A DNA stretch of 51,218 bases from NCBI GenBank assembly GCA_937951625.1, contig CALFBP010000078.1, forward strand, positions 1-51,218. The letters run 5' to 3'. Below the pieces are notes generated by a model, which had not been told where the DNA came from, did no database searches, and was given only the letters and a program-made list of their open reading frames with translations. Numbering within the stretch: position 1 is the stretch's first letter; every line of letters begins with the position of its first letter. Source of the DNA: an uncultured Thermoguttaceae bacterium. Lineage in GTDB: Bacteria; Planctomycetota; Planctomycetia; Pirellulales; Thermoguttaceae. Positions 1-51,218 of the stretch are shown here, in pieces. The translations under genes were made by a program, and so were the position numbers.

Positions 1-75
1 GTCATTCCATTTGGAAGGCGGCGGAGGCGTCTTGCGACTTCACCATCGGAAGACCTGCGAATCTACAAATCGAGG

Positions 76-148
76 TAGGCCCGGCAGGATTCGAACCTGC
101 GACCAAGGGATTATGAGTCCCCTGCTCTGACCGCTGAGCTACGGGCCC
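76..148 (-). tRNA. tRNA-Ile2 (anticodon CAU, lysidine type)
   Basis: A 73-nt cloverleaf reads on the minus strand. The acceptor strand GGGCCCG is followed by T8-A9, a D arm GCTC...GAGC, an anticodon stem-loop with loop CTCATAA (anticodon CAT), a TTCGAAT T-loop, and discriminator A. CAT could mean initiator Met, elongator Met or Ile2. The anticodon arm and variable region (GACTCATAATC, then TTGGTCGC) resemble the minor isoleucine tRNA, whose C34 is converted to lysidine by TilS to read AUA. The first pair is G1-U72, a wobble, and CCA is not encoded (the sequence continues CCT), so the tail must be added by a CCA-adding enzyme. Ile2 rather than Met is inferred from similarity to known sequences from memory. 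Confidence 0.88.
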
Positions 149-507
149 TTTTTCGCTGGTTTTCGCCATTCCCTGGTCCGTTGCTGGCCATCCCTCGTGC
201 AACCCGAACCAAGCGAAAAAGCGACCGGGTCCAGTGTATAACGAGGGCCTTGCCATGGCCAGACCTAGCAGACTGAACCATCCTCAGACGTCAAGATGTC
301 CGGGAGCTAGCTTGCTATGGTTGAAGGAGGAATCGTGTTACGGAAACCACGCTCCGCCGTGGTGGGTAATCATCCTCACGTGTCGAACGCCTCGGGACTC
401 GGTGGATTGCCGGCACGCGGTCATCGAAAATGATCCGCTCAACGCGTTGGCAGCTTTCGCGATACTCGTTGATTCAATCGAAGACGAAATCAACTTCACT
501 GTAAGTT
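149..507. other. Intergenic region with no recognised gene
   Basis: This 359-bp stretch lies between the 5' end of the tRNA gene and the stop of the dCTP deaminase gene, both on the minus strand. It must hold the tRNA promoter unless the tRNA is read through from dcd. A minus-strand TATAC-like hexamer lies near 235-241, but no convincing -35 box accompanies it. The open frames here give no recognisable protein. Confidence 0.5.
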
Positions 508-1092
508 TCAGCCTGGCGGTCTCCGCTGCCCCTGGAACTCGCTGGGGTTTTCGATCGGGCAGCCCTTGACCTCTTCAACAATCAATTGGGCGATGGCCAT
601 GGCCGGGCGAAGAATAAACGAGGCCGGCCCCAAGTTGATCATCTCCAAGGTCAGTGTGCCCGCAAAACCCGGATGAACCGTCGGTGCGGTGAAGTGGATC
701 AAAATTCCGAACCGGGCGCGGCTACTCTTGCCCTCGATTCTCGCGGCCAGACACGTGTTGCACTCTGGACGGATCGGCAATTCGACATACTCGTGCGTCC
801 TGCCGAGGACGAAACAGTTCGGCTCGAGGCAGAATGGCTGCAACTCGGTGATCCTGATTGTCTGGGAGTGCTGCCTTATCGTATCGGCAATACTGCCCGG
901 TTTGGTCAGGTCGTAAGTAATCTGACCTTTGGCGGGGATGGTGATTTCGTCGCCCAACGTTAGGTCGACTGAATGCGTATCGAAAGGCGAGTGAGCCTCG
1001 CCGACTGTAGGCAGACGCGGCTTGGGTTCTGGCCGAATGATCAGACGGCCTTCGTCCAATGCTTTGAATAGCTCCACATTGGAAAGAATCAT
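508..1092 (-). CDS. dcd: dCTP deaminase
   Basis: This 194-residue protein belongs to the dCTP deaminase/dUTPase fold family and should deaminate dCTP to dUTP in the cytoplasm, supplying dUMP for thymidylate synthesis. The signature GKSSRARFG (121-129) aligns with the substrate-binding GRSSLARLG of E. coli Dcd. VHPGFAG (139-145) leads into LTLEM, whose Glu150 matches the catalytic glutamate. The C-terminal FQGQ corresponds to the YxGQ tail that closes over the nucleotide in trimers, with Phe for Tyr. Length equals the family norm (about 193). The gene starts 8 bp after a 98-codon gene and is probably co-transcribed with it. Whether it is the bifunctional form that also hydrolyses dUTP cannot be decided from these motifs. 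Confidence 0.92.
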   Translation of the reverse strand: MILSNVELFKALDEGRLIIRPEPKPRLPTVGEAHSPFDTHSVDLTLGDEITIPAKGQITYDLTKPGSIADTIRQHSQTIRITELQPFCLEPNCFVLGRTHEYVELPIRPECNTCLAARIEGKSSRARFGILIHFTAPTVHPGFAGTLTLEMINLGPASFILRPAMAIAQLIVEEVKGCPIENPSEFQGQRRPPG

Positions 1093-1100
1093 GGGCTAAT

Positions 1101-1397
1101 TCAGACCGTTTCCCGAGGGGGGCGGATTTCCAGTTGAGATTCGCTAACGGTCACGGTCTGGCCATTCTCGAACGCCTGTTCTGGCAGGCGGACCAAAGCC
1201 AAATCGCCTTCCCGAGCGAAGACCTCGACGCGCAACCAACCCTCTACCGGTTCGCGAACGAATTCTGACTCATCAAACTCGGCGAGGCCATTGTTGACGA
1301 ACAACGAGAACTCCTTGCCGTCGGCGGCAACAGCCCGAACGGCGACTTCATCGCTGAACATTCCCGGGGCGACTTGGCACCGTAAAAATGCGTTCAT
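1101..1397 (-). CDS. Conserved-looking small protein of unknown function
   Basis: I do not recognise this 98-residue protein. The ATG at 1395-1397 is chosen because AGGGAGGAAG sits 3-5 bases upstream; a longer reading would begin at 1439 without such a site. The product is acidic, soluble, without signal peptide, membrane segment or cysteine cluster (one Cys), and alternates short hydrophobic strands with charged turns, which suggests a small beta-rich fold. It ends 8 bp before dcd on the same strand, so the two are likely one transcript. No nucleotide-binding or DNA-binding motif was seen. Confidence 0.65.
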   Translation of the reverse strand: MNAFLRCQVAPGMFSDEVAVRAVAADGKEFSLFVNNGLAEFDESEFVREPVEGWLRVEVFAREGDLALVRLPEQAFENGQTVTVSESQLEIRPPRETV

Positions 1398-1796
1398 CAC
1401 TTCCTCCCTAAAGTTACCGAGGACCGCACAAAAACACATGCCTAAGTGTGGCAGACGTGTTCCTCAGCCGTTGATCATGGTAGTCGAAGCGGATGAAATA
1501 CTCAATCGAACTCAAAGGCGTGCGGGCGTGCGGCTGAAAATTCGCGGCGGATTCAGGGGCCACGCCGAAGCGGCTCTCCCAAAAAGCCTTGAGATCACCG
1601 TCCGGTTGGGTGGCGCGAAGCCACAACACCGCTTCCTACCTCTTGTCGGAGGGGACACGCTGAGAACTTGCGGAAATCGTGGGCGAGCGCCACTTGCGAT
1701 TCGCCACGCCCTTCGAAGACTCTCCGTGTGCCATCGGTGCTTGTTTCGCCGCGGAGGCATGTCGCACTTTTGGCCGAAAGGGACCGAGCTGGGGCG
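1398..1796. other. Intergenic region with no recognised gene
   Basis: This 399-bp interval separates the stop of the EF-G gene from the start of the small gene before dcd. Several short frames are open on both strands, but none has a ribosome-binding site or a recognisable product. It should carry the promoter of the small gene-dcd pair; no strong hexamers were found, and no intrinsic terminator for the EF-G gene is apparent. Confidence 0.5.
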
Positions 1797-3887
1797 TCAG
1801 ACGGCGCCGGCTAGGGCGCTCTTCTTCCGTTCGGCGACGACTTCGCGTTGGATGCTAGGCGGGAGGCGTTTGTAGCGGGCGAATTCCAGGGTGAAGGCCC
1901 CTTGGCCTTGGGTCATGCTCCGCAGATCGGTCGAGTAGCCGAACGTCTCGGCCAGCGGCACTTCACCTTGGATCCGCGCCACGCGGCCCTCGACTTCCGT
2001 GGCCAAGACCACACCGCGACGGGCCGTCAAGTCGCCTACGACCGCGCCTTGAAATTGCGTGGGACATTCGATCTCCACCTTCATCACCGGTTCGAGCAGG
2101 ACCGGCTTGGTGCGGGGGAAGGTTTCCCGCATGGCCGTTTGAGCGCAGATTTGGAAGGCTAGATCGGAACTATCGACCTCGTGGTAAGAACCGTCGGTGA
2201 TAGTGACTTTGAGCCCGACCACGGGATACTCGGCCAACGGCCCCTTGGCGATGCCGCGGCGAAAGCCTTTTTCGATGGCCGGAATGAATTGACGGGGGAT
2301 GCGTCCGCCAACGATCTGTTCCTCGAAGACGAAGCTTTCCTCGGCGTCAGGCGGAAGCGGTTCCATGCGGCCGATGATGTGGGCGAATTGTCCGGCCCCG
2401 CCCGTTTGCTTCTTGTGACGGACGTTGAACTCAGCGGCCTGCGTGGGGGCCTCGCGGTAGTTGACTTTCGGAGCGCCGACCCGCACGTCCACCCGAAATT
2501 CCCGGCGGATCCGTTCCGCGTACACCTCTAAATGCAACTCGCCCATCCCAGCGATGATCGTCTCGCCCGTTTCTTCGTCCGTGCTCACATGCAGGGTGGG
2601 ATCTTCGAGGGCGAAACGCCGCAGGGCCTTGTTCAACCGGTCCGCTCCATCGCGGTCCACGGCCTCGATGGCCATGCGAATGACCGGCTCGGGCACGTGC
2701 ATTTTCTGAAGCGTGCAGAAGGGATACTCCGAGGCGTAGGTGTCGCCGCTCGTGCAGTCGAGCCCCAAGACAGCGACGATTTCGCCCGCCCCCGCCGATT
2801 CGATTTCCTCTCTTTGGTCGGCGTGCATCCGCACGATCCGCCCGAACCGTTCCTTGCGGCCGGTCCGCTGGTTGTAGTAGCTGTCGCCCTTGACGAACTT
2901 GCCTTGATAGATCCGCGTAAACGCCAGGGTGCCGTAAGGATCGGTCACGATCTTGAAGACCATGGCCACGGTCGGCTTGTCGGGATCGGCCACCAAGGGG
3001 ATGCGCTGGCTGGGGTTGTCGTGGGCTAGGGCCTGCGTCTCGCACTCCAGCGGTGACGGCAAGTAGCGGACCACCGCATCCAAGAGCGGCTGCACCCCCT
3101 TGTTCTTGTACGCCGAGCCGAGGAACACCGGGGTCAACTGTTCCGTGATCACGGCCTCGTGAATGACCCGGTGAATCAGTTCCTCGGCCACCGGTTCCTC
3201 AGACAGGAGGCGTTCGAGAATCTCATCGCTATACATGGAGAGGGCCTCGAGCATGTGCTGCCGGGCAGCTTGAGCCTCAGCGAGCAGGGCGGCGGGAATC
3301 GGCTCGCGACGTACGCGCTCCCCATGGTCGCCATCGAAGAAAACTGCCTGCTGGGTGATCAGGTCGATGATCCCCTCGAAGTCCGCCTCTCGGCCAATGG
3401 GCAGTTGCATCAAGACCGCGTCGCAGCCCAGCCGTTCGCGGAGCTGGCGCACCACCTTTGTCGGATCGGCACCGAGGCGGTCCATCTTATTGATGAACGC
3501 CAGTCGTGGCACGTGGTAGCGGCGCATCTGCCGATCGATGGTCAGTGATTGCGCTTGCACTCCGCCGACCGCGCACAGCACCAGAATCGCTCCATCCAGT
3601 ACCCGCAAGCTCCGCTCGACCTCGACGGTGAAATCCACGTGGCCGGGCGTGTCGATCAGATTGATCGTGGCCCCGTTCCACTCCACGGTGGTCGCCGCGC
3701 TGGTAATGGTGATGCCTCGCTCCTTCTCCAGCTCCATGTGGTCCATCGTGGCGCCGTCGCCTTCGCCGTGGACCTCCTGAATCCGGTGGATGCGGCCAGC
3801 GTAGTAGAGGATCCGCTCGCTCAGCGTCGTTTTGCCCGAGTCGATATGTGCAGAGATACCGATATTTCGCAGTCGTTTAGGGTCCAT
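1797..3887 (-). CDS. fusA: Translation elongation factor G, spdEFG1/mtEFG1 type
   Basis: This 696-residue GTPase catalyses tRNA-mRNA translocation on the ribosome. G1 is AHIDSGKTT near residues 13-21, then the switch-I segment ELEKERGITITSAAT, G3 DTPGH and G4 NKMD; the domain IV loop reads HKKQTGGAGQF. Bacterial EF-G normally has HIDAGKTT; the HIDSGKTT plus SAAT pairing is typical of mitochondrial EFG1 and the spirochaete-planctomycete paralogue spdEFG1, which keeps translocation while a second paralogue handles ribosome recycling. The ATG at 3887 is preferred because EF-G proteins begin close to RNIGI and a GGATGG lies about 10 bases upstream; a longer start at 3905 is possible. It is not in a str operon: no rpsL, rpsG or tuf is adjacent. 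Confidence 0.95.
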   Translation of the reverse strand: MDPKRLRNIGISAHIDSGKTTLSERILYYAGRIHRIQEVHGEGDGATMDHMELEKERGITITSAATTVEWNGATINLIDTPGHVDFTVEVERSLRVLDGAILVLCAVGGVQAQSLTIDRQMRRYHVPRLAFINKMDRLGADPTKVVRQLRERLGCDAVLMQLPIGREADFEGIIDLITQQAVFFDGDHGERVRREPIPAALLAEAQAARQHMLEALSMYSDEILERLLSEEPVAEELIHRVIHEAVITEQLTPVFLGSAYKNKGVQPLLDAVVRYLPSPLECETQALAHDNPSQRIPLVADPDKPTVAMVFKIVTDPYGTLAFTRIYQGKFVKGDSYYNQRTGRKERFGRIVRMHADQREEIESAGAGEIVAVLGLDCTSGDTYASEYPFCTLQKMHVPEPVIRMAIEAVDRDGADRLNKALRRFALEDPTLHVSTDEETGETIIAGMGELHLEVYAERIRREFRVDVRVGAPKVNYREAPTQAAEFNVRHKKQTGGAGQFAHIIGRMEPLPPDAEESFVFEEQIVGGRIPRQFIPAIEKGFRRGIAKGPLAEYPVVGLKVTITDGSYHEVDSSDLAFQICAQTAMRETFPRTKPVLLEPVMKVEIECPTQFQGAVVGDLTARRGVVLATEVEGRVARIQGEVPLAETFGYSTDLRSMTQGQGAFTLEFARYKRLPPSIQREVVAERKKSALAGAV

Positions 3888-3907
3888 GACACTATCACCA
3901 TCCAACT

Positions 3908-3944
3908 GCCCGCTTCACGTAGTTCAGCCCCCATGGAAGCGGGC
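3908..3944 (-). promoter_or_regulatory. Inverted repeat just upstream of the EF-G start
   Basis: A perfect 9-bp inverted repeat, GCCCGCTTC at 3908-3916 and GAAGCGGGC at 3936-3944, is separated by 19 bases. It lies about 20 bases upstream of the EF-G start and 77 bases after the stop of the membrane-protein gene on the same strand. It could be a terminator-like hairpin for the upstream gene (there is no U-tract) or a 5' leader structure. Function is inference. Confidence 0.35.
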
Positions 3945-4020
3945 TTGAGCACTCGAGGGTACAGAGTAAGGCCCGGGAGCCATAAATGAGGTTCCGGACC
4001 ACGAGAGGAATCAATTCAGT

Positions 4021-4599
4021 TCATTTTTCGCTGTGCTCCGCCTGGGTGGCTTCGGCAATCGTCGCCCGGACGCCGTATTGGTGGACCAGCCGCCCGCCCA
4101 AGTGGGCCGTGTTCGCCAACATCAGGTTGCCTATCAGGAGCACCAAGAGGAAGACAAGATTCACGGGCACCAAGTAACTGGGGATCATCCACTTGCGAAT
4201 CACGCTGGGCAGCAAGACGAACAGCCCGTACAACACCGTGACGATCAAAAAAACGACACGCATCAATTCTCCCAGTTCCTCATGTTCCTCGAGAACTTGG
4301 AACATTTCAGGCGACCCCTCCTCGACCACGTCCCGAGCCGCCTCGCCAGTGCTCACGGCGGCAAACATCCCCACTGTACCCATGGCTAGCAACGCGACTG
4401 CCGCCCACGAACACCAACGGAGCCGCAAGGGCATAATCATCGCCGCTAGAACAAATGCCATAGCAACCATGGGAAGGGCTATGGGAAAATGCACCACCAA
4501 AACGTGCATACCCTCAAACGGAGGGGTTGGTGGGGGCATGATCGGCAATGTACCCAGCGCGACGCCCTTAAAAAGCCACATCGCAAGTCTTCTCAGCAT
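4021..4599 (-). CDS. DUF2231-type membrane protein
   Basis: This is a predicted four-helix inner-membrane protein of about 192 residues. The first helix carries the motif VVHFPIALPMVA, matching the HPxxVHFPIAL signature of the DUF2231 family, whose members resemble small cytochrome b-like integral proteins. A cytoplasmic or periplasmic loop holds EEHEELGE, and a later helix ends in NTAHLGGRLVHQYG, so conserved histidines could bind metal or haem; binding itself is not shown. The start is uncertain: MLRRLAMWL at 4599 is chosen because the upstream extension to 4734 looks non-coding in composition, and an internal ATG before PPPTPPFEG is also plausible. No clear Shine-Dalgarno sequence supports either. 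Confidence 0.72.
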   Translation of the reverse strand: MLRRLAMWLFKGVALGTLPIMPPPTPPFEGMHVLVVHFPIALPMVAMAFVLAAMIMPLRLRWCSWAAVALLAMGTVGMFAAVSTGEAARDVVEEGSPEMFQVLEEHEELGELMRVVFLIVTVLYGLFVLLPSVIRKWMIPSYLVPVNLVFLLVLLIGNLMLANTAHLGGRLVHQYGVRATIAEATQAEHSEK

Positions 4600-4785
4600 G
4601 CTGTTAGGATCAGAAGAACCCAGGCAACCCGGGTTCCGCCTACCATGATACCCCAAATCCCCCGCTTCGGTAACTCCACAACTGGAGCATTCATGGTTCG
4701 CTTGTGGGGGTATTTGAGATGGGTTCCCAGTCAAGGGTTAACGAGGAATTCACACCCTTAAGTGGCGGCTGGGCTGACGTTGGGG

Positions 4786-4791
4786 TACAAT
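4786..4791 (+). promoter_or_regulatory. Possible -10 box TACAAT
   Basis: TACAAT lies 74 bases upstream of the oxidoreductase start in the divergent region next to the DUF2231 gene. The -35 region at a 17-bp spacing (TGGCGG) is poor, so this is only a candidate promoter. Confidence 0.25.
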
Positions 4792-4864
4792 GCGGTCGTT
4801 TTCAGAGTTTTGATTGGGCACCTTTCTGGCGGTTCGCGCAGGCACAAGTTCAAGGCAGAAGGTC

Positions 4865-6184
4865 ATGGTGGAGCAACGTAGAAAAGACGGATCGCAATCA
4901 TTCTCGCGGCGGGACTTCCTTGGGTTTTCGGCTGGCGCGGCCGCGGTAGGGCTCGCCGGCGGTCTTTCGATCGCGCGATCGGCCCATGCCGCCGGAAGCG
5001 ACGTGCTCAAGATCGGGCTGATCGGCTGTGGGGGCCGAGGGTCAGGAGCTGCCGTCAATGCCCTCAATGCTGACAAGAACGCCAAGCTCGTGGCGTTGGC
5101 CGACGTATTTGAGGATCGCGTCAAAAACGCCCGACTCCAGCTTCAGAAGGAACGCCCGGACCAGGTCGCGGTCGACGACGACCACTGTTTCGTCGGCTTC
5201 GATGCCTATCAGAAAGTGATCGACAGCGGGGTCGACGTCGTGCTGATCGCCTGCGCCTCGAAGTTCCACCCCCAGTATCTCAAGGCCGCGGTCGACGCTG
5301 GCAAGCACGTCTTCGTGGAGAAACCCCATGCCATCGACCCGCCAGGCGTCCGGCTCGTCGAGCAGGCCTGCGAAGAGGCCAAAAGGAAAAACCTCAGCGT
5401 CGTCTCGGGCTTGTGTTGGCGCTACGACGAGGGAGTTCAAGAGACCATGAAGCGAGTGCTCGACGGCGCTATCGGCGAGATCGTGGCCATTCAGGAGACC
5501 TACATGCGCTCGCCGTATCGACTTGTGGAACGGCGGCCCGGCGACACGGAACTCCAGTATCAGTTCCGCAACTGGTATCACTTCAACTGGCTCTCAGGCG
5601 ACGACGTGCCACAGTCGCTCCTTCATAGTATCGACAAAGGTTGCTGGGCCCTCCGCGAGCAGACGCCGGAATCAGCCTACGCCACGGCCGGACGGTCGTC
5701 GAGTTTCGGGCCAGTGTTCGGCGACGTGTTTGATCACGGCTCGATCGTCTACGAGTATGCCGACGGGGTGCGGATGTACGCTACCGTGCGGGCACAAGCG
5801 GGCTGCTATGATGAGGTCTCTGACACATTCCTGGGCACCAAAGGACGCTGCTACCTGCTCAAGTACCGCATCGAGGGCGAGACGAACTGGCGCTACGACA
5901 AAAAGGTCAAGACCAGCATGTACGACGCCGAACACCAGGCCCTGTTCGCGTCCATCCGCTCGGGCAAGCCGCTGAATAACGGCGTGTATATGGTCCGCAG
6001 CACGATGATGGCGGTGCTCGGGCAGATGGTTTGCTACACGGGCCAAAAAATGACTTGGGAACAGGTGTGGAATTCGGGCTACAAGGCGGGGCCCGACCAG
6101 GTGAGCTGGGACATGACCCCGCCCGTCAAGCCCGACGCCAACGGCATTTATCCGGTGCCGGTGCCCGGGGTCACGAAGCTTTGA
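4865..6184 (+). CDS. Tat-exported Gfo/Idh/MocA family oxidoreductase
   Basis: The 439-residue product has a twin-arginine leader (SRRDFLGFSAGAA, near residues 14-26), then a Rossmann domain beginning LKIGLIGCGGRGSGA, and the family EKP signature in FVEKPHAIDP. These proteins use NAD(P) to oxidise or reduce sugars, inositols or related polyols; those exported by Tat fold with the cofactor in the cytoplasm. The substrate cannot be read from the sequence. ATG at 4865 is favoured over 4814 because AAGG/AGAAGG precedes it and the leader then has a normal n-region; the next codon, GTG, is also usable. The gene is separated by 157 bp from the glycan cluster downstream and may be its own unit. Confidence 0.88.
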   Translation: MVEQRRKDGSQSFSRRDFLGFSAGAAAVGLAGGLSIARSAHAAGSDVLKIGLIGCGGRGSGAAVNALNADKNAKLVALADVFEDRVKNARLQLQKERPDQVAVDDDHCFVGFDAYQKVIDSGVDVVLIACASKFHPQYLKAAVDAGKHVFVEKPHAIDPPGVRLVEQACEEAKRKNLSVVSGLCWRYDEGVQETMKRVLDGAIGEIVAIQETYMRSPYRLVERRPGDTELQYQFRNWYHFNWLSGDDVPQSLLHSIDKGCWALREQTPESAYATAGRSSSFGPVFGDVFDHGSIVYEYADGVRMYATVRAQAGCYDEVSDTFLGTKGRCYLLKYRIEGETNWRYDKKVKTSMYDAEHQALFASIRSGKPLNNGVYMVRSTMMAVLGQMVCYTGQKMTWEQVWNSGYKAGPDQVSWDMTPPVKPDANGIYPVPVPGVTKL

Positions 6185-6341
6185 CCCTTCTTATTCAAGG
6201 ACTTGCGTGGGAATCTTTGGCACCCCACCATGCCGTTGAGCCCTCGTATCGGACAGCGATTTCGCGAGGTCGCAAAGAGTAACACCGTCGCCACCTGGAA
6301 CGCCAGGAGCTTTTCCGAAAAGCCTAACGTGTGTTGACGCC

Positions 6342-7388
6342 ATGAAAGGTCTGGCCGCGATTCTCGTGCAGCAAAAGGCTGCCTTGGCGCTCGAAGAGGT
6401 CGAAATTCCTCGGCTTTCCCTGGGCCAGGTGCTCGTCAAGGTCTTGTCGAGCGGCATTTGCGGCTCGCAGCTCGGCGAGATCGATGGCGTCAAGGGGCCG
6501 GATCGCTTTTTGCCCCATTTGCTTGGACACGAGGGGACAGGCATCGTACTCGAATGCGGTGAGGGCGTGTCCACAGTCCGGCCAGGCGATAAGGTGGTGC
6601 TGCATTGGCGCAAAGGAGCCGGACTGGAATCCACAACGCCGACCTACCAGTCACGCCTCGGCCCGGTTCGCGCGGGTTGGGTGACCACGTTTAATGAATA
6701 TGCCGTGGTCTCGGAGAACCGCCTCACGGCCATCGACGGCGATTTCGACCCAGACTCTGGCGCCCTGCTCGGCTGCGCCGTGACGACTGGCTTCGGCGTG
6801 ATCAACAATGACGCTCGCCTGAAAATCGGACAGTCGATCGCCGTGATCGGGGTTGGCGGGGTCGGTTTGAGTGTGGTGCAGGGGGCGGCCATGGCTTGTG
6901 CCTTCCCGATTGTCGCTGTCGATTTGTACGACAACCGGCTGGCCTTGGCCCAAAAACTTGGCGCGACCCACGCCATTCATGCCGCTCAAACTGACCCAGA
7001 AACGGCGATGCGAGCCATCGTGGGCGACGGGGGCTATGACGTGGCTGTGGACACCACGGGAAACGTCAAGCTGATCGAGATGGCGTATCGGCTGACGGGC
7101 GCCAGGGGCCGGACCGTGCTGGTGGGCGTGCCGCCCAAGGGAAGTGCGGCGGCGATTTACACTTTACCCCTGCACTTCGAAAAACGGCTTGTTGGCTCGC
7201 ACGGTGGACAGTGTCGACCCGAGTTCGATATCCCCAATTACGTGCGTTTGGCCAAGGTCGGAAAACTCGACTTGGCCGCCAGCATTGGAAAACGTTACCC
7301 TCTGCTCGACATCAATCGGGCGATCGACGACATGCGCTGCGGCGCGATCGCCGGCCGGGCGATCATCCGCGTCAGTGGGGAGAAATGA
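6342..7388 (+). CDS. Zinc-dependent alcohol dehydrogenase (MDR family)
   Basis: This 348-residue medium-chain dehydrogenase has the catalytic zinc ligands Cys40 (GICGSQ), His63-Glu64 (GHEGTG) and Cys145 (GCAVTTG). The four cysteines of the structural zinc lobe are absent around residues 90-110. The Rossmann motif GVGGVG lies at 170-175, and Asp194 at the end of the second strand favours NAD over NADP. The gene opens a same-strand cluster: the methyltransferase gene follows after 16 bp. Related enzymes occur in surface-polysaccharide and heptose-modification clusters, where they oxidise a sugar hydroxyl or generate an aldehyde; that role is inferred from context. No clear Shine-Dalgarno sequence precedes the ATG. 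Confidence 0.85.
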   Translation: MKGLAAILVQQKAALALEEVEIPRLSLGQVLVKVLSSGICGSQLGEIDGVKGPDRFLPHLLGHEGTGIVLECGEGVSTVRPGDKVVLHWRKGAGLESTTPTYQSRLGPVRAGWVTTFNEYAVVSENRLTAIDGDFDPDSGALLGCAVTTGFGVINNDARLKIGQSIAVIGVGGVGLSVVQGAAMACAFPIVAVDLYDNRLALAQKLGATHAIHAAQTDPETAMRAIVGDGGYDVAVDTTGNVKLIEMAYRLTGARGRTVLVGVPPKGSAAAIYTLPLHFEKRLVGSHGGQCRPEFDIPNYVRLAKVGKLDLAASIGKRYPLLDINRAIDDMRCGAIAGRAIIRVSGEK

Positions 7389-7404
7389 GTGAGGACGGCC
7401 TTCG

Positions 7405-8082
7405 ATGGCAACTACCCGCGAACCCCAATACCAACGGTGCCTCGAGGTCTTGGAACAGTACGGCCGCACCGAGCTCGGCTTGATGACCAATCAGGTATGG
7501 CACGATGACCCCAGGCGTTTGGCGTTTGTGCTGGCGCGGTACAAGTTCGTGGCCAAGATGTTCAGCGGGCTGGAGCGGGTGCTGGAGATCGGTTGCGCCG
7601 ATGCCTTCGGCACGCGGTTGGTGCTCCAAGAGGTCCGAGCTTTGACCGCGGTGGACTTCGATCCCCTCTTCATCCAGGACGCCATCGCCCGCATGAACCC
7701 GCGGTGGCGATTCGAGTGTCGGGTCCATGATATGTTAGAGGGCCCGGTCGAGGGACCATTCGACGGAGCGTACGCGCTCGATGTGATCGAACACATCCCT
7801 GCCACGGCGGAAGATGTTTTCATGGCCAATGTGGCTGGTTCGCTCACGGAGCGGGGGGTGTTGATCTTGGGGACCCCCTCGCTCGAGTCGCAAGTCCACG
7901 CCTCGCCGCCAAGTCGCGAAGGGCACGTCAATTGCAAGACCGGCTCTGCCCTCAAGGAGCTGGCCCAACGGTTCTTCCACAACGTCTTTATTTTCTCGAT
8001 GAACGACGAGGTCGTGCATACGGGTTTCTACCCGATGGCGCATTACCTGCTCGCCCTGTGCGTAGGAAAAAGGTTGCCGTGA
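7405..8082 (+). CDS. SAM-dependent methyltransferase (class I), glycan cluster
   Basis: The 225-residue protein is a Rossmann-fold methyltransferase. Motif I is VLEIGCADAFGT (59-70), followed by an acidic residue at the end of strand beta-2 (TAVDFD) and DVIEHI, typical of small-molecule methyltransferases of the Methyltransf_11/23 type. No membrane segment or signal is present. It follows the dehydrogenase gene by 16 bp and overlaps the next gene by 4 bp (GTGA), so translation is probably coupled. A role in O- or C-methylation of a nucleotide-linked sugar is inferred from its neighbours. Confidence 0.82.
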   Translation: MATTREPQYQRCLEVLEQYGRTELGLMTNQVWHDDPRRLAFVLARYKFVAKMFSGLERVLEIGCADAFGTRLVLQEVRALTAVDFDPLFIQDAIARMNPRWRFECRVHDMLEGPVEGPFDGAYALDVIEHIPATAEDVFMANVAGSLTERGVLILGTPSLESQVHASPPSREGHVNCKTGSALKELAQRFFHNVFIFSMNDEVVHTGFYPMAHYLLALCVGKRLP

Positions 8083-8945
8083 CACGGCTGCAAGCCCAAG
8101 CTGCGAAGCTGGTCGTGGGCGCCGGCGGCCTAATTGGCAAGGCCCTGGCCGAGCGTCTGGCCGGCGAAGGATGGCCCGTCCTCTGCACCACGCGCACGCC
8201 AAGGCCCGGCGCTATCGCCTTGGATCTCGCCAAGGATTTCTCCAGTTGGACGCCACCGCGGAGGGTGGACGTGGCCTATCTCTGCGCCGCGGTGGTGTCG
8301 CTGCATCAATGCCGCACGGATCCCGTTGGTTCCTACGCCGTCAATGTGACCGGAACCGTGAACCTCGCTCGAACGTTGCTTCACCACGGGGCGCACGTGG
8401 TTTTCACCTCTAGCAATCTCGTGTTTGATGGTTCACTCGCGCGGCCGCGGAGCGATACGCCGGTCTCACCGGCCACCGAGTATGGAAGACAAAAAGTCGA
8501 AACCGAGCGGCAGCTTTTGGCCCTTTCGGATCGTGTTTGTGTCGTGCGCTTAACCAAGGTATTCGGCCCGAACACACCGTTACTGACACGCTGGGCGGAG
8601 GATTTGCGGCGGGGACAAACCATCCACCCCTTCGTCGACCTGCCGGTGGCCCCCGTGGCGCTGGACTTTGCCGTGGATGTGCTGCTTGAAGTGGGGCGGC
8701 GACGTTTGGGCGGTATCGTGCAAGTTTCAGCTACGGAAGAGATTACCTATGAAGCCGTCGCCCGACGTATCGCAGATCAGCTTGGAGTGTCGCAAGAACT
8801 GGTCGTGCCGATCCGAGCCGCAGACTCCGGGTTGAACCTGGAACACGTCCCCCAGCACGCGGCGCTGGACGTGACACGCTTGCGGAACGAAATCGGCATG
8901 ACCCCGCCCGACGTGTGGTCCACGATCGACGGAGCCTTCGCATGA
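8079..8945 (+). CDS. RmlD-like NAD(P)-dependent sugar reductase/epimerase (extended SDR)
   Basis: The 288-residue product has the nucleotide-binding motif GAGGLIG (14-20) and the catalytic YGRQK (Tyr135, Lys139). TSSNLVFDG upstream of these matches the TSTDYVFDG of dTDP-4-dehydrorhamnose reductases. The start is the GTG at 8079, overlapping the TGA of the preceding gene and preceded by AAAAAGG; an upstream ATG at 7932 lies deep inside the previous gene and is rejected. Its stop overlaps the next ATG (ATGA at 8942-8945). It probably reduces a keto-sugar nucleotide in the same pathway as its neighbours; the exact sugar is unknown. Confidence 0.85.
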   Translation: MTRLQAQAAKLVVGAGGLIGKALAERLAGEGWPVLCTTRTPRPGAIALDLAKDFSSWTPPRRVDVAYLCAAVVSLHQCRTDPVGSYAVNVTGTVNLARTLLHHGAHVVFTSSNLVFDGSLARPRSDTPVSPATEYGRQKVETERQLLALSDRVCVVRLTKVFGPNTPLLTRWAEDLRRGQTIHPFVDLPVAPVALDFAVDVLLEVGRRRLGGIVQVSATEEITYEAVARRIADQLGVSQELVVPIRAADSGLNLEHVPQHAALDVTRLRNEIGMTPPDVWSTIDGAFA

Positions 8946-10132
8946 GCGACCCGATCGTTGCGAGGCGAGGGCCCTCGGGATCACTGGTGCCTTGCCTCGA
9001 GGCCTGCCGCTTGTGCGGCCAGCATGCGCTGGAAGAATTCACGAATTTCCCGAAGCTGCGTCGAGCGACCTCGGATTGTCGCCCTTGGTCCGCGGGCGGC
9101 CGACTTGCCCTCTGCCGTTCATGCGGTGCTGTTCAAAAGCCAGAGGATGAGCAGATTGCGGCTGAAATCGAGCAAATTTACGCAAGCTATGCGCTTTATC
9201 ATCAAGGGGGTGGCTCGGAGCAGGCGGTGTTCAGTGACACAGGCCACGCTTTACCGCGATCTGCTCGTCTTGTTGAGGCCCTGCGCCAACATGCCGCCTT
9301 GCCATCCCAGGGGCGGATGCTCGATATTGGCTGCGGCAATGGTGGTAACCTCAAGTCGTTCGGGAAGATGTTTCCGGGCTGGACGATGGTGGGCACGGAG
9401 TTGGACGAGCGGCATCGCCATCACATCGAGTCGATTCCTGGCGTGGAGGGATTCTTTACGTGTCTCCCCGGCGAAATTCCAGGCGATTTCGACTTGGTTA
9501 TGATGTTGCACGTCTTGGAGCACCTGGTCCAACCCGGCAAATTTCTGCACATGGCTTGGGCCAAGCTGGTCCGCGGCGGACTGCTCGTGATTGATCTACC
9601 CGATCACACGTGCAATCCCTTCGATTTGATCATCGCGGACCATTACAGCCATTTCGACGCTGGGCTTGCGGCCCGCTGGATTCAACAGACGCTTCACACC
9701 GATGCGAAGATCGTTGGCGACTGGCTGCCGAAGGAATTGATCCTGCTCGTCCGAAAAGATGGTTCTGCCTCAGCGCCGGGCGGGGAAACCGGATCGCACA
9801 CCGCCCGGGAACTGGTCGAAAACCAACTTCTTTGGCTCTTCAAGGTGCGAGAGCAGGCCCGATGCATTCGGCAAGCGAGCGGTTTGGGCGTTTTCGGCAC
9901 GTCGATTGCCGCCGCCTGGCTATTTGGAGAATTGGAAGGGGCCGTGGATTTCTTCGTGGATGAGGATCTGAATCGCGTAGGACGCTCGTTCCAAGGACGG
10001 CCCATTTACGCTCCGCGCGATGTCCCAGCCGGAAGCCACGTGTTCCTGGCCTTACTGCCAAAGACGGCCAAAGCGATTGAGCCGCGGGTTCGGCGACAAG
10101 GCGTCGTCTATCACCTCCCGCCTGAACTCTAA
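8942..10132 (+). CDS. Zinc-ribbon C-methyltransferase-like protein
   Basis: The 396-residue protein has an N-terminal zinc-binding pair CRLC (22-25) and CRSC (58-61), a central SAM-binding domain with MLDIGCGNGG (126-135) and LHVLEHL, and a C-terminal Rossmann-like domain (about 310-396). This three-part plan is that of sugar 3-C-methyltransferases such as TylC3-type enzymes and related proteins (Methyltransf_13, _11/23, _14). It would act on an NDP-keto-sugar in the cytoplasm. The ATG overlaps the stop of the reductase gene, which fixes the start; a longer reading at 8915 is not needed. The GmhB-like gene follows 13 bp later. Confidence 0.85.
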   Translation: MSDPIVARRGPSGSLVPCLEACRLCGQHALEEFTNFPKLRRATSDCRPWSAGGRLALCRSCGAVQKPEDEQIAAEIEQIYASYALYHQGGGSEQAVFSDTGHALPRSARLVEALRQHAALPSQGRMLDIGCGNGGNLKSFGKMFPGWTMVGTELDERHRHHIESIPGVEGFFTCLPGEIPGDFDLVMMLHVLEHLVQPGKFLHMAWAKLVRGGLLVIDLPDHTCNPFDLIIADHYSHFDAGLAARWIQQTLHTDAKIVGDWLPKELILLVRKDGSASAPGGETGSHTARELVENQLLWLFKVREQARCIRQASGLGVFGTSIAAAWLFGELEGAVDFFVDEDLNRVGRSFQGRPIYAPRDVPAGSHVFLALLPKTAKAIEPRVRRQGVVYHLPPEL

Positions 10133-10145
10133 CGGGAACGCCGTC

Positions 10146-10748
10146 ATGAGCCCTCACCAACGCGCTGCTGCGGTGTTCCTCGATCGCGACGGTGTGCTGG
10201 TCGAAGACCGCGGCTTGCTGGTCGACCCCGCCGAGCTTCGCGTGCTGCCCGGCGTCCCAGCAGCTTTGCGGCGATTGAAGGAAGTTGGCTTTCGACTGAT
10301 CGTGGTAAGCAACCAATCCGTTGTCGCTCGGGGGATGCTCAGTCCGGCGGGCGTGGAGGCCATCCATGCCCACCTGCAAGACCTATTGAAAGCGGCAGGA
10401 TCGCCGCGGCTGGACGCGATCTACTTCTGCCCTCATCACCCCGAGGCCGACCTCCCGGAATATCGCTTGGAATGCGAGTGCCGCAAGCCGCGACCGGGTG
10501 CCTTGATCCGCGCGGCCGAGGAACACGGACTCGACCTGTCTGCGAGCTTTATGGTCGGAGACCGGCTGACCGATATCGCGGCGGGAAAGGCCGCAGGATG
10601 TCGGACGATCCTTTTGAAGCCGCAGGGGATGGAACCACCGCGGCCGACCTCACCTCCGCCGCCCGAGGGATGGCCCCGACCCGACTATATCTGTCCCGAT
10701 CTCCCTACGGCCGTCGAGTGGATCCTGCAATCCCAGGCGGCGGACTAA
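10146..10748 (+). CDS. gmhB: HAD-IIIA phosphatase, D-glycero-D-manno-heptose-1,7-bisphosphate 7-phosphatase
   Basis: This 200-residue HAD enzyme has the nucleophile motif DRDGV (Asp13, Asp15), motif II SNQS, the loop CxHH...CxC that binds zinc in GmhB (Cys95, His97, Cys110, Cys112), Lys114 in CRKPRPGA, and the magnesium-binding GDRLTD (Asp139, Asp143). GmhB removes the 7-phosphate from heptose bisphosphate on the way to ADP- or GDP-activated heptose for surface polysaccharide; some relatives act on histidinol phosphate, but the neighbours are sugar enzymes. The ATG at 10146 leaves the normal N-terminus (VFLDRDG); the frame is open further upstream only because it overlaps the previous gene. 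HldE/GmhA partners are not in the window. Confidence 0.9.
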   Translation: MSPHQRAAAVFLDRDGVLVEDRGLLVDPAELRVLPGVPAALRRLKEVGFRLIVVSNQSVVARGMLSPAGVEAIHAHLQDLLKAAGSPRLDAIYFCPHHPEADLPEYRLECECRKPRPGALIRAAEEHGLDLSASFMVGDRLTDIAAGKAAGCRTILLKPQGMEPPRPTSPPPPEGWPRPDYICPDLPTAVEWILQSQAAD

Positions 10749-10848
10749 GGCGGTGTCCTTCAAACTTTCAATCCTCAACTCCCGTTTTGCGGCTCGACAC
10801 ATGCCGAACACGCCGCGCAGCTAGCTCGCCGGCAACGGAACTGGCCGC

Positions 10849-11946
10849 TCATCGCTCCGGAACATGGAGCACGACGGGAAGGCCCTTCTCGGGAGCCACG
10901 AGCAGGTTTTTCACCGTGTACTTCAGCTCCCAGGGTCCAGAGGTCTTGCCCACCGCGATTTGCACAAGGCTGACTGCGCCCGCGGCGAGATCGAGTTTGG
11001 CGGGTCCAAGGTCGCCGGTGCGTTCTAGGCGGAGGTCAACATCGGCCTTGTTTCGAATGCAAACCCAAGCCGCCTTATCCGTCCGGTGATGAGGCGGCGA
11101 TACCTCGACCATGGCCTTAAACAGCGGGGCCAACCATTCTTCACGGCCAATCAACTGGTCCTTGAACCAGACCACGGTGCGCCCGGCGAAAAGGGCCTCT
11201 TTCAAGCCAGGAATCGTTTTTTCCTTGACAAAGACCAACGTCAGGGTGCGGTGGTTTTGGGCCGTGTTTCGTTGCAACAGGTCCGGCTGATGGATGTCGC
11301 TCGTGCCCATCATCGTCAGATTCTTTTCGAGGCACCATCGATGTGCGGTGGGATAGTAGCCGTCGCCATTGCAGACTTCCAGACCATGCAGCCATTTGTT
11401 GTCGAACATGGTGGTGTGGACATCCAGCCAGCGGCCTTTTTCTTCCCCCTGCCAGGCCTGGTGATTCCAGAAGACGAACGCCTGTTGGTCATTGGCCGCC
11501 TTGATGGCGTCGAGAAACTCCTTGGTCTCGATGGGCTGGTTGTCGTTGAGAAAGATGGCGTTGAAGTGACCAGGCGGCGTGTCCCGGGTGATTTCCGCCC
11601 CGCGGATCAGCATGATGCCGGCCATCTGGGCCCGCCCCTCGGCCAATTCGTACGGTCGGTTATGCTTCGTTGGCACGTCGTCTTTGTGGGGTTGATACTC
11701 GATGTGATCCGTGATCGAGATCGCGTCGAGACCCAAACGCCACGCCTCGGCCACCCGAACGGTGGGCCACACTAGCCCGTCGGAAAAAACCGTGTGCATG
11801 TGCAAATCGCATTTCAATGTCTTGTAGCCCGGAATGTCGGGAAACTGGATCTCGTACCGCGGGGCCTCCGCCGCCGAGGCCTCGAACGAGTTGCACACGA
11901 AGACCACTACCAAACAATTCACTAACCAAGTCAACCACCGTTTCAT
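10849..11946 (-). CDS. Exported PHP-domain metallophosphoesterase
   Basis: The 365-residue product starts with a signal peptide (MKRWLTWL, hydrophobic stretch, cleavage near SAAEA) and then a PHP domain. The metal-binding motif DLHMHTVFSDG (47-57) gives His49, His51 and Asp56, TDHIEY gives Asp80-His81, and GTSDIHQPD supplies later ligands. PHP proteins hydrolyse phosphoesters using three metal ions; exported versions are common in planctomycetes and have no assigned substrate. A C-terminal domain of about 100 residues may be beta-sandwich. AAAGGCAG 8 bases upstream supports the start. It converges with the glycan cluster and stands alone. Confidence 0.85.
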   Translation of the reverse strand: MKRWLTWLVNCLVVVFVCNSFEASAAEAPRYEIQFPDIPGYKTLKCDLHMHTVFSDGLVWPTVRVAEAWRLGLDAISITDHIEYQPHKDDVPTKHNRPYELAEGRAQMAGIMLIRGAEITRDTPPGHFNAIFLNDNQPIETKEFLDAIKAANDQQAFVFWNHQAWQGEEKGRWLDVHTTMFDNKWLHGLEVCNGDGYYPTAHRWCLEKNLTMMGTSDIHQPDLLQRNTAQNHRTLTLVFVKEKTIPGLKEALFAGRTVVWFKDQLIGREEWLAPLFKAMVEVSPPHHRTDKAAWVCIRNKADVDLRLERTGDLGPAKLDLAAGAVSLVQIAVGKTSGPWELKYTVKNLLVAPEKGLPVVLHVPER

Positions 11947-12390
11947 AAGTCTGCCTTTCGTTGGGAAAACTTCGGACTGAAAGCTCCTTTGCCTCCCGGC
12001 AACACGCTAATGGCGTTTTATTTTTTCGCTTCAAATCATCGCGTCAAGTTCCAAGATTTCGCGCTCAACGCCAAGCTAAGCGGAGGCTGCTAAGACCTAA
12101 ACCTCTTTTAGACGGAGGGCGTTTTCTCGCTCCGCAGGTTATCGTCCTGATCGTTTCGGCAGGAAACGCCTCAGTTCCCTTGAGCGCGCCATGCCGCTGA
12201 CCTTTCCCACGGCCCAACCGGACACTTCGTTTACACGAAGCTCATAAGCTGTTTGCCGTAGGCTAACATGCAACTCATGTTTTTATTGCATACCATTTAC
12301 ACGCCGCTGACATTTCGGCAATTCGTTTCAAGCGCAACCTTGGGGTAACAACATAAGCAAGTCTTGAAGGTGTCCCCCGGGCCGAGGCGC
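11947..12390. other. Intergenic region upstream of the PHP gene
   Basis: This 444-bp segment contains no recognisable gene. It includes an A/T-rich tract near 12012-12036 that holds the best promoter candidate of the region and, at its far end, the terminator of the DUF11 gene. Confidence 0.5.
12020..12047 (-). promoter_or_regulatory. Candidate sigma-70-like promoter for the PHP gene
   Basis: On the minus strand TTGACG (12047-12042) is followed after 16 bp by AAAAAT (12025-12020), 5/6 and 4/6 matches to the consensus. It is about 75 bp upstream of the PHP start codon. Planctomycete promoters are poorly characterised, so this is a guess from pattern. Confidence 0.3.
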
Positions 12391-12428
12391 AAAAAGAGAG
12401 AGCCCTCGGGGGGCGAGGGCTCTCTCTT
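12391..12428 (-). terminator. Strong intrinsic terminator after the DUF11 gene
   Basis: A 15-bp perfect stem (12394-12408 paired with 12414-12428) with a 5-base loop of G residues is followed on the minus strand by TTTTTG. It begins 33 bases after the stop of the DUF11 gene at 12462. This is the clearest Rho-independent terminator in the window. Confidence 0.9.
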
Positions 12429-12461
12429 GAGGTGATGAGCCGCCGACCGAAGGCGGGCCGG

Positions 12462-14732
12462 TTACTGGTCGGAGTACACGCGGGTACTCTCTTCCTTAGT
12501 AATTGGCACGCGAATCTCATCGGTCAGCAGTTGCACGCGAACCCGCTGGTCTCCAGGCTTGAGACCTTGAACGCGGACGCGGTAGGTAGTATCGGCCTTG
12601 GCAGCTAGTCTGGGCAACGGCTCGAAGACGATCGGGTTGCCTTCGCTGATGCGGCGCGTCGGCCCCTCGGCGGCCACGAGCCGCAGATCGGGCGGAAGAG
12701 TGACGGTAATCTGAACGTTGGTGGATTCCTTCGACCCTTGATTCAACACCCGAATTTCGTAATTGGTCTCGCCCTGGACCTCCACCGGATCGCGGGTGTC
12801 GGTCACTTCGAACATCACGGCGGCGATGCCGTCGATGATTACGGGATGCTCTTTCTGTGCGGTTATCCCCCGCTCCGCAACGCTGCGGACCAATAATCGA
12901 TCTTGGCCAATGGTAATGGGCATGGTAATCAGCTCCACCGTGCCCGTCTCTTTCGGCGGCAACTCTTGCAGCAGCCAATACACCGAACGCGTGGCTTCGT
13001 CATATTGACCGTTGTTGTTGGTCCGCACAAATTTCAGTCCTGGAGGGAGTTGGGCCGTGAGTTCCACGTGTTTCGCGGACGCCGTACCGGGGTTGGCCAC
13101 CGAAACGATGTAGGATGCCTCGCGGTCGAGGAAGCGCCGTTTCGGTCCCTCGATGGCCAATTCCAACTGCGGCGAAAGGATTTCCAGGTCCCAGCGGTCT
13201 TCGGTTCGGACATTGGCCTCGGCCCGGGCCACCAGCACGTTGGTCACCTGCCCGGCTTGAACGGCCGTAAGTTTCAGTTCGAGTTGCTTGCTTTCGCCGG
13301 GCTTCAAATCGCCGACCTCATACTCCAGTTCCGGTCCCGCGGCGTGTTGCAATCCTGGCGGAACCCGCTCATCGAGCACGACGCGACGCGCGATCCCACT
13401 GCCTGAATTCGTCACCGTGATCCCGAGCGTCACCTCCTCGCCGATCAAGACCTTCGACGGACCGACCAATTTGAGGGCCAACTGGGGTTTGGTGGCGATC
13501 GTTCGCGCCGAGGCGTCGGCGCTGAAGCTCACCGTCGCCAGGCTGCCGATCTCACCCTCCTCGATCGGCATGAGCTGCACTTCCACAGATACCTCGTCGC
13601 CCGGCTTGAGCGATCCAAGCTGCCAAACCAGTTCCCCGCGAACGCCTGGATTCGCCCGCGGCGAGGTATCGATCAAACGTGCTCCTCTCGGAATCACGTC
13701 CCGAATCTCCACGCCATTGGCCACTACCGGACCCGTGTTCTTCAAGCGAATCTGAAAAGTCGCCGGACGTCCGACTTGAACCTCTGGTGGAGCAATCTTC
13801 TGGATCGTGAGCTGTGGGGCTTGAGGACCGTCCATGTGCTTACCACCAGGTCGCCCGGTTCCCTCACCCGCTCGACCATCCTGCGGGCTGTTGCTTGCCG
13901 GCGTCGAGAAGACCCGCCCCGGAAGCGGAGTCGCACCGCCGCCTGATGGGACCGGATTGATCGATGACGATGGGGGATTCAAGAGCGCCGGTTCCTGAGT
14001 CGCCGCCCCGCGCGTGGCAGGACCGGGAAACTGGCCTTCGTTCGATGCCTTCGGGGCCGATTCTCCTAGCGGCTTGCTGGTTGCCAGATCTCGAAAAGGA
14101 GAACGGGATTGGATTGACTCGGACAACGCAGAGGAGCTGCCAGAGGAGGACTCTGACCCGACCTCCGCCGAAAAGCCATCGATGGAGCCACTCTGCTCTG
14201 GTGCCTCTCCACTGGCGGAAAGTTTTGGTGGCGCGGGAGAGTCCGTTTCGACTCCGGCGTTCTTTCGAAGTCCAAAGGGATCCAGCGGCGCTGTTGGCGA
14301 TCTCTCCCGGATCGGCACGCTCCGCTGACTTGTATTGGTTGGCGTTCCAGACGAACGATCGGAATCCGCCCGAACCACCGTTCCCGCGCCATTCGTCAAG
14401 GCGTCGCGTGTTTGCGCAGTTGCGGGCCATTTTGACGGCGATGGTTCCTCCTCCGACGCCACGGCTACGGTGCGAACACCACCACGATCGAACGTTCGCG
14501 GCGTACGGAGTGGATTGACGCGCGAATCAGGCGGCAAGAGCTGGGGCTCGGCACGCACATCCCCAGATTGGGAATCCGACCTCAATGGGTGCGATGCGAC
14601 CCGCGTTGGCGCTTCATCCGAAGTTTCTGCTGGTGGCGCACCCACCCCCGAGTGGTTCACCTGCGCAATCGCGAACACACCCAACACCAAGATCGTGGCC
14701 AAGGCCAAAATCAGCAGGACGATGCGTTTCAT
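12462..14732 (-). CDS. DUF11-repeat surface protein with N-terminal membrane anchor
   Basis: The 756-residue product begins MKRIVLLILALATILVLG, an uncleaved anchor or signal peptide. Next is about 290 residues of Ser/Pro/Gly-rich, low-complexity sequence, then four beta-sandwich repeats of the DUF11 (conserved repeat domain) type: PQLTIQKIAP, PQLALKLVGP, PQLELAIEGP and the repeat starting near IIDGIAAVMF. DUF11 repeats are immunoglobulin-like and found in cell-surface proteins; a structural or adhesive role is inferred. ATG at 14732 is used because the extension to 14810 lacks a leader-like sequence. No catalytic motif was seen. Confidence 0.85.
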   Translation of the reverse strand: MKRIVLLILALATILVLGVFAIAQVNHSGVGAPPAETSDEAPTRVASHPLRSDSQSGDVRAEPQLLPPDSRVNPLRTPRTFDRGGVRTVAVASEEEPSPSKWPATAQTRDALTNGAGTVVRADSDRSSGTPTNTSQRSVPIRERSPTAPLDPFGLRKNAGVETDSPAPPKLSASGEAPEQSGSIDGFSAEVGSESSSGSSSALSESIQSRSPFRDLATSKPLGESAPKASNEGQFPGPATRGAATQEPALLNPPSSSINPVPSGGGATPLPGRVFSTPASNSPQDGRAGEGTGRPGGKHMDGPQAPQLTIQKIAPPEVQVGRPATFQIRLKNTGPVVANGVEIRDVIPRGARLIDTSPRANPGVRGELVWQLGSLKPGDEVSVEVQLMPIEEGEIGSLATVSFSADASARTIATKPQLALKLVGPSKVLIGEEVTLGITVTNSGSGIARRVVLDERVPPGLQHAAGPELEYEVGDLKPGESKQLELKLTAVQAGQVTNVLVARAEANVRTEDRWDLEILSPQLELAIEGPKRRFLDREASYIVSVANPGTASAKHVELTAQLPPGLKFVRTNNNGQYDEATRSVYWLLQELPPKETGTVELITMPITIGQDRLLVRSVAERGITAQKEHPVIIDGIAAVMFEVTDTRDPVEVQGETNYEIRVLNQGSKESTNVQITVTLPPDLRLVAAEGPTRRISEGNPIVFEPLPRLAAKADTTYRVRVQGLKPGDQRVRVQLLTDEIRVPITKEESTRVYSDQ

Positions 14733-15387
14733 GGGCAGGTATCCCGCGCTAGCCGGCGGTTGGAGGCTCTGTCGCCAGTCCATGCGACACGTGGGCGGGG
14801 TTAGTACCATAATCCGCCGAGTCTGGAAAGGGCAGTTCGCAAGAAACCCCCTTCATGGATGGAACCTGATAACACCAACGACCTTGCGCATCAATGATCG
14901 CTATGGGGGGATGCGTTCGGTACAACGCTCACGTGCTCAAGGATTGGGGTAACTCCAAGGAAATGTTCTTTCCCAATTCTCCCAAGTTCTCCCAAACTGC
15001 AAACTATCTGCCTTCTAAGGGCTTGAGTTTGTGCAAACTTTGGCCACCAGTTTTCCCGCAAACCCCTCGAGCAGCGGGATCAAGCTGGGATCAAGGTGGG
15101 ATACACCACGCCTAGAGGGCGAGGGCGAGAGGACGCTGCCCTTCCTTGCAGACGCTAGTCGTGCCGCGAATCCCTTCTTGTCTCAACGTTCCCTCGCACC
15201 GCCTTCTCTAAACCTGGATGGTACGCAGCCAGCACGACGATAGGCGGCGCAAGCTCAGCCCGTTGTTGGCAAAGGGGTCGGGGGAGAAGGCGACTCGAAC
15301 TGACGCCGGGTTTTGCGACTTGCGTTGACCACCGCCCGCCCGTCCCCTCACATCTCCGGAGGGGCACAGGAACTTCTGGGACAGGTT
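14733..15387. other. Intergenic region between the hydrogenase operon and the DUF11 gene
   Basis: This 655-bp segment has no recognisable gene; the short frames on both strands lack ribosome-binding sites. It presumably holds the end of the hydrogenase transcript and the promoter of the DUF11 gene. A small inverted repeat (GACAGG/CCTGTC near 15381-15401) overlaps the end of the hydC gene and has no T-tract. The only notable pattern is the TTCTCCCAA repeat annotated separately. Confidence 0.5.
14966..14995. repeat. Three helically phased TTCTCCCAA copies
   Basis: TTCTTTCCCAA (14966-14976), TTCTCCCAA (14977-14985) and TTCTCCCAA (14987-14995) lie almost end to end, the last two at a 10-bp step, so the same face of the helix is presented. 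They are about 235-265 bp upstream of the DUF11 start. They could be a multimeric repressor or activator site; no regulator is known. Confidence 0.4.
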
Positions 15388-15939
15388 TCAGGACCCTGTC
15401 TGCGAGCGGGATTTTTTCAAGTACTTTTCTAAGATTGCAGGTACCTGGTCGGGGGTGAGCTGGCCGTGCATCTCGTTGTCGATCATCAGCACGGGGGCGA
15501 GGCCACAGGTGCCCAAGCAGCGAGCTTGCTCGACGGTGAAGATGCCATCTTTGCTGGTCTCGCCCCAAGTGATTCCCAATTCGTCCATCAGCCGCGCGGC
15601 GATGCGGTCGGCGCCCTTCACGTAACATGCTGTGCCCATGCAAACGTTGATGATGAACTTCCCCCGCGGCGCTAAACGGAAAAAGTGATAAAAGCTGGCC
15701 ACACCGGCCACTTTGGCCGCTGGCACCCCGAGCAATTGGGCCACGGCGTCCAGATGGGTGGGACTCAAGTGTCCGTACTGCGATTGCACTTTGTGGAGGA
15801 TGCTAATCAGGTGGCTTTCCGGATGGTCTTTGGCCCGGCACTCCTCGATGAAGCGCCAGAGCGGCTCCCCTAGCGCTTCGCGGCTAATGGCCTGAACATG
15901 TTCCCAGTTATCGGTGGTGGAGCAAGTGGGCGAGTTCAT
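15388..15939 (-). CDS. hydC: [FeFe]-hydrogenase subunit HydC (NuoE-like)
   Basis: The 183-residue protein is a NuoE/HydC-type thioredoxin-fold subunit. Helical N-terminal segments with the conserved ASFYHFF (81-87) precede the [2Fe-2S] ligands Cys100, Cys105 (CMGTAC) and Cys141, Cys145 (CLGTC). It should relay electrons between the flavin subunit HydB and HydA, or stabilise the HydB flavin site. Its ATG overlaps the stop of hydA by 4 bp (ATGA), so translation is coupled, and it is the last gene of the operon. Length fits the family (about 160-185). Confidence 0.93.
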   Translation of the reverse strand: MNSPTCSTTDNWEHVQAISREALGEPLWRFIEECRAKDHPESHLISILHKVQSQYGHLSPTHLDAVAQLLGVPAAKVAGVASFYHFFRLAPRGKFIINVCMGTACYVKGADRIAARLMDELGITWGETSKDGIFTVEQARCLGTCGLAPVLMIDNEMHGQLTPDQVPAILEKYLKKSRSQTGS

Positions 15940-17723
15940 CGGATGCCTCGCGGGAATCGAGGAGCGTAATGCGTGTGGAGGAGTTGATGGGCCTTGGGCG
16001 AGCCAGGGCTGCCGAGAAAGTTCTCGTAGACCTCCTCGACAGCCGGGTTTTCATACGATTTGCGAAGCGTCTTGCCCGCGTCGATGGCATACAAGGCCGA
16101 GGCCCGCTTGCGGAGCAGCTCTGGATCTAACACGTGATAGCCCTCCGGGGGATAGGGCTGGCCGCCGCCGCCGATGCATCCGCCCGGGCAAGCCATCACT
16201 TCGATGACGTGGAACGGCTCGCCGGCCTTCACCTTATCCAGCAGAATCTTGGCGTTCGTCAGGCCGTTGGCCACGCCGACGCGGATATTGTGTTCGCCGA
16301 TGGCGACGTGGGTCTCGCGAAGCCCCTCCACGGCGCGGACTTCGGTGAACTCGAGGCGGTCGGCAGGTCGACCGGTGACCAGTTCGCTGGCGGCGCGGAG
16401 CGTGGCCTCCATCACGCCGCCGGTGGTGCCGAAAATGTCGCCCGCCCCGCTGGCCAAGCCCAAGGGGGCATCGAACTCGCCATCAGGAAGCTTGAGGAAA
16501 TCGATGCCATAGCACTTGATCATCCAAATCAGCTCCCGCGTCGTCAGCACCGCATCGGTCATCGGAACCTTGACGGTCTGCCCCTGGCCCAGCTCGGGAG
16601 CGGGGAGGTCGAGATAGTGTTCGGGCCGTCGCGCTTCGAACTTCTTCGCCACGCACGGCATCACCGCGACCATGTAGATTTTCCTCGGGTCGATCCCTTT
16701 CTTCTGCGCGTAATAGGTCTTCACCAGGGCCGAGACCATGGTCATCGGCGAGCGGCAGGTGGAGGCCAAGGGAATCAACTCGGGGTAGAACTTTTCCAAA
16801 AAGCTGATCCAGCCCGGCGAGCAGGAGGTGATCATCGGCAGCGGACCTTCCTTGAGCCGGGTGAGGAACTCGTGGGCCTCTTCGACGATCGTCATGTCGG
16901 CGCCGAAGTCGGTATCGAACACGGCGTCGAACCCCAAACGCCGCAAGGCGGTGACCATCTTGCCAGCCGACGGCGTACCCGGCGGGAGTCCGAAGCCCTC
17001 CCCGATCGCGGCGCGGATCGAAGGAGCGGTTTGCACGACCACGTGCAATTCGGGATTGGCGATCGCCTCCCAAACCCCGCCTGCGCTCCGCTTCTCGACG
17101 AACGCCGCGGTGGGGCACACGGCAATGCATTGGCCGCATTGGATACAGACCGATTCATCCATGTCGGCCATGTGGGCGGGAGCGACCACCGTGTAGAACC
17201 CGCGACCGTGTTGGCTCAGGTTGTGGACCCCTTGGATCTCCGCGCACACCCGCACGCATCGGCCGCAAAGCACGCACTTCTCGCTGTCCCGAACCACGCT
17301 GTGGCTGCTGAGATCGAGGGGGAATCGCTTGCGTTTGCCCTCGAAATGGCGTGCCCTCACGCCCATGGAGTACGCCAGGTTCTGCAACTCGCAATTCCCA
17401 TCGCGTTCGCAGATTTGGCAATCTTTGGGATGGTTGTCCAAGAGCAGCTCGACAATGTCGCGGCGGGCCTGGCGGATGTCGGGCGAATTGGTCTGGACCT
17501 CCATTCCCTCCCAGACCTTTTGGCTGCACGAGGTCATGTAGAAGCCCATGCCTTTGACCTCGACGATGCACACGCGGCAGGAGCCCATCAAGCTGAGATC
17601 GGGATGATAGCAAAGGCGGGGGATGCTGATCCCCAGGCCTTCGCAGGCCTCCATGATCGTGGTTCCCTCGGGGACCGTCACGGGCACGCCGTCGATGGTG
17701 AGATTGATTTTCTTCTTGCGCAT
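15936..17723 (-). CDS. hydA: [FeFe]-hydrogenase catalytic subunit HydA, NAD(H)-linked multimeric class
   Basis: The 595-residue subunit makes or uptakes H2 at an H-cluster. In order: a plant-type [2Fe-2S] domain (Cys38, 49, 52, 66), the His-ligated [4Fe-4S] (His98, Cys102, 105, 111), two [4Fe-4S] ferredoxin motifs (Cys150-160 and 193-203), the H-domain, and a C-terminal small-subunit-like tail (about 535-588). L2 is MPCVAKKFE (355-363) and L3 EVMACPGGC (508-516). L1 reads TSCSPGW (299-305) where the canonical form is TSCCPGW. The proton-path pair Glu281-Glu282 and Ser in CRSP are present. The ATG at 17723 fits the normal start KKINLTIDG, 5 bp after hydB. Maturases HydE, HydF and HydG are not in the window. 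Confidence 0.95.
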   Translation of the reverse strand: MRKKKINLTIDGVPVTVPEGTTIMEACEGLGISIPRLCYHPDLSLMGSCRVCIVEVKGMGFYMTSCSQKVWEGMEVQTNSPDIRQARRDIVELLLDNHPKDCQICERDGNCELQNLAYSMGVRARHFEGKRKRFPLDLSSHSVVRDSEKCVLCGRCVRVCAEIQGVHNLSQHGRGFYTVVAPAHMADMDESVCIQCGQCIAVCPTAAFVEKRSAGGVWEAIANPELHVVVQTAPSIRAAIGEGFGLPPGTPSAGKMVTALRRLGFDAVFDTDFGADMTIVEEAHEFLTRLKEGPLPMITSCSPGWISFLEKFYPELIPLASTCRSPMTMVSALVKTYYAQKKGIDPRKIYMVAVMPCVAKKFEARRPEHYLDLPAPELGQGQTVKVPMTDAVLTTRELIWMIKCYGIDFLKLPDGEFDAPLGLASGAGDIFGTTGGVMEATLRAASELVTGRPADRLEFTEVRAVEGLRETHVAIGEHNIRVGVANGLTNAKILLDKVKAGEPFHVIEVMACPGGCIGGGGQPYPPEGYHVLDPELLRKRASALYAIDAGKTLRKSYENPAVEEVYENFLGSPGSPKAHQLLHTHYAPRFPRGIR

Positions 17724-17728
17724 CTTGT

Positions 17729-19912
17729 TTATAGCCTCAGTACCGCGTCGAAGCGGCAGACCTCGAAGCACTTCCCGCACTTAACGCACTTCAACTGGTC
17801 GATTTCATGCGGTTGCCTTCGCGCACCTGTGATGCACGGCACCGGACAATTTCTCGCACAAAGCGTACAGCCGATGCACTTTTCGGGATCGATCTGGTAA
17901 TGGATCAAGGCGGTACACTTGTGGGCGGGGCACTTTTTATCGACGACGTGCGCCACGTATTCATCGCGGAAGTGTTCGAGCGTGCTCAACACCGGATTGG
18001 GGGCCGCCCGGCCCAGTCCGCAAAGCGAGGTCTTCTTCATCAACAGGGCCAGACGCTTGAGGCGATCCAAGTCCTCCAGCGTGCCCTGACCCGTGGTGAT
18101 CCGCTCCAAGATTTCCAGCATCCGCACGCTGCCCTCGCGGCAGGGCGTGCATTTCCCGCAAGATTCGTCCTGGGAGAATGTGAGGAAAAACTTGGCGATG
18201 TCGACTACGCAGTCATCCTCGTCGAGGATGATCATGCCTCCGCTGCCCATGATCGAGCCGGCCTTCGTCAGGGTGTCGAAGTCGATCGGCGTGTCGATCC
18301 ATTGGGCGGGGATGCAGCCACCGGCGGGGCCGCCCGTCTGCACGGCTTTGAGCTTTTTACCTTCAGCCACACCGCCGCCGATGTCGTAGACCACTTGCCG
18401 GAGCGTGGTGCCCATGGGCACTTCCACCAAGCCGGTATGCCGAATCTTGCCCGCCAAAGCGAAGACCTTTGTGCCGCCGCTGGCGGCCGTGCCGATGCGG
18501 CTGAACCAGTCGGCGCCGTAATTGATGATGGCGGGCACGTTGGCGAACGTCTCCACGTTGTTGATCACGGTGGGCTTGCCCCACAGGCCCGATTCGGTCG
18601 GATAGGGGGGGCGGATGCGGGGCTGGCCCCGGCCGCCCTCGATCGACTGGATCAGCGCGGTCTCCTCGCCGCAAACAAAGGCGCCCGCCCCCAGCCGAAT
18701 CTCCAGATCGAAGTCGAATCCCGATCCGAGGATGTCTTTGCCCAACAGGCCCCACTCGCGGCACTGGGCGATGGCGTTCTCGATTCGGCGGATGGCCATG
18801 GGGTATTCGGCGCGGATGTAGACGAACCCCCTGGCCGCGCCAATGGCGTAGGCCGCGATGATCATGCCCTCGACCACGTTCAAGGGATCGGACTCCAACA
18901 TGCTTCGATCCATGAAGGCCCCGGGATCGCCCTCGTCGGCGTTGCAGATCAGATAGCGGGTTTTATCGGGAGATTTGGCGGCCATGGCCCATTTTTCGCC
19001 CGTGGGAAACCCCCCGCCGCCCCGACCACGGAGTTTGGATCGGGTAATCTCTTCGATGACCCACTTGGGATTGCCCCGGCTCAGCACCTTGGTCAGGGCC
19101 TCGAAGCCACGGTAGTGGAAGTATTCTTCAATGCTCTCGGGATCGACAACGCCGTTATGCCGCAGGACGATCCGGGTCTGGCGATTGAAGAAGGCGACGT
19201 CGCCGTAGAGTTCTAGGAACTTGCGACCAATGGTCTTTCCCGGCACCTGAAGACGCTCGACAACCCGCCCGCCAAGGATGTGGCTCTGGAGGATTTCGTC
19301 CAAATCGGCCTCGTCGGCGACGCGATAGAGGACTTTGGCGGGTCGGATCAAGAGGTGGGAGCGGCGAGAAGGTTCTTCCATGTTGCACGCGCCAAAACAA
19401 CTGCCGACCGTCACGCGGACTTGTTCTGGGCCGATTCCCGCCGCCGCGAGCTTATCCTTCAAGACCGCGACAAAGCTTTTGCCTTCCCGCCAGCCGCAGC
19501 GCAGGCTGCCGCAGGTGAGGATTTCCAGGGGGACGAGGTTCTCCACTGGACCATCCAGGATGCGGTTCAAAACCGGCTGGCCGCCCAAGATATGTTGGGT
19601 GAAGATTTCGTGAACGGCCTTGCGATCGACGCGTTCATACTTGATGGGAATCTGGCCCGGCACGAGGACGCCCACGATCGGCTCCCGGCTGCATCGGCCT
19701 GTGCAGCCCGTGCGGCGCAACTGGATGTCGCTGCGGCCGGAGGCAGCCACGTGCTTCTGAAACTCGGCCAATACTTCGTCGGCCCCAGCCGCCTGCTCAC
19801 AGGTTGCGGAACCAACCTGAATATGAATCGCGCGAGCGGACGTCCTCGCCCGAAGCGCCTGTTCAGCCCTGGCGAGCAGGGCATTGAATTGCTGGGAAAC
19901 TTTGTTGGACAC
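17729..19912 (-). CDS. hydB: [FeFe]-hydrogenase flavoprotein subunit HydB (NuoF-like), with tandem Trx-like Fe-S domains
   Basis: The 727-residue subunit binds FMN and NAD(H). Two thioredoxin-like domains come first: residues 28-113 (Cys38, Cys70, Cys74) and 130-215 (Cys134, Cys139, Cys172, Cys176), both ending in HILGG. NuoF follows, with the flavin motif GRGGGGFPTG (296-305), the SLBB region, and the [4Fe-4S] ligands CGKCTPC (585-591) and Cys631. The tail has CPAHKC (661-666) and two ferredoxin clusters (679-689 and 709-719). Thermotoga-type HydB is about 100 residues shorter with one Trx-like domain (family knowledge). The start is GTG with GAGGAGG 4 bases upstream. It is the first gene of the hydBAC operon. 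Electron bifurcation with ferredoxin is possible but not proven by sequence. Confidence 0.93.
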   Translation of the reverse strand: MSNKVSQQFNALLARAEQALRARTSARAIHIQVGSATCEQAAGADEVLAEFQKHVAASGRSDIQLRRTGCTGRCSREPIVGVLVPGQIPIKYERVDRKAVHEIFTQHILGGQPVLNRILDGPVENLVPLEILTCGSLRCGWREGKSFVAVLKDKLAAAGIGPEQVRVTVGSCFGACNMEEPSRRSHLLIRPAKVLYRVADEADLDEILQSHILGGRVVERLQVPGKTIGRKFLELYGDVAFFNRQTRIVLRHNGVVDPESIEEYFHYRGFEALTKVLSRGNPKWVIEEITRSKLRGRGGGGFPTGEKWAMAAKSPDKTRYLICNADEGDPGAFMDRSMLESDPLNVVEGMIIAAYAIGAARGFVYIRAEYPMAIRRIENAIAQCREWGLLGKDILGSGFDFDLEIRLGAGAFVCGEETALIQSIEGGRGQPRIRPPYPTESGLWGKPTVINNVETFANVPAIINYGADWFSRIGTAASGGTKVFALAGKIRHTGLVEVPMGTTLRQVVYDIGGGVAEGKKLKAVQTGGPAGGCIPAQWIDTPIDFDTLTKAGSIMGSGGMIILDEDDCVVDIAKFFLTFSQDESCGKCTPCREGSVRMLEILERITTGQGTLEDLDRLKRLALLMKKTSLCGLGRAAPNPVLSTLEHFRDEYVAHVVDKKCPAHKCTALIHYQIDPEKCIGCTLCARNCPVPCITGARRQPHEIDQLKCVKCGKCFEVCRFDAVLRL

Positions 19913-20065
19913 GTCGCCTCCTCAAATGCCCTTCGTGGATGCCGCGACAAGGATACGGCACTGCGGATTCGCCCCTTGACGAAACGTCGTCCGGCGAAGC
20001 GGACCGGGGCGTGTGCAATAGCCTACCCCCCCGCGCTGCACGTCCCGCTGGTCAACGGCTATTCT

Positions 20066-20087
20066 AGCCGGCCGCGTTTTGCCGGCT
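20066..20087 (-). terminator. Possible terminator-like hairpin after the DUF502 gene
   Basis: AGCCGGC (20066-20072) pairs with GCCGGCT (20081-20087) around an 8-base loop, 57 bases after the DUF502 stop on the minus strand. The following minus-strand tract (AGAAT) is not U-rich, so termination would be weak. The adjoining 150 bp up to hydB should hold the hydrogenase promoter, but no clear hexamers or Rex-like palindrome were seen. Confidence 0.3.
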
Positions 20088-20143
20088 GCGTTCCCCGAGG
20101 AGAACGTCAATATACCAGAGATCAACCCAATGACAAGCGGCCC

Positions 20144-20803
20144 TCAGCTCGGGCGGGCGAGGAATTGCGGGGCGCTGACTCCCATGGATACGTACATGCT
20201 CATCAGGGCCTCGACGCTGACGTTGGCGGGCCGCACCGCATCGGCGGGCACGAATAGCAAACCACCGCCCACGGGCACGGGGGCCGTCGGCACGATCAGG
20301 ATATGATAGTCTCGTCCTTCGATATGGAACCGCTCCGGCGAAACCAACAAGGCCAAAACGCCGGCCCCCTTCTCGCCGCCGAAAAACCAGAACACCGCGC
20401 TCATGCCCTTCAAGTCCGCATCGCCTTTCTGATCGACGAGGCCCACCAGTTGCTTGGAGGTCCCATAAACGCTGCCGATCAGCGGGATGCGTTGCAACAA
20501 CAGGTCGAACAGGCGTTGGATCAGGTTCTTGGCGCCCGCCTGGGTCAAGGCCCCCACGAAGAAGATCGCCACCAGCACCAGCGCCGCCCCTGCGGCATAA
20601 GCCGCCGTATCGTTGGCGGCGAAAGGGAGTCCCAACTTTCGCAGGCCCTGTCCGATCGGCGTATTCGGCCCGAGGAATCGCGAGACAAACCCTCCCACCC
20701 AACTCACCACCGCCACCGTGATGACCAACGGCAGCAGGGCCAAGACTCCGGCCACGAAACACCGCACAACGCGGCCAAACGTCACGTCAATCAGCCGACG
20801 CAT
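20144..20803 (-). CDS. DUF502 family membrane protein
   Basis: The 219-residue protein has a first transmembrane helix (about 15-35, LALLPLVITVAVVSWVGGFV) and a second (about 65-88), followed by a soluble domain with LLLQRIPLIGSVYG and the later PxPVGGGLLFVP segment characteristic of DUF502. Function of the family is unknown. The start at 20803 has a clear GAAGGAG seven bases upstream, which overrides a longer frame to 20890. It lies 145 bp downstream of the phosphofructokinase gene on the same strand; co-transcription is possible but not shown. Confidence 0.85.
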   Translation of the reverse strand: MRRLIDVTFGRVVRCFVAGVLALLPLVITVAVVSWVGGFVSRFLGPNTPIGQGLRKLGLPFAANDTAAYAAGAALVLVAIFFVGALTQAGAKNLIQRLFDLLLQRIPLIGSVYGTSKQLVGLVDQKGDADLKGMSAVFWFFGGEKGAGVLALLVSPERFHIEGRDYHILIVPTAPVPVGGGLLFVPADAVRPANVSVEALMSMYVSMGVSAPQFLARPS

Positions 20804-20948
20804 CGTTGTCTCCTTCAAAGTCCTCTTGCCCAGTCTGCTTGTCACGAATTCCCCACAGCCGATCCCTGCGCACAAGGAGACGCAGTGCAAACAGTTCCGA
20901 CGACCGGAACGGGCAGCATTGGCGAGACGAGTGCCGCAGTGGGACCGG

Positions 20949-22031
20949 TCAATCGCCCAAGGAGATCCCCAAGGCCCGGGCCGTGCGGACGAACCCTCCG
21001 TCGATCGGCACTGTTTTCAACCGCCCGATCGCCTCGGCGATTTTGACGGGAGCGAAGTTCGCTCCTTGATAAGACACCATTTCCCCGAATCGATCGGCGG
21101 CGATCAAATCCACGGCCTCGGCACCGAACATCGTACACAAAACGCGATCGAAGTTGGTGGGAGAACCACCCCGTTGCAGGTGCCCCAGGACGCAGGCGCG
21201 GGTCTCCTTGCCGGTGCGTCGCTCGATCTCCGCGGCGACGATCCCGGCGATGCCGCCAAGGCGGACCTCGCGATTGGCGGCCTGTTCGGCCAAGGTCTTG
21301 AACTGGCCGCCTTTTTCCCGGGCGCCCTCGGCGACCACGACCAGCGTGAAGTGTTTTCCTGCCTTTTCGCGTTCTTCGATCTTCGCGCAGATGCTTTCAT
21401 AGGTGAAGGGGATTTCGGGGATCAAGATGACGTCGCCCCCGCCGGCGATCCCGGCGTAGAGGGCAATCCAGCCGGTATATCGCCCCATCACTTCGAGGAC
21501 CATGACGCGATTGTGGCTCTCCGCCGTGGTGTGCAACCGATCGAGGGCGTCGGTGGCGCAGGCCACGGCGGAATCGAACCCGAAGGTCAGCACCGTGGCC
21601 TCCAGGTCGTTGTCGATGGTTTTGGGGACGCCGACGACGGGCACGCCGCCCTCGAACAACTGCTGCGCGATGGTCAACGTGCCGTCGCCGCCGATGCAGA
21701 CCAGGCCGCGAATGGCGAGTTTGGCCAGCCCTACCTTGACGCCTTCGATCAACTCTTGCGGCAAACGTCGTACCTCGCCCAGGCCGACCTTGGCCGAGAA
21801 CCTGCCGCGATTGGCCGTCCCGAGGATGGTCCCGCCGCGCGTGAGCATGGGACCCAACTTGTTATAGTCGAGTTCCAAGTACCGCTGGGGCTCGAGGATG
21901 CCTTCATAGCCGCCCAAGAACCCGATGGTGTCCCAGCCCCGCTTGGCGGCGGTTTTGGCCACGGCACGAATCACCGCGTTAAGGCCCGGACAGTCGCCGC
22001 CGCCGGTTACAATGCCAATGCGCTCACTCAT
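20949..22031 (-). CDS. pfkA: 6-phosphofructokinase (mixed-substrate / group III type)
   Basis: The 360-residue enzyme phosphorylates fructose 6-phosphate to fructose 1,6-bisphosphate. GGGDCPGLN (10-18) begins the fold; the phosphoryl-donor site is GGDGT (114-118), and PKTIDND (136-142) carries the sugar-phosphate residues and catalytic Asp. Gly at the GGDG position points to ATP as donor, whereas Asp marks pyrophosphate enzymes; Lys137 in PKTIDND is the residue seen in pyrophosphate and group III enzymes. The combination is that of the mixed-substrate group, mostly ATP-dependent. The ATG at 22031 is supported by GGGAGGAC upstream; a start at 22070 is less likely. Confidence 0.92.
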   Translation of the reverse strand: MSERIGIVTGGGDCPGLNAVIRAVAKTAAKRGWDTIGFLGGYEGILEPQRYLELDYNKLGPMLTRGGTILGTANRGRFSAKVGLGEVRRLPQELIEGVKVGLAKLAIRGLVCIGGDGTLTIAQQLFEGGVPVVGVPKTIDNDLEATVLTFGFDSAVACATDALDRLHTTAESHNRVMVLEVMGRYTGWIALYAGIAGGGDVILIPEIPFTYESICAKIEEREKAGKHFTLVVVAEGAREKGGQFKTLAEQAANREVRLGGIAGIVAAEIERRTGKETRACVLGHLQRGGSPTNFDRVLCTMFGAEAVDLIAADRFGEMVSYQGANFAPVKIAEAIGRLKTVPIDGGFVRTARALGISLGD

Positions 22032-22207
22032 CGCGGTCCTCCCGCGGAATAAGAAGGGGTGTTTTTTCAAATCGCTCCACTTGCGGAGGCGAACCCCTTG
22101 AACGTTCGTCCCACGGTACCTGCTCGCTCAGGCCGTCCCAAGATTCCAGGCGAGGCCCGAAATCTCGGGACTGGTCCGTTCGAACCAAAGGGCCTGAAGA
22201 CAGGCTT

Positions 22208-23578
22208 TTACAACTCCTTAGTAAGGCCCGGTTGGGGCGCAGGATAAATCCCATCGGGCCCGGCCTTGATGGGAGCCGGGGTGTCGAAGGTCATGTGGTC
22301 GATGTCCTTGACCAGCTCGAACTCCGACTTGACCACTTCGTCCCACGTCACCATTTGGCCCGTATGCACAGCCGCCCGGCCCATGATCGCGGCGAAATTG
22401 GCCTCGGCCCCGCGGTGCGCCTCGTTGTGCGGCTTGTCCTGACGGATGGCATCCAAGAGGACCTGCCATTCGCGGTGGTAGGGATTTTGCTCGTTTTCGG
22501 TATAGCGCCAGACGAGCTGATCTTCCTCCATGCGCTGGCTCTTGTAGATCCTGGGACTGGGGGTGGAAAGGTTCGTCATGATCACGGCCGAACCTTTCGT
22601 GCCGTGGGCATAGTCCGAATAGGTCTGCCAGCAATTGTTCATGTGCCGCGAGAAGGCGATCAGCTTCGTGCCGTCAGCAAAGGTGTACTCGACCGTGTAA
22701 TGGTCGAACAGATTGCCGCATTCAGGATAGCACCGCCCGCCCATGCCTTGGGCCGAGACCGGCCAAGCCCCCTTGGCCCAACAAGCCACGTCGATGTTGT
22801 GGCAGTGCCAGTCGATGAAAAAGCCGCTGCTGGCCCAGTTGAAGTTAGGAGCATGGCGGAGCTGGAACACCAGTTCGTTGGTATTCGGCGGCAGGCGCGG
22901 GCAGAACACCGGGCCGTGGACCCGGTAAATCCGCAACAACTGCACGTCGCCGATCTCCCCGTCGTGAATCCGCTTGATCACTTCCTGCCGTGCCTGCGAG
23001 TGACGCCACATGAAGCCCACGGACACCTTGAGGTTCTTCTTGTCGGCCTCGACGGCGGCCTTTTGCAGACGGCGCGTGGACGGCGAATCGACCGCGAACG
23101 ACTTCTCCATGAACACGTTCACGCCCTTGGAGACCGCATACTCGAAGTGCATCGGCCGGAAGGCCGCGTGGGTCGTCAAAAGCACCACGTCGCCTTTGTC
23201 CAGACAGTCGATCGCCTTTTTAAAGGCGTCAAAGCCCACGAATTGCCGCTCGGGCGGGACATCGACCTTGTCCGCGAACGCGGCGCTGAGGTTTTTCAAA
23301 CTGGCTTTCAGCCGGTCCTCGAACAGATCGGCCATGGCATAAAGCTTCACGGGTCCACCGGTGGTGGAGAAGGCGTCGGCCACCGCGCCGGTGCCGCGTC
23401 CGCCACAGCCCACCAGGGCCAGCTTGATCGTGTTGGTCTCGGCGGCGTGGACATGAGGAATCGCCACGCCCGCCAGCGCTGAGGCAGCCCCCACGCGAGC
23501 TGAGAGCCTCAAAAATTCCCGTCGTGACTGCCCACCCGAGTTGCGTGTGGTCTTCGAACTGCTAGCGAACGCGGTCAT
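22208..23578 (-). CDS. Tat-exported Gfo/Idh/MocA family oxidoreductase
   Basis: The 456-residue protein carries a twin-arginine leader (QSRREFLRLSARVG, near 17-30), an alanine-rich h-region, a Rossmann motif ALVGCGGRGTGA, and the family signature MEKSFAVD, where Ser replaces the usual Pro of EKP. The second domain contains WASSGFFIDWHCHNIDVACW, with histidines typical of the catalytic region. It is an NAD(P)-dependent oxidoreductase with unknown sugar substrate. GGAGG is 9 bases upstream of the ATG at 23578; the frame to 23647 is not needed. It lies between the sugar-acid dehydratase and the phosphofructokinase genes, all minus strand, which hints at a sugar pathway. Confidence 0.88.
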   Translation of the reverse strand: MTAFASSSKTTRNSGGQSRREFLRLSARVGAASALAGVAIPHVHAAETNTIKLALVGCGGRGTGAVADAFSTTGGPVKLYAMADLFEDRLKASLKNLSAAFADKVDVPPERQFVGFDAFKKAIDCLDKGDVVLLTTHAAFRPMHFEYAVSKGVNVFMEKSFAVDSPSTRRLQKAAVEADKKNLKVSVGFMWRHSQARQEVIKRIHDGEIGDVQLLRIYRVHGPVFCPRLPPNTNELVFQLRHAPNFNWASSGFFIDWHCHNIDVACWAKGAWPVSAQGMGGRCYPECGNLFDHYTVEYTFADGTKLIAFSRHMNNCWQTYSDYAHGTKGSAVIMTNLSTPSPRIYKSQRMEEDQLVWRYTENEQNPYHREWQVLLDAIRQDKPHNEAHRGAEANFAAIMGRAAVHTGQMVTWDEVVKSEFELVKDIDHMTFDTPAPIKAGPDGIYPAPQPGLTKEL

Positions 23579-23667
23579 GATGCGTGCCTCCTGAACTTCG
23601 ATGTCGAGACTGTCCGCCATATTAAGTACCGGCCGCGCTAGGAACAAGGCCCGGCCGAAAAGACCAC

Positions 23668-23689
23668 GCCCGATTTTATGGCGTCGGGC
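23668..23689 (-). terminator. Weak terminator candidate after the YjhG-like gene
   Basis: GCCCGA (23668-23673) pairs with TCGGGC (23684-23689) across a 10-base loop; on the minus strand TCTTTT follows a few bases later. It is 22 bases beyond the stop of the dehydratase gene. The short stem makes it tentative. Confidence 0.3.
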
Positions 23690-23710
23690 TGGCCCTCCGA
23701 CCTCAATGGT

Positions 23711-25675
23711 TTATTGCGAGCCTTTCAGTTTCTCCACGATGCGATCCACGTCGAACACGCACCCCGCCCAGGTACCGCCGCTGACTTGTTGCAGGGCCGC
23801 CCAAAGCCGTGTTTCGTCGGGCAAAAGCGGATCGGGCGAGAGATCAGGATGGGGCGCACGCTCGGCAAGCACCCGCTCGGCCTCTTCTGGACTAAAGTCG
23901 CCTGAGGCGTCGCCCACCAAGTCCACGCTGCCTTCGAGCCGGTGGCGGTCGATGACGATGCGAATGCGGTCGCCATCGCGGACCTTGCCGATCGGGCCGC
24001 CGGCCAAGGCCTCGGGCGCGATCAAACCGATGCACGCGCCGGTGCTCACGCCGGAAAACCTGGCGTCGGTCAGCACGGCCACTTCAGCGCCCCACGACAA
24101 ATAGCGCAACGCCGAAGTGATCTGGAAGATCTCTTCCATGCCGGAACCGAGCGGACCTCGGCCGATGAGCACCAGCACGTCGCCTGGCTGAACGGGACGG
24201 TCGCTCAGTCCTTTGATCGCGGCGATTGCGTCGGTTTCCCGGCAGAACACGCGAGCCGGCCCGGTCTTGCGGTACACGCCGTCGGCATCGATCACGCGGG
24301 GGTCGATGGCCGTGCTCTTAATGACCGATCCCGCCGGGGCCAAGTTGCCACGCGGGAAACACACGGTGCTGGTCACCCCCAATTGCCTTGCTCGAGCCGG
24401 GCTGAGGATCACGTCGTCGGGATGCACACCGTCCGCTTCTCGCAGGCGACGGCGCAACGCCGCGCGGCGCGGCGACTGCTCCCACCAGCGGAGCACTTCT
24501 CCTAACGTCATGCCCGAGACGGTCAAGGCGTCCAACTCCAATAACCCGAGCTCGCGGAGATGGAGCATCACCTCCGGCACGCCGCCGGCCAGGTAGACGC
24601 GGAGGGTGGGGTGATTCACAGGCCCGTTGGGAAGCACGTCGACCAATCGGGGCACGCGTCGATTCACTTCCGTCCAATCGTCGATCGTAGGCCGCCTCCG
24701 CCCGGCCGCGTAGGCGATGGCTGGCAAATGCAAGATCAAATTGGTCGACCCGCCGAAGGCCGCGTGAACGACCATCGCATTGCGGATCGCGGCCTCGCTG
24801 ACCACGTCGCGGACCGTGATCCCGCGGTCGGCCAAGGCCATCAGTGCCCGGGCGCTGCGCCGTGCGATATCGAGCCAAATCGGCTGGCCCGACGGCGCCA
24901 ACGCCGCGTGGGGCAAGGCCAACCCCAGCGCCTCGCCCACCACTTGGGCGCTGGCCGCCGTGCCTAGAAAATGGCACCCGCCACCGGCCGACGCACACAC
25001 CCGGCAGCCCAATACGCTGGCGTCCTCCAACGACAATTCGCCGCGGGCGAAGCGGGCGCCGATGGACTGGATTTTGCCCGTGTCTTCGCCATCGGTCGAG
25101 GGGAGGGTCACGCCACCGGGTACGAGCACCGCCGCAAGGCGGGGAAAACTGACCAGGGCCATCATCACGGCCGGAAGTCCTTTATCGCAGGCCGCCACGC
25201 CGAGGATGCCACGGGCGGTGGGAATCGACCGCACTTGGCGGCGAAACACGCTCGCCGCATCGTTGCGGAAGGCGAGACTATCGTACATGCCAGGCGTGCC
25301 TTGGGTCCGGCCGTCGCACGGGTCGCTGCAATACGCCGCATACGGCAAGGCCCCGGCCTGCTTCAACTCCGCGGCTGCCGCTCGGATCGCCAGCCCCAGT
25401 TCGAAATGCCCGGTGTGATACCCCAGCGCGATCGGAGAGCCATCTTCAGCCCTCATGCCGCCGAGCGTGCTTAGGATCACGAACTGAGGGCCCGCCAATG
25501 CCGCGGGCTCCCAGCCCATGCCAGCATCCTCCGTCATGCCGAACAAGTCGCCGCTCGGCCGATGCAACAGCATCTCCCCGGTCAAGGGCAGGCGGCCTTT
25601 CGGGCCCGGGCCTCGGGTGACGACTTCGTAAACCTTGGGGTCCTCAGAATCAAGAAGTTCCGTGAAACCCGTCAT
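23711..25675 (-). CDS. yjhG: YjhG/YagF-type sugar-acid (D-xylonate) dehydratase, IlvD/Edd family
   Basis: The 654-residue enzyme belongs to the dihydroxy-acid dehydratase family and matches E. coli YjhG/YagF along its whole length in conserved blocks, including [21 protein letters not shown] (115-126), AACDKGLPA and [11 protein letters not shown]. YjhG and YagF dehydrate D-xylonate to 2-keto-3-deoxy-D-xylonate using a [2Fe-2S] or [4Fe-4S] cluster and Mg2+. Cys116/Cys120, Cys163 and the later [10 protein letters not shown] cluster are candidate ligands. The ATG at 25675 (MTGF) has AGGTG upstream; a GTG at 25684 is an alternative. It sits upstream of a Gfo/Idh/MocA gene on the same strand and fits oxidative sugar catabolism. 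The true substrate may be another aldonate. Confidence 0.9.
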
Positions 25676-25733
25676 GGGACACACACCTGTGGCTTACGAT
25701 TAAGGGACCCTCAGCGATCCCCTCCTGGGAACG

Positions 25734-25757
25734 AAAAGAGGAAGCGCCACGGCTTCC
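25734..25757 (-). terminator. Probable terminator after the GH116-like gene
   Basis: GGAAGC (25740-25745) and GCTTCC (25752-25757) form a 6-bp stem with a 6-base loop. On the minus strand it is followed by TCTTTTCG, and on the plus strand by CAGATTTT. It lies about 46-63 bases beyond the GH116-like stop. Stem is short but position and U-tract fit. Confidence 0.5.
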
Positions 25758-25802
25758 CAGATTTTAGTCCGTCTCTCCAACGGCACCGTAAACCGTTGCG
25801 AA

Positions 25803-28800
25803 TCACCAACGGAAGGCTACGGCGATCGTCTCACCCTCGTTGGCCAGGCATTCCTGCTCCAACGTCAATCGGATTTCCTTGCCGTTTTGACGCGAAGTGA
25901 AGGGGAGCGGTCGCCCAGCCACGGAAACTTCCGCCTTGGCGTCGGGCGCGTCGGGCGGGAGCTCGAAGATCAATTCCCTCAGCCGCAGTCGCCCGTGACG
26001 GACTTCAATCCGCTCGGTCTGCTGCCGCCCCTGGCGCTGCTGGACAAACAACCCCCAAGCCTCCGGAGCGGTATAGAACGATCGATGATCTTCCGGCTGC
26101 CAGCGGGGTTTGAAACCAAGCAGGCCCTGGGGACCGTCGAGGACCTGGCCTTGCGAAGCCAGAAGCAGCGACCACGAACTCATGGCCCGGGCGTAGAACT
26201 TCCCGCATTCCAGCTCGTTGAACGGGTTGCCGCCAGGACCGGAGTTGAGGTCTTTGCGCTCGCGGCCGTCGTAGCGGCTTCGGGCGGTGCGGACGATCTG
26301 CCGGGCGGGTTCGATCAGGCCCTCGTAGACCATTGCTCCGGCCGTGGAGTATTCGATGCCTGTCCATACCTCGTCGGCATACAGGATGAACGGTTGAGGC
26401 CGGTCGTTGTGCGGCCAGGTGCAGATCAGCAGGCCGCCTTCGTCGTCGACGACGTAGCGACGCGGGTCTTGTCGGAATCCGTGGAAATCGCGGCGGAAGT
26501 TGTGCTTCATCACCGCTTCCAAGGCCTGATGCACCCGATCCGGCGGATAAAGATAACCCAAATCCAGCATGTGGGCCCACCACTGGCCCAAGAGCTGGTC
26601 TGCATGGCAGCCGTTGTTATAATCTCGGGCGGGCTGAGGCTCGGGAATCTGAATGTAGTATTCCCCATTCCAGAGCCTCTCGTTTTGATTTTTCTTGCCC
26701 GCCTCGAGCACGGCCTGCCAACGGGCCGCCGCCTCGGGATCGTTCATCACCGCCGCCAACCGGATGCCCGCGGCCAGGGCCGCCAAATACTGCGAGCCGA
26801 TGAACGTGTTCGGCCCGGAAACGGCCGTGTCGTAGGTGTTCCACTGATGTCCGGCGGGCAAGCCGTCGCGGTCCTTGTCGATGGCCTCGATCAGCCAGTC
26901 GACCGCCTTCCTTACACCGGGCCAGATGGTTTCCAAGAAGCGGCGATCCGGGCTGAGTTGATGCTCGCGCAGTGCCGCCACGATGCAGGCACAATGCCCG
27001 TCGATGAAGGCCTTGTGGGGCGAGTGTTCCCGATGCGATGTCTCCCCGCTGGAATGCAGAAAGGTGATAAAGTTCGATACCCGCATGTTCCGGCCCACTT
27101 CGGGGAACAAACGGGCGTGCGACTGCGCGTAGTTCCAAACATGGGTGCAATTCAACGGACAGCAGCCGTAGCTCCCCTCGAACCCGCCGAAATAACCGTC
27201 CTCGGACCAGAAACACGTCGGCCCACGGAGGATACAACTCTGCGAACTCATGGCGTCGAGAAACTCTTCCGGCAGGTTGGACTGGTAGAGCGTCTCGTGA
27301 TAGAGCCGGGTGCGTTCCCAAAGCCCCTGGGCGTTGTCGGCTACATAGCGGGCCACGTTCATGGCGTCCTGCCAACGCGTCGTGTAGAGGTTGCCAAAAT
27401 GCTGGAATCGCTGGACGTTGGGAAAGTGCCAGGCGATCACGAAGGTGGCGGTTTTTTCTTCACCCGGCTTCAGCGTCATCGAAACCGCCAAGGCAGCGTT
27501 GACGGTCTCGCCCGGCGGGCTGACGGCCTCCTGTGATGCGGGGCTCGTGGCGGGCAGCGTCGAGAACCAGGCCAGCAAGTCGTCCTTCCGGGTCCAGCCG
27601 GGCAGGGCAGCGGCCGATGGTTCACTGGTCGCGAGGGCCATCGTCCCCCAGCCCGGCGAACCAGGCTCGAGCTGTTCGCCATTGGCCAGCGGTTTGCCGC
27701 GAAGCGAGGCCAGCAGAGCACGACCCCAGCTCCACGGAAGCCCAGGGGCCATTGCGAAAACGACATGCCCTTTGCCTAGCGGACCTCCGATGATCAGCGG
27801 ATCGCCGTCTGCCGTGGCCGCAAGCGCGCGATAGCCTTTCTCCCCGTTCACGAAGCCGCGGAGTCGGGTGAATTGCGTGACTTTCCAGGCGTCGACTAGT
27901 GCTTTCAACTCCGCCGGGGCCTGGTCCGCCACGACCAGCCGGTGGTCGGGCGCAAGCGTCGCGGACTCGGCCTCCTGGAACGACACGCCGAGGTCCTGAG
28001 CCACCGCGTAGCTGGCCGTGGCTTTCTTCAGCAAGCCTTCTGGCGGAATGTCGGAAAAGAGAATCTGGTCGATGTTGATGTGGCCCCAGCCGCCCGATTC
28101 GCGATCGACGATTTCGAGCAACGCTTCCTTGCCCCGAAATTCTTCAACGTCCCACGTGGCAGGTTCCAGGGCCTCATTGTTCTTACCGGTCGCCGTGCGC
28201 ACGATCTTGTCGCCAACGCGCAGGTTGATGCAGGTTTTGCCCGGGTGGTTTCCTCCACCGATCAAGAAGCCGATGTAACGTCTCTCGATCGTGAAGGGTT
28301 TGGAAGTGGCCGTGCCTTGGGGGCCATCGCCCGCAATGAACGTGTTGACCAGCCTCTGGCCCGCGAAACCGCTGACCGGCTGTTGGTTGGCCTCGGTGCC
28401 GCGGGAGGGGGCGTTGCCGAAGGCGTCGCCGGTCAAAGTCCACCCCTCGTAGGTTCCCGACTCGAAATCGGCAAACACCGTGGCCACAGCCGAGAGATCG
28501 TCTCCCGCCCGCCGCAAGGCGGCGATGGTTTTAAGAAATCCTGGCTGGATGCCGTCGATGAGCACGATCCCGCCCGCCGCGCTGATTTTCGCCAGCGACT
28601 CGGCAACCTTGGGCGTGAAATCCCTCAGTCCGGCAAGCCAGAGCATCTCGGGCCCTTCGACCCGGCGCCCGTTGGCGTCGCGAATCAGGACTGGCCCCGA
28701 CGCCACTGGATCGGGCGTCTTGCTCATCGCCACGTAGGTCCAGTCTTTCTCGCGGATCACGCGGTTGATATTGCCGCCGTAGCGCTCGAAACGCACGCCA

Positions 28801-29477
28801 CGGATGTCAGCCGAACCTTCACTCCCGACCGCGTTTTGCAGCGCCGCCAGAAAATCGATGGGAACAACCGTTTGCCCCGTGTTGCGGGCCGTGAGGCGAA
28901 ACACCGCGCAGGGGATCGACGAGTTGACCGTATCCAGTGGGATCATCGGATTGAAGGCCTCCAGACGGATTTGGAGCGGCAGCTCGAAATCGTGGAAGTC
29001 CAATCGCGCGATCGGATAGCCGCCTTCGTAGCGGAGACCGGTCATGGGCCGGAACGGCCCTTCGCCGGCGGTTTGCAACGCGCGGATCAGTGATTTACCG
29101 CTGGTCTGCACGCGGACGGCAAAGAAGCTGTCGGGGATGCGAATTTCGTTGAGGTTGTTGAAGATTTGCCAAACACTGAGCCGTCCCTGACCATCGAGCC
29201 AGATGCTGCCTGTGCCGATCCCGCCGATCGGCATGGCCACGGCTTCCAGATGGCTGCCTTGGTAGACGCGCGGCGCCGTGATGGGATAGTTCCACTCTGC
29301 GAGGCGCTGGGGGGTGGTCAAACGGCGCGCTTCCCCATCGGGACTGGCAGCCCTTGTCGACTCGGCCACGATAGCCAGACTGAGGAATCCCAAGATTATT
29401 CGCAGGAGTTGCCAGGGCCTAAAGATGATTGGCCAAAGTTGGACGCAAGTGTTACTCGAATCGCAAGCTGTGGGCAT
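25803..29477 (-). CDS. Exported GH116-like (GBA2-type / DUF608) protein with nested inserted domains
   Basis: The 1224-residue protein begins with a hydrophobic export segment (about 23-42). The GBA2-type N-terminal domain (about 60-270, with IGGIGTGSIWL) is followed by a ThuA- or amidotransferase-like region interrupted at 336-478 by a beta-sandwich of the type often fused to levanase-like hydrolases (DFESGTYEGW, GGWGHINIDQI). The catalytic (alpha/alpha)6 domain spans about 690-1170: GGFEGSYGCC supplies candidate nucleophile Glu767, and WNTYDTAVSGPN the acid Asp883. GH116 enzymes are beta-glucosidases, beta-xylosidases or N-acetylglucosaminidases. GGGAG 6 bases upstream fixes the ATG at 29477. 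Activity on a beta-linked glycan is inferred. Confidence 0.85.
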   Translation of the reverse strand: MPTACDSSNTCVQLWPIIFRPWQLLRIILGFLSLAIVAESTRAASPDGEARRLTTPQRLAEWNYPITAPRVYQGSHLEAVAMPIGGIGTGSIWLDGQGRLSVWQIFNNLNEIRIPDSFFAVRVQTSGKSLIRALQTAGEGPFRPMTGLRYEGGYPIARLDFHDFELPLQIRLEAFNPMIPLDTVNSSIPCAVFRLTARNTGQTVVPIDFLAALQNAVGSEGSADIRGVRFERYGGNINRVIREKDWTYVAMSKTPDPVASGPVLIRDANGRRVEGPEMLWLAGLRDFTPKVAESLAKISAAGGIVLIDGIQPGFLKTIAALRRAGDDLSAVATVFADFESGTYEGWTLTGDAFGNAPSRGTEANQQPVSGFAGQRLVNTFIAGDGPQGTATSKPFTIERRYIGFLIGGGNHPGKTCINLRVGDKIVRTATGKNNEALEPATWDVEEFRGKEALLEIVDRESGGWGHINIDQILFSDIPPEGLLKKATASYAVAQDLGVSFQEAESATLAPDHRLVVADQAPAELKALVDAWKVTQFTRLRGFVNGEKGYRALAATADGDPLIIGGPLGKGHVVFAMAPGLPWSWGRALLASLRGKPLANGEQLEPGSPGWGTMALATSEPSAAALPGWTRKDDLLAWFSTLPATSPASQEAVSPPGETVNAALAVSMTLKPGEEKTATFVIAWHFPNVQRFQHFGNLYTTRWQDAMNVARYVADNAQGLWERTRLYHETLYQSNLPEEFLDAMSSQSCILRGPTCFWSEDGYFGGFEGSYGCCPLNCTHVWNYAQSHARLFPEVGRNMRVSNFITFLHSSGETSHREHSPHKAFIDGHCACIVAALREHQLSPDRRFLETIWPGVRKAVDWLIEAIDKDRDGLPAGHQWNTYDTAVSGPNTFIGSQYLAALAAGIRLAAVMNDPEAAARWQAVLEAGKKNQNERLWNGEYYIQIPEPQPARDYNNGCHADQLLGQWWAHMLDLGYLYPPDRVHQALEAVMKHNFRRDFHGFRQDPRRYVVDDEGGLLICTWPHNDRPQPFILYADEVWTGIEYSTAGAMVYEGLIEPARQIVRTARSRYDGRERKDLNSGPGGNPFNELECGKFYARAMSSWSLLLASQGQVLDGPQGLLGFKPRWQPEDHRSFYTAPEAWGLFVQQRQGRQQTERIEVRHGRLRLRELIFELPPDAPDAKAEVSVAGRPLPFTSRQNGKEIRLTLEQECLANEGETIAVAFRW

Positions 29478-29770
29478 GGAGACTCCCTCTCTTACCACGC
29501 ATCAACTGTTCCCATAGATCGGCACCATTATGTGCCAAAGCGGGACCGTTTTCTAGAGTGTCGGAAGCCAAATACGGCAAGATGCGTTACTCTTGACGCC
29601 CGCACACTTGCGGGGGTAGGCTTGGAAAACCATCGCACAAGCCTGGACCGAAGTCATTGGATCGGACGACTGGAAAACCCCATCCACGAGTCGCGCGGTC
29701 AAGCGGCGAGTCTGCCGCGTGAAGAGGCCTCGCCGGTCTTGCGCGGTCGCTGGATGCGAAAGGATGCCGC

Positions 29771-30850
29771 ATGGACGATGTACTGCTGAAAGATTTTCGT
29801 CCCACCTGTCTTTTGAAGGTGCCCGTCCGTATCCCACAAAAGGCACGCTTTCCCGTGATCGATGCCCATAACCACCTCTTCGGCGAGCTGGAGCCGGAGC
29901 GGCTGATCGAAGTGATGGACGCCGTCGGCGTCCGCGTGTGGGTCAACGTGACGGGCAACACGACGCTGCCGTTGGAAAACAATACCTACACGATCGCCCG
30001 ACGACCGATCGACTACTTCGTGGAACACTACATGTCCCGTTATCCGGGCCGGTTCGTCGCCTTGACCATGGCAGAGTTCGCCCAATGGGACGACCCGGTG
30101 CTGTTGAAGGACGAGGGATTCGCTCAGCGGTGCATCGAGCGCCTCGAAGAGGACCTAGCCAAAGGCGCCCGGGGACTGAAGGTAACCAAGGAATTGGGGC
30201 TCCGCTTTCGAGACCGCCAAGGAAACATGCTCCGCGTCGACGACGAGCGGCTGTTTCCCATTTGGCATCGGGCAGGCGAGCTGGGCATTCCCGTGTTAAT
30301 TCACGTGGGCGACCCCGTGGCGTTTTTCCTTCCCTTGGACGCCCAGAACGAACACTACCAAACCTTGCGGGAGTTCCCGGGGTGGAGTTTTGCGGGATCG
30401 CACTTTTCGGTTTGGGAGCTCTTCGAGCAGCGCAGGCGATTAATCGCCGCGCACCCACGCACCACGTTCTGGCTACCGCACGTGGCCAATCTGCCTGAGG
30501 ACCTCGATGCCGTAAGCCAACTGCTCGACGCCCACCCGAACGTCGTGATCGATCTTTCCGCCCGAATCGACGAATTGGGCCGTCAACCCTACACAGCCAG
30601 GGATTTCTTCATCAAGTATCAAGACCGCATTCTGTTTGGGCTGGATATGCCGGTCTCGGTCGAGGCCTACCGCTGCTACTTCCGGTTGTTGGAGACGCGG
30701 GACGAGTATTTCGAGTATCCCGATTACATCGGACGGTTCGGGGTCTATACCCGGTGGCGTTTGTACGGACTCGATCTGCCGGATGACGTCTTGGAAAAGG
30801 TTTACTATAAAAACGCCATGCGGCTGCTTCCCAGTATTGAACTCGGGTAG
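29771..30850 (+). CDS. Amidohydrolase-2 family protein
   Basis: The 359-residue protein is a TIM-barrel metal hydrolase of the amidohydrolase-2 (COG2159) type. The first metal motif is DAHNHLF (31-37), giving His33 and His35; further candidate residues are in IHVGDP and SFAGSHF, and Asp in FGLDMP is the likely barrel-end aspartate. It has no signal peptide. Amidohydrolase-2 enzymes decarboxylate or hydrolyse cyclic or aromatic acids and lactones. The neighbours 30953 (VOC) and 31294 (SDR) are on the same strand with a gap of 102 bp and then 8 bp, suggesting a shared small-molecule pathway, not identified. Confidence 0.82.
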   Translation: MDDVLLKDFRPTCLLKVPVRIPQKARFPVIDAHNHLFGELEPERLIEVMDAVGVRVWVNVTGNTTLPLENNTYTIARRPIDYFVEHYMSRYPGRFVALTMAEFAQWDDPVLLKDEGFAQRCIERLEEDLAKGARGLKVTKELGLRFRDRQGNMLRVDDERLFPIWHRAGELGIPVLIHVGDPVAFFLPLDAQNEHYQTLREFPGWSFAGSHFSVWELFEQRRRLIAAHPRTTFWLPHVANLPEDLDAVSQLLDAHPNVVIDLSARIDELGRQPYTARDFFIKYQDRILFGLDMPVSVEAYRCYFRLLETRDEYFEYPDYIGRFGVYTRWRLYGLDLPDDVLEKVYYKNAMRLLPSIELG

Positions 30851-30952
30851 GCCCGGCCCTGGTCGACCTGTTGGTTGCGGCAGCGCTCGGCAGGCGGCGC
30901 GGGAAAGACGGGCAAAGCAGCCTAGGCGATCAACCCCAGGAGCAACACCTCT

Positions 30953-31285
30953 ATGGCGACGCCGCGGATGGAATTCGATCACTTGGGTATGATCACGACC
31001 GAGAAGAAGGCCGATGAGATTTACGTCGAGGCCACCAAGGTCTGGGTGACGGATTTCCGTAACCACCCCTACCACATCGAATGGTTGCGTTTCGAGCCGG
31101 ACAGCCCGGTGACAGGTCCGGTCCGCCACATGCCTCACGTGGCGTTTCGGGTCGATAGCATCGCCGAGTGCTCCAAGGGGTTGAAGGTGCTGCTGGAACC
31201 TTTCGACGCGGGAATGGCCGTGGTAGGCTTCTACCAGACGCCCGACGGCGCCGTCGTCGAGTTCATGGAGTATCCGAGGGAGTAG
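30953..31285 (+). CDS. Small VOC-superfamily (glyoxalase-like) protein
   Basis: The 110-residue protein has two short beta-alpha-beta-beta-beta modules. Module one carries FDHLG with His10 and HIEWL with Glu43; module two carries PHVAF with His62 and VVEFME with Glu103. That His-Glu-His-Glu set matches metal ligands in glyoxalase I and methylmalonyl-CoA epimerase. Length is below the usual 120-160 residues. It ends 8 bp before the next gene, so it is probably co-transcribed with the SDR. An isomerase or epimerase role is likely; the substrate is unknown. Confidence 0.75.
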   Translation: MATPRMEFDHLGMITTEKKADEIYVEATKVWVTDFRNHPYHIEWLRFEPDSPVTGPVRHMPHVAFRVDSIAECSKGLKVLLEPFDAGMAVVGFYQTPDGAVVEFMEYPRE

Positions 31286-31293
31286 CCGTAATC

Positions 31294-32280
31294 ATGTCAA
31301 ACATCCAATCGGTGATGGTGACCGGGGCCAGCGGCAAGCTGGGCGCGCCGTTGTGCGAGGCCCTCGTGGCCGAAGGCTATCACGTGATCGCCACGCGACA
31401 CCGCTTGCCCGTCGGCGTGGCCGGCATCGAGGAAGTTCCCCTCGACGTGGCCGACTACGCGGCCGTCGAGGCCCAAGTGGCCCGCAGCGACGCCGTGATC
31501 CACTTGGCCACGTGCAAAGAAGACCGGGAGGCGGTGATCCGCGTCAGCGCCCAAGGCACCTTCAACCTGCTCGACGCGGCCATGCGGACGAAGCGGCCGA
31601 GGCGCGTGATCCTGGCCAGTGGCGACGCGGTGAACGGCATCTACTTCAATCCCCAGCCTGTGCCGATCCGCGAAGACACGCCGATGATCGCCTATCCCGG
31701 CTATTACCCGCTGTCCAAAGCCATCGAAGAAACCATGTTTCAAGAGTATTTTTGGCAGTCGGGCGTGCCCACGGTCATCTTGCGGATCTCGTGGATCCAC
31801 TGCGAGGACGATATCCTGACGCACCTCACCGTGGCCGGAGAGCAGTTTGGCGTGCCGGTTTGGGCCGAGTTGATGAACGCGGAGCAGCGGGCGAAGTACT
31901 CACAAGGGCTTGACGCGGCCGTGGCCCTCCGCCATCCCGACGGCAAACCGATGCTCCGCCACATCGTGGCCGTGGAGGACTGCGTGCAGGCCTTTCTGCT
32001 GGCCTTGCGGACCGAAGGCATCGAGGGCCAGACGTTCATGATCGCCATGAACGATCCGTTCAATTACGTTGAGGCGGCCCACTACGCGGCGGAGAAGCTT
32101 GGAATCGACGTGTTGGACCTGGTCGATCCGGTGGGAAAGGATTTTTGTATTGATACGACAAAGGCACGTTACGTCTTGGGCTACCGCCCTCGTTATGATA
32201 TCTTCCGTCTCATCGACAGCGCCGTCGAATTCCGTCGTCAAGGGCGGCAGCGCCGCCAACGCTCGGGATTCAAGGGCTGA
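31294..32280 (+). CDS. NAD-dependent epimerase/dehydratase (extended SDR)
   Basis: The 328-residue protein has the Rossmann motif GASGKLG (11-17) and the catalytic YPLSK (Tyr138, Lys142). It belongs to the extended SDR family of sugar epimerases, dehydratases and uronate dehydrogenases. The ATG at 31294 follows the VOC stop by 8 bp, with GAGGGAG upstream; a longer frame from 31168 overlaps the VOC gene and is rejected. Oxidation or epimerisation of a sugar or sugar acid is likely. Confidence 0.82.
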   Translation: MSNIQSVMVTGASGKLGAPLCEALVAEGYHVIATRHRLPVGVAGIEEVPLDVADYAAVEAQVARSDAVIHLATCKEDREAVIRVSAQGTFNLLDAAMRTKRPRRVILASGDAVNGIYFNPQPVPIREDTPMIAYPGYYPLSKAIEETMFQEYFWQSGVPTVILRISWIHCEDDILTHLTVAGEQFGVPVWAELMNAEQRAKYSQGLDAAVALRHPDGKPMLRHIVAVEDCVQAFLLALRTEGIEGQTFMIAMNDPFNYVEAAHYAAEKLGIDVLDLVDPVGKDFCIDTTKARYVLGYRPRYDIFRLIDSAVEFRRQGRQRRQRSGFKG

Positions 32281-32349
32281 CGCGGCGCTCACGCGTTCGC
32301 GGCCGACTTGCTCGAAGACTGCATTCCCGGAACTTTCGCAGCGCACTCC

Positions 32350-32380
32350 TTGGCGCGAGCCAATTTTTTGCGAGCCAATT
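32350..32380 (+). promoter_or_regulatory. Candidate operator: TTGGC inverted repeat with a direct repeat
   Basis: TTGGC-N4-GCCAA (32350-32363) forms an inverted repeat, and GCGAGCCAATT is repeated at 32355-32365 and 32370-32380 (15-bp step). It lies 57-87 bp upstream of the sialidase-like start. The palindrome could bind a LysR- or LacI-type regulator; no regulator gene is near. Confidence 0.35.
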
Positions 32381-32436
32381 CGGCCTTTGGTCGAGAAAAC
32401 CCCCTTCATGTTGCAGGCGAATCTCGGAGGTTTGGA

Positions 32437-33714
32437 ATGAAGTTGTTGGTCCATCGACGATTGGCAAGTTGGATCCCAGCCGTGGCCATGGCTTGGGCAG
32501 CGGTCGGCATCGCCCAACAGCCGCCCAAAACCGACGCCGCGGTTCATCCGCGAACGCTTCCCTTTGAAGTGAGGGCCGAGGCCATCCTCAAGGAGTTGAA
32601 CCCGGAGTTCTGCTGGTTCCATCCCCGGGCGGCGGCCATCCCCGGTTTCGGCCGCCAAGGGCAACCAGCGGTAATTTTGACGCTGCAAAAACACCTCGTC
32701 GCCGACGACCACTACTCAGGATTGTACATGATGCGGACGGACGATCTCGGCAAGTCCTGGAGCGGCCCGTCCGAGATTCCCGAATTGGCATGGCGCCAAG
32801 GACCGAACAAGGAAACAATCGCCGTTTGCGACGTCACGCCTGGCTGGCACGCCCCCTCCCGCAAGCTGATCGCTATTGGCACGAAGATCCGCTACACGGC
32901 ATCAGGCGCCATCCTCTTGGATCAATCGCGCTCGCATGAGGTAGCTTACGCGGTGTTCGATCCCCCTGCGAACCGCTGGACGACTTGGAAAATGCTCGCC
33001 TTGCCGGAGACGGACGGGAAATTCTTTTTGAGCGGAGCGGGCTGCGTGCAGTGGCTCGTGCAGCCCGACGGGACGTTGCTCGTCCCGATCTACTTCAAGG
33101 GACCAACCGGCTCGGATTACTCGAGCACGGTGCTGCACTGCGCCTTCGACGGCGAAGAGATGAAATACCTCAAGCATGGCGACGAGCTGAGCGTGGTCGG
33201 CGGTCGGGGACTCTGTGAGCCCTCCTTGGCGTTTTTCAAGGGCAAGTACTACCTGACGTTACGGAACGATCACCGGGCCTACGTGAGCACGAGCGAGGAC
33301 GGTTTGCGTTTTGCGCGGATCCGGCCATGGACCTTTGACGATGGGAGCGATTTGGGCAGCTACAACACCCAGGCCCACTGGCTGACGCATCGCGAGGGGC
33401 TGTTCCTCGTCTATACGCGACGCGGAGCGAACAACGATCACATCCCGAGGCATCGTGCCCCCATGTTCGTCGCCCAGGTCGATCCCGACCGCCTCCAGGT
33501 GATCCGTGCCACGGAGAAGGTCGTTTTGCCGGAGCGGGGGGTGATGCTTGGCAATTTCGGCGCCGCCGCGATCACGCCGCAGGAGTCTTGGGTCACGGAC
33601 GCCGAGTTCATTTCCCGACTCGTCGATCCCCAGGCCGGCACACGGCCCCATCCCCGGGGAGCGGACGGCACGGTCTGGCTGGGACGGATCCTTTGGTCCA
33701 AACCAAACGAGTGA
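32437..33714 (+). CDS. Exported sialidase-like beta-propeller protein
   Basis: The 425-residue protein begins with a signal peptide (MKLLVHRRLASWIPAVAMAWAA). It contains an Asp-box-like motif TDDLGKSW (101-108), a second near STSEDGLRF, and a WFHPR block (60-64), consistent with a bacterial sialidase or BNR-repeat six-bladed propeller. Catalytic Tyr-Glu and arginine-triad residues could not be assigned with confidence. GGAGG 6-7 bases upstream fixes the ATG; the frame to 32308 is not used. The PQQ-type gene follows 12 bp later, so the pair is an operon, probably for extracellular glycan use. Confidence 0.78.
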   Translation: MKLLVHRRLASWIPAVAMAWAAVGIAQQPPKTDAAVHPRTLPFEVRAEAILKELNPEFCWFHPRAAAIPGFGRQGQPAVILTLQKHLVADDHYSGLYMMRTDDLGKSWSGPSEIPELAWRQGPNKETIAVCDVTPGWHAPSRKLIAIGTKIRYTASGAILLDQSRSHEVAYAVFDPPANRWTTWKMLALPETDGKFFLSGAGCVQWLVQPDGTLLVPIYFKGPTGSDYSSTVLHCAFDGEEMKYLKHGDELSVVGGRGLCEPSLAFFKGKYYLTLRNDHRAYVSTSEDGLRFARIRPWTFDDGSDLGSYNTQAHWLTHREGLFLVYTRRGANNDHIPRHRAPMFVAQVDPDRLQVIRATEKVVLPERGVMLGNFGAAAITPQESWVTDAEFISRLVDPQAGTRPHPRGADGTVWLGRILWSKPNE

Positions 33715-33726
33715 GTCCGCCGAGCG

Positions 33727-35121
33727 ATGCGCAACAGGAACCCAGCCGCGCGGCGAGGTCGCTGGCCTTTTGCCCGGGACAGCATTGGACTTTGGCCCAT
33801 CGCCTTGGGATGGTTGGTCTTGGTCGCGGCGACGGGTCCGGCAGCGGATTGGCCACGTTTTCTCGGTCCCACGGGCGATGGGAAGTCGCCAGAGCGGGGC
33901 ATTCGGACAACGTGGCCAGAAACCGGTCCGCCGGTCGTTTGGCATCGCCCGATCGGAACCAGTTATGGCATTGGCTCCGTGGCCGCGGGAAGGTATTTCC
34001 ATTTCGACCGGCACGGCGACCAGGCACGGCTAAGCTGCCTCGACGCGCGGACCGGCGACTTGCTCTGGAAGTTCGAATATCCCACCGATTACGAGGATTT
34101 GGTCGGCTACAACAATGGCCCCCGCTGCTCGCCTGTCATTGACGAAGGCATGGTTTACATCTACGGCGCCGAGGGGATGCTCCATTGCGTCCGGGCTGAC
34201 GACGGCCAGTTGGTCTGGAAGGTTGATACGGCGAAGCGGTTCGGCGTGGTGCAGAACTATTTCGGGGTGGGTAGCACGCCGGTCGTCGAGGGCGATCTGC
34301 TGATCGTCATGGTCGGTGGCAGCCCGCCGGAGTCCCAAGGCGCAGGCCGTTTCGACTTGGGCCGGGTCACCAGCAACGGCACGGCCGTTGTCGCATTCGA
34401 CAAACGCACGGGCGCCGTGAAGTACGCGGTAGGCCAAGAGTTGGCCAGTTACGCCACGCCGCAATTGGCCTCGATCGACGGCCGCCGCTGGTGTTTTGTC
34501 TTCGCCCGAGGCGGACTCCTCGGCCTCGACCCGGTCCAAGGCACGATCGATTTCCATTACCCTTGGCGATCCCGGCTCCGCGATAGCGTCAATGCCAGCA
34601 CGCCGATCGTCGTGGGCAACGAGGTGTTCATTTCAGAAGCCTATGGACCGGGAAGTACGCTGCTTCGCGTTCGGCCGGGCGGCTACGAGGTCGTGTGGCG
34701 CGACCCGCCCGGTCGCGACAAGGCCATGATGCTCCATTGGAACACCCCCATCTACCACGAGGGCTATCTCTACGGCTCCAGTGGTCGCCACGCCAGCGAG
34801 GCGGAACTCCGCTGCATCGAGTGGAAAACGGGGAAAGTGATGTGGTCTCAGCCCGGCCTTCTTCGGGCGTCGCTCCTCTACGTCGACGGGCATTTGGTTT
34901 GCCTTAGCGAGAACGGCGTCTTACGATTGATTCGCGCCAGCGAAAAGGCCTACGTGCCCGTCGCCGAGGCCGTGATTCGGGAGCAACCCGGCGGACCGGA
35001 GTTGATCCGTCCCCCTGCCTGGGCCGCGCCGATTTTGGCCAACGGACTTCTTTATATCCGCGGCGACGATCGGGTGGTGTGTCTGGAGTTGATTCCTCAG
35101 GGGAAAAATGGGGCGGAATGA
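33727..35121 (+). CDS. PQQ-binding-like (BamB-type) beta-propeller protein
   Basis: The 464-residue protein has a hydrophobic export signal (about 20-37), then WPRFLGP, the usual opening of planctomycete quinoprotein-like propellers, and repeated blades with DARTGDLLWKF, DGQLVWK, KTGKVMWS. Such proteins resemble BamB scaffolds and quinoprotein dehydrogenases; conserved PQQ-binding residues were not identified, so a scaffold role is more likely than enzyme. It lies 12 bp after the sialidase-like gene. The N-terminal stretch RNRNPAARRGRW is positively charged, as in a signal. Confidence 0.82.
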   Translation: MRNRNPAARRGRWPFARDSIGLWPIALGWLVLVAATGPAADWPRFLGPTGDGKSPERGIRTTWPETGPPVVWHRPIGTSYGIGSVAAGRYFHFDRHGDQARLSCLDARTGDLLWKFEYPTDYEDLVGYNNGPRCSPVIDEGMVYIYGAEGMLHCVRADDGQLVWKVDTAKRFGVVQNYFGVGSTPVVEGDLLIVMVGGSPPESQGAGRFDLGRVTSNGTAVVAFDKRTGAVKYAVGQELASYATPQLASIDGRRWCFVFARGGLLGLDPVQGTIDFHYPWRSRLRDSVNASTPIVVGNEVFISEAYGPGSTLLRVRPGGYEVVWRDPPGRDKAMMLHWNTPIYHEGYLYGSSGRHASEAELRCIEWKTGKVMWSQPGLLRASLLYVDGHLVCLSENGVLRLIRASEKAYVPVAEAVIREQPGGPELIRPPAWAAPILANGLLYIRGDDRVVCLELIPQGKNGAE

Positions 35122-35220
35122 ACCTTCTGCGGTCATCGCCCGTCTTCACGTATCGAGTCGCCTTGATGCGCTCAATCAAATCACGAGTTTGACAGTACAC
35201 TAACGGAGGAGACAAACCAA

Positions 35221-37023
35221 GTGGCCAGTGTTTGCGACTTTTCGCCGACCAGCACGCAGCCGAAGTCAATTCCCCCCAAACACGAGCAAATGACGGGCGC
35301 CGATGTGGTGGTTTGGGCGCTGGTCCACCAGGGTGTGGAGGTGGTTTTTGCCTATCCCGGTGGGGCTAGCATGCCGCTGCATCAGTCGTTGACGCGTTTC
35401 CGGGATCGGATTCGTACGGTGCTTCCGCGGCAGGAACAAGGGGGGGCCTTTGCCGCCCAGGGCTACGCCCGCTCCACCGGCCGGCCGGGGGTATGCATGG
35501 CCACTAGTGGACCAGGGGCGACGAATCTTGTCACGGCCCTGGCCGATGCCAAGCTGGACAGCATCCCCATTGTCGCGATCACGGGCCAAGTGCCCACCGC
35601 GGTCATCGGCAGCGATGCCTTCCAAGAGACACCCATCGTCGAGGTTTGTCGCACGATCACCAAACATCATTACTTGGTCACCGACGCGAACGATCTGGCC
35701 CGCGTTGTGCGCGAGGCGTTTTTCGTCGCCACCACGGGGCGACCTGGGCCCGTGTTGATCGATCTACCGAAGAATGTTCAGCTCGCCCGCATCACCCCCG
35801 ATTTCGACGTACCGATGGACCTGCCGGGCTATCGTGGGGAGGCGCGGGAACCATCACCCGGCGACATCGAGGCCATGGCGGCCGCGATCCGCGAGGCCCA
35901 TCGACCAGTGATCTATGCCGGCGGCGGCATCATCGCCGCCGAGGCCTCAGAGGAACTGCGTCGCTTGGTGCAAATCACCGGCATTCCCGTGACGATGACC
36001 TTGATGGGACTGGGCGCGTTTCCGGGCGACCATCCCCTCTCCCTCGACATGCTGGGCATGCACGGCAGCGTTTATGCGAACTATGCGGTCCATGAATGCG
36101 ACCTGCTGTTGGCCTTGGGTGTCCGCTTCGACGACCGCGTCACCGGCAAGGTATCGGCCTTCGCCCCCCAGGCCCGCATCGTGCATGTGGACGTCGACCC
36201 CTCGGAACTCCACAAAAACAAGCCGGCCCATTTGGCGATCGCCGCGGACGTGAAGCGCGTGCTTCAGGCACTGAACGCGATCGTCGAACCGCCAGCCGCG
36301 GACCTGGGTCCGTGGATTGCGCGGATCAACGGCTGGAAACGGTCCGATCCGTTGGACTATGACCACAAAGCGCCGCAAATCCTTCCTCAACACGCGATTC
36401 GGGAGCTTTGGCGATTGACGAAGGATCGGCACACGATCATCGCGACGGGAGTGGGCCAGCATCAGATGTGGGCGGCCCAATTTTACAAGTTCTCGCGTCC
36501 GCGGACTTGGCTCACCAGTGGCGGCTTGGGCACGATGGGGTTCGGCTTGCCCGCCGCGCTTGGGGCCAAGATTGCCCATCCGGACGCCCTGGTCATCGAC
36601 ATCGACGGCGACGGAAGCCTGTTGATGAATCTCCAAGAGATGGCCGCCTGCTATTGCGAGAAAGCCCCCGTCAAGGTGTTGCTGCTCAACAACCAGCACT
36701 TGGGCATGGTGGTGCAGTGGGAGGACCGCTTCTTCAACGCGAATCGGGCCCATACGTATCTTGGACCGATCGACCGGCCGGAGGCCATTGGCCAGGCCGA
36801 GGGGCAAGCCAGCGGCCCTCCCTACCCCGATTTCGTCCAAATCGCCCGGGGCTTCGGCTGGCAGGCCCGACATGTGGCGGACAAAGCAGAGCTGGTCGAC
36901 GCACTCCAAGAAATGATCGATTCGCCCGAGTGCTTCCTCTTGGACGTGGCCGTCCCGTACCAAGAGCACGTCCTGCCGATGATCCCCTCGGGGATGACGG
37001 TACACGACTTGATCAAGGAGTAG
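35221..37023 (+). CDS. ilvB: Acetolactate synthase large subunit
   Basis: The 600-residue thiamine diphosphate enzyme condenses pyruvate with pyruvate or 2-oxobutyrate in valine, leucine and isoleucine synthesis. FAYPGGASM (43-51), catalytic Glu72 in PRQEQGG, the FAD-domain segments, and the cofactor motif GDGS...NN (near 461-488) are present. The usual RHEQ is RQEQ here (His to Gln at 71). The start is GTG at 35221 with GGAGGAG 8 bases upstream. No ilvN small subunit lies next to it; the next gene is convergent. Length fits the family (about 570-600). Confidence 0.93.
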
Positions 37024-37087
37024 GCTGCCGCTGCCCGCCGCGGTCTGGCGTCGGCTTGCAAACCGTCTTCGTTCCTGGGCCCGAAGC

Positions 37088-38104
37088 TCACGTCAGCCCG
37101 TAAAAACGGATCGCGTTCTCGGCCAGCAGTTTACGCTGATCTTCCCGGCTGCGACGTCGGATCACGTGGCGGAGGGCCTCGACCCATTGCCGCAACGTGG
37201 CCCCTCGGGTACACACTGGCCAGTCGCCGCCAAACACCACCCGGTCCGGCCCAAACGAGTCCAGGCAATGGTCGATGATCGGCGCCAGGTCGTCTGGCGT
37301 CCAGCGTTGGGGCACGCTGGCCACAATGCCCGAGATTTTGCAAATCACGTGGCTTCGCTGAGCCATTTCGGCGATGTCGCGTCGCCACCGCTCTACGTAG
37401 CGGCGTGCCTCCTGGGCATCCTCTGCCGAAGCGTAACTCGACGCGGGGAAGAACTGTTTGACGTCGGCATTGCCGCAATGATCGAGGACGAACCGCGTAC
37501 GGGGACAAAGGTCCACCAGCTTCACGGCGTCGGCCAATGCGGCCGGGGGCACGCATAGATCGAAGCTCATGCCCAACTCGCCCAACAGCCGAATGGAATC
37601 GACGAACGTCTTGTCCAAAAAGAACGCACTCCCTTCCTTCCAGGCGAACAGCACTTGCCGCACGCCCTTGATGAACGGATTGCCCTTGAAACGGATGATG
37701 TAATCGCGAAAACCAGGCTCGCCAGGCCGTCCGCCAATCACCGCGGCGCAGGTCGGCGTATCGCCGCGGCGGCAAATCTCCAGGATGTATTCTGCCTCGG
37801 CCAATTTGTCTTCGGGGGCCGTGTCGACTTCCATATAAACGGCCTTGACGACGTTTAACCCAGCCGTCGCCTCCAGATAGTCCTTCATCACGAAATTGCG
37901 GTTCAGCGCGGCGCGTCCGTTCAACCACGGCAGCCGCAATTTGGTCAGGTCCCAGAGGTGCTGGTGGGTATCGACGATGGGAAGCGGTTCCGGATCGTCT
38001 GCCGCCACAACGTGCGTCGCGGTGGATGACGCGAGCCAAGCCGCGCCAGCGCCGAGCGCAAGTCCAGCGGCACGGCGCAGACATTCTCGACGGTGGTGTT
38101 TCAT
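37088..38104 (-). CDS. Exported amidohydrolase-2/fuconolactonase-like protein
   Basis: The 338-residue protein begins with an arginine-rich Tat-like leader (MKHHRRECLRRAAGLALGAG), then an amidohydrolase-2 domain with DTHQHLW (Asp45, His47, His49) and FGGDWP near the barrel end. It resembles COG3618 sugar lactonases (L-fucono- or L-rhamnonolactonase), which open aldonolactones. GAAGGAA 8 bases upstream supports the ATG; a frame to 38146 is rejected. The isomerase-like gene sits 52 bp upstream on the same strand, so the two are probably co-transcribed. Substrate is unproven. Confidence 0.85.
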   Translation of the reverse strand: MKHHRRECLRRAAGLALGAGAAWLASSTATHVVAADDPEPLPIVDTHQHLWDLTKLRLPWLNGRAALNRNFVMKDYLEATAGLNVVKAVYMEVDTAPEDKLAEAEYILEICRRGDTPTCAAVIGGRPGEPGFRDYIIRFKGNPFIKGVRQVLFAWKEGSAFFLDKTFVDSIRLLGELGMSFDLCVPPAALADAVKLVDLCPRTRFVLDHCGNADVKQFFPASSYASAEDAQEARRYVERWRRDIAEMAQRSHVICKISGIVASVPQRWTPDDLAPIIDHCLDSFGPDRVVFGGDWPVCTRGATLRQWVEALRHVIRRRSREDQRKLLAENAIRFYGLT

Positions 38105-38156
38105 GAGCGGGTTCCTTCGGTTGGGGCCGAGTTTAGCAGTTGCCAAGTGCCGCAGC

Positions 38157-39044
38157 TCACAATTCGGCCTGGGCCCACTGTTCCCGGAGGAAGGCCATCG
38201 ACTTGGGGATTTCCTCGTCGCGGTTGCCTTTCACGCCGCACTCGAAACTGCAATAGTCTTGATAACCAATCCACTTCAGGCCCAGGAATCCCTCGACGAA
38301 CTGCCGATCGTCCTGACCAGGCAAGACGCGCGTTCGCGAGGCCAAATGCACGTGGTGCAACATGGGCCCGGCGGAAATGAACGCCCCCAGGTCGCTGGTC
38401 TCTTCGATGGCCATGTGGTAGAAGTCGCCCATCACGCAGATGCCGGGACTCTGGCAGTCCCGGGCGATTGCCGCCGCGTCGGCCACCTGACGCAGGAAGA
38501 ACGCCTCCTTCCGGTTCAGAGGTTCCAACAAGATGCGGGAATGGACCTTGACGGCGTGTTCCCCGATCGCTGGAAGCGTGTCGACGAGAATCTGCCGGAT
38601 TTCTTGATTGGTCAATTTGGTCTGGCCGTTGAAGGCCGGTACATAGATCACGCCCGTCGTTCCCAATTCGCCTGCTGAGGTGAGCACCTGTTTCAACTTT
38701 TCCGCGGCCGGTCCGCGCTTCGATGCGTCCTCGGAGACCAGATCGCCGTTCATCGAGCCGAAGCAGACCGCACTGAACTTGAGCTTCGTCTTGCGGATCG
38801 CGTCCTCATACATTTTTTCCTTGCCGACGATATCGGCGGGAAGCTCGACGCCGTCGAAGCCCCACTGTTCCATCTTGGCGAGTTTCTCTTCCAGGCTTTT
38901 GCCCGGGATCACGCCCAATTGACTGGAAAGCTTCAACACTCCATTCATCGCGGGTTTTGCGGCCAGGCCCGACGACGCGGGCACAAAGGCAGCAAGGGCA
39001 GCGGCCCCGCCGCCCACCAGCAGATCGCGCCGGTTCACGTGCAT
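38157..39044 (-). CDS. Tat-exported sugar phosphate isomerase/epimerase-like TIM barrel
   Basis: The 295-residue protein starts MHVNRRDLLVGGGAAAL, a twin-arginine leader, and continues as an AP-endonuclease-2-type TIM barrel. GVELPAD, LLEPLNRKEAF (with the catalytic Glu), MGDFYHM and VHLAS carry the usual metal-binding Glu/Asp/His residues of xylose-isomerase-like and hydroxypyruvate-isomerase-like enzymes. An exported version is common in planctomycetes; the sugar is unknown. It probably precedes the lactonase in an operon. Confidence 0.85.
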   Translation of the reverse strand: MHVNRRDLLVGGGAAALAAFVPASSGLAAKPAMNGVLKLSSQLGVIPGKSLEEKLAKMEQWGFDGVELPADIVGKEKMYEDAIRKTKLKFSAVCFGSMNGDLVSEDASKRGPAAEKLKQVLTSAGELGTTGVIYVPAFNGQTKLTNQEIRQILVDTLPAIGEHAVKVHSRILLEPLNRKEAFFLRQVADAAAIARDCQSPGICVMGDFYHMAIEETSDLGAFISAGPMLHHVHLASRTRVLPGQDDRQFVEGFLGLKWIGYQDYCSFECGVKGNRDEEIPKSMAFLREQWAQAEL

Positions 39045-39456
39045 TGCAATTATCTCCGCTTGCCGAGAGAGAATCCAAGGAATTTCAAAGCCTTCATCTT
39101 AGGTAAGCCGCACTCCCCATGCAACCGTGGGACGAATGCATTGTCATCGCATCCCGCGGTACTGCCCGGACAGGCACGCCGCGGAATGCCCTCGCGAAAT
39201 CCATAAACCCGACTGTGTTCCCAGCGGCTAAAGTCTCAGGGCCTAGCGCGGGCTAGGACCGCAACCAGAGCCGATGGGGAGGGCCATGCTCTATGGTCGC
39301 TGCACGCCACATGTTAGCACAGTTTGGCTTGACGGGCCTTGTTTGAGGTTTCCGCATCATGCAAAATGGAAGTTGGGTCGGGCGGAGCGATTGATTAATT
39401 CCCAGCGCGTCGTGACCAATTGTCACGGCGAACCCCTTGAACAGCGGAGCCCGACC
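39045..39456. other. Divergent intergenic region with a small palindrome
   Basis: This 412-bp region separates the isomerase (minus) and the amidotransferase (plus) starts. It has no recognisable gene. CCTAGC (39242-39247) and GCTAGG (39252-39257) form a 6-bp inverted repeat. TTGACG at 39343-39348 lies on the plus strand, but no good -10 box follows. Confidence 0.5.
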
Positions 39457-40188
39457 TTGAAACCCGTCATCGTCCTTCGCCACGCGCCCGAGGTGCCCCT
39501 CGGATCGCTGGAGCAAGTCTTTTCTCGTTGGCAAATCCCGCAACTCCCGTTCGACTTATTCGTCCAAACCCCTAAGGCGATTCCTCTGAAGGATGCGGCG
39601 GGGATCGTAATCCTGGGCGGCCCTATGAATGTGGATGAGGTCGAAACCTATCCCTTTCTCCGAGCGGAATTAGATTGGATTTGCCAAGCCGTGGACCGAG
39701 AAGTGCCGCTCTTGGGGATCTGTTTGGGGGCCCAACTGCTGGCCAAAGCCATGGGAAAGCCGGTCTATCGGAACCGCATCAAGGAGATTGGATGGCATCA
39801 AATCGAGGTGTTGCCGGCCGCGCGGGACGACCGGCTTTTTCATGGGCGTGGACCGATCGAGACTGTCTTCCAGTGGCACGGCGACACGTTCGATCTGCCC
39901 GACGGCGCGGTCCAGCTTGCTCGGGGCGCGACCTGCATCCATCAGGCCTTCCGTGTGGGCCGCTCGGCTTATGGCGTGCAATTCCACGTCGAAATGACGC
40001 CGGAGCTGATCGAAGATTGGCTGTGCGATCCGCATTTCTCCGCGGAATTGGCGGAACTGGATCATGTCGACGCCGCCTCGATTCGTGCCCAGACTCCCCA
40101 GCGGATCGCGGCGATGAACGACTTTAGCCAGTGCTTGCTGGACCGCTTCGCCCAATGGTGCTGGGAGGCCTCGACCTCTTCGCGGTGA
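39457..40188 (+). CDS. Class I glutamine amidotransferase
   Basis: The 243-residue protein is a GMP-synthase-like class I amidotransferase. The nucleophile is Cys89 in LLGICLGAQ, and His177 with Glu179 in FHVEM complete the catalytic triad. It transfers ammonia from glutamine to an unknown acceptor, or acts as a standalone glutaminase. The start is TTG at 39457, with GGAG 7 bases upstream and the normal N-terminus (KPVIVLRHAPE) directly after; the longer frame from 39274 adds about 60 non-conserved residues. It is 341 bp from the HPr gene, so probably monocistronic. Confidence 0.85.
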   Translation: MKPVIVLRHAPEVPLGSLEQVFSRWQIPQLPFDLFVQTPKAIPLKDAAGIVILGGPMNVDEVETYPFLRAELDWICQAVDREVPLLGICLGAQLLAKAMGKPVYRNRIKEIGWHQIEVLPAARDDRLFHGRGPIETVFQWHGDTFDLPDGAVQLARGATCIHQAFRVGRSAYGVQFHVEMTPELIEDWLCDPHFSAELAELDHVDAASIRAQTPQRIAAMNDFSQCLLDRFAQWCWEASTSSR

Positions 40189-40528
40189 TCCGCCCCTTGG
40201 GAGCGAGGGCTGAACATTTTCCCCACGCCGGAGTGATGCCCCTTGGTGACTCCAAAGGCGTTTTCGCTCGCCGTGCCGCCTGACCGCACCTGAAGGGGCG
40301 TCAACTCGACAAGTCGTTTCCCCTCGTTCCCCGGCGATTGGGATGTGGGCACAGGCGGCGCCGTTTTCGCGACCTTCCCAAAAAAACGCTCCGCCCGCTG
40401 CGGCGCACCATCGCGGGTTGTTTCTGTATGTTGAAGAGGGGTTCCTGGTTCTCAAAGCGTGGCCTTGGTGTTATGTTGTGAGATCATGCGGCTGGGCGGT
40501 TTGAAAATCTGGCAAGGGCGGAATCGCC
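40189..40528. other. Intergenic region before the HPr gene
   Basis: This 340-bp region contains no recognisable gene. An octamer CCCCTTGG appears twice (near 40192 and 40240), and GTTGTTTCTG and TTATGT lie nearer the HPr start without a clear promoter spacing. It should hold the HPr-DUF4091 promoter. Confidence 0.5.
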
Positions 40529-40807
40529 ATGAAGGGCTCGACGTTCACTCGCCGTTTGACCGTCCATCATCGGCCCGGACTTCATGCCCGACCGAGCTTG
40601 GCCATCGTCAAAACGGTTCAGCGATTTCAGTCGAAGGTTCGTCTCCGCAATGGGCACCAGGAAGCCAACGCCAGCGACATCCTGCAAGTCATGTCGTTGG
40701 GCGTACCTGAGGGGGCCGAGGTAACGTTCACCGCTGAAGGCCCCGATGCCGAATTGGTGCTCGATGCCTTGGCGAAGCTCTTCGCCAATGACTTTGAAAT
40801 GTCGTAA
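40529..40807 (+). CDS. HPr-family phosphocarrier protein with Asp at the Ser46 position
   Basis: The 92-residue protein has the PTS phosphorylation site GLHARPS (His19), equivalent to His15 of HPr, and ends as a normal HPr fold. In the segment EANASDILQVMSLG the residue aligned with regulatory Ser46 is Asp50. Ser46 is phosphorylated by HPr kinase in Firmicutes and some proteobacteria, and Asp is a mimic of the phosphorylated form in experiments. No EI, EII or HPr kinase gene is in the window. AAGGGCGGA lies 8 bases before the ATG. It is 15 bp from the DUF4091 gene, so the two share a transcript. Confidence 0.9.
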   Translation: MKGSTFTRRLTVHHRPGLHARPSLAIVKTVQRFQSKVRLRNGHQEANASDILQVMSLGVPEGAEVTFTAEGPDAELVLDALAKLFANDFEMS

Positions 40808-40822
40808 GGGGCACTCCGGTCC

Positions 40823-43729
40823 ATGAAACCCAATCTTCTTGCAGTTGCCGTAGGTCTAGCCGGTGTGTTGGCGACTTCGGGTGCCGACGAATCGAGGCTT
40901 CGTCTGCCTGTGGTCCGCGACACGTGGTTTTCGGCCGTGGACCACGAGGCCGATTGCAATCTGGGCGGCGCGGCCCGATTGAAATTGAAGTCCATTCAGG
41001 AAATGTCCCTGGTCGATCTCGATCCGACGCCGCTAGTGGGCCGCGTGGTGCGTCGAGCGGCCTTGCACGTCCGAGTGAGTGGGGAAGAAGTCCTGAAGCG
41101 GGTCACGGTCGGCACGTTCGCCGCGCCGTGGGTCGAAGGCACGGCGGAATCGTATCAACCGCAGGTCGGCAGCTCGACTTTCCGCCGCCAGCGTCATCCC
41201 GACGTCCCCTGGGCGGAACCGGGCAGCGACCTGACCGCCGTGGTACTTGGTCGAGGAGGCAGTCTTTGGGCCTCGGCCGATGCCTCTCCGCCCGACGAGC
41301 AACGCTGGCAAGTCATTCCCGTGGACCCGAGGATCGTGGCCGCCAGGATCGCCGGGGTGAGTGAGGGATTCTTTCTTTTCGACGACACGGGCACGGAATG
41401 GACTCGAAAGGGCGAAGAGTTCACGATGCGGCTCTTCCCCAACCGCTTCATCCATAGTCGGCAATCGCGGCGAGACAGCGTGCCGTATTTTACGGTTGAA
41501 TTGGGCCCGGCCGATCGTGAGCCTCCGCTGGCCGCACACGGTCTTGTGGGCCACGCGGGCACCCTTCCCGCCGGTGAGGCCGAGGTTTCGTGGATCACGC
41601 CGCAAGACCGCGGTCCGGCGGGAACGATCGGGTTTTTCGTGGATGTCGAGGGCAAGCCCGTGCCGCGGTACTTGATTCCAGCCGCCACAATGCCGGGCGA
41701 AAAGGTGGTGATGCGACTGCGAGATCTTGATCTCAAGCCCGGGGCGGAAGTCCGGGTGGCCGTTCGGGCCGTGGACGGGGCGGGAAACATTGGTCCGGCG
41801 ACCGACGCGGTGGTGCGCCTCTCGGACCGACGCGTGCCCGACTTGCCGGGCCAAACGCCCAACATTCCGAAATCTGCTGGCCCTCTGCCCCCCTTGGGCC
41901 GTGCCCGCCTCGCGATCCTCGACGCCCTCGATAAACTCCATCCCGTCAGTGGCGACATGATCCCCAAGCGCTCGCCGGAGTACCTGGCCGGCAACCACCT
42001 CTGGAATGCCGAGGAGAAACAGATTCGGTTGTTCTCCGCGAAGAACGAGTTCATCGAGTTTCAGGTGGCGATCTTGGGCGAGGTCCGCGGGTTGCGACCG
42101 GAGTTGATTTTCTCTGGGCAGGGAGAGAAGCCGCGTGTCGCGTGGGGCTGTTACGGCTACGTGGCGTCGAAAGCAGGCCCCCTGCCCGACCCCGTGGTCC
42201 CGCTCGATGGCCCTCTCGATATCCCTGATCCCCGTCAGTCCATCGCGGACCAACGTGCAGGAAGTCTGCACTGCGAGATTTTCGTGCCGCACGGCATGGA
42301 ACCCGGTATTCACCACGGCACGCTGCGCTTGCGATCCCAAGATGCCAGCTTGGATCTGGCCGTGACCTTGGAGGTTTGGGACTTCACCCTGCCCGATTTC
42401 TTGAGCTTCCTACCCGAGATGAACTGCTACGGGCTTCCCGGCAATGAGCGGGATTACTATCGCTTGGCGCACGTGCATCGCACCGTGCTCAATCGGGTTC
42501 CGTATTTCCAGAACGGTGTAGTGGCTGAGGGCTGTGCTCCCCGCTGGGACGGCCAACGGCTGGATTGGACGGATTGGGACCGCCGCTTCGGGCCTTATTT
42601 CGATGGATCGGCGTTCGCCGACCTGCCTCGAAGCGCTGTGCCTTTGGAATGCTTCTATCTGCCTTTACACGAAAACTGGCCCGCGAAAATCGCGGAGGCC
42701 TATAACGAGAGCTATTGGGCCGACCAGGCGTTCGCCGCCGGCTACCGCGAGGCCTTTGTCGAGGCCGCGCGGCAAATCGCCGAACACTGCGCCCAGCGCG
42801 GATGGCGCGATACGATGTTCCTCGGGTTTTTGAACAACAAGATCGACTTCAAACGCCGTGGTTGGTCCCGCGGCTCGTCGCCCTGGCTGCTCGATGAACC
42901 AGCCAATTTCCAGGACTTCTGGGCGTTGCGTTATTTCGGCGAGGCGTTCCACGAGGGGATCGCCAAGGCTCGGTTCCCTGGTCTGCCGCCGAGGCTCCTG
43001 TACCGCTGCGACATCTCTCGCCCTCAGTGGCAACGCGACGTACTCGATCCCGTGCTGAATTACAACGTGGTCAACGGGGGCGCGTTCCGAGAGCATCATC
43101 GGCTGGTCATGGACCGCAAGGAGCGCTTCGGGCAGATCGTTCTCGATTATGGTTCCACCAACGCGATCGAGCAAAGCAACATGCAGCCGGTGGGCTGGTG
43201 CATCGACTCGTGGTGCCTAGGCTCCGACGGCGTGATCCCTTGGCAAACGATCGGCACGCGAGAGTCGTGGGAGAAGGCCGATCCCTTGGCGCTATTCTAT
43301 CCAGGAAATCCCCCCTGGCTTTCGCTATCTCCGGCGAACCAAGCAGCCGACGGCCCCAAACCCGGCAATCCGACCGTCACAAGTCCCCCAATCCCATCGA
43401 TCCGTTTGAAGGCCTATCGCCGCGGCCAGCAAGACGTGGAGTATCTCGTCCTGTTGACGGAAATGCTGAAAGAACCGCGTTGGGCGGTGGGCCAAAGCGT
43501 GCGTCGATGGCTGAGATTGGAGGGGCAACAGCGGGCCACCGGCGTGGCCCGAGGTGAAGACGCCGGCAGGATAGAATATGCCAGGTTGCTTCCCGAGCAG
43601 GTCTGGTCGCTCCGGGTGCGTCTGGGCCGGGCGTTGTCGGCCATGCACCCTACGTCGAAGCGGAAACGCATCGATTTTCCCAACCCGATGCGGCCCGCTT
43701 CTCAACCGTCGCCCGCCGCAGCACAATGA
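40823..43729 (+). CDS. Exported DUF4091 / GH123-like protein
   Basis: The 968-residue protein has a signal peptide (MKPNLLAVAVGLAGVLATSG), an N-terminal beta-sandwich region resembling DNRLRE-type domains (DTWFSAVDHEADCNLGG), a middle Fn3-like segment, and a C-terminal TIM-barrel region. The block IRLKAYRRGQQDVEYLVLL is the conserved end of DUF4091 proteins, which share the barrel of GH123 beta-N-acetylgalactosaminidases. Catalytic Asp-Glu could not be assigned. It follows the HPr gene by 15 bp. Hydrolysis of an amino-sugar glycan is inference. Confidence 0.8.
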   Translation: MKPNLLAVAVGLAGVLATSGADESRLRLPVVRDTWFSAVDHEADCNLGGAARLKLKSIQEMSLVDLDPTPLVGRVVRRAALHVRVSGEEVLKRVTVGTFAAPWVEGTAESYQPQVGSSTFRRQRHPDVPWAEPGSDLTAVVLGRGGSLWASADASPPDEQRWQVIPVDPRIVAARIAGVSEGFFLFDDTGTEWTRKGEEFTMRLFPNRFIHSRQSRRDSVPYFTVELGPADREPPLAAHGLVGHAGTLPAGEAEVSWITPQDRGPAGTIGFFVDVEGKPVPRYLIPAATMPGEKVVMRLRDLDLKPGAEVRVAVRAVDGAGNIGPATDAVVRLSDRRVPDLPGQTPNIPKSAGPLPPLGRARLAILDALDKLHPVSGDMIPKRSPEYLAGNHLWNAEEKQIRLFSAKNEFIEFQVAILGEVRGLRPELIFSGQGEKPRVAWGCYGYVASKAGPLPDPVVPLDGPLDIPDPRQSIADQRAGSLHCEIFVPHGMEPGIHHGTLRLRSQDASLDLAVTLEVWDFTLPDFLSFLPEMNCYGLPGNERDYYRLAHVHRTVLNRVPYFQNGVVAEGCAPRWDGQRLDWTDWDRRFGPYFDGSAFADLPRSAVPLECFYLPLHENWPAKIAEAYNESYWADQAFAAGYREAFVEAARQIAEHCAQRGWRDTMFLGFLNNKIDFKRRGWSRGSSPWLLDEPANFQDFWALRYFGEAFHEGIAKARFPGLPPRLLYRCDISRPQWQRDVLDPVLNYNVVNGGAFREHHRLVMDRKERFGQIVLDYGSTNAIEQSNMQPVGWCIDSWCLGSDGVIPWQTIGTRESWEKADPLALFYPGNPPWLSLSPANQAADGPKPGNPTVTSPPIPSIRLKAYRRGQQDVEYLVLLTEMLKEPRWAVGQSVRRWLRLEGQQRATGVARGEDAGRIEYARLLPEQVWSLRVRLGRALSAMHPTSKRKRIDFPNPMRPASQPSPAAAQ

Positions 43730-43775
43730 GCTTCCATCTCGGGGAAGACGCAGAACTGTGTTGAAGTCCACGGGA

Positions 43776-43791
43776 CCGTCCGCGCGGACGG
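43776..43791. other. Palindrome between convergent genes
   Basis: CCGTCCGCGCGGACGG is a perfect 16-bp palindrome in the 113-bp gap between the convergent DUF4091 and HDAC-family genes. It can form a hairpin and may help both transcripts end, but there is no T-tract on either side. Confidence 0.35.
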
Positions 43792-43842
43792 ATGCCGGTG
43801 CGCGGCAGTCGCGGCGCTTGGGCGTGGCCGTTTCGAGGCCTC

Positions 43843-44793
43843 TCAGGCGGTGCTGTTTTGGCTGAGGACCTTTAGATGGGCCTCGACCGAGTCGGCCAGT
43901 CCCTCCAGGTGATAGCCACCCTCGAGCACCGAGACCAGCCGTCCGCCGCAATGCTTTTCAGCGATGGTCTTGACGATGTGCGTCAATTGGGCGAAATCAT
44001 CGGCCGTGAGTCTCATGTCGCCGATCGGATCGTGCTCGTGGGCGTCGAAGCCGGCAGAGATGAGCACGAAGTCGGGCTGGAAGTCGTTGGCGGCCGGGCG
44101 AAGCTGGTCCTCGAAGGCGTGGAGGTATTCGCGCTGGCCGCTCCCGCGCGGCAGCGGCACGTTCAGCGTCGTACCCTCGCCTTTGCCCACGCCGCGTTCC
44201 CTCGCTGCTCCCGTGCCTGGATAAAACGGCCACTGATGGACGCTGAAGAAGAACACCGAGGGATCGTCGTAGAAAATGTCCTGCGTTCCGTTGCCGTGAT
44301 GGACGTCCCAATCGACGATGAGAACCTTACCAAGCCCATGCCTTTTTTGGACGTATCGGGCCGCGATGGCGACGTTGTTCAAAAGACAGAAACCCATGGC
44401 CGCGTTTTCCGTAGCATGGTGCCCCGGCGGGCGGACTGCGCAAAACGCGCTGCGGACGTCGCCAGCCATCACCGCATCGACCGCTGCCAACACCCCGCCC
44501 ACCGCATGGACGGCTACCTCGTAAGATTCGTGGCAAACAGGCGTGTCGAGCGATCCAGCGTAGCTTGCTTCCCGGGCCGCCGCGCGGACCGCCACCAAAT
44601 GCTCGTCGGAGTGGACTGTGGTGATCCACTCCTTTGGTGCTGGGCGGGGCTCGATCGCCACCAGACCTGTCGCTCCACCATGCCTCTCGAGCCTCCGCAC
44701 AATCGCCGAGAGTCGCTCGGGCCGCTCGGGATGGCCCGGACCTGTCTTGTGCTGGAGGTAAACGTCGCTGTAAACAAAACCGAGTCGGTTCAT
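43843..44793 (-). CDS. Histone-deacetylase-family (AcuC / acetylpolyamine amidohydrolase-like) deacetylase
   Basis: The 316-residue zinc hydrolase has the family opening YLQHKTGPGHPERPERL, the charge-relay histidines PPGHHA, the zinc ligands DWDVHHGNGT (Asp, His) and AGFDAHEHDP (Asp), and the transition-state Tyr in EGGYH. Bacterial members remove acetyl groups from polyamines, acetoin-pathway proteins or lysines. The ATG at 44793 is likely, with AGG upstream; a GTG at 44802 is an alternative. It lies 140 bp downstream of a Gfo/Idh/MocA gene on the same strand, with a large hairpin between them. Confidence 0.92.
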   Translation of the reverse strand: MNRLGFVYSDVYLQHKTGPGHPERPERLSAIVRRLERHGGATGLVAIEPRPAPKEWITTVHSDEHLVAVRAAAREASYAGSLDTPVCHESYEVAVHAVGGVLAAVDAVMAGDVRSAFCAVRPPGHHATENAAMGFCLLNNVAIAARYVQKRHGLGKVLIVDWDVHHGNGTQDIFYDDPSVFFFSVHQWPFYPGTGAARERGVGKGEGTTLNVPLPRGSGQREYLHAFEDQLRPAANDFQPDFVLISAGFDAHEHDPIGDMRLTADDFAQLTHIVKTIAEKHCGGRLVSVLEGGYHLEGLADSVEAHLKVLSQNSTA

Positions 44794-44872
44794 GGGCAGC
44801 ACCTGGCAAGCGGGATGGTGTTGCGGGGCGAAGCGGGATCATGCGACAAGCTGCCCCCACGCTTGCGGCACA

Positions 44873-44922
44873 CGCCGCCGAAGGTCTGCCGCGCGACTTC
44901 GGCAGACCTTCGAGCCGCGGCG
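44873..44922 (-). terminator. Large hairpin after the Gfo/Idh/MocA gene
   Basis: A perfect 13-bp stem (44879-44891 with 44900-44912, 8-base loop) is extended by 6 more pairs (44873-44878 with 44917-44922) across a 4-base bulge. It starts 11 bases after the oxidoreductase stop. There is no U-tract, so it may be a U-less terminator or an mRNA 3' stabiliser. Confidence 0.6.
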
Positions 44923-44933
44923 AGCCTTGCGCT

Positions 44934-46424
44934 TTACACTTTTTCCGGCACCACGAAGGGAGCCCGATAGGGTCGAGTCAAGAGCTTGTTGGCCTCGGCG
45001 TTGTCGATGAACTTCTCCTCCTTCGGATCGAAGGTGAGCTTGGCGCCGAGCGTGTAGGTGAACTTCTTGAGGTCCATGCCCAACGCCCCGACAAGCTGCT
45101 CTTCGATGGCCTGGACGCTGGCGACGACGTGCTCATTGTCGCCCAATTCCTTCGGCTTCTCCTCGAAAGGCACGTGGCGACCGAGGCGATAGGAGATGTT
45201 GGCCAGGTGACACATGGCCGAGGAGCGGTGGCCTTCGAGGATCTCGGCGTTGAGCTGGTCCTGTTTACGGCTCCGCACACAGTCGATGAAGTTCTGGAAA
45301 TGATTGACCGGCCGGATGCCCAGCGGCAGATCGGCAGGCAACGGTTCCCCCTGGGGGGAACCCTTGGGATAGAACTTGCCGCCTTTGAGCATTCCCTGTT
45401 CCACGTAGAACTCGTTGTCGACTTGCTGCTTGTACTCCTTGCCGCCGGGGCCTTTCTTGCCGTTCAGGCCGCGGACCTCGAACACGACCAGCGTGCCGCC
45501 GAAATCGAAGACCGCCAACTGCATGTTCGGCGTCTGGCCTTGATCGCGGAAGTTGGCCGTGTCCACATACCGGCAGCCGATCGACATCACGCTGAACGGC
45601 TGTTTGGCAAAGTCGGACACACCCCACTGGGCAATGTCCATCTGATGCACGCCTTGATTGCCGATCTCGCCATTGCCAAAGTCCCAGAACCAGTGCCAGT
45701 TGTAGTGAACGATGTTTTCATGGTAGGCCTGTTCCAGGGCCGGCCCCAGCCACAGGTTGAAGTCGAATCCCGCGGGCGGGTCGGCCGTCTCCTTGAAGCC
45801 GATGCTCCACCGCACCTTGCTGGCGTAGGCCTTGGCCACCAGCAGCTTGCCATACTTGCCGCTCTTGACGGCGGCGACGGTTCGGGCCCAATTCGGGTCG
45901 CTACGGCTTTGCGTACCGTGTTGGACGATGCGGTTGTACTTTCGCGCCGCCTCGACGCATTGGCGGCCTTCGAACACGTTGTGGCTGCACGGCTTCTCGA
46001 CGTACACGTCCTTGCCCGCCTGGCAACCCCACACCGTGGCCAACGAATGCCAATGATTGCAGGTGGCGATGGAGATGGCGTTCAGCTCTTTGTCGTCCAG
46101 GGCCTTGCGGAGGTCCTGCACGAACACCGGCCGCTTGCCACCCGCACTCTCGACGATCTTGGCGCAGCTCTCGAATAGCCGTGTGTCGGGATCGACCAGA
46201 TAGGCGACTTCCACGCCCGGCATCCGCGCAAACTGCGCGATATGATCCCTACCGCGACCATTGATCCCCACCACGGCGATGCGGACCCGTTCGTTGGGTG
46301 AAACGTCCTTGGCGGGCGTGGCCGCGAAAACTTTTCTCGAACGAACAACTCCCATCCCAGTCGCCGCTAAAGCGGCGCTCGTGGCGGTGGCTTTCAAAAA
46401 TTCTCGGCGCGAGCTGCGTGTCAT
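44934..46424 (-). CDS. Tat-exported Gfo/Idh/MocA family oxidoreductase
   Basis: The 496-residue protein has a textbook twin-arginine leader (SSRREFLKA, near 4-12), a Rossmann motif VAVVGINGRGRDH, CNHWHS, and the EKP signature in YVEKPCSHNV. The second domain contains HWFWDFGNGEIGNQGVHQMD, with the catalytic-type histidines. The long form with a NWARTV segment is typical of planctomycete and Bacteroidetes paralogues. The substrate is unknown. It is the third such gene in the window; the three are divergent in sequence and not recent copies. No strong Shine-Dalgarno sequence was identified. Confidence 0.9.
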   Translation of the reverse strand: MTRSSRREFLKATATSAALAATGMGVVRSRKVFAATPAKDVSPNERVRIAVVGINGRGRDHIAQFARMPGVEVAYLVDPDTRLFESCAKIVESAGGKRPVFVQDLRKALDDKELNAISIATCNHWHSLATVWGCQAGKDVYVEKPCSHNVFEGRQCVEAARKYNRIVQHGTQSRSDPNWARTVAAVKSGKYGKLLVAKAYASKVRWSIGFKETADPPAGFDFNLWLGPALEQAYHENIVHYNWHWFWDFGNGEIGNQGVHQMDIAQWGVSDFAKQPFSVMSIGCRYVDTANFRDQGQTPNMQLAVFDFGGTLVVFEVRGLNGKKGPGGKEYKQQVDNEFYVEQGMLKGGKFYPKGSPQGEPLPADLPLGIRPVNHFQNFIDCVRSRKQDQLNAEILEGHRSSAMCHLANISYRLGRHVPFEEKPKELGDNEHVVASVQAIEEQLVGALGMDLKKFTYTLGAKLTFDPKEEKFIDNAEANKLLTRPYRAPFVVPEKV

Positions 46425-46585
46425 GATCGACTCCTTAGCGTATGAACAAAGGGAGGTTTCTGGGTGTGTGGACCATTAAACCATAGGGGGCAAGCGAAGT
46501 CCAGCATCGAAAAAAGGGTTTTCGCCGCAGGGTCTTGCGCAAAGGCCGCTTGAGACGCTGTTGCCAGCGCAACGACGCGGTAGCG

Positions 46586-49500
46586 CTATCGTCCCCGCGA
46601 GCTGCCGGAAGAACCGCTTCGGTTGCGGTTGGACCGCCGGTTGGCGTCACTCCGCGGAGAGGAGGCCGGACCACTGAACGCTCCGGTGCGATTCATGGAG
46701 CCGGGACTAAACGTGGCCCGGGAGCGAGAGGAAGGGTTACTGCCCGTGGGGCCCCCCATCGGCGATGGCGGTGGCGATCCGATGGATCCGCCCATGCCCC
46801 CCGGGAACCCAAACGGCGAATCGCCCATGCTTCCCGGGAAGCCGAACGGCGAACCGAAGCCCCTGCGGCCGAATCCGAACGGGGAAGTCTGCTGGGGCGG
46901 GCTACTGGACGGTGAGGGAGTCGATCCCGACCGATTAAACTGCACCGAAGGCCCCACCATGGCCGAGAGGGCCTGACGAATCGTTTCGGAATTGGCCCGC
47001 TGGAGCGTCACCACCTGAAGCGTCTCGCTCGTATCGCCCGCCGCCTCGTCCAACTGTTCCACGAGTTCTTTGACTTCCTGGAAGAGCGAGTCGGGGGCGA
47101 CGACAATCAGGGAGTTGGTGCGTGGGTCCGCACTGACGGACAGCTTGGCAGCCTCTTCCTGGCCGCCGCGCTGCGATCCGCCGCCGCGTCCGCCACGCAT
47201 GGCCCGCATCGCCATGATGAAGTCTTGCGGCGTGGGTGGACGGCTTGCGCCCGATTGCCCCGCCATGCGGTCCTGATAGAGTTGGCGAATCACATTGGCG
47301 ACTTCCTCGGCCTGCGTGTTGTAGAGCGGAATCAAGCGGGGCTTCGGCGCCGCCAGGACTTCCTCTGGGCTTTCTCGCTCGTCGAGAATCTTGAGGAGTT
47401 GCTCGATCGTGTCCAGGTCGGCGGGCTTGGCGTACACGATGAGCGCGTTGAGGCGGTTGTCGGCCGTGATCTGAACGCTCCCCGATGTCCGAGTGCCGCC
47501 ACCGCCGTTGCCGCCACTGGGGCCGCTGCCCAGAAGGGTTCCCAAGAGACCTCCACCCATGTCTCCCAGGGCAGCGCCGGCCAAGTCCCCTAGGAACGAG
47601 CCACCTCCACCTCCGGACGAGCCGAGCGTCCCGCCGCCGAGAATCTGATCCAATGTCTCGGCCACCGCGCTGGCCTTGGCGTGCTTCAGATAAAATACCG
47701 TCAACTCGGGCTTGCCCGACAAAAAGTTTCCCGCCATCGTGGTCAACAGTCGCTCGATCTCGTCCAAGGCGTCGCGATCTTCCGAGGCAATGATCACGCC
47801 GCCCGGCGAGGGACGAACCAGCACCGGCGGCTTTTCGTCCTTCGGCGGAGCGGCGGGTTTGGCGGCCGGCCCCGCAGGCGACGCCCTTGGCGGCTGAGAC
47901 GCATCGCCCACGCCCGCCTTGACTTCAGGCGACGCCGGGGCCATGGGTTTTTCGACCTTTTCCGCAGCCGCACCTGCGACAACCTCAGGCTTCGCGGTAC
48001 TATTGGCTTGTTTAGGGCCGTCGAGCACCTCGGCCGACGGCGTTCCACCGTCGACCCGTTGCGTGGCGAACACCACTTTCGCCTTGGACCCCGACGCCGA
48101 TGGCAGACTCTGCGTGGACTTGTCGCCTGGCGGTGCGGCGGCCTCTGGCCGTGGCGGTGACGATGGAAGCGGCGGATTGACCGCTGGAGGAGCAGGCGGC
48201 GGGGAGACGCTTGGTTGCGGTGCGCCACTCGGCGGTTGCTGTTCCGGGCGTTTCCGCAGGCTCTGGAGCAATTCGAGCAGCGATTCCCGCTGCTTTTCCA
48301 TAGAATCCTCGAGATCATCCGACGGAGGGCTGCTCGACGCATCCGCGCCAACCGACGCACTGGGACGGCGTGTAGAAATCCCGCCCGCCGACGGCGTGAC
48401 CACCCGGATGCGATTCGGCCGGACCGTCGGCCACATCTCTTCCAATCCCTCGAGCGCCGTTCGCGCCGCCGCGCCGGTCAGCGGCACCACGCGCAGGTTG
48501 CTGGCCCCAAGACGATCGGACGTTCCCGACTCGCCCATTTGCTGAAGCATCTGACGAATCTGCTCGATTTGCGATTCGCTCCCGCGGACCAGCAGCCGCT
48601 TGGAATACGGATCGGCGTCCACCTTCGGGGCGCCCGGCCCCGCCTCGGCCGCGAAAAGTTTCGTAATGGCCGCTACGGCCAATTGGGGGTCGAGCGCCCG
48701 CAACGGGAAGACTTCCAAACGACGGCTGTCTCGCTGCAACTGCTCGATCGTGGCCTTGATGGTGGCGTGGGCGGCCCGCCGTCCCAGGGCGATGATGTTT
48801 CCCGTCTTGGGATCCACGCTCAACCGCACCTCCGGCATTCCGACCAGCAACGTTTGGAGTACCTGGAAAACCGAATTCGGGTCCGCCCCCGATACCGTGT
48901 AGACCTCCAATTGCGGAGCGTCGCCCAGCCGTGTCTTTTGCGGATTGGCGGGATCGGGCACGTCGATGGCCTTGACGATTTCCTCGACTCGGGCCACGGC
49001 ATCCGGCTTGCCCGTCACCAAGAGCCGCCCACCCATCGGATCCACGACAATATGCACCGAGCCGTCGGCCGACGCGTTGCGATCGACAGGAATGTCTAAG
49101 AGTTGGCGGATGACGAAAAGGGCGTCCTGCGGGTCGGCATACTGGAGTTCGATCGGACGGATCCGGGCCGCGGCGCCCTGCGGATTTTCCATCGCTTGGA
49201 TCGTTTGGCGGATCAAACGCATTCGCCCTCCCGTCTCCACCACCCGTACCTGCCGCGACTTGGGCAGGACGGTCACCGACCCTTGCGGTCCCTTGAGCCT
49301 GTTGATTTCTTGTTCCACCTCCTCGGGCGAGACGTTCTGTAACTGGAAAACGACCTCGATCAACTCGTGTTGCCCGCGCTTGTCGATTTCTTCGACCGGT
49401 ACGGTTTCAATCAAATTCGGCGGGATGCCATCCTCCAGATTGATCACCATCAACATTCGGCCCTTCCGCACCAAGGTATAACCCTTGGTCTGAAGTACCC

Positions 49501-50869
49501 CATTGAGCAAGTCGATCGCTTCAGCGGCCGTGTACTCCCGCGAATCAGTGTAATTGAACGTCCCTTTAGGAATGTTGTCGCCCACCAACGAAAGGTCCGC
49601 CGTTTCCGCAAACCAGTCCAGAACGTCTTTCCACGGTTGATAACGGAAGTTGAACCTCAGTTTGTCGGAGGGCTTCGCAGGCGCAAGCCGATCGCTTGGT
49701 CCCACCGGCTTCGCCTCGCCCGGCACAACATTGGGGCCACCGGGCGGCATGGTCTGTTTCGCAGGCACCGGCGTGACGGCCTCCGCCGCATCGGGCTTTG
49801 CTGCCTCCTGGGGTTTTGGTTCCGGGGCCTTGGCCTGATCGCCAGGCTTGGGGGCCGCCTCCGGCGTGGGCACAGCCTTGGCGGCCTCCCCGGTCGGCAA
49901 GGGCTGGGCCGCCACCGACGTGGGCGGGGGTTTCATTGGCCCCACGGTCGGCACGGGCTTAGCTGCTTCCGGAGCCGCCGCGGCCTGAGCCGCCTCTTGA
50001 GGCTTCGTTTCTACCGCCTCTTGAGGCTTCGTTTCTACCGGCTTCGTTTCTCCCGACTTTGGTTCCTGAAGTTTCGATTCCGGGGTTGACGCTAGGGGAG
50101 CCGATTCGCTCGGCCTCGCGGCACCTTCCACGCCGGCCATGGGTTGGGCTGCCTCAGGCGGCGAAGGCTTCGCTGCATCAGAATTCGCCGCAACCGGAGC
50201 CGACTCCGGAGGCTTTGTGCCTGTGGGCTTCGCTTCCGGGGCCTGGGCCTCAAGCTTGTTCTCCGCGGCGTCTGTCGGCAACCGCAAGGCCTCGAGTGCG
50301 GCGCGTTGTTGCGGATCGAGCAACGAGGACACCTTCTGGTCGATCTCGGCGCGGACTGCCCGGGCAGCCTTCTCATCGGCCCTCGTTAGTTGCTTTGCCT
50401 GCTGGCGAAACAGCTCGGCCAAATGTGTCCGCTGCTGGGGCGACAAATTGAGCTTTTCCGCGAACTCGCCATCCAAGGCGCCTGCCAAGCCCCATCGGGC
50501 CATGCGGATCTGTTGCAGTCGCGCCTGCTGCTGTTTGCTCAGCAAAGCCAATCCCATCGACTCGGACTGGCGACGAAACGCGGCGAGTTTTGCAGCCGTT
50601 TCTTCGGCTGGGAGGTTCTTCAGTTGAATGGCCAGTTCCAGGGCTTCGCTTTCCCGGGCGTCGACCAGCTCGAGTAGTTTCTGCCTTTGGCTCTCGGTGA
50701 GCCCCAGCTTGTCGGCAACGTCGGCCTCGATGGCCAGGGCCAAGATGCCGACGAATTCCGGGGCCGCGACCTCGGCCGCCTTCAAAGCCGGCCCAGCAAA
50801 CCAGACCGACCACCCGACCAGCATCGCGCATCCGCAAATGCGGACAAGTCTTGCGCAACTGTTGAACAT
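46586..50869 (-). CDS. Secretin-N-domain protein with LTxxQ-like N-terminus and no secretin barrel
   Basis: The 1427-residue protein has a signal peptide (MFNSCARLVRICGCAMLVGW), then about 35-200 helical repeats with LTxxQ-like motifs (LTESQRQKL, LSKQQQARL, LSPQQRTHL, LDPQQRAAL) resembling Spy/CpxP-type proteins. A Pro/Ala/Lys/Glu-rich linker (about 200-395) follows, then several N0/N1 secretin domains (NFRYQPWKDVLDWFAE, PLYNTQAEEVANVIRQL). A Gly-rich insertion and a Gly/Phe/Ser/Pro-rich tail (SPFGFG) replace the secretin barrel. It is probably an outer-membrane- or periplasm-associated assembly or scaffold protein. GGAG 6 bases upstream supports the ATG at 50869. Confidence 0.85.
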   Translation of the reverse strand: MFNSCARLVRICGCAMLVGWSVWFAGPALKAAEVAAPEFVGILALAIEADVADKLGLTESQRQKLLELVDARESEALELAIQLKNLPAEETAAKLAAFRRQSESMGLALLSKQQQARLQQIRMARWGLAGALDGEFAEKLNLSPQQRTHLAELFRQQAKQLTRADEKAARAVRAEIDQKVSSLLDPQQRAALEALRLPTDAAENKLEAQAPEAKPTGTKPPESAPVAANSDAAKPSPPEAAQPMAGVEGAARPSESAPLASTPESKLQEPKSGETKPVETKPQEAVETKPQEAAQAAAAPEAAKPVPTVGPMKPPPTSVAAQPLPTGEAAKAVPTPEAAPKPGDQAKAPEPKPQEAAKPDAAEAVTPVPAKQTMPPGGPNVVPGEAKPVGPSDRLAPAKPSDKLRFNFRYQPWKDVLDWFAETADLSLVGDNIPKGTFNYTDSREYTAAEAIDLLNGVLQTKGYTLVRKGRMLMVINLEDGIPPNLIETVPVEEIDKRGQHELIEVVFQLQNVSPEEVEQEINRLKGPQGSVTVLPKSRQVRVVETGGRMRLIRQTIQAMENPQGAAARIRPIELQYADPQDALFVIRQLLDIPVDRNASADGSVHIVVDPMGGRLLVTGKPDAVARVEEIVKAIDVPDPANPQKTRLGDAPQLEVYTVSGADPNSVFQVLQTLLVGMPEVRLSVDPKTGNIIALGRRAAHATIKATIEQLQRDSRRLEVFPLRALDPQLAVAAITKLFAAEAGPGAPKVDADPYSKRLLVRGSESQIEQIRQMLQQMGESGTSDRLGASNLRVVPLTGAAARTALEGLEEMWPTVRPNRIRVVTPSAGGISTRRPSASVGADASSSPPSDDLEDSMEKQRESLLELLQSLRKRPEQQPPSGAPQPSVSPPPAPPAVNPPLPSSPPRPEAAAPPGDKSTQSLPSASGSKAKVVFATQRVDGGTPSAEVLDGPKQANSTAKPEVVAGAAAEKVEKPMAPASPEVKAGVGDASQPPRASPAGPAAKPAAPPKDEKPPVLVRPSPGGVIIASEDRDALDEIERLLTTMAGNFLSGKPELTVFYLKHAKASAVAETLDQILGGGTLGSSGGGGGSFLGDLAGAALGDMGGGLLGTLLGSGPSGGNGGGGTRTSGSVQITADNRLNALIVYAKPADLDTIEQLLKILDERESPEEVLAAPKPRLIPLYNTQAEEVANVIRQLYQDRMAGQSGASRPPTPQDFIMAMRAMRGGRGGGSQRGGQEEAAKLSVSADPRTNSLIVVAPDSLFQEVKELVEQLDEAAGDTSETLQVVTLQRANSETIRQALSAMVGPSVQFNRSGSTPSPSSSPPQQTSPFGFGRRGFGSPFGFPGSMGDSPFGFPGGMGGSIGSPPPSPMGGPTGSNPSSRSRATFSPGSMNRTGAFSGPASSPRSDANRRSNRNRSGSSGSSRGR
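49991..50038. repeat. 24-bp tandem repeat inside the secretin-N gene linker
   Basis: Two copies of a 24-bp unit, 49991-50014 and 50015-50038, encode the consecutive VETKPQEA segments of the low-complexity linker. A partial third unit follows. The repeat keeps the frame, so copy number could vary without breaking the gene. Confidence 0.7.
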
Positions 50870-51218
50870 TCCCGCTCCGCCATGGCTGGACGCACGGCCG
50901 CATGAGCCGCGCGCACTCAAGGTTATTAACGGAAGCCACCGCCCCCTTCTACCATCCTAACCAGGGGAAAACTCGGTGACTACATTTCTCCCGTCACTTA
51001 AACCCCGCCTACGAATTGTAGTTTCGTTCCCCCCTTTCTTGTACCTAATGCCACCTTATAGTGGATCCGTTGACCAGCCGTTTTATGGGCATGTTCAAGC
51101 GATCATTGATTTCCCAACCCCGACGACCTTTTTTTCGCGATGGATCATCGTCGCGCGGTGATGGCTGTGACAGCTTAACACTTGGAAATTATCAAACTGC
51201 GTTCCCCACTTTTTGTGG
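50870..51218. other. Intergenic/edge region upstream of the secretin-N gene
   Basis: This 349-bp end of the window holds no recognisable gene. It should contain the secretin-N promoter on the minus strand; TATAAG (near 51056-51061) and TACAAT (near 51014-51019) occur on that strand, but neither has a good -35 partner. A tract of seven T residues lies near 51127-51134. Confidence 0.45.

Follow-up and report, generated by a model that had tools for sequence, protein, structure and literature searches.

A barrel-less GspD paralogue as a candidate second subunit of the planctomycete type II secretion channel

Based on the analysis of the window, the whole 51,218-nucleotide stretch of DNA presented here, we propose with modest confidence that the gene named F1 encodes a barrel-less GspD paralogue, which would be exported to the periplasm and act there as the second subunit in the channel of the type II secretion system (T2SS). 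The proposal draws on its computed domain make-up, the lack of a detectable barrel, its spread, its linkage in some lineages, its co-occurrence with T2SS genes, the pattern of N0 domains and one fused relative.

F1 is the open reading frame at 46586–50920 of the reverse strand, and its ATG at 50869 gives a protein of 1427 aa (Table 1). The order of parts is a signal peptide, an LTxxQ-like helical module, a Pro-rich linker, one N0 domain, about seven secretin N1-type domains, a half domain and a tail. Refining the earlier description, the N-domains form two blocks, between which a Pro-rich stretch of about 180 residues is inserted, interrupting one of the N1-type domains. For the C-terminal part the structure model is of low quality (mean pLDDT 51.7), and its fold matches repeat the sequence result.

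Table 1. Features of F1 in the window
Feature	Coordinates	Strand	Remarks
Whole gene F1	46586..50869	(-)	1427 aa plus stop
Signal peptide, residues ~1-31	50777..50869	(-)	by eye: hydrophobic stretch then ...AAE; relatives similar
Helical module, residues 37-208	50246..50761	(-)	four L[TSND]xxQ motifs; all-helical in model
Pro-rich linker, residues 209-402	49664..50245	(-)	predicted disordered, pLDDT under 50
N0 domain, residues 403-482	49424..49663	(-)	PF21305 0.0066; fold match 4jtm_A
Four N1-type (Secretin_N) domains, residues 502-780	48530..49366	(-)	sequence profile, model and fold match
Fifth N1-type domain, first half, residues ~790-828	48386..48502	(-)	own reading; sequence and model
Pro-rich insertion within fifth N1-type domain, residues 829-1012	47834..48385	(-)	sequence
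Fifth N1-type domain, second half (beta-beta-alpha), residues 1014-1050	47720..47830	(-)	low-confidence model
Sixth and seventh N1-type domains, residues 1053-1284	47018..47713	(-)	Gly-rich insertion in each; profile and model
Half N-domain, residues 1285-1315; array stops here	46925..47017	(-)	model and profile comparison
Gly/Ser/Pro/Arg/Phe-rich tail, residues 1316-1427	46589..46924	(-)	net basic; last residue Arg

The first-pass annotation had described secretin N-domains that lack the barrel and end in a Gly/Phe/Ser/Pro-rich tail, and the N-domains are confirmed by both sequence and fold. Secretin_N (PF03958) matched F1 in six separate stretches (Pfam, E=8.5e-74, 244.2 bits vs a cut-off of 28.2), most strongly at residues 1058-1166, and it matched all 28 aligned proteins, F1 included. 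The Pfam match to N0 (PF21305) is weak, at 0.0066 under the family cut-off, and by its fold the domain is clearly recognised, being nearest to the N0 of Escherichia coli GspD (4jtm_A; Z 11.2, rmsd 2.6, 80 aligned). The barrel family PF00263 was searched for and not detected, either in the whole F1 protein at E<=1 (Pfam) or in any of the 28 aligned proteins, F1 included, at E<=0.1, and the absence that had been claimed therefore holds at these thresholds. Barrel secretins are present in the window's genome besides F1, as the PF00263 search returned five other genes there. The C-terminal block of F1 aligns to the middle N-domains of GspD, before the barrel (profile comparison, 99.5%, E 3e-22), and what follows is indeed a low-complexity tail, in which Ser, Gly, Pro, Arg and Phe are frequent; of 34 readable C-termini, 31 have Arg as the last residue.

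Such a protein could also be a decayed GspD, with the barrel lost and the gene on its way out, and this would fit with a match to the GspD equivalog TIGR02517 (NCBIfam) that stays below the cut-off (196.6 vs 351.35 bits) and with an array that stops inside an N-domain. However, the barrel-less layout and the Arg-ended tail are repeated in relatives of three families (f1, f2 and f3), and in the N0 tree the barrel-less proteins and the N0 of the f3 barrel GspDs separate at 100/100, which makes decay very improbable. This split in the tree points to an old lineage of barrel-less proteins. Within the tree, the f3 operon proteins group with F3 at 86/85 (not starred) and are not placed as strict orthologues of F1.

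The N-terminal helices had been likened to Spy/CpxP-like LTxxQ proteins, and this similarity is retained at a level slightly under the family threshold; neither of the two findings that would have refuted the first-pass reading, a secretin barrel or a lack of LTxxQ similarity, was obtained. L[TSND]xxQ motifs occur at F1 residues 57, 110, 142 and 184, as many being reached in 2/5000 residue shuffles; PF07813 (LTXXQ) was unmatched at E<=1 when the whole protein was searched (Pfam), and the isolated module (residues 33-215) matched it at E=2.7e-4 with 22.0 bits, under the cut-off of 24.3. The family was matched by 13/16 module sequences at E<=10, with 1.8e-6 as the best value. In a search of solved structures, unrelated chains ranked ahead of Spy itself, which reached no better than E 0.63 and was rejected as a match. 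Members of the LTXXQ family such as Spy and CpxP are periplasmic chaperones, and F1 differs from them in that its four-motif module is fused to secretin domains and scores under the cut-off. Since the helical module was seen in only 16/28 aligned proteins (missing in 11/28, with one sequence cut off), it is not the core of F1-type proteins.

Regarding the gene neighbourhoods, the barrel-less relative in family f3 lies directly upstream of gspE on the same strand in 6/6 genomes (three genera), with gspF-J matches after gspE in line in two genomes and divergent in two, and GspE, F, G and K were confirmed by Pfam in one f3 genome. The position of this gene is about the usual place of gspD. In genome G005, an F1 gene without the helical module adjoins gspE-J, a stand-alone LTXXQ protein and an EF-hand protein, and in two other genomes the F1 gene adjoins GspD and a lipoprotein gene. 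For the 28 aligned loci of the window's own family, the fetched flanks contain gsp or GspD genes in only three cases, and no neighbourhood emerged as conserved, the flanking-ORF clusters being common to at most five loci; the small shared neighbour sets, partly antisense or generic genes, were set aside. By tblastn the window holds no gsp gene; its contig extends for about 350 bases upstream of the F1 start codon. For the giant paralogues of F1, with frames of about 2000-5400 aa, gspE-F matches adjoin in 2/19 genomes examined, which belong to a single genus, and one weak GspE-like match lies near the giant paralogue in G046.

In the 61 own-family genomes, F1, scored where a match reached 150 bits or more and its frame was shorter than 1800 aa, was present in 31/32 genomes with the pseudopilin GspG vs 5/29 without it (Fisher 8e-11), or 23/23 vs 2/17 by genus (Fisher 3e-9); G044, with only an edge fragment (120.7 bits), was scored as lacking F1, and the co-occurrence may partly be due to shared ancestry. 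These data bear on whether F1 is part of another system, such as a type IV pilus, a Tad pilus or the surface crateriform structures, and merely co-occurs with T2SS genes. Most own-family loci are indeed distant from gsp genes, and the window's genome has further barrel secretins, but we consider this quite improbable in view of the gspE adjacency in 6/6 f3 genomes and the tracking of GspG by F1. The first-pass suggestion that F1 is a scaffold and not a secretion channel is less supported as well, because barrel-less relatives stand in T2SS gene clusters and the gene tracks GspG; F1 is therefore more likely to belong to a secretion machine, and is best read as a piece of the T2SS, not as a free-standing scaffold. 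Phylum-wide, GspG was found in 116/149 genomes vs the F1 segment in 10/149, therefore the T2SS can work without F1.

GspC, the textbook partner of N0, was not found in the 61 own-family genomes. The N0 profile matched 0/25 fetched own-family barrel GspDs and 0/1 in G181, and it did match the F1 of the window, its 2850-aa giant paralogue, 3/3 giant paralogues and 7/7 further F1 relatives; G020 has a barrel GspD without N0, and no F1-type match was found there. The f3 barrel GspDs carry N0 in 6/6 cases, therefore the second protein in that family is an addition, not a replacement, and a strict split of one secretin into two genes was dropped as a description of the whole class.

From these patterns we infer a channel in which the N0 and N1-type domains of F1 probably make rings that would stack under a separately encoded barrel GspD and lengthen its periplasmic vestibule at the inner-membrane side, while the Gly-rich loops and the tail may sit in or around the lumen; the LTxxQ module may have a role as well. 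Since no N0 is detectable in the barrel GspDs of the own family, it would there be F1 or its giant paralogue that docks to the inner-membrane platform. Alternatively, F1 could act in the periplasm as a tether or as a scaffold for assembly. Its N-domains would then form a monomeric or filamentous string, in some cases with a lipid anchor, connecting the T2SS with the outer membrane or peptidoglycan, and would make no conduit rings. A lipobox-like ...GC or ...SC start in 4/28 aligned proteins of two genera (own reading), the long Pro-rich linkers with the chaperone-like LTxxQ module, and giant frames of a length that fits a spacer would agree with a tether. It is nevertheless rather unlikely, as solved secretin structures show rings formed by the N0 and N1-type domains, and in the distant planctomycete G171 such domains are fused to the barrel in one chain of 4213 aa (N0, 43 Secretin_N stretches and barrel), adjoining gspE-F-G matches. 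Extending the two-subunit channel, we tentatively suggest that the T2SS conduit of Planctomycetia could be assembled from two different secretin-type chains: a GspD with the barrel, and an array that has N0 and lacks the barrel (F1 or the giants). Its stack of N-domain rings would be far longer than that of textbook secretins, perhaps to bridge the enlarged planctomycete periplasm, and the fused G171 chain could be the same conduit in one piece.

If this is true, secretin channels need not be homo-oligomers of a single chain, the length of the periplasmic vestibule could be set by a separate, repeat-expandable subunit, and there would be an explanation of how the channel might be docked in a T2SS that lacks a recognisable GspC. 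A distinctive export route would be available to planctomycetes, bacteria that secrete many enzymes for polysaccharide degradation, and divergent layouts like that of F1 could help account for misses. The literature searched, which did not extend to subscription journals or preprints, yielded no account of a planctomycete secretin that lacks the barrel; this is not proof of absence in print.

In comparison with known systems, F1 shares its signal peptide, N0 and N1-type domains with the T2SS secretin GspD (PulD, XcpQ, ExeD, EpsD), which gives its best fold and sequence matches, and its f3 relatives lie beside gspE. It differs in having no barrel, more N-domains, Pro-rich linkers, an LTxxQ module and an Arg-ended Gly-rich tail, and in that a separate barrel GspD is encoded in the same genome. 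Barrel-less proteins with ring-building motifs, such as SpoIIIAG, PrgK and FliF, form periplasmic rings from related small domains; to our knowledge, these belong to different systems and do not have N0 plus a long N1 array. The closest precedent, by analogy, would be RhcC1/RhcC2, the split secretin of type III systems in rhizobia: passages in two papers describe, for rhizobia and the Pseudomonas syringae T3SS-2, the N- and C-terminal parts of the outer-membrane secretin on separate, sometimes distant genes, with a lipoprotein gene noted near rhcC2 (PMC3574062, PMC3973906). As far as those passages go, the rhizobial system is type III, whereas the putative system of F1 is type II, the barrel GspD here retains about eight N-domains of its own, plus N0 in f3, and the F1-type barrel-less proteins make a separate lineage; what the two arrangements would have in common is that N-terminal secretin domains and barrel are carried on separate genes.

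The barrel-less protein F1 carries six separate stretches of the secretin N1-type domain Secretin_N (PF03958; Pfam, 8.5e-74) and a weak Pfam match to N0, and the scan of the protein found no secretin barrel (PF00263) at E<=1. Its best NCBIfam model is GspD, at 196.6 bits and below the cut-off of 351.35, and by sequence the solved chains nearest to it are secretins of the type II secretion system (T2SS). Residues 1-835 were modelled with AlphaFold from 8 aligned sequences (mean pLDDT 62.9; 70-90 across most ordered parts); the model comprises an all-helical module (37-208), then a disordered linker, the N0 domain (403-482) and four domains of the N1 type. With this model, Foldseek returned secretin N-domains at the top (E 3e-10), and a structural aligner placed first the N0 of E. 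coli GspD (4jtm_A, Z 11.2, rmsd 2.6, 80 aligned). The model of residues 1010-1427 was poor (mean pLDDT 51.7), secretins nonetheless being its top matches, and by profile comparison the C-terminal block aligns to the middle N-domains of GspD, before the barrel (consensus 528-751 of 1344). We read the fifth N-domain as split by a Pro-rich insertion (829-1012), two further ones as bearing Gly-rich insertions, and the eighth as stopping half-way ahead of the tail.

Relatives occur within the Thermoguttaceae, where F1 residues 403-640 were matched at E<=1e-15 in 41 of the 61 genomes sampled, paralogues counted; records named Pirellulales and Blastopirellula fall within this family. Across an alignment of 28 sequences including F1, Pfam detected Secretin_N in all 28 and a barrel in none at E<=0.1. 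Arg is the last residue in 24 of their 27 readable C-termini and in all seven further ones from two other families, f2 and f3 (31/34 in total), and the tails ending in it are low-complexity and basic. Four of the 28 proteins, from two genera, look lipid-anchored when their sequences are inspected by eye. Frames related to a giant barrel-less paralogue in the same genome span about 2000 to 5394 aa elsewhere, and a third, more distant type, F3, was barrel-less in the single protein checked.

For the N-terminal helical module, in which the first-pass annotation had seen LTxxQ similarity, a scan of the module alone against PF07813 gave 22.0 bits (cut-off 24.3), and 13 of 16 modules of relatives matched this family (best 1.8e-6). 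Its four LTxxQ-like motifs are above chance, as many occurring in 2 of 5000 shuffles. Pointing the other way, a profile search of solved structures reached Spy at E 0.63 only, and the module is seemingly absent from 11 of the 28 aligned proteins. In one Thermoguttaceae genome, G005, F1 is without it and a stand-alone LTXXQ protein (5.9e-16, above cut-off) lies one gene off; F1 relatives of three f3 genomes match this protein in their N-terminal part (1e-11 to 1e-14). Because the module is fused in some proteins and a separate gene in G005, a functional link between the two is hinted at.

Gene neighbourhood and co-occurrence connect F1 with type II secretion. In all six f3 genomes (three genera), the gene directly before gspE, in the same orientation, codes for a barrel-less relative; in the Thermoguttaceae, such neighbours occur at 3 of the 28 aligned loci, namely gspE to gspJ matches in G005 and GspD with a lipoprotein gene in two other genomes. 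No gsp genes were found in the window, whose contig ends just upstream of F1. GspG is present in 36 of the 61 family genomes, in 31/32 with F1 vs 5/29 without, and barrel GspD in 31/32 vs 13/29; shared ancestry is allowed for by the genus count alone (GspG, 23/23 vs 2/17). In the phylum at large, 116 of 149 genomes have GspG, whereas 10 have the F1 segment; therefore, F1 is a trait of one branch, not of all planctomycete T2SS.

Coordinates of F1, its relatives and associated genes
Feature	Location	Strand	Description
F1 ORF	window 46586-50869	minus	1427 residues
F1 tail	window 46589-46924		Arg end
Giant paralogue, own genome	L033:6909-15461, contig C25		2850 aa, barrel-less; N0 and 20 Secretin_N stretches
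Fused chain, G171 (another family)	L169:6396-19037		4213-aa frame after gspE-F-G matches
GspD-linked lipoprotein-like gene	L035:6110-7360; L034 near 7558-8199; 22 further GspD loci
EF-hand proteins	L145:5224-6516; L137:7493-8578; L084:7784-9025		recur beside gspE or F1
Iron-only hydrogenase large subunit beside NuoF-like 51K subunit	window 15936-19912		frames overlap
Glycosyl hydrolase family 116-type protein	window 25803-29498		1231 aa
Protein	window 40823-43729		968 aa, zero Pfam matches at E<=1e-5

We derived an N0 profile from F1 proteins, which may miss diverged N0s; it matched 3/3 giant paralogues, 7/7 further F1 relatives and the fused chain of G171. In the window organism's genome it matched F1 and the giant paralogue, with no credible match in the other five barrel secretins; one of these (contig C18, near 39 kb) has an N0-like stretch by eye. 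N0 seems to have been lost from the barrel GspDs of the Thermoguttaceae and to be kept in both proteins of f3, because this sequence profile found it in none of the 25 fetched (best E 4.7) vs 6/6 in f3. It found none in the G181 GspD, and Pfam N0 was absent among the 25 of 27 families listed for the 25 GspDs. A lipoprotein-like gene comes after GspD or overlaps with it at 24 of the 25 loci; the one scanned has no Pfam family, and it may be a pilotin analogue. GspC (PF11356) was found in 0/61 family genomes by a search positive in E. coli and Caulobacter.

In G171, the fused chain combines N0 (1.3e-4), 43 Secretin_N stretches and a barrel (4.5e-50), and we read the two genes that separate it from the gspE-F-G matches as putative GspK- and GspL-like genes. 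In a 54-row tree built on the N0 region, the branch of this chain is too long for placement, and a 100/100 split divides the N0s of f3 barrel GspDs from the barrel-less proteins. Operon proteins of f3 group with F3 at 86/85; therefore, they may not be strict orthologues of F1.

Based on these findings, we propose a two-piece secretin, in which F1 would form rings stacked under barrel GspD, at its inner-membrane side, with N0 supplied by F1 or by the giant paralogue. In the textbook T2SS, N0 binds GspC. The planctomycete periplasm is enlarged (PMC11131199), which would be a reason for extra N-domain rings. Genes of a T2SS are already described from the planctomycete 'Ca. Uab amorphum' (PMC6906331). 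Searches of the openly accessible journal literature listed no account of a T2SS secretin that lacks its barrel. Split secretins are known from rhizobia (PMC3574062 and PMC3973906); however, those belong to type III systems, whereas F1 is proposed to be a piece of a T2SS.
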